Source: a virus | Reading direction: 5' to 3' (one strand) | Virus record (IMG/VR): IMGVR_UViG_3300040801_001280 | Location: 1-35,073 of that record | Length of the DNA stretch: 35,073 bases | The notes under the pieces: model-generated | Seen by the model: the letters and a program-made list of their open reading frames with translations, nothing else | Database searches by the model: none | What the model was told of the DNA's origin: nothing | Position numbers and translations under genes: made by a program | In this document: positions 1-35,073 of the stretch, piece after piece | How the letters are laid out: each line of letters begins with the position of its first letter | Position numbering within the stretch: position 1 is the stretch's first letter

Positions 1-420
1 AGGTGTAGAAGGTGTTGGAGTTACTGGAGTAGGAGCTACATAATCAATATCTGTATTACCTACCCATAATACTAAATCTCCATTACTTACTTCTTCTGGA
101 GTAAAGTCTCTTTCAGCATTATCACTTTCTCTTCTTACTCTTACGCTTGGTCCCGTATAATCAGAGTAGATAAGTGTATCTGGAGCAGCAGCAAATGCAG
201 CTCCTGGAAAAGCATCTAGTATACCTACTCTTTCTTGTACTTCTTCTACTACTTCCTCTATAGGATTTTGTATGGGTATTTCATACAGACCACTTATAGC
301 TTTGTTAGTGGCTGCATATATAGAAGAGGTATACACACCACTACTGTATAGACCTCTAACAGTATCTGGGTTTAAATTATAAATCTTTTTTACTCCTGTA
401 CGTCTATTTTTATATAACAT
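1..420 (-). CDS. Tail protein with arabinofuranosidase-B-like segment (partial)
   Basis: N-terminal 140 codons of a gene that runs off the left edge of the window. After a basic start (MLYKNRRTG) and a stretch rich in small residues and glutamate, residues about 95-125 contain YSDYTGPSVRVRR followed by ESDNAERDF. This resembles the signature YTGPAIRVRRSSDNAEQD of the alpha-L-arabinofuranosidase B catalytic family (a LamG/concanavalin-like fold), which is common in tail proteins of Bacteroidota phages. The last visible part is a Pro/Thr-rich linker (VAPTPVTPTP). It lies 19 bases after the fibre gene stop, so a role in adsorption or glycan binding or cleavage is inferred. No UGA codon falls in the visible part. 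Only the N-terminus is seen, so enzymatic activity cannot be judged. Confidence 0.6.
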   Translation of the reverse strand, partial: MLYKNRRTGVKKIYNLNPDTVRGLYSSGVYTSSIYAATNKAISGLYEIPIQNPIEEVVEEVQERVGILDAFPGAAFAAAPDTLIYSDYTGPSVRVRRESDNAERDFTPEEVSNGDLVLWVGNTDIDYVAPTPVTPTPSTP

Positions 421-439
421 ATTATAGTGTATTTTTTAA

Positions 440-2767
440 TTAGTAGGTTCTTGCTCCTATTACTAACATATGTGTTCCGTCTCAAATACATTTAATTACA
501 GCCTTATCGTTTTGGTCTAATACATAAGACTCAGGGCCTCCTGGAAATAATCAGTCACCACTAAAATCTAGTGTATAAGGTCCAACTGTTGTAACATCTA
601 ATATAAAAGTATATTCTGCTCCAGTCACTGCATTACTTGGAGTGGCTATTGTTGTAGTTTCCCCAATGGTTACTTGGTAGATATGAGAATCCTGTCCAGT
701 TCAAGCAACAGACCCTGCAGTAGATGTTACAGTCGTAATGTCTGAACCAATAACATTAGATGTAATGTAAGTATCTACGTCTGAGTCTGTATACCTAGTA
801 TCATCCACGTAAGCTTTATCTACTAAAGATCGAGACGTATAATCTAAAGCATAATCGGCATTATAAGTTCAACCGGCTGTTCCTGAAAATACCGCTGTTT
901 TAGTACCAGAATTTACAGACATACCTGTAGTACTATTTAAACCTGTAAATGTAATACTGTTATTATCTCCTGTAAGAGTTCTATTACCAGTTAAAGTAGC
1001 ATCAGTCTCGTACAGGTTTGTTAGATAAGAAGTATTAGTTAGAATAGTGTTAACATCTCCTTGAACTTCATGTATAGCATTTTGAACGTTGCTAGCAACG
1101 ATATTTCCGTTAGGAACGAAAGGTAACTCTGATGCTGTTGTAGGTATACTTAAATTGTCTAACTCAGTTTGAAGTTCCTCCAAAGCTGTTTGAACATCAG
1201 TAGATGTTAGATTACCTGTAGCAGATACAGTTATGTTAGAAGCTGCATAAGTACTTGGTATAGTGATGTTATCTATATCCGCTTGCAACTCTAAAAAGGC
1301 TGCCTGCGCCGAAGTAGAGCTTAAGTTTCCAGAAGGACTAACAGTAATATCAGCTGCAGCATAACTACTAGGAACTGTTATACCATCTATGTCTCCTTGT
1401 AATTCTTGAAGTGCAGCCTGTACATCTGTTGAGCTTAAGTTGCCCGTGGGGCTGACTACAATAGCATTAGCATTATAACTGCTGGGAATACTAATACTTT
1501 GAATATCACTATCTAATTCCTCTAAAGCGTTCTGCACATCAGTAGAAGATATTGAACCAGCAGGAGTTACGGAGATACCACTGGCATCGCTTATAACATT
1601 TATACTATCTATCTCTGTTTGTAATTCTTCTATAGCTGCTTGAACATTTACAGAAGTGGTGTTTCCGCTGGGTGTAAATGTTATATTATCTGCAGCTCCT
1701 GTAACTGAGATACTATCTAACTCTGTTTGCAGCTCTTGTATGGCACTTTGTACATCTGTAGAGGTAGTGTTACCACTCGGAGTAAAAGTGATCTCAGAGG
1801 CGCTCTGAGAGACTGTGATACCTGATATTTCATTGTCTACATAAGCTTTATCTACTAAAGACCTAGTTGTGTAGTTAGCAGAGTAATCACCGCTGTATAC
1901 TATACCTGCATTACTGTTAAAAGTAAACCCAGCTACTCCATTAAGAGTTACTGCTAAGCTACCAGGACTACTCCAAGTCAGGGAAGATAAGTCAGAAGTA
2001 ATAAAATTTACCTGTCCTAAATCATCCATAACAAAGCTGTGAGTGGCAGCATCTACAGTAACATTAGAGGGGAGTATCCCACCACCATCATATATACCAT
2101 TTCCATCAGAACCTCCTGCTGCTAATATATCTATATCCCCTTGAAGCTCATTTAAGGCGTCTTGCACAGAAGAAGACATTAAGTTACCTGAAGGCGTTAC
2201 AGTTATATCAGAGGCTGCGTAACTAGAAGGGATGGTAATATTATCTACATCTGTTTGAATCTCCTCAAGGGCGTCTTGCACGTTAGTGGAGGTAGTACTA
2301 CCAGTAGGAGTAAAGGTAATATCACTGGCTGTACCTCCAACAGATAGATTATTGATATCGTTTTGTAACTCTTCTAAAGCGGCCTGTACATTTGTAGAGG
2401 TTAGATCTCCACTAGGGCTTACACTAACTCCAGCTGCTGTTGAGGAAGCCCCGTTACTTATTGCTGTAACTCGACCTTTTGCATCCACAGTAACATCAGC
2501 TGAAGTATACGTTGCGGGCATAACGCCTACATTATTAAGTTCCCAAAGATTACCATTACTGAAGACTGTTATATCTCCTTTATTGCCGTCTGCAATTGAA
2601 GCGGAAATATCAGCATTAACTTCACCTCTTTCTATCGCTTCATTTAACCACTCTACTAAAGAGAATTTAGATTTATCAGAAGCTAGAAAGGACCTTGGAC
2701 CAGCAGAAGTTGCTTCAAGATCTTCTGTTTCGCCTAAGAAATACTTGGGTAGTAATACATCTTTCAT
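440..2767 (-). CDS. Repeat-containing tail fibre protein
   Basis: A 775-residue protein read through four in-frame UGA codons (all in the last 155 residues, for example GTAG-UGA-TYN and SGD-UGA-LFP). Residues about 110-600 hold ten imperfect copies of a 35-45-residue unit with the pattern A-(S/A)-x-I-x-(F/V)-(T/S)-P-x-G-(N/S)-x-x-S-T-x-V-Q-x-A-(L/I)-x-E-L-Q-x-(D/E)-(I/L)-D, as in elongated trimeric phage fibres. The segment YTSRSLVDKAYVD occurs twice in near-identical form, flanking the repeat block. The first ~50 residues (KYFLGETEDLE, VEWLNEAIERGE) resemble the start of the 111-residue protein at 9894-10229, suggesting a shared attachment module. The start codon overlaps the upstream stop (TAATG), so translation is probably coupled. 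Role: virion fibre, probably receptor binding; inferred. Confidence 0.8.
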
Positions 2768-3378
2768 TATAAATACTTTGTTTTATCAAATATTTTTATC
2801 AGTTGAGTCTTAGCTATTCTTATTGCATCCTCTTGGCGGGCAGTTAGCTCTGAGTCTGAATGATCGTTAGTAAAGTGTAAAGCTAAATATATAAAGCGTT
2901 TAAATTTAGTAGAGATATTATAAACGTAAGCAGCTTGAATATCATGGGCTTCATAAACAGACTTTAAAATGGAATCTTCAATGCTTGTTGTGATTAGTTT
3001 TACTCTATTATTCTTATAAATATCTAAAAGTAAGTTAGCATAATCTTTATCTATGAGTTGATTTTGCCAGGAACGTTTCAAGTTTTCGTTTTTTACAGAT
3101 GTACTTTCATAAATTACCGAAGAATATACATTAGTATCTGGTGTGGGTATTCCCCCTCCATTATGAGCTTTGAGAAGTAGAACTCTTTCGCACCCGACTT
3201 CTCGTCTAAGGTTGTCTAACACATTGTAAACTTCATGAACATTCTCTAGTACAACATCAAAATTAAAATTATGGTTATCTCGTTTATCTTTTCACCATCT
3301 ATAAGTTTCTAATAGGGCTGCAAGACTAGAACCACTTAATATACTTGTTATAATTAGTGTTATTATATCTACTTGCAT
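2767..3378 (-). CDS. Membrane-anchored protein of unknown function
   Basis: A 203-residue protein. The start lies upstream of a UGA that would otherwise truncate it: residues 1-22 (QVDIITLIITSILSGSSLAAL) form one hydrophobic helix, followed by ETYRW-UGA-KDKRD. With UGA=Trp the protein is intact. The body is a mixed alpha/beta domain with the segment LLLKAHNGGGIPTPD, then conserved-looking hydrophobic and charged patches. HNGGG-P followed by a long alpha/beta region recalls GAF/PAS-like sensor folds, but I do not assign a family. It sits between the nucleotidyltransferase and the fibre gene and shares a TAATG stop-start overlap with the fibre. An N-terminal membrane anchor and cytoplasmic domain are inferred. 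Confidence 0.6.
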
Positions 3379-3390
3379 AACTTGTAATAA

Positions 3391-3777
3391 TTAAAAAAAT
3401 TTACCGTCCTTATAAATAAGATAAGTCTGTGTTAAAGCTAACGTATCGTAATCTATACCAGAAGGTAATTTTACATTCGCCTTTTTTAAAGCGGGGACGA
3501 GTCATATATCTAAATCAGATAACTTTCCTGGACTTTTATGTTTAGTTTCCACTCTGATTTTATCTATAACCTCATCGTACTTGTACATATGAGTACCGTT
3601 AGCTGCTGAGCCTGATATATATATCTGTTCTATCTGTGGGTAAGTCTTTAATACGGTATGTAACTTATCTTGCTGTTCTTTAGGGAGTTGATAAAAACTA
3701 GTTATTTTACGAGAGTCTTTAAGTTCCTGTTCCTCAGGTGTAGGTTCTCTAGGTAATTTTATACTTTTATCAACCAT
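3391..3777 (-). CDS. Minimal nucleotidyltransferase-like protein
   Basis: A 128-residue protein. The polymerase-beta/MNT-type nucleotidyltransferase signature is visible: a strand then ISGSAANGTHM (GS motif) at about residue 55, and SDLDI-UGA-L (the D-x-D metal-binding pair, with UGA as Trp) at about residue 88. SDLDIW is a standard form of this motif, which makes this one of the clearest single proofs of UGA=Trp. Without recoding the protein would end straight after the catalytic aspartates. A helical N-terminal region (residues 10-45) precedes the fold. It is embedded in tail genes, which is unexpected for this family, so its substrate is unknown. It could modify a host factor or tRNA, or act in virion assembly; none of these is shown. 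Confidence 0.75.
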
Positions 3778-3820
3778 TTCTTTCCTATAAATTTTTCAGT
3801 AATTTATAGAGTTAATATCA

Positions 3821-6079
3821 TTAGGGTTCGGGTACATAAGCAAATGGATTATCAGTAGGACCTCCAGCTCCAGGGAAACCGAAGCAATAAGCATCTCCAT
3901 AATGTGTAGCTGCATCATACGTAAGCGTATTACCAGATAAAGTACCTCCAGTTTCATTATAAGAAACAGAGTCAAGTGCTTCTTGAAATACACCTGCAGA
4001 ATTATAAATAGCGCCTCGGATGCTTCCTCCAAGATCTAAAGACCAAGTATCACCGGGAACCCACTTAACTCGCATATGCTTATGCTTTACTCGGCCAGGA
4101 TTATCATCTCAACCTGAAGGACAAGCTACTAAAGGAGAAGGTTCAAAAACCAATGAGCTAGGAATACTTGCTGTACTATTATATTGAACTACTAGGTCAT
4201 TTAGTGTATTAATTAAAGTAATTAAGGCTGGGACAGTATAACCATCCGGATCGCTAACTACATTTTGGTAATCAGAACCACCTAAAGCTGTTCCTGGTCC
4301 TGCAGGAACATTTGATGCAATAGTGTTACCTTGCCAAGTTAAGTTATCTATATTTACTGCTGCAAGACTGCTTGCAGATATTTTAGCGGAAGTAACATCT
4401 ACATAAATATCAGCATAAGTATAGTTAGTTGGTACAACATAGTCTCAACTAGCAAGACAATCATTAGCATCTTTAACCCAATAAGTATAGGTACCTGGGG
4501 CAGTTGGTTTGCCTGCTCCAGCAAAACTAACTCAAGGACCAGAAGAACTAACTGAACTATATTCGTAAGGAGGTGTACCCCCTGAAGTATTGAAGAAGAT
4601 ATTTGGACCACTTTCAGTTCCTGTTAGAGTTAACACTGCAGGCTCATTAACAGTGAATTCGACAGCAGTACTTAAAGTATCTCCTGTAGCATCTCTAACT
4701 TCTGCGCCATAATCACCTTGAGGTAAATCAGTCCAAGGGTTATTGATATTTCGCCAACCTCTAACTTCAGTTCCTCCTTGCAACAATCTATATTCAAAAG
4801 GAGCAACGCCTCCTGTTGTACCAGTAATAACGAATGTTCCATCATTTCCTCCATTACAAGACACATCAGATACATTCAGACTAAAGTCTGTAAAGTCTGG
4901 GCTAACATCAAAACTAAAAGTATCAGTTACTACACACCCATTAGCATCAGTAACTCCTATAGTATAAACTACGTCTGATTGTAAATTAGAGTATGTATCT
5001 TGGCTAGCATAAACATCTCCTCCATTGTTTACACTTAAATTACTGTATGTATAAGGAGAGACTCCTCCAGTAGCAACTTGTTCCAAAGTATATGTTTGGG
5101 TTAATGGGTCACTACTAATAACGTTAGCAGTGATATTTAAAGGGTTTGCACTTGCTAAAGGTCCAACGTTTTGAGTGTAAGTATCCCCTGAAATATCTCT
5201 GACAGATAGACTATAAACTTGATCAGGAGCAAGATTATTAAAAATAGCAGAAGACTGTCAAGGACCGCCATCTAAACTATACTCATACGGTCCAACTCCA
5301 CCAGCAACTTGAAAAACTTCAATAGACGCATCATTTGCTCCAACACATTGTTCTGGAGTTTGTATAGTTGCTATATTACCGATAGGCTCTATATTAGTAA
5401 CATTTAAAGTAACTTCTATGTGACATCTCTCGCAAGCGGAAGGATCACTATCGTCATAAGTAAAAGTTGAAGTTGGGTCAAACCTAAAAGTATAGGTGCC
5501 TTGCTGCCCAACACTAGGACCTGATGGATCAGTCATAATCTGAGATAGATCAACTACACTTCCTGAAAGTATATTTGAAGGGCTTGTAGGACTACTGGAA
5601 ACTTGGGTCCAAGTTCCTGGAACTAGTTGATTAGGATTACACAAGGCATTGCCATACACAATATCTCCTGCAGGCTGGCTTATAGAATCAGTTATAACTA
5701 GTTGCTCTAAATCAACAGTGGTAGGTGTGTTACTCCCAGAAAAATAATCTATATCAACACTGATTTCAGGTAAGTCTGCGCCATTTCGTCTGGAACATAG
5801 AGGTATTACTTCTATAACATGAAAAGAGCTATCATAGCACCCTGTCGTACCTACTCTATATTCAAGTCGAATAAAACCTCCAGGTTGTAATGGTGGAAAT
5901 TCTACATTAAAACTATAATTATACCCACCCAAGTAAGTGTCTAAAGATACACCGCCTAGATTAGCTCAAGGTCCAGTAGAGCTATTAAGATTGTACCCCT
6001 GGAAGTATCAATCCCCATCTAGGGGTACAGCCTGATTTTCAAATAAGGTTTGGCCTAGGTTAACAAAACAACTTGCCAT
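3821..6079 (-). CDS. Large tail protein with SprB-type repeats
   Basis: A 752-residue protein, continuous only with UGA=Trp (six UGA codons, including three in the context GP-UGA). It contains several modules like the SprB repeat of Bacteroidota surface adhesins. Marks are G-G-V-x-P-(Y/F)-(T/E)-Y, YSLDGGP-W, VxDANGC and SGGTPPYEYS, each about 80 residues long and rich in Asn, Thr and Gly. The N-terminal 200 residues are different (MASCFVNLGQ, GGYNYSFNVEF) and contain many Cys. The C-terminus (after about residue 620) has a separate domain ending AYVPEP. It forms a block with the three following Ig-like proteins. Role inferred: tail or baseplate surface protein using host-adhesin-like folds. 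Assignment to an exact virion position is not possible. Confidence 0.8.
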
Positions 6080-6118
6080 CTTTTATAAAATGATTAAGCT
6101 TATATAAAATAAAAAATC

Positions 6119-6826
6119 TTATGCTGTAGGATCATTACATACAGTAAGAGTAGTATCATCTCCAGCAAATGGAGTTTCAGTGATTGTAAAGGTTATAGTA
6201 GCTTGGTTAGTACAGTTAGTACACCCAGGGTTACCTTCAGTGTTAGTAACAGTATAGGTGAAAGTAGCCTCAGTACCGGTGTGTAAAGAAGGGTTAAAAG
6301 TTGCTTCAGTTGCACTAGCTCCGCCAGAATAGCCTGGAGAAGAAATACTTCCAGTCCACTGTCCAGTTATTGCTGGAAGGTTAGGAGGAGTTACGTTACC
6401 ATTGTTTTGAGGAGGGCTTAGCCAAGCTCCGCCTCCATCAGGGGATACACCACCTTCGAGTATAGAATATAGAACATAGTTTACATTATCAGTATCACAT
6501 TTTGTAATATTGATTGTTTGTCCTGCTAACACACCATCTACTACAATAACGGTAACTTCAGCACTATCAGTACAAGCGGCTCCGCCAGTAACAGTATAAG
6601 TAAAAGTATAGTTACCTGAAGGTACGTCATCAAAGATTACCACAGGAGCATCTGAAGAACCAACAGCATTACCGTTAGCAAGGCTTTCATCAACTCCATT
6701 AATATTAAGAGTTACAGGAAAGCTTGGAGCTGCAGTAATGAACCAATTACCTCCTGTGTCAGGATTTGCAGTAGCTCCTTCAACAGCAGTAGGTAAAACA
6801 TCAAATAAATTATAAGAACAAGCCAT
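6119..6826 (-). CDS. Ig/SprB-like tail-module protein
   Basis: A 235-residue protein without UGA codons. It begins MACSYNLFDVLP and is composed of beta-rich stretches of alternating Thr/Val with YTFTYTVTG and ATFTYTVTN motifs, typical of bacterial Ig-like or cadherin-like repeats. Cys pairs (CTNCTN) lie near the C-terminus and FAGDDTTLTVCN closes the protein. The motif AG-x-D-x-T-x-x-V-C is common at boundaries of Bacteroidota gliding and adhesion repeats. It lies between two other proteins of the same style and was probably made by duplication within this cluster. No signal peptide is present, so it is a virion component rather than a secreted phage protein. Function inferred only from composition and place. 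Confidence 0.7.
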   Translation of the reverse strand: MACSYNLFDVLPTAVEGATANPDTGGNWFITAAPSFPVTLNINGVDESLANGNAVGSSDAPVVIFDDVPSGNYTFTYTVTGGAACTDSAEVTVIVVDGVLAGQTINITKCDTDNVNYVLYSILEGGVSPDGGGAWLSPPQNNGNVTPPNLPAITGQWTGSISSPGYSGGASATEATFNPSLHTGTEATFTYTVTNTEGNPGCTNCTNQATITFTITETPFAGDDTTLTVCNDPTA

Positions 6827-6862
6827 GATTAAAAATTATTTGTTATATATTATTATTTATTA

Positions 6863-7585
6863 TTAAAGATTAAGATTAGGTGAAATATTCACATTAAAAA
6901 TACCTTCAAAAGCGGAAGCTACTCTAATGTATATTTCAGTCGGGCTTCCTGAGGTAAGTACCTGTACAGGAGGGGTTTGAGCAACTATACCATTGGCTGC
7001 TGCAGCATGAGATAACTCAGCTAGAGTATCACAAGTACCTGAATATAAAGCTACCATAGGTGTGTTTGCGGCGTCTTGCCCGAAAGGTACTCCGTCTACA
7101 GTGACTATGATAACAGGGTCTACACCTCCAGATGGAGTTACGATACACTTATACCACAAGTCTTGTGCGGGTGGAGATACGCCAACTGATGTGAAGGCTG
7201 AAGACCAAGAAGAGGGTAAACTTACACCGCTATCTGTGGGGCCAGCTTGCCTAGGACAGTTGCTTGCAGTATTTACAGAAAGAGCACTAGCTCCGAAAGT
7301 TTCCCCTCATGTTAAAGGGTTAGATGAACCACACACATCGTTTGTCCTAGGTGGGGGAGTTATAAGTTCTACAGTTATAACTTTAGTATCGCTTTCAGTA
7401 GCAGTAGTATTTTCTACAGTGTATTCGTAAGCATAAGTACCTGAAGCAAAACCTGTGAAGTCTATAGCTGCATTCCAACTAACTGGAGCTGAGGGTGAAG
7501 GGGTTAGCACACTAATATCAGTTCATGTCCCCCCTTCCTGTGCATTAGGCCCTAAGTGATCGTGTAAAGTTACTATTAAAGACAT
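6863..7585 (-). CDS. Ig-like/PPC-like tail-module protein
   Basis: A 240-residue protein with two UGA codons (GGT-UGA-TDI near the N-terminus and NPLT-UGA-GETF at about residue 93). The first part is an Ig-like repeat (GTYAYEYTVENT). The second begins NDVCGSSNPLT-W and ends in a jelly-roll-like stretch with DLWYKCIV and VALYSGTCDTL, which resembles bacterial pre-peptidase C-terminal or CUB-like beta domains that bind cell surfaces. The start is 1 base after the stop of the 7587-9062 gene. Part of the tandem Ig-like tail block; carbohydrate or receptor binding is inferred. Confidence 0.7.
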
Positions 7586-7586
7586 A

Positions 7587-9062
7587 TTAATTACATAGAT
7601 TTATAGTGTCAGAGTCGCCTGCACAAATACTCTCTATAGTTACTGTACCTTCATTTTCAGAAATAGTACCGAATGAATCTCGTACAGTGTAAGTAAAGGT
7701 ATCTACAAAAGACCCAGACTGATTAGGTGTATATGTTACTAAGTTACCATTAATACTAATTGTTCCAAGAGTAGGCTGACTTACAATGGTAAGTGAAGAT
7801 ATATCTAAAGGCGGACCACTTACATCATTCTCTAAGACATTTACAGTTACTGGAGCACCACAAACACTACAAGCCTCATCATCTACTAGTATAGGAGGAT
7901 CTAAGCAATCTAAAAGAGTATATACTCCTGCTTGAGCACATTGTCCTGAATCATTACAAACAGTTCAGATTATACTTTCAGTAACAATAGGATCTGGCAC
8001 TTGGTATCTAATAATGTGATCACCTGTTACAGGATCATTCACAAGTGTAACAGAAGGAGAAGTTAAACTAGCTAAATTTAATATTTCAAATTGAGACCAA
8101 TCTATCGGAGATGTTGATATGACATTATCTTCAATTAATATGTCTATTTCAGTAACTCCTGGAGTTATAGCATCACAATCTAAGTTTATGTTCTCAGGGA
8201 TAATAGTAATAGTATTACCAGTTCCGCATTGAGGTACAACAAAGCTTATACTTCCAGCATTAGAAGTTATACCTGCTGCGTTAGTTACAGACCAGTCACC
8301 TCCATAAGTTCCAGGAGTAACAGTTGAGTTAGCTATAAATCTTCATTCTTGAGGGTTGTCTGTAGGTATAGCACTAATGCCAGTAGGAAGAGTAAAATTA
8401 ATTGTATTTCAATCAATAGGAGTAGTACAGTTTGTAGGACTAGGGAAAGTCACTATTACAGACTGGGGTGTAGGGCCTGTTGTAGACCCTCGACTCACAA
8501 CACAATCCATAGGTATGGATACATTAGATACTTGAGGTACACATAAAGGAAAAGTTAATTGTTCAGTAACCTCACAGTTATTACAATCTGTGACTGTTAC
8601 AGTTGCTACTGCATTGATAGGTGTATTACCTAAGTTGTCTCTAATACGTAACTGTAGAGAACTTGAGTAGTTACTACTGTTAACATTAACTTCTTCAAAT
8701 ACATTTTGATTATAACTCCATTCAAAACTAAGGGAGCTGCAGGAATCAGAAGAAGCTGTAACATTAAAGGTATAATCTTCTGTTCGGGTTATACCATTGA
8801 GAACAAGCCCCGTACATTGATCTACAGCTGGTATATCTATTGAAGTGGTGCAGCCAAGACCGTCTACAATTGTCACAGACATTGTTGCAGTATCTCTACA
8901 AAATTGATTTTCGTAAGTTATTGTATTAAGTATAGCAGGAGAGTTGCTCACTCCTACAGGATTTGAAAAAGATACACAATCTGTATCAGAGAAAAATTGA
9001 TAAGTATAAGGTGCTACACCCCCACCAGCTACACTAACTTGTATATTTTGTGTTAATGACAT
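7587..9062 (-). CDS. Multi-domain Ig/SprB-like tail protein
   Basis: A 491-residue protein, continuous only with UGA=Trp (three UGA codons: TPID-UGA-NTI, PQE-UGA-RFI, SII-UGA-TVC). It starts with a SprB-like unit (VAGGGVAPYTYQFF) and continues through several Cys-containing beta modules (VTDCNNCEV, LFPLCVPQV-like strands). It ends with a cadherin/tandem-95-like repeat: VNVLENDVSG, LVTYTPNQSG and FTYTVRDSFG are its usual marks. These folds are established as cell-surface adhesion modules in Bacteroidota. Their presence in a phage tail cluster suggests exchange with host adhesin genes or convergent use for receptor contact. Confidence 0.75.
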
Positions 9063-9065
9063 AAT

Positions 9066-9389
9066 TTAAAGGGTATTGATATTTAAAATGATAGGCTCCG
9101 TACAACCACCTGTTTGTGTTAACGTATTAACGGTTATCTGTAAATCACATGTAATTACAGTAGGATTGCATATGTTAGTCTGCTCATAAAGGTTAAATTC
9201 ATCACAATAACAGTCTAAATCTATTTCACAAGTATCCTGACTTAGTAACTTTATGCAGCGTATATATTCCTGGGCTTTACTTTCATGACAATCTATCAGG
9301 TAATTTTTATCCATTATATCCTGATAAAGATCATAAACTAACGCACAAGCTAAATTATTTACAGTTACAGGGATCTTTTTGTGCATCAT
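9066..9389 (-). CDS. Small Cys-rich tail-module protein
   Basis: A 107-residue protein that I do not recognise. It is helical in the first half (LACALVYDLYQDIMDKNYL) and Cys-rich in the middle (DTCEIDLDCYCDEF). The C-terminus reads as a short beta tail (LQITVNTLTQTGGC) like the start of the neighbouring Ig-like proteins. The start lies inside the end of the upstream gene (35-base overlap), and its own stop is 3 bases before the next start, so it is translated from a polycistronic message. It pairs with the preceding Cys-rich protein at 9355-9882, which has a similar helical segment with CDECDCKYGC. The two may be a diverged duplication. Confidence 0.65.
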   Translation of the reverse strand: MMHKKIPVTVNNLACALVYDLYQDIMDKNYLIDCHESKAQEYIRCIKLLSQDTCEIDLDCYCDEFNLYEQTNICNPTVITCDLQITVNTLTQTGGCTEPIILNINTL

Positions 9390-9882
9390 CTGGATTATTT
9401 AGGTTATCTATTAGTTCTTTGAAAATTGCACACCCATACTTACAGTCACATTCGTCACACGATTCCAAATATTCTAAACTTTCAATATACTTGTATACAT
9501 CAGAGTTAGGATATTGAGCTAGATGTTCTATATACTCACAGTAAGTCTGACATAAAATTGCAGAACAAACAGTATCTTCATTACTAGATCCGTTGGGACG
9601 TGCAATTCTTAAAATAAAGCTATAGACTCCGTCAGGAAAACTAGTCTCTGTTAATCCAATATCCTGGGGCGCAATAACTAGATTTCAACCTTCTACAGAA
9701 TCTGCATTTATAGGATGATTACGCACATCAATAGTAGGAAAAGCCATATCACAGTTACAAATAATATCTAAGGTTAGAGTTCAGTTGCCTGGATTCCCAG
9801 CATTTACCCAGTCTGTTAAATCTTCAGGGTCGAACAGTTTAAAATAGGAGCAATCTTCAGCTTTTTCCAGTCTTAAGTTCAT
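9355..9882 (-). CDS. Cys-rich tail-module protein
   Basis: A 175-residue protein that exists only with UGA=Trp (UGA at PGN-UGA-TLT and VEG-UGA-NLV). The N-terminal half is beta-rich, with a strand pattern like fibronectin/Ig modules (WNLVIAPQDIGLTETSFPDGVYSFILR). The C-terminal half is helical and Cys-rich (CSAILCQTYCEY, SCDECDCKYGC, DPCNCK), similar in layout to the downstream 107-residue protein. Cys clusters in a cytoplasmically assembled virion protein suggest metal binding. Function unknown; it belongs to the tail module by position. Confidence 0.7.
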
Positions 9883-9893
9883 TGCAAGTTAAT

Positions 9894-10229
9894 TTAGGAC
9901 ATACGGGTATGTAACTTCTCAGTAGTAGTGTTGTAGTATACACCTCCTACGGGCACAGAGCCTGTTGCAGCAGCTGCATCATCTTCGAAACTACCGTGAT
10001 GGTAGTCAGCTATAGGGAAAGCAGGAGCTACAATATCTCCTTTTGTTAAACGGCGGCTAATCCACTCTGTTAAAGACACACTTTCCGGATCAGGAGATGT
10101 TCTAAAAGATGCATCAGATTGCTTACCAGAAGCTGTACGGGAGTTTAGAGGTACCCAAATAAGAGTATCTAAGCCATTGCGGTAAGTGTTATCGAAGTTA
10201 CCACGGTTTGATTCTAAGTAATATTTCAT
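9894..10229 (-). CDS. Short tail/fibre attachment-type protein
   Basis: A 111-residue protein without UGA. It starts MKYYLESNRGNFDN and contains VPLNSRTASGK, then SLTEWISRRLTKGDI, closing with GSVPVGGVYYNTTTEKLH. Both SLTEWI-x-R-x-x-x-G-D-I and the phrase P-x-G-x-(V/I)-Y-Y-N-T-x-x-x-K occur in phage fibre and fibre-adaptor N-termini. The first is also seen in the fibre at 440-2767 (SLVEWLNEAIERGEV), supporting a related anchor module. It follows the terminator after the 456-residue gene. Confidence 0.6.
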   Translation of the reverse strand: MKYYLESNRGNFDNTYRNGLDTLIWVPLNSRTASGKQSDASFRTSPDPESVSLTEWISRRLTKGDIVAPAFPIADYHHGSFEDDAAAATGSVPVGGVYYNTTTEKLHTRMS

Positions 10230-10252
10230 TTTATTATTGGTTTGTAGATTAA

Positions 10253-10276
10253 GAAAAGGGGGACTAATATCCCCCT
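10253..10276 (-). terminator. Rho-independent terminator after the 456-aa gene
   Basis: On the minus strand, GGGGGA-TATTAG-TCCCCC followed by TTTTCTT: a six-base-pair G/C stem with a U-rich tail, 39 bases after the stop of the upstream gene. It separates the capsid-side genes from the tail adhesin block and may lower expression of the latter. Confidence 0.8.
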
Positions 10277-10314
10277 AGACTTAAAGCTTAATCATCTTAT
10301 GTTAGAGTAAAATA

Positions 10315-11685
10315 CTAGTCTACAATTTGACTTGTGCTAAAAGATACTAACCAATCATTGATTGCATCTTCAAACTCGGTAATTAAACCAGAGTCAGCTG
10401 TAGGAATAAGTACAATCGTTTTCAGAGGAGAGTTGATTGTATTATAAGTGTCGATGTCCGCAACACGGTAGTGCTCGAAGATGAACGAGTCATACTTCTC
10501 AGTTTCAACAACCGGGCTAGGGAATTCGATTACTGGATCCATAGTGTGATCCAGGCTATATTTGCGTTGACCTTCAGTTGCCTTATAGATCAAGTTCCAT
10601 ACACGGCCCTCACCGGAACCTTCAGATGCATGGGAGTTTTCTTGGTGATATACAGTAGCGAAATCAAAACCTACTGTCAGACCAATATCCAAACGTGTCT
10701 TAACCTGTGGAATACGATCTTCGTATGCCAGTTCACTGTCAAGTGCAAGGATCATAAACAGATCAGCTACACCACCAGTAACAGTACCAGCAGTTGCAAG
10801 ATCAATAGTCAGTACACTCCAAGTAACATCTGCAATTGCAGACTCTCCAGAAGCTTCTAGTGCAGCAGCTTTCAATGACTCAGCCTGAGCTTCAGTCAAA
10901 GTAATACCACGAACACCAAACTGAGTAGATACGATAGGTAAGAAATCACCAGCAGCAATAGGAGTAGCGCCACCAATTTCAGTACCAGCTGCACCTGTAG
11001 AATCAATAGCAAGAGCTACGATAGGCTCATTACCCTTGAAGCGAGTACGGTTAACGTTAACTGCCAAAGAGTTACGGTTGATATTCCAGGTCAGGTTCTG
11101 GAGCATGTGATCACGAGGCTCAGCAGTACCCAGAGCAGTGTAATTAGGAGTTACAAAGTGTGGGTTGAATGCGTTAGTACCTTGTGGGTTATAAAATTCA
11201 TCAGCACGACGACCGCGGTATGCAATACGAATCTGATACTCAGTATTATCAAGTACAGAGATCTCACCGGCAGTAGTAGCTGGTTGACCTACAGTCCACA
11301 CAGAGTGTGTTGGAAGAGTGTATGCTTGTTTGCGTGCACGTACAGAGTACGCAGAATTAATATCCTGGCTACGCTCATAGGGACGATTCCACAGAGGATA
11401 CTTCGCTCCGGGGTATGCTCCAGGGTTAGCAGAGTAACCTGTACCCTGTGCTAAATAAACTACAGGGGCTTGGCCTGCAGTAGGAGTGGCACTTAGTGCA
11501 ACGTTATTTGCTACACTTCCCCGATCTGATGCAGAGAAGAGACCTAGTTGACCATCTGCCAGCGCAATAGAACCGTCATTGGAATCAGTAATGTTATCTC
11601 CGCCATTTGTAGTGTTAAACCAAGTTGTACCAGTTTTGGCAACCAAGAAATTTTCTACAGAGCGAATGTTTCCATTTCTAGACAT
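10315..11685 (-). CDS. Abundant-type virion protein (456 aa), unassigned
   Basis: A 456-residue protein, no UGA, seven UGG Trp codons. It starts MSRNGNIRSVENFLVAKTG. The first 90 residues are Gly/Ala/Ser-rich. The middle has many aromatic-basic motifs (YPLWNRPYERSQD, IRIAYRGRRADEFYNP), and the C-terminal third is an alpha/beta domain (SFIFEHYRVADIDTYNTIN, LKTIVLIPTADSGLI). The coding region has a more regular, higher-GC codon choice than the flanking tail genes. It is followed by a strong terminator, a pattern expected for a highly expressed structural gene. Candidates by position are a tail tube-like, ring or head auxiliary protein of the crAss-like virion. I cannot choose between them from sequence alone. 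Confidence 0.75.
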   Translation of the reverse strand: MSRNGNIRSVENFLVAKTGTTWFNTTNGGDNITDSNDGSIALADGQLGLFSASDRGSVANNVALSATPTAGQAPVVYLAQGTGYSANPGAYPGAKYPLWNRPYERSQDINSAYSVRARKQAYTLPTHSVWTVGQPATTAGEISVLDNTEYQIRIAYRGRRADEFYNPQGTNAFNPHFVTPNYTALGTAEPRDHMLQNLTWNINRNSLAVNVNRTRFKGNEPIVALAIDSTGAAGTEIGGATPIAAGDFLPIVSTQFGVRGITLTEAQAESLKAAALEASGESAIADVTWSVLTIDLATAGTVTGGVADLFMILALDSELAYEDRIPQVKTRLDIGLTVGFDFATVYHQENSHASEGSGEGRVWNLIYKATEGQRKYSLDHTMDPVIEFPSPVVETEKYDSFIFEHYRVADIDTYNTINSPLKTIVLIPTADSGLITEFEDAINDWLVSFSTSQIVD

Positions 11686-11712
11686 AATTAGTATAAATTT
11701 ATTAGTGTATTA

Positions 11713-12438
11713 TTATTCATTCATCATCGCCTTATTAAGGGCGATTTGATATTTGTTGGAATCTTCCACATAACCAAGAGCTATAGCTACTGCTTCATCT
11801 ACAATCTCAGACCGTACATGTACAGGTAGTTCAGAGTCTTGGGGTGGATAAGTATTTCCATCAATGTATGTATACCCACCGAAGTGAATTCTAGCGGGTT
11901 CTTTTAAGTATTCAAAACGTACATGATTTACGTCATGAGTACCTGGGTAAATATATATGGATGATTGTCCACTACTATCAGAGGACCGCCCAAAATTAAA
12001 CGGTAATGAGTTATTATCAGGACCATTAAATGGGTCACTCAAGATTTCGTTTAAATCATCATGTTGGATATGTCTTAGGCTTATCCAGTTACATCCATCT
12101 ATATAGGCTTGTGCCCTAATGAAGAATAGATAGGGATGTACTAAATCTGATAGGTTTATCTCATAAATACCATCTTCTATAAGAGTTGGTACTATGTCTG
12201 GTTGCTCAGGAAACTTAACCATAATAGTCTTTAAATCGTCTATTCGTTTTTGGTTTCCTTCAAAACCAGTTCTATATGAATTGTGAACACCATACTTTTT
12301 CTTGAGTAATTGAGACTGAGCTTCATTAAGCATTCAATCTATTTCAGCAGTATTAAAGTCAAAGTTAGTTAATGAATCGACTTTATCTGATTTAAGTTTG
12401 AAATCAAAGTGCTGATCTCGTACGGTTACAACATTCAT
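11713..12438 (-). CDS. Probable head-tail connector-type protein
   Basis: A 241-residue protein whose true start lies upstream of a UGA (TAEID-UGA-MLNEAQ), adding 35 residues to the frame seen under the standard code. The start codon overlaps the stop of the 12438-14358 gene (TAATG), indicating coupling. The sequence is an alpha/beta protein with LVHPYLFFIRAQAYIDGCNWI and ends in a helical segment (IVDEAVAIALGYVEDSNKY). Its size and its place two genes after the MCP match small connector or adaptor proteins of crAss-like phages. This is inferred from gene order; no family signature is seen. Confidence 0.6.
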
Positions 12439-14358
12439 TACTCACCTAATTTAGCTTTTATTTCTTCTTCTAGTTCTTCTACCAAAGCATCTTTCTTAGG
12501 ATTCATGATGAAGTCAACGGCCTCAGAGAGAGTCTCTCCAATTGTAATAAGTCCTTCTGACCGATTCCAATTATATCCGCCTTGCTTCTCATATACAACT
12601 CGTGCATCAATGGCTTTTTGCAGCAGTACTCTAGCCTCTAGCTCTTCACGACCTTTTGCATTTGTAGTCAACTGGAATATTTCAGTAAACTTATCAATGT
12701 TTGAACCATCAGTATAACCTGATTTATCAATAAAGTCAAAGAGTAGGTTGTGTACTTGCTCCTCAGTAAGATAAGCAGTAGCTTTTGCAAGACCGAGAAC
12801 AGTTACAGTTTTACGCTTAGTTACAGGATCCATATTCTTATGGTGTAGTTTAGCGAAAGCTTCAGACTTAATCTGAGTTCTCTTGTACTTGATTTCTTCA
12901 GCTTCGTTCTCCAGAGCAATATAATGAGTAGCTTTTGGCCACTTATGTGCTCTTCACTCAGCCTCAGAGTTAGCTATAAACTTTGAGTCTAGGGCTACAT
13001 AGTAAAACATAGCATCTTCGAAGTTAGCCAGATCCAACACTGTTGAACCGTCATTTAACTTCCATGAGGCAGTTTGAAAATACGGCATATCATCATGCTT
13101 AGTAGAATCTCCCCGTCTCCATGCTCTGTTATTCAAATAACCTTTAGGTAGGTTCCAACGCTGTTCTTCACGATCTTGTAAAGTTAGCTTGTTACCAGCC
13201 TCATCAGTCTTTTGCTTACCCTTTTCCATTCACGGCTTGTAAGAAAGGCCGTTTGCCAAACCTCCATACTTGGGGTTATACAAAGCCATGATTGTATCAC
13301 GGCACCGGCCTATCTTAGTTTTCTTAAGTTTCTTTCCAGAAGTATCATTGGTCCAATCGGAAACTTTAGTAGCAGTTTCTCGTGGGATAGATTGGATAAA
13401 TACTTTAGTTGAAGTCTTTGTTAATGTCATTGTCATTGTATAGTCATTTATAATTCGCTTCCCAATGCTCATGGAGCCTACCCGAATTCAGGCCTTATTA
13501 GATTACATTAGAATTAATATAAGTATGTATTACTACCACTCGTAGTCATAGCTTTTTGTTATCGTAAAGGCTTTTTATCCTTTACTTCTTACACTTAATT
13601 TTCGTGTAAGTTCGGCATAAATTTTCCCTTTAATAAGGGTGAAGCACTCGTGGGGGAATTATTACTTCCATATTGTTCATCCCCTATGCTCTACACTGCT
13701 CTTGGTCTAAGAGTTAGCACGGTGTTGGCATTTCAGCGTCCACCGTTTTTGCTTCATTTTTAATTGACCTATGTTTTATTAGTCGTTCGATTCAGGCTTC
13801 AAATTCTTCTACTGTTTGTTTATTCTTTGCTCAGTTGCAATGTTTGCAGCAAGCTACAATATTATCTTTTTCGTAAGGTTTATCAGAGTCTAATCTGTCT
13901 ATACCGTTGTAGAAGAAGTCTTTACAGTAATTATTTTTAGATTTATAATGATTTGTTCTCAGAGAACCACAATAATAACAAGGTTTAATTAAAAATTCAG
14001 CCATTTCATCTTTAGAAATGTCAACGTAAATATTTCTTTTCTTTGCGTTTTGTTTAAACCTATTTCAGATATTATTGATAATTGCTCTGCAATCAGGAAG
14101 TTTATTGTTTTTTCCGTTCTTACTCTTAGATTCCAATGCTAGACAGCCGCAGGATTTAATCTTACCTGATTTGACATCCTTGCCTCTAGCTATAATTGAA
14201 TTCCCACAGTCACAAACAAACTCAAAAGCTGCCCTTTTTTTATTATCTGTACCTTCTAAAAAATAACCTGTGATTTGCTTTAAAGTTAATCTGCCGTATT
14301 TCTGTTTGTTAAATTTAACTCCAGATATAAAACTCGGATCTGTAACTAATTTTGCCAT
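12438..14358 (-). CDS. Virion-associated protein, probably split by a group I intron
   Basis: The main exon (about 12438-13469) encodes about 344 residues and is continuous only with UGA=Trp (LSYKP-UGA-MEKG and NSEAE-UGA-RAHK). A proposed first exon (14344-14358, MAKLV) joins in phase 0 at SIGKRIIND. This rests on a 7-base P1 pairing between exon end ATTAGTT and GACTAAT just before the intron core, with U-G at the splice site. The 3' junction has two in-phase candidates and no convincing P10, so the exact join is uncertain. Without the join the gene would start at 13472 or 13436. The protein is mixed alpha/beta with a charged helical C-terminus (VEELEEEIKAKLGE). It directly follows the MCP gene, so a capsid or connector role is inferred. 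Confidence 0.65.
13470..14343 (-). mobile_element. Probable group I intron with HNH gene
   Basis: The minus strand at 13760-13560 has a group I core. It shows the P4/P6 arrangement ACGGTGG...CACCGTGCTAA, very like the T4 td intron (ACGGGG...CCCGTGCTAA). A P8-like hairpin CTCTTAGACCAAGAG follows. The internal guide candidate GACTAAT lies between the HNH frame and the core, so the HNH gene would sit in the P1 loop, as in the capsid intron at 14473-15205. The P7 element is less canonical than in the other introns of this window, and the boundaries are tentative. Confidence 0.6.
13714..14358 (-). CDS. HNH homing endonuclease sharing the host gene start
   Basis: A 214-residue protein with three UGA codons read as Trp (INNI-UGA-NRF, HCN-UGA-AKN, FEA-UGA-IER). 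The N-terminal half is a small zinc-type domain (GRLTLKQITGYF, FVCDCGNSI, GKIKSCGC). The C-terminal half has the HNH-like pattern CYYCGS, NGIDRLDSDKPYEKDNIVACC and KHCNWAKN, with the two Cys pairs that bind zinc. Its first five codons are also the proposed first exon of the host gene. Unspliced RNA would then give the endonuclease and spliced RNA the virion protein. The C-terminus runs into the intron core. Confidence 0.8.
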
Positions 14359-14374
14359 TATATTTATCTATTTG

Positions 14375-17300
14375 CTAATATTCATATTCAAAAATCAATT
14401 CACCACCGCGAGTTACGTCCTTCATCCAGACACCCATGGTACCTTCAGTGAACATATCGTAACCTGCCTTCACATTTTGTTATCGTAAGTTTTTTAATTT
14501 TCTTACCTCTGCAATTTTATATTTAGATTATATTTGCAGTTCAGACTATATCATCAAGCTATTTGCTTGCTCTGCGCTCGTGGAGTTTCATATTCCTCTT
14601 AGGAACGTATACTCTAGTCGTTGCACCTTCAAAAGCATTGCTGCTTAAGCTTGGCTCAGGATTATCTATCTCTAGACTTCCCCTGAATTCACAGAGTTTA
14701 GTTTTACTTGGTGCGCTGAAATAAGCGCTACTTTACTTAAGAACTCTTGTTGGGTTAATGAACCTTTCATAATATTACAAGTTCCACAACAAGTTACACA
14801 GTTATTTTTTGTGTATCCTAGCTCATTATTTGCTCTATCTATACCATTATATTCTATGCAATTATTCTTAGAAGAACATATTAAAGATGATAATTCACTA
14901 TTACAGTAAGAACAGTTTGAAGTTACCAAACCTTTAAAATTTGTATAAGACAGAGTAAATTCTAAATCTCTATCCTCAGCTGCTCGCTTATATTTTTTGT
15001 ATAGACGTTTATAAGCAACTTCAGGATTTACTTTACGTTGGTATCTGTTACAGCCACAAGATTTTCTACTTTTAATAGAGTCCTGTCTTTTCTTTGTAAC
15101 ACTGCCGCAAACAGGGCATTTATAATCAACGTAAGTTCGTTTTTTCATTAGGGATTTTTCTCTAAGCTAATGCTAGTTCCTTTTCAGTAGTTTTATTTTT
15201 AGTTAACGCACCAACCTGGCCGCCCATTACAGGACCGGTTGGAGTGTGAGTACCTGCCAGGTATCCCCAGCGGTAAGTATCCTTAACTTTCAGCATCATG
15301 ATGTTGTTATCACCACCAGATGTACCGAAATCAAGGAATGTCATACGCATAGAATCAATAGGGAATTCTGGGTACTGTGGGTGCATACGCTTGCAGTACT
15401 TACGAGAATCATACAGAGGGTTCTTGATAAGAGTTACCTCGATACCTTCTGGTCCTTGCTTTATCTTCAGTATGTATCGTTACTACATACCCGCTGTAAC
15501 TTTATACAGCTGCTACATATTACTATGTAGAGGAGACTATATCATAGTTGCTTCTTGCAACTCCTGCCGCTTCGGAGTACTTACTCCTACTAGTCTTTCT
15601 TTTTACATCTAATTTATATCTCATACATTCTATTCTGTTAACATATTTATGTACTATTGATATAAATTTTCTAGCCTCTTTAGTAGCACACTCTAATATA
15701 TAAGAGCCTGCATGTTTACGTTGTCTAAACTTAACATCTCATCTGTCTTTAATAAAATCAATTAACTCTTGATTTTCCTCTTTACTTAAATGAGTAGAAA
15801 TTCTTAACAACGAACCTCTTATTTTACCCGTTTTTTTATTTTTTAATTTAGTTAGTGACCCATCATCCATATATCATATTGCTAAGTGTAAAGGGTCAAA
15901 CTTCTTTAAAATTTTTGGGGTAATAGTTTTTTTAGGTCTATAAAGTATTTTTCTGTATAACTTTGTGTATCTGGAAGCTCCAACAGAAAAATAATAAGCA
16001 ATATATTTTTTGTTATTAATCTTTTGTTTTATAGGGCTTACTTTATAACCTAATTTTTTTAAGAGGTTTCTTTTCCACTCTAAATATTCTAATTGTTTTT
16101 CAGAGTGTAAGATATTCAAGTTACCATATTTATCTAAGTGACCGTCTCCGATTACCATTGATAATCAAGTAACTTTGGCTTGTTCTGTAATTTTTTTTGA
16201 CATTAATCGTACATTTTAAAATGACGTTTTGAAAGCTTTAATAGTCGTTGAACCTTCTCTAACTTTTTAGAGCTTGGCTGCTGATTGTCCTTTATACACA
16301 AGGAGTTTCCAGCAATTCAACAGGTTTATTAGACTCACTACCAAGATCGGTCGTATCTTCTGTATAATAGTGAGTGAACTGTGCACCAAAAGAAAGGTGA
16401 CGTGGGTTCTCGCTCAACTTCTGAGTGAAGTGAGTATCTACAGTCAAGAAAGAAGCTGATTCTGCTGCCAGCATATCATGGAACATCATTGCATATTATT
16501 CGTATATAGTTCGTTAAGCTATATACCGGGATTTTACCCAGCTACTAATTACTTAGTAGAGTAGACTATATCATCATCCATCCTTGCTACTGATGGAGTC
16601 TCCTGTTTCGGACCACTTGATCCTACTCCCTTTCGGGATAGTCGTTGAACATTTCTAGAATAAATCAGTTTAGCTTGCTCGATAAATTCAGGTGCTGTAA
16701 GAGTACCTTTCATATAATTGCAAGTCGAACAACAAGCTACTGTATTGTCACAGTGATAACCTAAATTAGAGTCTAATCTATCAACTCCATTATAGGTTAA
16801 TAATTCGTTTGATAATCTATCTTTACGAGAATTAGAGTTAAGCTTTCCACAATAAAAGCACTCGCTAGTTATCATAGAAGTAAACTCTTCTCTAGATAAA
16901 TTAAATTCTAAATTTCTTTTTAAAGCGGCAGTTTTATAAGCATTATAAATATATCTATACTTTTCTACGTCGCTTCTATTTTCTGCGTAATATTTACGAG
17001 AACAAACACCACAACCAGCAAAACCTTTAGCTTTTAAGTCTTTAGTTTTAGTTTTCATCTCTCTGGAACCAAATACTAACTCAGTTCCACAAGAGCAGGT
17101 AACATAATATTTTTTACCCTCTTTATGAGTGATAGTCAGATTACCTATAACTTTTCCTATTGTGTATTTATTCTTCATAATTATTATTCTAGACTTTGCT
17201 GCTGATTGTCCTTAAGCCGCTACAGCTAAGGAAGTCCCAGCAATTAAAGAGATTTTTCGACTATGATTGCTCATAGAAGGGGCCATTGATGTTAACCCAA

Positions 17301-19086
17301 GAGTACCAGTCATAGCTACAACCTTACGGTTTTGCTCATCAACACGGCTAAAGAAGATATCCATGAGGTAATTCTTCAGACGCTCTACAGTAAGAGCACC
17401 GTTGTAGTACTCAATCCAAGAGTCACGCAATTGCTCACGAAGACCTGGACCTGTCTTCTTCCAGTAACCAGTAGAAGATGGTTGAGTCTGCTTCTTACCA
17501 TACCAAGCCTGAGCTTCCATGGACTGATATACATTATATTCAAATAGCTTCGCTAATGCTATTCCGCTAATTATACTAGCTGCTTTACATTTCTGTAAAG
17601 ATTAGACCATATCATAACCCTCTTATTTAAGTAGGGTTCCCTCCGCTTCCACTCGGCTTCGAGTGTACTCCGATGTCTCGGATGGTCGTTGAACGTTATA
17701 ATAAATTTTTTCTATGTGGTCTATAAATTCTTTGTAACTCAACTTATGTTTAGCAAAGTTGCAAGTTTTACAGCAAGGTACAACATTAGTTGTACAATAG
17801 CCCACTTCTTGTTCCATTCTATCTATACCTTGGTATGTTATATTCAGCATACCAATTTTAGATGTGTTTGAAGGTTTTATACCACAATAATGACAATTAG
17901 ATTTAAACAATTCTATAGATTCCTTAAGAGTTAAACTAAAAAAGTAACCTCTTCTTTTTGCCTCTCTTTTATATCTATTATAAATAGGTTTGTATAAATC
18001 TATATCAGAAATTGTGCTTCTTTTGAACTTATTCATACAAAGCTTACAAGCAGCATAACCAAATTGTTCAAGCTGCTTCTCTCTATAGGAAACTATTTGA
18101 GCAGAACCAGTTATTGTAGTTCCACACTTACATTTTAAAGTGTAATAAGATTTATCACTATAATCTGTGATAGTCATGTCTCCTATCTGAGTTCCAATTT
18201 CGTAGGTCATTATAATTTTAATTTATTATCTTCGCTGCTGATTATCTTCATCTTCACATGTTAAGACTTCCCAGCAATTCAAAGGGTTTGCTTTAGCTGA
18301 TTACGCAGCTAAGGAGCTATACAATAACTCATCGTGCATCTTAGCTTCGTACATAGGTAGGAAGGATGAAGCTTTCTGCTCTTTACCTGTCTTAGGGTCA
18401 GTGTACATAAACTCTACGCCCAACTTACCTTGGTCACGCCATGCTTTATCTGTTACAGTAAACTTCTGTGCGAATGCGCCTACTTGGCTCTCCAGCTTAA
18501 AGCTAGAAGGAACCTGCTGAGTACCGAACTGATCGTTGTACTCAGAAGCAACGCTTGTCCATACCTTAGAGAATTCACGACCTTCCTCTAACAGGTAAGG
18601 TGGGAAGAATACGGTAGGATCATCACCCTGAAGACGTACTGTGTAAATGTAACCTGCGCCGTCCTGCTCAGGAGTTCCGATGATTTCAAGTGGGAAGTCG
18701 TTGTCCTCACCCATCAGAACGTCAGGCTCTGCGTAGTAATCCAGATCCAGCTTGATGCGGAAAGTGGTATTGTTAATACCTGGAGTTGTATTAGATGACT
18801 CAACATTTTCTAGAATGCGAGCACATTTTTCTTCTGCACCTTGTAGGTACCAGCGGTAAATTTCTGTATCAATCTCCTTAGTACCATAAGGCTTAGCACC
18901 GGTCATACCCGTGAGCATCTTACCTGTGAAGAAACGAGATTTAGAAGAGAAGATCTTCTGTAAAGTGTTCTCGAATACGTGTGGCTTACCTGTTTCGTAA
19001 GCTGCACCAAGGTACTGAGAATCTACAAAATTACCACCGAAGCCATCATAATGCTTTATAATAAATTGACTTTTAGTAGTTGCCAT
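14375..19086 (-). CDS. Major capsid protein, five exons
   Basis: The exons are about 18327-19086, 17295-17531, 16343-16491, 15206-15467 and 14375-14472, joined in frame to about 501 residues, a normal size for crAss-like MCPs. Junctions rest on group I P1 pairings: GAGT with GCTC, TTGGGT with GCCC, CTT with GAG, and GGTGCGT with GCGCACC. P10 pairings support the first (TATAT with GTATA) and last (TGAA with TTCA) introns. The 5' boundary of exon 3 is good; its 3' end is uncertain by a codon or so. The spliced product starts MATTKSQFIIKHYDGFGGNF and contains MTGTLGSMMFHDMLAAESA and EGTMGVWMKDVTRGGELIF. All Trp codons are UGG. Order after portal and scaffold supports MCP. The identity is strong by context, without a structural match. 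Confidence 0.82.
14473..15205 (-). mobile_element. Group I intron 4 of the capsid gene
   Basis: Core elements on the minus strand are AATTCAGGGG (P3/P4), GATAATCCTGAGCCAAGC (P4/P6/J6-7), AAGGTGCAACGACTA (P7) and GATATAGTC (P7'). The guide GCGCACC lies just before the core and pairs over seven bases with the exon end GGTGCGT. The bases before the guide (TTCA) pair with the next exon (TGAA). The HNH gene therefore occupies the P1 loop. Confidence 0.88.
14672..15148 (-). CDS. HNH homing endonuclease (capsid intron 4)
   Basis: A 158-residue protein. It has an N-terminal zinc-type segment (YKCPVCGSVTKKRQDS, RKSCGCN), then the HNH-like core: CSYCNSEL, NGIDRANNELGYTKNNCVTCC, GTCNIMKGSLT. Paired Cys motifs bind zinc in this family, and the D-x-A-x-x-x-x-G-Y stretch forms part of the beta-beta-alpha metal site. 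It contains no UGA. Its role is to cut intronless alleles of the capsid gene and so spread the intron. Its end overlaps the start of the ribozyme core. Confidence 0.85.
   Translation of the reverse strand: MKKRTYVDYKCPVCGSVTKKRQDSIKSRKSCGCNRYQRKVNPEVAYKRLYKKYKRAAEDRDLEFTLSYTNFKGLVTSNCSYCNSELSSLICSSKNNCIEYNGIDRANNELGYTKNNCVTCCGTCNIMKGSLTQQEFLSKVALISAHQVKLNSVNSGEV
15468..16342 (-). mobile_element. Group I intron 3 of the capsid gene
   Basis: The core lies 5' of the endonuclease gene: TTGAATTGCTGGAAA (P3/P4), GGACAATCAGCAGCCAAGC (P6/P4'), AAGGTTCAACGACTA (P7). The P7' strand GATATAGTC lies at the end of the endonuclease frame. P1 is short (CTT with GAG), like cyanobacterial tRNA-Leu introns. 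The intron end is set to a G before AAG by reading frame, and nearby in-phase sites are possible. Confidence 0.82.
15523..16203 (-). CDS. LAGLIDADG homing endonuclease (capsid intron 3)
   Basis: A 226-residue two-motif enzyme read only with UGA=Trp. The first LAGLIDADG motif is VT-UGA-LSMVIGDGHLD near residue 18. The second is LAI-UGA-YMDDGS near residue 110; AIWYMDDGS is the normal form in intron endonucleases of this family, so UGA stands for Trp. A third UGA lies in IKDR-UGA-DVKF. The two acidic residues of the motifs (D in GDGH, D in MDDG) are the expected metal ligands. The C-terminus overlaps the intron P7/P9 region and the stop is TAG. Confidence 0.88.
16492..17294 (-). mobile_element. 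Group I intron 2 of the capsid gene
   Basis: The 5' junction CTTGGGT|TAAC matches the exon end of the T4 td intron, and the guide GCCCC pairs with TTGGGT. Core: TTTAATTGCTGGGA, GGACAATCAGCAGC, GTTCAACGACTATCCC (P7) and GATATAGTC (P7'). The HNH gene lies between P6/P4' and P7. Splicing joins MTGTLG to SMMFHD in frame. Confidence 0.88.
16549..17178 (-). CDS. HNH homing endonuclease (capsid intron 2)
   Basis: A 209-residue protein. An N-terminal beta segment and zinc-type motif (IGKVIGNLTITHKEG, YVTCSCGTE, GCGVCSRKY) are followed by the HNH-like core (CFYCGKLNSNSRKD, NGVDRLDSNLGYHCDNTVACC, STCNYMKGTLT). The last 40 codons overlap the intron P7 to P7' region, so the C-terminus (after about residue 165) is probably constrained by the ribozyme rather than by protein function. 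No UGA. Strong similarity to the proteins of capsid introns 1 and 4 shows a family that spread within this genome. Confidence 0.85.
   Translation of the reverse strand: MKNKYTIGKVIGNLTITHKEGKKYYVTCSCGTELVFGSREMKTKTKDLKAKGFAGCGVCSRKYYAENRSDVEKYRYIYNAYKTAALKRNLEFNLSREEFTSMITSECFYCGKLNSNSRKDRLSNELLTYNGVDRLDSNLGYHCDNTVACCSTCNYMKGTLTAPEFIEQAKLIYSRNVQRLSRKGVGSSGPKQETPSVARMDDDIVYSTK
17532..18326 (-). mobile_element. Group I intron 1 of the capsid gene
   Basis: P1 is GAGT|TATTGTATA|GCTC. P10 pairs the next exon TATAT with GTATA just before the guide. Core: TTTGAATTGCTGGGAAG, GATAATCAGCAGC, GTTCAACGACCATCC (P7) and GATATGGTC (P7', with a compensating change from GACTA/TAGTC to GACCA/TGGTC). That covariation supports a conserved helix. 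Confidence 0.88.
17623..18210 (-). CDS. HNH homing endonuclease (capsid intron 1)
   Basis: A 195-residue protein. The N-terminal domain (IGTQIGDMTITDYSDKSYY, LKCKCGTTI, YAACKLCMNKF) carries two Cys pairs. The HNH-like core is CHYCGIKPSNTSK, YQGIDRMEQEVGYCTTNVVPCC, KTCNFAKHKLSYKEF. No UGA and no Trp at all. The C-terminus reads through the ribozyme P7 to P7' region. Role: homing of intron 1 into intronless capsid genes. Confidence 0.85.
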   Translation of the reverse strand: MTYEIGTQIGDMTITDYSDKSYYTLKCKCGTTITGSAQIVSYREKQLEQFGYAACKLCMNKFKRSTISDIDLYKPIYNRYKREAKRRGYFFSLTLKESIELFKSNCHYCGIKPSNTSKIGMLNITYQGIDRMEQEVGYCTTNVVPCCKTCNFAKHKLSYKEFIDHIEKIYYNVQRPSETSEYTRSRVEAEGTLLK

Positions 19087-19128
19087 TGTTAATTAAATGT
19101 ATATATCTTTGCTTAGTTTAAATAGTTG

Positions 19129-20292
19129 TTAGTTTTGACGTAGGAATTCTTCCCAGTCAAAGTTCTGTTTTTTAACTTTGCTACCCTTACCAGTAACTTT
19201 TGTTTTAGCATCAGTTACTTCTTCTAGTCGTTCCTTTAAGGTTTTGGTAGCTTCTGTTTTGCCCTTCTTTAAGAAGCGCTTTAAGTCTAGACCTTGCTCT
19301 TCATCATAATCAGCTAGTATATCAGCGAGTTGAACTAAGTGTTCTGGATTAGCAGATATCTTTTTAATTGTTCTGGAAAAGTCTGTGTCGGTCTCACCGT
19401 TACGCTCAATTTGATTAAGCATAAAAGCCTGGACTTTTTTCTTTCTAGTAGTTTGGATCTGCTCATTATTATTGATCTTATCAACAACTGAACGTCTCCA
19501 ATTATCCATTTGCTCTTGTTGAGCCTGTCGAGCCTGTGCCTGTTGTTGAAGAAGCTTCTGTTGCTTTTGAAGTGAAATGGTTTTCAGTTCCTCTAAAGCA
19601 TCTTCTGCGTCCTCTGCTAAAGTATTAGCCAGACTAGCTTTTTCGACTAGATTGTTAATTTTATCTGAACTAAAGGAAGTTGTCTCGGAATAGTAGCGCT
19701 TTAGAATTTCGCGCTGGTGATCTTCATTATCCACATCGAGACTATCAGTGTCTACCTCTTTCATAGTAGAGAGGAACGTATCTACGTCTTGCCCACCTTC
19801 TAGAGCATACTGTAAGGCAGGTCTCCACTTTTCAGGTAAGGCTTGCCAAAGGGCTCCTTGCGCTGCTCGGGAGATGTTAGTACGAGTCTGCTCTATAGCA
19901 GTCTGTAAGCTTTCTTCTGTCCCATCGAATTCGAAATCTTCATCGGGGAACAGTAAATTTTGTTCACTTAGAATATTGTAATAGGACGCAATGGAATCAG
20001 TGGATGAACTTCCTTCTTCCTCTTCTTCCTCCTCTTCATCTGACTCTGTTGAGGCTTCTTGCGCAGGAGCAATTCTTACCTCTTCAGGTTCCTTATTATC
20101 GCTCCGATCAGTATCATCAACGTCATCAATGTTATCATCAGTGTCTGAGTCGTCCCCTGCTGGGCCGTCCTCATCTTGTAATGAGGTTGGTATATCTTTT
20201 GGTTGTGAATATTCATCACCACTGTCTTGATCCATATAGTAGATCAACTCCTCTAGGTTCAGTGTTTTAGTATCGTCTGTTGCTTGACTCAT
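19129..20292 (-). CDS. Acidic scaffold-like capsid assembly protein
   Basis: A 387-residue protein between portal and MCP, the usual position of a scaffolding protein. The first 110 residues are very acidic and low-complexity (a run of nine Glu and many Asp/Ser). The rest is helical: the middle and C-terminal parts form coiled coils rich in Gln/Lys (LQKQQKLLQQQAQARQAQQEQ region). The end is basic (KGSKVKKQNFDWEEFLRQN), as in scaffolds that bind MCP through a C-terminal helix. Trp codons are UGG only. Scaffold function is inferred from place and composition. An alternative is an internal capsid protein. Confidence 0.65.
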   Translation of the reverse strand: MSQATDDTKTLNLEELIYYMDQDSGDEYSQPKDIPTSLQDEDGPAGDDSDTDDNIDDVDDTDRSDNKEPEEVRIAPAQEASTESDEEEEEEEEGSSSTDSIASYYNILSEQNLLFPDEDFEFDGTEESLQTAIEQTRTNISRAAQGALWQALPEKWRPALQYALEGGQDVDTFLSTMKEVDTDSLDVDNEDHQREILKRYYSETTSFSSDKINNLVEKASLANTLAEDAEDALEELKTISLQKQQKLLQQQAQARQAQQEQMDNWRRSVVDKINNNEQIQTTRKKKVQAFMLNQIERNGETDTDFSRTIKKISANPEHLVQLADILADYDEEQGLDLKRFLKKGKTEATKTLKERLEEVTDAKTKVTGKGSKVKKQNFDWEEFLRQN

Positions 20293-20384
20293 TTGTCATT
20301 GGATTTTATAAAAATACGGAAATGTTGTTTTTATTGAAAACTAGTAAACTATCTCTTTAAAAAAAGTTGGGCTCCTCTATAGCG

Positions 20385-22850
20385 TTATTTAGAGCTGCTG
20401 GCGGGTTTTGGTCTATTTTTAGCGTTAATTTTAGCAATCTTTTCATCAGTTTGATTGTCTTTATCGCTAATCTTCTCCTTAGATTTAACCTCCATTTTCT
20501 TAATTCTTTCATTAGAATCTATCTTAGCACGCTCTAAGGCTAGCTTCTCAGCCTCCATAGGATCTATCATATTACCATCGAGTTGAGCCTCAATAATAAT
20601 ACGCTGCATTTCAGCTTCATCTTTCTGGGCTTGTAGTTGACTTTGGAACTCAAACTCCATTTGCTTCATTTGAAGTTGGGCTTGAGTAGCTGCTTGCTGA
20701 GCTTCTTGCTGAGCTTGAATCTGCTGCATCATTTCCTGCTGCATTTGCTCTTCAGATTGTAAGATCTGCTTCTCAAGTTCTTGAGTTGAAGTAGCTTTAA
20801 ATAGGCGTATGATATCTCCCATCTTAGCCTTATCGTTTTGTAATAAGGGTTGGGCTAGCATCTTGAGAGAGTCAAATACTTCATTGTCTCTAGCTGAATT
20901 AGATACGAATACTCCGAAGTCTGCATTCTGTAAAGATTCTGGAGTAAGTTCCAGTGTAGCCACACTCAAGTCATCTAAGACATATTGCTTAATCATAGAC
21001 TTATTCTTGTATACGGCTTGTGCACACTGCACCATAGAGTTAAGTACCTGTTCCCATAACTTGCTGTGGGGTTGGAAATACACAGCTTCAGTGATGGTAG
21101 ATGACTGCATAATGTTTTGCTGAGAGTTAGTCACAGCTTCATTAGGAGATATCTGCCCTTCTCTTTGGCGGGTAATACCTGCTACATCTCCAATCTGCTC
21201 ATCTAATGAATGCATCAAGTTAATGTAGTTCATGATGTGTTGCATGTTAGAGCGGTCAGTAGAAGCTGTTACCTTACCTCTTTGGGCACTACCTGGAGTC
21301 TCAGCATTTTGTAAGGGATTATAGAAGTCTATATCCATCTCTTCCAGATAATACAGAGTCTTCTCAAGACCTATATTCTCATCAACCATAGAAGTATCAA
21401 AGTGGAATAATTTACCTCTATCCTTAGCTATAAGCTTCTTAAGCTTATGTACTACTACAAAATAGAGATACTGGAAAGGCTTCATGCGATCCATCAAAGA
21501 TACGGAACGAGCATTCATGTTATTATAAACTACTCCGTGGTAGCCCAGCTTAACGTCCTTTGGATTATCTAAAGAACGATACTGGTATATCTTAGGTCTA
21601 ATATCACAGTAAATATCATCTCCAATACGGACTCCTTGCCATACTTCGGGCACCCAGCCATACTCTAGTTCTTTACCATCAAAAACATGTTTGGTTGTTT
21701 TCTTACCATAAATAGAAGTCTCTGTTACCTTCTCAGCATATGCAGGAGGAGCAAACTCTTCTGATACCATATCTGTAGATTCTTCACCGTAATCATTGAT
21801 ATAAGTAATAAAACCTACTTTCTTTTGACTCTTCCATTCTACATGAGAGACTAATCAGTCTGTTCCGGCACCACGCCCGTAGCTACCTTCCTGGTATGAT
21901 TTGTTCATATAGTTAGATAGATACCTATCATAGACTGTAGTGTTAGGGTAGGCCATTTTCTTATCTGGCCAGTAATCATCCCCCAGCATACCTCTAAGAG
22001 TGCCTTCTAATTTCTCTACATCCTCATCCTTGAGATCATCTCCGAATCTATCTAGCACATCTCCTGTGGTCATTAAAGTTCTATATCCGGCATAAAGCCC
22101 ATTCTGTATATACTTTACTTCAGGAGACTTATGGTAGATAACTCCTAAAGGGTTTAGTATTTGAACAGTAGGTTCACCATTTTCTACCCCCACCCAAACA
22201 AACTCTTCTCCAGAAATCAGTGCGTGCTTAAAAGCATCATTCATTAATTCCTTTAAAGAAAGTTTAGTTATAAGATAATCTAATATTTGGTCAGCTAATT
22301 CTTCTCTAGCTTCTCTGTAGTCAGTTTTCATGTAGCGATCTAACTCTTCAGGCTTAACCAAAGTATCTATAAACTGTTGATCTTCTTCAGTAGGTTCCTC
22401 TCCTTGAGTCAGCTGCATAATTAACTGTTCTACTTGAGTTTGAATAAACTGTTGGAGCATTTGTTTAGCTGCCATCTGCTTAACTCTAATACCTTCTGTA
22501 TTAGTTAATACAGTTCTATAGTTAAAAGGCCTTTTAAGCTCCTCTCCGAGCAGAACTTGGATCTTGTTATAGGTTTTATTATAAGGCTGTATTTCGTCTT
22601 TAAACTGGCCTATTTCAAGTCCTAGAGGATTACACTCTCGCTCAAAATCTTTTTGATTTAGTATGTTATTGTACAGCTGATAATTAGCTAACTTACGCTC
22701 ATATGAGGTAGTATCCTCAGCTGCATTTCCTCCACTGGCGTAGTGCAGCAAAAGGTGATCAACCATTGATCTGCCCCACTCTTGATTCTTAGCCATCTTT
22801 TTAGAGAAGCTAAGACGCTGTTTAGGAAATATATTTAAATCTTGTCCCAT
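20385..22850 (-). CDS. Portal protein
   Basis: An 821-residue protein continuous through one UGA (GAGTD-UGA-LVSHVEW). Gene order TerL-portal and length fit crAss-like portals. The N-terminal half has the wing and clip-type segments (NYQLYNNILNQKDFE, ALISGEEFVWVGVENGEP, VQILNPLGVIYHKSPE), where the G-E-E-x-x-x-V and P-x-x-V/I patterns are typical of portals. The centre has AGITRQREGQISPNEAVT. The C-terminal 130 residues are a long Gln/Met/Ala-rich coiled coil ending in a basic tail, matching the extended crown helices of large portals. The start is 12 bases after the TerL stop. Confidence 0.85.
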
Positions 22851-22862
22851 GGGTTATTTTTG

Positions 22863-25142
22863 TTATTTTCCAGAAGCATTCGGGAATATGTAGGAATTAT
22901 TAGCTAAAAACTTTTTGACGTCATTTGTTCTTAGTTCTTGCTCCTGTAAATTAGTATATTGATTGTAAGTCTCTTGCATACCTATGACGCAACCTATAAG
23001 AGCCATAACTCTATCAAAGTTGCCGTCCATATTAAATGCTATTAACTCTTGTAGTAAGGCTCTGTCTCAGATTCTATCTAGATTTCTAATAACAGTTCCG
23101 TCTTTTTGGTCACGCTCTTCTAATAGTCAATCTCGTACGTATTGTAATCCTTCCATCTTCATAGCTTTGTTAGAGATAGGATAACCGTATATATTAGCAC
23201 GACCATTACCTTCATACGAAGCTTTCTTGGTAAGTACAGTTTGGGGCTGTCTGGCCAAGAGATCTAATCGTTTTATTTTCTCAAAGTATTCTTTTACGTT
23301 ACCCCGAACATTCTCAAAGTAAATCTTTGCGTTGCCATACATTCTAGAGAGTTTATACATATTCTCATTGACTATATGGCGTCCTTCATAAGGGCGGGCC
23401 AAGTAGATAGCTACTATCTCATCATGACCGATCTTATTAAAATATTTCTTTGTTTTCATGACTATTGTAGCTGATAAAGATTCTCCTTCAGGATCATCAG
23501 ATGCATAAGGGTCATGTCCTATAATGTAGGCTCCCTCAGGAACTTTATCATCTATTAATTCTGGGAACTCATAAATTACTACAGCTCCTTCCCTGTGAGC
23601 ATCTTTTCACGGAAACTTGTTTACTGCAACTAATTCATTACGAGTATCTATCTTGTAGTTTACTCCATTGAATACATGATTCTCCGGATCAAAATACAGT
23701 TTTACTTTCTTCTCTAAAAGGTTATATCTGTCTTGTTGTTCAAGTACAGATAGTCTGCGTCTGAGGTCTGCTACAGGGAATACGTTACCTTGCTTTTGTA
23801 GGAAGATTTCAGAGGGTACTATAGGACGGTTAACTAATTCTCCTTCTAGAGCTGTAATAGAGCCTTTAGAAGCTCTTAATTTACTACGAGTACGCTCTAG
23901 TTCTTTTTGAGCCATCTCTACATTAGTAATGCCATTCTCGTCTTTATACTGGTTAAGACCCAAGTAGGCTGGAACAAAATACCCTATCTTACCTCTATGT
24001 TCCCATATGTCATCAAACTCTACACAATCATATTGTTGGGGAGAGTAGAAGATTTCTTGAGCATCTAGAGTACCCCCACCATTCATATCACCTCCTGTAC
24101 CTAGAAACATCATAGTACCGAACTTATGAGCACCGTCTCGTTGACATTCAACTGAGGCTACATAACTCTCTTTGAGGTTATCAAACATACCTACTTCCTC
24201 AAATATCATTACTCCAGGTCTAGTACCGTTAGCAGCAAATGGATTATCCTTAAAAGTTCTATGTTTTATATTGGATTTAGTACCTGCTCATTTCCAAGCT
24301 CCACCTTCTTTTTTCTTATAGGTAGCAGTAATTTGTTTACCAGGTTGCCAACTACCTAAGTACCGCTTAGAAAACGGAGCTGGATAATATACCCCATTTA
24401 TCTCTTGGGCACCAGGCATTTGATCCAAAGCAATCTTAGTTTTATCTAGGGTTTCTGAAGAGTATTTAGCGTCTCCTGCCCCCATAACTATTTCAGCAGC
24501 TGTAACATCTGCCTTAGGATCATAGTGTGTCTTACCATCAAAGAGGTACTCATGAGCTACTATTCCTACTCCAACTGAATAAGACTTACCGTAACCACGA
24601 GCACCCATCATAAAAAGGTTCTTTGCTTGATTATTATATAGAGGTCTTCCTAAGTTATGAGGATGAATACTTCTCATGTACTGGCGGGCGGGAACATATT
24701 TCTTAAGCTTACCTTCTGGAGTAAAAGCTTCTGGGTATTCTTTCTGTAGAGTCTTGTACTTAAAGTCTAAGAAACTTTCGTCTTCAGAGTTAGCCACATC
24801 ATCATTATATTGTTTTACTTCTCGTAAACAAGTAAATTGAGTGTCCTTCTCAAAACCAGAGAAGCCCCTGGCCTCGGCCCAGTTGTAGAAAAATTCCCAC
24901 TCTAGGTCACGAAGTCAGGGGCGTCCAAAGTGCTTAACCTTACTTCCTTTCTTATTTAACTTAATAGTACCCAAATTTACGTAGAAGAAGAGTTTTCCTG
25001 GCATTCATCTACCTGATACTCAATGCCCTTCTATACACTTCTTTTTAACAGATTTTCAGAAGTCTATATACCTATCACTTTTAGGATAATAGTTGGGGAT
25101 CTCTTTTATTATAAATTCATTTGGGTTTACATCATTAATCAT
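22863..25142 (-). CDS. terL: Terminase large subunit
   Basis: A 759-residue DNA-packaging motor, continuous only with eight UGA codons read as Trp. In the N-terminus they fall in CIEGH-UGA-VSGR-UGA-MPG and GRP-UGA-LRDLEWEFFYNW, a region where crAss-like terminases carry conserved Trp residues. Walker A is MMGARGYGKSYS at about residue 170 and Walker B is GVMIFEEVGMF near residue 310. The nuclease domain begins about residue 500 with AYIIGHDPYASDD, whose Asp is the expected metal ligand. The true start (5 bases after the GroEL stop) is 115 codons upstream of the longest standard-code frame. Length is normal for the family and no intron or intein is seen in it. Confidence 0.93.
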
Positions 25143-25147
25143 AATCT

Positions 25148-26924
<1,777 letters not shown>

Positions 26925-26960
26925 AAGATTGATTATATTTCGTGGAGACGATCGGAGTCG

Positions 26961-27359
26961 CTACTTTCATTGACTCTCCACATATTTTATACGTGTTAAC
27001 TGTTTTTCTGTATATTTTCCATTTCTAGGTTTAGCTTTCTGTATTCTGCACAGTAGATTTTTACGATGTCTTTTTTTAGGATGGTGCAATTCTACGCGTT
27101 TCAGAATTTCTATTGCTGCTTTATCCCAATATTTTAAATCATAAGAATCTTGGTGTGTTGATTCCCTTGCTCTTTTAATAGCTAGAGAACCTCTTATAGA
27201 TAACTCATCTTCAATGAACTTTCTTATCTTTTTTAGTATTGAGAGTTCATTATTATGAAAACTAACTGTCGCAGATTTATTCCTAGTTTTTCTTGGTCTA
27301 ATATAAGCTACAGAACCATCTGCATCTATAAATGCAGAAATATAATTTCAGTTAATCAT
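26961..27359 (-). CDS. Single-motif LAGLIDADG endonuclease (tmRNA intron)
   Basis: A 132-residue protein with one LAGLIDADG motif (YISAFIDADGSV, metal-binding Asp in DADG) near the N-terminus, so it should act as a homodimer. Two UGA codons are read as Trp (MIN-UGA-NYI and ESQ-UGA-K). It lies 3' of the ribozyme core, in the P9 region. Its stop codon TAG is the last three bases of the intron, so the catalytic terminal G is also the last base of the stop codon. Length matches single-motif enzymes. Role: cutting the T-loop region of intronless tmRNA genes. Confidence 0.82.
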
Positions 27360-27588
27360 GATATTCAGATTTTATTGGACTATATCATTACCCTCAACTT
27401 AATGTTAGGGTACTGGACGCTGTTTCACCTCTGTTGGGTTACTTCCTGTTATTAAGACTATTCGCATAGTCTCAGGTAGTCTCTGAACCTTCCTACTCTG
27501 TAGGCTTGGCTGCTGATTGGGATCTCTCCGTTCCAGCAATTCATCCAGTTATACAATTAAAATTTCTTTTAAAAGGGTCCGACTCTTG
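26961..27588 (-). mobile_element. Group I intron in tmRNA T-loop
   Basis: P1 pairs the exon end GGTT with GACC. P10 pairs the 3' exon CGACTC with GAGTCG just before the guide over six bases, fixing both boundaries. Core: GATGAATTGCTGG (P3/P4), CCAATCAGCAGCCAAGC (P4'/P6), AAGGTTCAGAGACTA (P7) and GATATAGTCC (P7'). Group I introns in the tmRNA T-loop are known in some bacterial genomes; here the host is a phage tmRNA. Confidence 0.9.
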
Positions 27589-27884
27589 AACCGATGTCTT
27601 ATGTATTAAGGCTTAATGCCCGCAGGGGTTTGGGTTAGTATTTATAAGGACTCTACAGTCCGGGCGCAGTTTTCTCTAGAATAACTACTATCCTACTAGT
27701 ACGGGTACCAGTTCGGTCGAGTATGGAGTATGCGACTCAGGCTCCATTTCCTGAGGAATTTCCAGGCTGCTAATAGCAACGGGAAGTTCTTGTTCAAATG
27801 TGTTGCCAGTTAAAGGCGGTTTGTTGCGGTTTGGTATACATTAAGTCTATGGAATACATAATCGAATGCCTGTTACGTCCCCAT

Positions 27885-27936
27885 AAAAACCTCCCCCTAC
27901 AAATACTGCTATGAACAACACAGTAAAAGGGGGAGG
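27885..27936 (-). other. G/C hairpin plus T5 directly upstream of tmRNA
   Basis: On the minus strand, CCTCCCCC and GGGGGAGG pair across a 31-base loop that itself holds ACTG/CAGT, followed by TTTTT, two bases (AT) and then the mature tmRNA 5' end. It looks like a terminator but leaves no room for a promoter before the RNA. The same hairpin-T5-two-base layout precedes the split tRNA, so a processing signal is possible. Confidence 0.6.
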
Positions 27937-28010
27937 CTTATTCTTGCCCCCACAAGCTCTACATAACACTGATGGACGAGAACTTGCAGGGGACATCACT
28001 TTTACAAAGC

Positions 28011-28097
28011 TTAATTATTATCTCTTACATAATCTTTAACACCTAGTAAAAAGCCTACAGCTAGTATAATGGTGAAAAGTATAATAGGGTTTTCCAT
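28011..28097 (-). CDS. 28-aa membrane microprotein
   Basis: The frame MENPIILFTIILAVGFLLGV then KDYVRDNN is one transmembrane helix with a charged C-termin end, 13 bases after the mature 3' end of the split tRNA. It is too short for statistical support. The clean helix, a start close to the tRNA end and the charged tail argue that it is real. Function unknown; holin-like or regulatory roles cannot be separated. Confidence 0.45.
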   Translation of the reverse strand: MENPIILFTIILAVGFLLGVKDYVRDNN

Positions 28098-28170
28098 TGT
28101 AATCATTTTGCACGGGTGGTAGGAATCGAACCCACACTCCAAAGTTTGGACCTTTGGGGGGACAGTTTTG

Positions 28171-28841
28171 CGATACCACTACAGTTTTCACTGCCAATGT
28201 TAATTGTTTGTAGTCTGGACTTTATCTTCATCATATTTATCTTTAATAAATTCTTTAAAGGTCTTTCCGTTAGCTTGATTATAATCTGCTTCAGCAGAAT
28301 TAAACCCGCTCCGAAAAGCTTCTTCTAAGTCTTTTAAAGTAAACTTAGATGGATCCCGTAAAGTCTCTACACTCGGCTTTACGCCTAGCTCGGTATTACC
28401 ATTGTCAAAGGCTTCACCGACTTGGGGATCTGCACTTACTGCGTTTCCACAGCAAGGCTCCAAATTAAAGTTATTTTTATATTCTTCTAATAAGTGTGTT
28501 TTCTTACTAGACCTAGTTATTTTGGTTATGGGTAGAATATAAAGGTCAAAAGTGTTAACATCAACACCGACAAAATAATCAACATCTAAGCAAGAATAAT
28601 GATGCTGTTTGTGTTGTGTTTTAGAGTGTGTTAGCTTTCTGAAAGTTAACTCATTATTAGAATTAGTAACTTTAATTTGTAATCTATAGTACTGATTATT
28701 AGTCTCAACTATAAAATCACATTTAGAATCATAGTTAACTTCTTCATATACGTTAAAACCTTCTAACAAAAATTTTGCTTTAACTATATGTTCAGCTGCT
28801 AAACCTTTCTTTACTTTTGACATAATTTTAATTTTTTCTTG
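28171..28841 (-). mobile_element. Group IC3-like intron in the anticodon loop
   Basis: It matches the layout of the cyanobacterial tRNA-Leu intron. P1 is CTT with GAG, with the endonuclease gene in its loop. P2 follows as GAGCCTTGCTGTGGAAACGCAG. Core: GACAATGGTAATACCGAGC (P6/P4'), GTAGAGACTTTACGGG (P7 region) and a terminal GNRA hairpin GGCAGT-GAAA-ACTG before the last G. P10 pairs the exon CAA with TTG just before the guide. The insertion site (U34|C35) is the classic one. Confidence 0.88.
28200..28823 (-). CDS. PD-(D/E)XK homing endonuclease of the tRNA intron
   Basis: A 207-residue protein. Residues 5-60 have the PD-(D/E)XK pattern seen in I-Ssp6803I, the enzyme of a tRNA intron in Synechocystis. 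Glu lies in GLAAEHIVKAKF, Asp in SKCDFIVE, and Q-x-K in YYRLQIKV. The fold continues to about residue 120 (DYFVGVDVNTFDLYILPI). After about residue 125 the frame runs through the ribozyme P2 to P9 (for example GNAVSADPQVGEAF), so the C-terminal 80 residues are coded by structural RNA and may not be functional. The start is 18 bases into the intron. Length exceeds I-Ssp6803I (150 aa) because of that extension. Confidence 0.8.
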   Translation of the reverse strand: MSKVKKGLAAEHIVKAKFLLEGFNVYEEVNYDSKCDFIVETNNQYYRLQIKVTNSNNELTFRKLTHSKTQHKQHHYSCLDVDYFVGVDVNTFDLYILPITKITRSSKKTHLLEEYKNNFNLEPCCGNAVSADPQVGEAFDNGNTELGVKPSVETLRDPSKFTLKDLEEAFRSGFNSAEADYNQANGKTFKEFIKDKYDEDKVQTTNN

Positions 28842-28878
28842 AAGACTGCTCGCTAGCCAATTAGCGCCTCACCCGCTG

Positions 28879-28915
28879 AAAAACACGGGGCCTCTATTTC
28901 TAGGCTAGCCCCGTG
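28879..28915 (-). other. G/C hairpin plus T5 directly upstream of the split tRNA
   Basis: On the minus strand, CACGGGGC pairs with GCCCCGTG over eight base pairs, followed by TTTTT, two bases (CA) and the mature tRNA 5' end. It has the form of a rho-independent terminator, but only two bases separate it from the RNA. It is the same layout as upstream of the tmRNA. Confidence 0.65.
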
Positions 28916-29006
28916 CACCATATGAAGGGTGTATGAAAAAAACACTACGTCATTTGGGTTTTAAGGTGTTCTTAATAAATAGAATACTACTGTTAGTATT
29001 ACTTTT

Positions 29007-29069
29007 TTATTTGTTTTTATTAAACGGACAACTCGTGTTAGGACATGTCTCACAATTACTCTTCTTCAT
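29007..29069 (-). CDS. 20-aa Cys-rich microprotein (tentative)
   Basis: The frame MKKSNCETCPNTSCPFNKNK starts 4 bases after the stop of the gene at 29074-29850. The C-x-x-C-P-x-x-x-C-P pattern suggests a zinc knuckle. It is very short, so chance cannot be excluded; position directly after the previous stop and the Cys spacing support it. Confidence 0.35.
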   Translation of the reverse strand: MKKSNCETCPNTSCPFNKNK

Positions 29070-29073
29070 CTTA

Positions 29074-29850
29074 TTACTTAATATTTAGAAGGTTATAGTT
29101 AACTCCTGCAGCTAGGACAGGTTTAATATTATTAGATTGGGTATCATAGGTGGCTCCTAAATGAAAACCTAGGCCTATTCTTTTAGGTTGTTCTGTTAAC
29201 TTATAAGAGGCCAAGTTAGTTTTCTCAGAGTAGGGAGAGGCAGAATAAACTGAGACTGTCCATATATCTGGTCTAAGAAAACGCTTCTGACGTTCATGCT
29301 CTATTAATATTTGATCCCTGAAAGTTATATCATATGCAGTAAAATCTCTATTAGCTCTAGACTTGATTGTAACAAACTCATCTTCAAAAGAAGAGTGGAA
29401 TGTAGGATCACAATATAATCTCTGTATATGATTAGCTAAAGAGTCTCTATCAAATGCAACGCGTTCTGCGTAGTTCATAATGTGGTGTGCATTATTATTT
29501 ACAGCTGTCAGGGTTTCTTTATAGAAAGTCACAGAGTCCGTTAAGGCTTTTGCAGCATTGCGGAACTTATACTGAACGGAGTATAGAGTAGATATACGAT
29601 TTTTCTGATCTTCAGCTATATTTTCTAACTCTTGAACTTCGCTATGTAAACTTGCCGTGTCTTGTTTTAACTGGTTAATTGTACTAATTAATTCTGTAGT
29701 GTGTGCTACAGACCTGGTATACTCACTTTGTGCACTACTTAACTCTGTGTTACACTCAGTTAGCTTCTTCTCTAAAGAGCATGCCTTAACCATAGTTAAA
29801 GCTAGCAATACTGGTGTGACATATAGTAGGAATTTATTCCAAATTTTCAT
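29074..29850 (-). CDS. Membrane-anchored coiled-coil protein (spanin-like candidate)
   Basis: A 258-residue protein. Residues 5-24 (NKFLLYVTPVLLALTMVKAC) are a signal anchor or lipoprotein-type signal with Cys at the end. Residues 25-150 form a long coiled coil. The C-terminal 80 residues are beta-rich (IGLGFHLGATYDT, VLAAGVNYNLL), resembling an outer-membrane beta-hairpin pair. A tethered coiled coil with a distal beta tip would suit an envelope-spanning lysis protein (spanin) or a membrane-bound structural protein; neither is proven. No UGA; its one Trp is UGG. It starts 17 bases after the stop of the next upstream gene. Confidence 0.6.
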   Translation of the reverse strand: MKIWNKFLLYVTPVLLALTMVKACSLEKKLTECNTELSSAQSEYTRSVAHTTELISTINQLKQDTASLHSEVQELENIAEDQKNRISTLYSVQYKFRNAAKALTDSVTFYKETLTAVNNNAHHIMNYAERVAFDRDSLANHIQRLYCDPTFHSSFEDEFVTIKSRANRDFTAYDITFRDQILIEHERQKRFLRPDIWTVSVYSASPYSEKTNLASYKLTEQPKRIGLGFHLGATYDTQSNNIKPVLAAGVNYNLLNIK

Positions 29851-29867
29851 CTCTGTTATGTGTTTTA

Positions 29868-30368
29868 TTATATAATTCCCTGTTCATCTATAGACTCAGG
29901 AATATTTCCGTGAGTGTGAGCTTGTTCTTCTTCCTCGACATCCTTGAGGCATTTTAGATACTGGCTTCACATCTTCTCGGTGTCTTTCATCATTTTATCT
30001 AACATCTCATAGTTTTCTTCATCATAAGGTTTAGAAGCTATGAAGTTAGATCTTTCTTCTAGTTTTTGTTCCCATTCTACTAAGAACTGCTTCTTTTTAG
30101 AAAGTACTAACTTTTTGTAAAGTTCTATAAAATCTTTGTACTTATTTCAATCCATATCAGGAAAGAAATCTTCTTCAATAAGACCTTTCCTCATAGAATC
30201 TGCTGCATTCTTGAACTTAGAGTCTGGATCTATGTATAGAGCAATAGATCACATAACAGAAGATGAATCTATATCTTTATTAGAATATAGTTTCTTAAAG
30301 GGAACTTTTAGTTGAGGATTAACTTCCCAAAAATCTAAATGTGTATCAAAATTATTTAGTACGTCCAT
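29868..30368 (-). CDS. Conserved crAss-type protein of unknown function
   Basis: A 166-residue protein visible only with UGA=Trp (VM-UGA-SIALYIDPDSKF, DMD-UGA-NKYK, EKM-UGA-SQYL). The pattern S-x-x-M-W-x-I-A-L-x-x-D-P-x-S-K-x, followed by a GLIEEDF acidic segment, recurs in crAss-like phages next to the structural module. Mostly helical, acidic at the C-terminus (VEEEEQAH). Its function is not known to me. It ends 17 bases before the spanin-like gene. Confidence 0.75.
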
Positions 30369-30373
30369 AAGTT

Positions 30374-30586
30374 TTACTTGTCTCTAAGAGACTCTCTGAA
30401 TGTTCCAAAGACAGTCTCGTTTTTAAAATCTATAGTGACTTTATCAGCAGCGCTATGCTTCTTCACCAGCTGGACCCACCACGGGACCGGTTTGATCTTC
30501 GGGCACTTCTTTGTCCACCTTCCTAACCAGAACCCTGCCACCATCGCTGCGGGTAACGATATGAGCATCAGTATTGTCTGTTCCAT
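30374..30586 (-). CDS. Small membrane protein nested in an overlapping frame
   Basis: A 70-residue protein with one N-terminal transmembrane helix (TILMLISLPAAMVAGFWLG) and a basic, then mixed soluble tail (RWTKKCPKIKPVPWWVQLVKKH). Its first 134 bases overlap the end of the 30453-30926 gene in another frame. A nested start inside a gene end is frequent in phage lysis or membrane genes. The helix and Trp-rich interface (PWW) argue for expression. Its stop lies 5 bases before the start of the next gene. Confidence 0.6.
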   Translation of the reverse strand: MEQTILMLISLPAAMVAGFWLGRWTKKCPKIKPVPWWVQLVKKHSAADKVTIDFKNETVFGTFRESLRDK

Positions 30587-30926
30587 CAGCAGTGGTATTA
30601 TTAGTATTCATTGTCTGTTTATATTCTACAGTTTTCTTAAAAGCTTCTCATTGAGCTGGACCTAACATAGGACCTCATTTACCAGCAGCATCTCTTTTTT
30701 TAGGAGAATAGAAAAGACCGGGAGTAGAGCAGCCACAAGTGTGGCAACGCCCTAGCTCCAAACAATCTTTACATTTAGCTGCTCTGTAAATAACCTGTTC
30801 TTGTTCGTGTTTCTGTAGATTTCTAGACGACAGTGAGTTACGTGTACCCTCTAAGAAGTTACGTATGTTATGGGGTGTTATATCTGTTAGTTTAATTTTA
30901 CCTTTATTATCTTTCTCACTCATCAT
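30453..30926 (-). CDS. Zinc-ribbon protein, crAss-type conserved
   Basis: A 157-residue protein, extended past two UGA codons (AAGK-UGA-GPM and PAQ-UGA-EAFKK). The centre has CKDCLELGRCHTCGCSTPG, a four-Cys zinc site with the phrase G-C-x-T-P-G-x-F-Y-S-P, followed by RWGPM-x-x-x-x-x-W-x-x-F-K, as in small conserved proteins of crAss-like phages. The last 45 residues are Asn/Thr-rich and of low complexity, and there the gene overlaps the nested membrane protein. Function unknown. Confidence 0.7.
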
Positions 30927-30955
30927 GATATAGGTTATAGACTTGTATGGTTCAC

Positions 30956-31297
30956 CTAAACGGTGGGAGCTTTAATGATACCTTCTGACGGTACTCGGGA
31001 GAGCTTATTCTCTTTAGCGTCTCTAACAGTTGCAAGTAAGTCCTTAAGAAATCTGGCTAGCTTAGAAAAGTTCATTACGATCCACATGAAAGAGAACTTA
31101 CGTGGGAGATCAATATTATCTAAGAGTTCTTCTAAGTGAAACATAATGTTACGTACTGTAACTTCCAAGTCTACTTTCTCGGAAATTGCTAGACTTAGCT
31201 GATGGTTAGTCTCTTCAAGTTGTTTATTTGCCTGTAAGAGCTCGTCTACTAGCTTAGCTTTAGGAGCTCGTGTTAGAGCGGTTTTAGTCATTTTCAT
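30956..31297 (-). CDS. Helical protein of unknown function
   Basis: A 113-residue, mainly helical protein: a coiled coil (KLVDELLQANKQLEETNHQLSL region), a hydrophobic helix (FSFMWIVMNFSKLARFLKDLL) and a short unstructured end. The start lies within the last codons of the GroES-like gene (14-base overlap), indicating coupling. The hydrophobic segment could be membrane-associated. No family recognised. Confidence 0.65.
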   Translation of the reverse strand: MKMTKTALTRAPKAKLVDELLQANKQLEETNHQLSLAISEKVDLEVTVRNIMFHLEELLDNIDLPRKFSFMWIVMNFSKLARFLKDLLATVRDAKENKLSRVPSEGIIKAPTV

Positions 31298-31694
31298 TAT
31301 AATCTACGATTTTTGTTTCTAAATGTTCTGGTGTAATTAATAATAATCCTGTGAAGTCAGCCACTTGTTGTAGCTTATCTTCAATGAGCCAATTAGATTG
31401 GTTTTTAGCGTGACTTAGTACGGATACCATATCCCCTAGAGAATAATCCATATCTTCTTTCTCCATAAGGCTTTTTGCGCAAGCAGAGATGTAGCGGATA
31501 TATCCTACCAAAGAGTATTTCTCTTTATCAATTCTAGCTGCAGGTCTTCCTCCATCAGTCTCATAAGATTTGTACTTTGGCATATAGATGCCAGATTCTG
31601 ATTTATCGGAAGTCTCTGGGTAAGGTATAAGTTGTACTATCACACCTCGTTTACCTTGAGGCTCGAAGTTTTTAAGAGATAATTTGTTGCTCAT
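31284..31694 (-). CDS. GroES-like co-chaperonin
   Basis: A 136-residue protein with the GroES order of motifs. RGVIVQLIPYPETSDKSESGIYMP matches the usual R-V-L-V-x-P-x-x-x-x-x-x-S-G-I-x-L-P. VGYIRYIS matches the G-x-V-x-A-x-G strand. YSLGDMVSVLSHAKNQSNWLIEDK corresponds to the x-V-G-D-x-V-x-F-x-x-x strand and roof. FTGLLLITPEHL matches the terminal L-x-x-x-D-I-L-A strand. It is about 40 residues longer than bacterial GroES through an insert at residues 45-60. Partner of the phage GroEL is inferred, although the two genes lie 4.5 kb apart. A divergent sequence makes this assignment moderate. Confidence 0.6.
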   Translation of the reverse strand: MSNKLSLKNFEPQGKRGVIVQLIPYPETSDKSESGIYMPKYKSYETDGGRPAARIDKEKYSLVGYIRYISACAKSLMEKEDMDYSLGDMVSVLSHAKNQSNWLIEDKLQQVADFTGLLLITPEHLETKIVDYNEND

Positions 31695-31884
31695 TGATAT
31701 CTAGGTTTTTGTCGTCTTGATCAGTTCCATTAACTGTTTCGTTATGTGCTTCGATAATAAGATTAAAGAGAGCTTCTTCTAAAGCTTCTTTCTTACTTGT
31801 ATCAGTCCAATTGATCTTTTCTAGGGCCACTATTAACATAGATGTAAGCTCCATTTTACGGGCCTGTTGCATTTGTGGGTGCAT
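31672..31884 (-). CDS. Small helical protein
   Basis: A 70-residue protein, helical (SMLIVALEKINWTDTSKKEALEEALFNLIIEAH region) with an acidic, Asn/Asp-rich C-terminus. Its end overlaps the GroES-like start by 23 bases, so the two are probably translated together. No family recognised. Confidence 0.6.
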   Translation of the reverse strand: MHPQMQQARKMELTSMLIVALEKINWTDTSKKEALEEALFNLIIEAHNETVNGTDQDDKNLDINEQQIIS

Positions 31885-31900
31885 GTTTAGTTTTTGTGTG

Positions 31901-32296
31901 TTATTTATCTTTTTCGTCTTCTTGAAAATTAACTAAATATTTTCTGGAATTGTTCGGCATAATTCTTGATTTATGGTAATCCTTTACCTTATGTCTTATA
32001 TTCCACATATAGTTAATTTGATTTTTGTATCTGTTAGCTGCCTCTTGAGCATCTTCTCGGTCTCAGTCTAGATTACGCAAACGTTCTATATTTTGTGTAA
32101 CTCTAGAATAAGGAGCAGCCTTTGGGATATAAAAGTTACCTAAGTGATGTATCATTATAGACGGGTGAGTTGGGTGGGATAGTTCTTTTCTTAGCCAACC
32201 GAACTGCGATAAAATAACATCTCTACAAACTTTCTCAGGTATACCTAGTAATTCAGCTGTAGCGCTAATTAGATGTTCTATGCTCTTTATAATCAA
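31901..32296 (-). CDS. HU/IHF-like protein, crAss-type
   Basis: A 131-residue protein extended by one UGA (RNLD-UGA-DRED). The first 75 residues follow HU/IHF topology: two helices (IEHLISATAELLGIPEKVCRDVI), then WLRKELSHPTHPSIMIHHLGNFYIPKA, where H-H-L-G-N-F-Y-I matches the I-x-G-F-G-x-F beta core. The DNA-binding arm is short or missing. The C-terminal 55 residues are a helical basic extension. IHF-type proteins are a recurrent crAss-like gene. DNA bending in packaging or transcription is inferred. Confidence 0.55.
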
Positions 32297-32684
32297 ACCT
32301 AAAAATTATATCCTTATGTCCTTTATTTTCTTTAGCCTCTAATAGTTCTTCTACAGTCTGAGATATATATCTTTGAAGATATATGACTGAGTCAGAGTCT
32401 CTTTTAAGATATCCTTTACCTATTAGAGCATAAATCTTATTATTAAGATTCTCTTTAGTTAGTTCCCAATTTAAAAACTCCTTAGCATTTCTAATAACTT
32501 TTTGCTTAGCCTGTAAAGAGAATAATTGGTACTTAAATTTTTTAGGTAAAAGTAAAAACTCAGTTAAGAGTTCTATCTCTTTCTCTGTCAATATCTTGTC
32601 CTGATTAGGCTGAGCTGCATTTATAAGGTCGAAATACTTATAAATCAAGGACCTTTCCGATAGATTGGGGTAACTTATTAACAT
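32265..32684 (-). CDS. Helical crAss-type conserved protein
   Basis: A 139-residue protein, largely helical, with a winged-helix-like arrangement in the middle (KKFKYQLFSLQAKQKVIRNA, LTKENLNNKIYALIGKGYLKRDSDSVIYL). The pattern of a recognition-like helix followed by K-G-Y-L-x-R-D-x-D-x-V-x-Y suggests a DNA-binding wing. It overlaps the HU/IHF-like gene by 32 bases and the upstream gene by 47 bases. A regulatory role is plausible but not shown. Confidence 0.65.
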   Translation of the reverse strand: MLISYPNLSERSLIYKYFDLINAAQPNQDKILTEKEIELLTEFLLLPKKFKYQLFSLQAKQKVIRNAKEFLNWELTKENLNNKIYALIGKGYLKRDSDSVIYLQRYISQTVEELLEAKENKGHKDIIFRFDYKEHRTSN

Positions 32685-33225
32685 TGTAAATATATTTATA
32701 ACTTAATAATTGTTTAGGAGTTCTATTGCCTCCAAATCAGGAAGGTAATGTTCTGTATAACTTATCTTGTTGACTAGTCAAATCTGAGAAGGTCATCAAT
32801 ATTTCCTCGTGATTAGTTGTATTCATTAGTCGTACTTTTAACTCAGTTGCTTCTAATGTAAACTCTATGAGGAGTTCGTCTTGGGGCTTTATGCCCGAGA
32901 GAATATTTGAAGTCTCTCATTTCTTATGATGTCCTTGGTCATGATAGTATATACAAGCTTCAAAACAATCCTTCTTTCTATTTCATCTTCACCCTATCAT
33001 ATAGGACTGGTAGCGGGAGTAGATTCATCTAGGGGATAGAGATAGTCCCACTAGTTTTGATCAGTCCATCTCATCATCCCGATACCTGGGTAACTCATAC
33101 TTAGAGTTTTCAGTAAGTTGAATTACCCATTGGTGTCGCACTGGTTGATGGTATCGGTAGACCTTAGGTAGGTCAAAATAGAAGTGGGTGTGTGGGAGGT
33201 TATATTTTCTTCTGTAGGTATGCAT
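32638..33225 (-). CDS. Unassigned protein with six UGA-Trp codons
   Basis: A 195-residue protein invisible under the standard code: six UGA codons (EMD-UGA-SK, SPR-UGA-IY, IG-UGA-R-UGA-NRK, HKK-UGA-ETS, LPS-UGA-FGG) against one UGG. It is rich in aromatic residues and His in the first half (YFDLPKVYRYHQPVRHQW). The second half is alpha/beta (LLIEFTLEATELKVRLMN). No family recognised. It has the densest UGA use in the window, so its translation depends most on the UGA-reading tRNA. Confidence 0.72.
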
Positions 33226-33229
33226 ATTA

Positions 33230-33358
33230 TTAATGCTTATCTTTATCCTTAGGAGTTAAATAACAGGCTAGTCACCCAAATCCTCATCCTGCTATAGCTA
33301 AAGCTATAAGGATAGTTCAGGGAGAGTTATCTGCCGTTAATAAAATTTCGTATGGCAT
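33230..33358 (-). CDS. 42-aa membrane microprotein with UGA-Trp
   Basis: The frame MPYEILLTADNSP-UGA-TILIALAIAG-UGA-GFG-UGA-LACY ends with KDKDKH. It is one transmembrane helix with Trp at both interfaces if UGA is Trp. The start is inside the end of the upstream gene (32-base overlap) and its stop lies 4 bases before the next start. It was missed by standard gene calling because of the three UGA codons. Confidence 0.6.
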
Positions 33359-33839
33359 TATAGATAAATTTATCTGTTATTTCCTCTACAACTGACTCGG
33401 TGTTCTTGTCGGAAACCACTTCTTGCATTTGGTGCATCTGAGGTTCATTATGTTGTTTTGGGTTGAGCAAGCTTTGCAGGTCTTCTTCAACCGCTTGTAA
33501 TTCATCTTCAAGATCTTCATGATGATCTATTAATTTATTAACTTTATGTTCTAGTCTGTCTATTTGAGTAGCATAGTGAGATAGATCTCCTTTGAGGGTA
33601 ATACGCCTGTTGATAAGGTCTCTATATTGAACTTTTTCTTGATAGTTCATATGAGATGTATCATACTTAGGCTTTCTATCTTCTTGGATCTGCTCAAAGT
33701 AGAAGTTCTGTAAGTATTCCTCCATAGCCTCTCGTACTTGGGAGGGCTCTCCTTCAAATATCTTACTTCTTCCATTAATCGTTATAATAGAATTTACGTA
33801 ATCGGGAGATGATTGATGAGAGTAAATTTTAACATCCAT
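33327..33839 (-). CDS. Coiled-coil protein, first gene of the minus-strand operon
   Basis: A 170-residue protein. The N-terminal 50 residues are beta-rich (DVKIYSHQSSPDYVNSIITING). The rest is helical, with a clear heptad coiled coil at residues 80-130 (ATQIDRLEHKVNKLIDHHEDLEDELQAVEEDLQ region). No UGA, no Trp. It is the first gene after the proposed promoter at 33858-33888. Function unknown. Confidence 0.7.
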   Translation of the reverse strand: MDVKIYSHQSSPDYVNSIITINGRSKIFEGEPSQVREAMEEYLQNFYFEQIQEDRKPKYDTSHMNYQEKVQYRDLINRRITLKGDLSHYATQIDRLEHKVNKLIDHHEDLEDELQAVEEDLQSLLNPKQHNEPQMHQMQEVVSDKNTESVVEEITDKFIYNAIRNFINGR

Positions 33840-33857
33840 TGTATTTTCTTGTTTTTG

Positions 33858-33888
33858 ATTATATACAAAGATAAGTAAAGAATGTCAA
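33858..33888 (-). promoter_or_regulatory. Sigma70-type promoter for the minus-strand genes
   Basis: The minus strand has a perfect -35 TTGACA (33883-33888) and -10 TATAAT (33858-33863), 19 bases apart; TATATA two bases closer gives the ideal 17. Bacteroidota housekeeping promoters usually have a different -33/-7 form (TTTG and TAnnTTTG). TATCTTTG is also present between the boxes. The start codon lies 19 bases downstream. Confidence 0.55.
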
Positions 33889-33984
33889 ACTTTCTAATTA
33901 ACTTAAAGAAAAATGTAGATACACCTTTCCCTTTACCCAAATAGTACGTTTTTTTTGTATTATTTCGGTTAGGAAACTTTAGCG

Positions 33985-34330
33985 TAGGTACTTCGCTGTG
34001 CGGCAGTGCTATCTACTTAACTTAAATTTAGTGATGGAAGTTATGTTGCCCTTTGTTCGACTTTAATACTCATCTAGTCATTTCTTCCTCTAGAATAAGA
34101 GTATATGTTTAGTTCTACTGCAATTAACTATTATTGCCCATATTAAATCTAAGGTTCGATTACCTCAGGTCTAAGATCTTACTTTAGACCCTCACCACAC
34201 AGTTTATAACCAGGCCATTTGCGACTCTATCGGAGAAAACTCCGACCCTTATTTAGGATCTACAACCCGACTTCTGCACCTCTAACTATCCGTTGGGACC
34301 CTCGAGGCGGATCTAAGGAGTCTGTTATCT
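33985..34330. other. Stop-dense intergenic region with strong hairpins
   Basis: No credible gene on either strand. Hairpins: TCGGAG-AAAA-CTCCGA around 34230-34246, GGTCTAA paired with TTAGACC around 34169-34191, and ATCCG paired with CGGAT enclosing CCCTCGAGG around 34286-34310. These could be leader RNA, a structured noncoding RNA or origin elements. I cannot assign a class. Confidence 0.4.
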
Positions 34331-34540
34331 TGTGGATAAGTGGGTGCAATATACATAATATATTTTTTATAACCAAATAGGAAAACAAAGTTTGTTTTGA
34401 TTTTTCTACTTTTCTATAGCGTTTATCCTATATTTTTTATAAAAATTTTTTTTATATATAAGTTTGGGTACCTTATATATTATATAAGAATGTAAGTTTG
34501 AGTACATTAAAAAAATATATAGTTGTGAGCTTGAGTACGA
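34331..34540. other. Candidate replication origin: DnaA box, AT-rich DNA, direct repeats
   Basis: A perfect DnaA box TTATCCACA lies on the minus strand at 34331-34339. It is followed by about 180 bases of highly AT-rich DNA with long T and A runs, and three direct repeats of AAGTTTGRGTAC (34460, 34494 and 34527; the third starts GAGCTTGAGTAC) at 33-34-base spacing. The site is the divergence point between minus- and plus-strand genes. Repeats could equally be promoters or operators for the plus-strand gene. Confidence 0.4.
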
Positions 34541-34634
34541 CCACAACAACAGCCCCTCTATGTTTTGGCCGAGCCAAGCCCCCCGGTGGGGAGGGATGGG
34601 GTAGGTCACATTACTTAATCAAAACTTTTTAGTT

Positions 34635-35073
34635 ATGGCATTTGGAAAAGCGGAAAGCGTAGAACAAGCCAAAAAGCGCATCAAAGCCGGAGAAACGAAA
34701 TTTGCAACGGGATTGTCCGAACAGGCAGTACCTGCCGCAATTACTAAATCCGGTTTGTACAAGGGTAGGATTGCGTCAGACAAACTCTATTGGCGTAAGT
34801 ACCAGAATCCCATCAATGGGGTACATGGTGCTTATTACGTTAAGGTAGACGTTAACGGAGCAATTGTCTACACTAAAGCTACGGAGAACATTGTCGACCA
34901 ACTTAGCGTAAACCTACCCGTTACTATTGAGGTTAGGCTTAATGTACCACTTCCCACAGATGGGGGTGAACGCAAAGTATCATTTGCGGGCTTCCCAATT
35001 GGGGAAGACGATAGCGCAACATCTCCAGACCAGACCACAGAGGAGGATCTCGCAGAAATGAGAAAAGAACTCA
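34635..35073 (+). CDS. First plus-strand gene (partial), unassigned
   Basis: The N-terminal 146 codons of a gene running off the right edge, starting MAFGKAESVEQAKKRIKAGE. A beta-rich domain follows (GLYKGRIASDKLYWRKYQ, YYVKVDVNGAIVYTKATE, VNLPVTIEVRLNVPLP), then an acidic Asp/Glu/Thr tail begins. A compact beta domain with an acidic tail at the head of the divergent module would fit a single-stranded DNA-binding protein, but no diagnostic motif is seen. Codon use is visibly more GC-rich than the minus-strand genes, with no UGA so far, as expected for an early gene translated under the host code. Confidence 0.7.
   Translation, partial: MAFGKAESVEQAKKRIKAGETKFATGLSEQAVPAAITKSGLYKGRIASDKLYWRKYQNPINGVHGAYYVKVDVNGAIVYTKATENIVDQLSVNLPVTIEVRLNVPLPTDGGERKVSFAGFPIGEDDSATSPDQTTEEDLAEMRKEL

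Follow-up and report, generated by a model that had tools for sequence, protein, structure and literature searches.

Results

Layout and genetic code of the block

The window analysed here is the whole 35,073-nucleotide stretch of IMG/VR virus record IMGVR_UViG_3300040801_001280. Four consecutive genes had been described between positions 3,821 and 9,062, and when TGA is read as tryptophan (code 4) this region does resolve into four minus-strand open reading frames, gpA to gpD, with limits exact to the base (Table 1). Under the standard code it splits into short frames, gpD included. Comparison of codes on the core genes showed that reading TGA as tryptophan opens them; with TAG as glutamine or TAA as tyrosine they stay closed. 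In TerL, four of the eight TGA codons align with columns where relatives mostly have tryptophan (72/72, 60/~72, 63/72 and 68/69), whilst the remaining four, and the single TGA of the portal gene, do not. The TerL columns thus support the altered code from outside the block. Within gpD, three TGA codons lie in the SprB array described below (residues 274, 516 and 545); the host repeats do not have tryptophan at the gpD TGA positions, so the block itself offers no independent support for the code. No suppressor tRNA with a UCA anticodon was found within the 35-kb window.

Table 1. Features of the adhesin-like block and its flanks
Feature	Position	Strand	Description
gpA	7587..9062	-	491 aa; 3 in-frame TGA; ORF with TGA=Trp (code 4)
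Big_9 Ig domain of gpA	7635..7901	-	residues 388-476; Pfam PF17963
gpB	6863..7585	-	240 aa; 2 in-frame TGA; ORF with TGA=Trp
gpC	6119..6826	-	235 aa; 0 in-frame TGA
gpD	3821..6079	-	752 aa; 6 in-frame TGA; ORF with TGA=Trp
SprB-type array of gpD	4433..5371	-	residues 237-549; host-built unit profile
SprB-type units of gpD	5165-5371, 4913-5098, 4643-4882, 4433-4612	-	54.4, 35.8, 38.8 and 35.8 bits, respectively
Cys-rich ORF, THB candidate	9066..9389	-	107 aa, 9 Cys; lies upstream of gpA; resembles phiCrAss001 gp39 (THB) in position and size
Cys-rich ORF, THA candidate	9355..9882	-	175 aa, 12 Cys; placed like phiCrAss001 gp38, the tail-hub protein THA
Fibre-like protein	440..2767	-	775 aa; downstream of block; internal repeats, 4 TGA

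A Crassvirales-like gene neighbourhood

Judged by its TerL, portal and major capsid protein (MCP) homologues and by gene order, the phage is Crassvirales-like. PHROG matches were obtained for the portal (3.6e-121), TerL (3.4e-98) and the major head protein (7.7e-29), and the best match of the terminase is Cellulophaga phage phi14:2. Upstream of the block lie homologues of gp33 and the ring protein gp34, in that order, together with MCP, portal and TerL, corresponding to the Crassvirales virion module. Two Cys-rich ORFs next to gpA occupy the positions of the tail-hub genes; phiCrAss001 gp38 (THA) has 215 residues and 11 cysteines. No sequence similarity was found between these ORFs and gp39 or gp38, and we infer that they are candidates for THB and THA from position, and for THB also from size. 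PDB sequence searches with the hub candidates and the ring protein gave no useful match.

The block comes after these tail-hub positions. The equivalent slot of phi14:2, after g088, encodes proteins detected in the virion by MS/MS, and a pectate lyase and a protein of the tail are encoded there; in the closest relative the slot contains large fibre-like ORFs that bear no resemblance to the block. The fibre slot is replaced wholesale between relatives. Downstream of gpD, the fibre-like protein has an N-terminal region with weak resemblance to one of the fibre-slot proteins in the closest relative. An IMG/VR search for relatives of gpD, gpA or the THA candidate confirmed none.

SprB-type repeats in gpD

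The gpD protein consists of a region without detectable relatives (residues ~1-220), four SprB-type units and a C-terminal segment mostly without detectable relatives. It matches Pfam SprB (PF13573) at 1.2e-17 (63.6 bits against a curated cut-off of 28), Pfam counting two repeats, and a full-unit profile built from host sequences only (106 units from 21 loci) finds four full units at 147.6 bits. The best of 500 shuffled gpD sequences, 456 of which scored at all, reached 7.1 bits: by these profiles, the SprB repeats are far above chance. Unit spacing equals that of four-unit stretches in a Flavobacteriales adhesin. Bacteroidia adhesins matching gpD at E<=1e-6 were found in 215 of 395 genomes, the best matches being T9SS-type adhesins with up to 42% identity over 315 residues (238-552).

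A PDB sequence search with gpD gave no match. The structure model is confident for residues ~233-555 only, where the array is Ig-like; its alignment included host rows, so the model is not independent evidence. The best solved-structure matches of the modelled array are fragments of the Aureispira grappling-hook filament protein GhpA (9flx and others, 5.4e-9), a bacterial protein with 16-18% identity to it.

The preliminary description had raised the alternative that profile searches would place these proteins only in phage-specific fibre families. This is not what was found: set against the Bacteroidia matches of gpD are a single weak PHROG match over the SprB region (phrog_26672, 1.9e-7), no SprB domain in the records of 50 relatives and no contig in an IMG/VR scan with gpD's own patterns.

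Ig-type modules in gpA, gpB and gpC

Of the SprB, Ig, cadherin and PPC-like modules originally proposed for the block, curated profiles bear out SprB in gpD and an Ig domain in gpA, leaving repeat similarity only for gpB and gpC. The C-terminal bacterial Ig domain of gpA matches Big_9 at 5.2e-14 (53.3 bits, cut-off 23.6), and the protein matches NCBIfam tand_rpt_95 at 3e-9, under that model's cut-off. The cadherin label was not upheld, as Cadherin_5 and Cadherin_4 (PF17892 and PF17803) score under their Pfam cut-offs (23.6 against 26.5 and 22.4 against 25.1 bits) and overlap Big_9. Matches to gpA at E<=1e-4 occur in 27 of 295 Bacteroidia genomes, chiefly over residues 332-489; a PDB sequence search returned one chance-level match. 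Close to the gpA N-terminus there is a sub-threshold SprB-like fragment (16.7 bits). Pfam SprB searches of gpA, gpB and gpC gave nothing above the cut-off, and the full-unit profile scored them at 8.2, 6.9 and 13.1 bits (shuffle maxima 9.7, 8.1 and 9.0).

In gpB an Ig-type repeat (residues ~5-80) precedes a beta-rich domain (~94-240) resembling an adhesin N-terminus. Residues 5-80 match one of 198 Bacteroidia genomes (E 7.3e-5; equalled by 0 of 200 shuffles), and residues 76-240 match the N-terminus of an adhesin (L150) in the jumbo-phage record LR756502 (E 0.019; 0 of 500 shuffles). No Pfam family approached its cut-off, the top match being K319L-like_PKD (E 0.1), and so PPC is not confirmed; PF04151 itself gave no match at E<=1. 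A low-confidence gpB model (pLDDT 48) had no PDB match at E<=1e-3. For gpC, Ig-type repeats of the Bacteroidia adhesin type cover residues ~55-162 and 173-232. At E<=1e-3 gpC matches 12 of 198 Bacteroidia genomes, the lowest E value being 9e-9, and its Pfam matches, of Ig/PKD type, are sub-threshold (FctA scores 22.0, just under its cut-off of 22.1). None of 200 shuffles did as well as gpC against loci L141 and L142. The genome search had also matched gpC to L140 and gpA to L129, where the shuffle test, run on the longest frame and perhaps not the matching one, gave no signal. The likeness of gpB and gpC to host adhesin repeats is weak. No BACON model was among the Pfam matches of gpA-gpD at E<=1.

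Secretion signals

No T9SS sorting domain (TIGR04183 or TIGR04131) was found in gpA-gpD at E<=1; four of five scanned host loci (L109, L110, L114 and L119) end in a curated one above its cut-off. By eye, the N-termini of gpA-gpD have no signal-peptide-like hydrophobic stretch, in contrast to the adhesin of locus L104. Because no sorting domain was found, gpA-gpD are probably parts of the virion.

Origin of the gpD array

The first suggestion for the whole block was that its genes were exchanged with the surface apparatus of the host, or that they might mimic that apparatus in order to bind it. Exchange is supported for gpD by its Bacteroidia adhesin matches and more weakly suggested by repeat similarity for gpB and gpC. 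The exchange does not appear to be recent. A pattern scan of GTDB genomes for a close bacterial donor gave 15 stretches, of which one was confirmed, at 30% identity, and none of the matches is near enough to single out a donor or to suggest recent transfer. SprB-type units are also present in proteins of other phages: Cellulophaga phi19:1 gp98 (53.6 bits), Polaribacter P12002L gp28 (49.1 bits) and a Tenacibaculum phage JQ homologue (39.0 bits). The first two lie two genes after the tape measure, and gp98 is a virion protein identified by MS/MS. These proteins carry one or two units only, compared with four in gpD, and have no Pfam SprB match at E<=0.1; phi19:1 and P12002L have a tape measure and, unlike the present phage, fall outside Crassvirales. 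Given such units, phage-to-phage transfer is possible. Scored against host units, the gpD units reach a mean of 69-85 and a best of 119-148, higher than the mean of 45-59 and best of 60-85 against those of other phages, although the host set is larger and was picked by similarity to gpD, which biases its scores upward. In a tree built on few columns the gpD units never form one clade (0 of 200 bootstrap trees), which does not firmly exclude one origin.

Discussion

We consider it probable that gpA-gpD are virion adsorption proteins made from Ig repeats of the Bacteroidota T9SS-adhesin type, with the gpD array acquired from the host. Their likeliest role is as Ig-type fibre shafts and adhesion proteins assembled from host modules, the tandem beta-sandwich repeats seen in type IX-secreted adhesins. 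Gene position points to tail fibre or adsorption proteins, and position likewise suggests that they probably attach at the tail collar or close to it. In gpD the four SprB-type units would make up an elongated shaft, with an N-terminal segment attached to the virion on one side and a C-terminal segment serving as a receptor-binding tip at the host surface on the other. The array would have come from host adhesin genes, directly or via another phage, lost its secretion signals and then adapted to the phage code.

Phage Ig arrays need not belong to the tail. T4-like heads are decorated by them, phiCrAss001 possesses head fibres, the modelled gpD array matches RB49 Hoc in the PDB (3shs, 9.1e-4) and gpA has a weak Hoc-like PHROG match (E 0.6), so gpA-gpD could be capsid decoration or head fibres, in the manner of Hoc-like Ig arrays, providing weak surface or glycan attachment. 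We think this unlikely, as the phiCrAss001 head-fibre proteins gp21 and gp29 have just 97 and 122 residues and the block follows the hub-gene positions, where phi14:2 encodes its pectate lyase and tail protein. Improbable, too, is the view that these are ordinary phage fibre Ig domains whose likeness to adhesins reflects an old common fold or long circulation amongst phages. Several phages do have SprB-type units, BFVD (with UniProt-derived names) lists 'SprB repeat' for uncultured Caudovirales phages, the homology of gpB and gpC is weak and the unit tree is poorly resolved. Against this stand the higher scores of gpD units with host units, from the biased set described above, and the 215 matching host genomes set beside no IMG/VR contig.

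It is a long shot that the gpD shaft does more than space a tip and docks on SprB-like gliding or adhesin filaments of the host, by repeat-to-repeat contact or shared ligands. If so, the phage would ride the moving adhesin track, using host adhesin motion to reach the injection site. Display of gpA-gpD on the infected host, as a moron or superinfection function, seems very improbable: the jumbo-phage record LR756502 does encode a complete T9SS-type adhesin (L150, an SprB protein of 1670 residues bearing a T9SS type B domain), yet gpA-gpD lack both sorting domain and evident signal peptide and sit inside a run of structural genes. That a host adhesin fragment was fused to a phage contig during assembly is scarcely credible, for although this is a single metagenomic record and the closest relatives lack the block, gpA, gpB and gpD need TGA as tryptophan like the flanking phage genes, even within the SprB array, and all genes share one strand with short gaps and no host-type ends.

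Phage proteins that share repeats with host surface proteins have precedents, amongst them the SprB-type units of other phages noted above. One study describes BACON tandem-repeat tail-associated proteins of crAss-like phages, whose Ig-like repeats are common to Bacteroidota surface proteins and which adjoin tail genes; horizontal transfer was inferred and host-surface binding proposed (PMC6949934). The present phage shares the crAss-like affiliation, the Ig-like tandem repeats and the tail-gene vicinity. It differs from those gut phages in having SprB-type units and a tryptophan TGA, and in that its relatives include the marine phage phi14:2. Gut phages also have modular adhesins of Ig-like type, with BACON, PKD and Ig proteins near structural genes in crAss-like phages; these were assayed on mammalian epithelium (PMC13370021), whilst our analysis includes nothing on animal cells; a term search of its main text did not find SprB. 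With the host adhesins gpD shares repeat family (PF13573), unit spacing and Ig-like fold, but these run to as many as thousands of residues and have sorting domains for T9SS, whereas gpD has four units and no such domain. Amongst the open-access papers searched, none was found that deals with SprB repeats in the virions of phages. The only one of them containing both 'SprB repeat' and 'phage' concerns polymorphic toxins.

In conclusion, this crAss-related phage has, at the fibre position, repeat modules of the type found on gliding and adhesion proteins of its likely Bacteroidota hosts, which adds a case to a recognised phage practice of borrowing such modules. The BACON precedent is thereby carried to a Crassvirales-like phage beyond the gut examples described so far, with a different host adhesin repeat family in the fibre slot, and the borrowing of Bacteroidota surface modules therefore looks general. 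Proteins of this kind are missed unless the altered code is applied. The block supplies candidate host-recognition proteins for a mostly uncultured group.

Results

Read with TGA as tryptophan, the region 3821-9062 holds four ORFs separated by short gaps, which bears out the block noted in the preliminary description. Its proposal of SprB- and Ig-type modules holds in part. gpD matches two SprB repeats in Pfam (63.6 bits, cut-off 28) and, on a 76-column profile derived from 106 repeat units found in 21 host loci, with the window sequence left out, four full units (147.6 bits; maximum of 500 shuffles 7.1), while six fibre-slot proteins of G001, the closest relative of the phage, reach at most 2.2. 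Since gpA, gpB and gpC score 8.2, 6.9 and 13.1, compared with shuffle maxima of 9.7, 8.1 and 9.0, SprB-type units characterise gpD, and gpC is a marginal case. The Ig component is found in gpA, as a Big_9 domain (5.2e-14), and gpC and residues 5-80 of gpB are similar to a different adhesin repeat of Bacteroidia, which has GG-W and Cys motifs.

Coordinates of features in the window and in two other phage loci
Feature	Position	Remark
gpA	7587-9062	491 aa, minus strand
gpB	6863-7585	240 aa, minus strand
gpC	6119-6826	235 aa, minus strand
gpD	3821-6079	752 aa, minus strand
Cys-rich ORF	9355-9882	175 aa, 6.9% Cys
Cys-rich ORF	9066-9389	107 aa, 8.4% Cys
Capsid gene, piece 1	19086-18322	comparison with G001
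Capsid gene, piece 2	17562-17296	comparison with G001
Capsid gene, piece 3	16492-16367	comparison with G001
Capsid gene, piece 4	15458-15204	comparison with G001
Capsid gene, piece 5	14476-14387	comparison with G001
groEL	25148-26758	PHROG, 6.8e-152
Group I intron match	27357-27598	77.3 bits, above gathering; upstream of groEL
Group I intron match	28197-28477	46.3 bits, below gathering; upstream of groEL
GroES-like ORF	31284-31694	by eye; no PHROG match
L149 (IMG/VR contig) protein	3496-6783	1095 aa
L150 (LR756502.1) adhesin	8650-13662	

Among host genomes, gpD has matches (E<=1e-6) in at least 215 of the 395 searched from the class to which the Flavobacteriales genome UBA5081 belongs, a lower bound because only two candidates were scored per genome; the best shares 42% identity over residues 238-552. 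Matches to gpA were found in 27/295 genomes (E<=1e-4), and to gpC and gpB in 12 and one of 198 (E<=1e-3). UBA5081 itself contains 110 SprB matches. A T9SS sorting domain scores above cut-off in four of the five host loci that were scanned; in the fifth, L112, the protein runs off the locus end and the domain match is incomplete. Profile search found no such domain in gpA-gpD. The gpD units score up to 119-148 against host units, which had been picked for similarity to gpD, compared with 64-85 among themselves and 60-85 against units of other phages.

With a host SprB array as query, 48 of 50,697 phage records matched. One group comprises the jumbo record LR756502 and Cellulophaga, Tenacibaculum and Polaribacter phages, including phi19:1 gp98, annotated as MS/MS-identified; the other contains many enterobacterial phages, in which the matching proteins that are annotated are for the most part whisker or tail proteins, with identities of about 30%. 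None of 50 records from relatives, many of them fragments, contained SprB in a search that detected it in both the window and UBA5081. The L149 protein combines SprB and DUF285 (BspA-like) repeats (2.7e-26 and 8e-65), and further SprB-like segments lie in adjoining ORFs on the opposite strand. In L150, from a 642-kb uncultured phage record, a complete-looking T9SS-type adhesin begins with a signal-peptide-like segment and contains 14 SprB stretches as well as a type B sorting domain; the phage may encode a secreted adhesin, or the assembly may be chimeric.

The gpD structure model is confident only at the array (about 233-555, pLDDT mostly 55-93), the remainder being unreliable, and its Ig-like outcome was expected because host rows are present in its alignment. 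The predicted array best matches fragments of the Aureispira grappling-hook filament protein in the PDB (5.4e-9), with RB49 Hoc also among the matches (9.1e-4). BFVD matches include two proteins of uncultured Caudovirales phages named 'SprB repeat' and one of Polaribacter phage P12002S.

The 35,073-base record carries a Crassvirales-like virion module (PHROG matches for TerL, portal and major head protein). TerL has its best annotated relative in Cellulophaga phage phi14:2 (34.7% identity, 99% coverage) and is 60.8% identical to that of G001. Its reading frame is closed only when TGA codes for an amino acid, which also brings the portal into a single frame. TGA codons fall in Trp-dominated columns of alignments with relatives at 4/8 positions in TerL, 2/3 in ORF 29868-30368 and 2/2 in both 12438-13472 and 30453-30926; the remaining four codons of TerL, the remaining one of 29868-30368, the portal codon and the one in 11713-12438 lie off such columns. 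The alignment evidence for tryptophan is thus clear, though uneven across codons. In contrast to this recoding, no in-frame TGA occurs in the aligned parts of 88 relative loci (some overlapping the same record), one of which has a single TAA. No tRNA was found across the 35-kb window. Short-distance code switches, TGA to Trp among them, are described for crAss-like phages in PMC7886860, as is a five-piece capsid gene. Here the major capsid protein gene is likewise in five pieces (14387-19086), compared with an intact 494-aa protein in G001, and the gaps separating the pieces hold group I intron matches and HNH-like ORFs. phi14:2 also has groEL.

Discussion

The position of the block points to a fibre slot. 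The genes 3′ of the capsid gene begin with homologues of gp33 and the ring protein gp34 of phiCrAss001, followed by a 456-aa ORF that G001 also has, a 111-aa ORF and the two Cys-rich ORFs, which stand where phiCrAss001 has its tail-hub genes gp38 and gp39 and directly precede the four genes. The cysteine content of gpA is 3.9% and that of neighbouring genes below 1%; phiCrAss001 gp38 is likewise Cys-rich (11 in 215), and the hubs of that phage are disulfide-stabilised and bear tail fibres. We infer from position that the Cys-rich ORFs are candidate tail-hub proteins, because no sequence similarity to gp38 or gp39 was found. The slot that follows g088 in phi14:2 is filled by g087, a pectate lyase and a tail protein, which the annotation marks as detected by MS/MS, and that of G001 by large ORFs lacking Pfam hits; at E<=1e-3, the 23 loci searched gave no match to any of ten window genes spanning 440-10229.

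A precedent in crAss-like phages is provided by tail-associated proteins with BACON tandem repeats (PMC6949934). Most likely, the repeats here would act as rigid beta-sandwich spacers with low-affinity binding surfaces in fibre proteins, keeping the receptor-binding end distant from the collar, and modules held in common with host adhesins may confer an affinity for host surface material.
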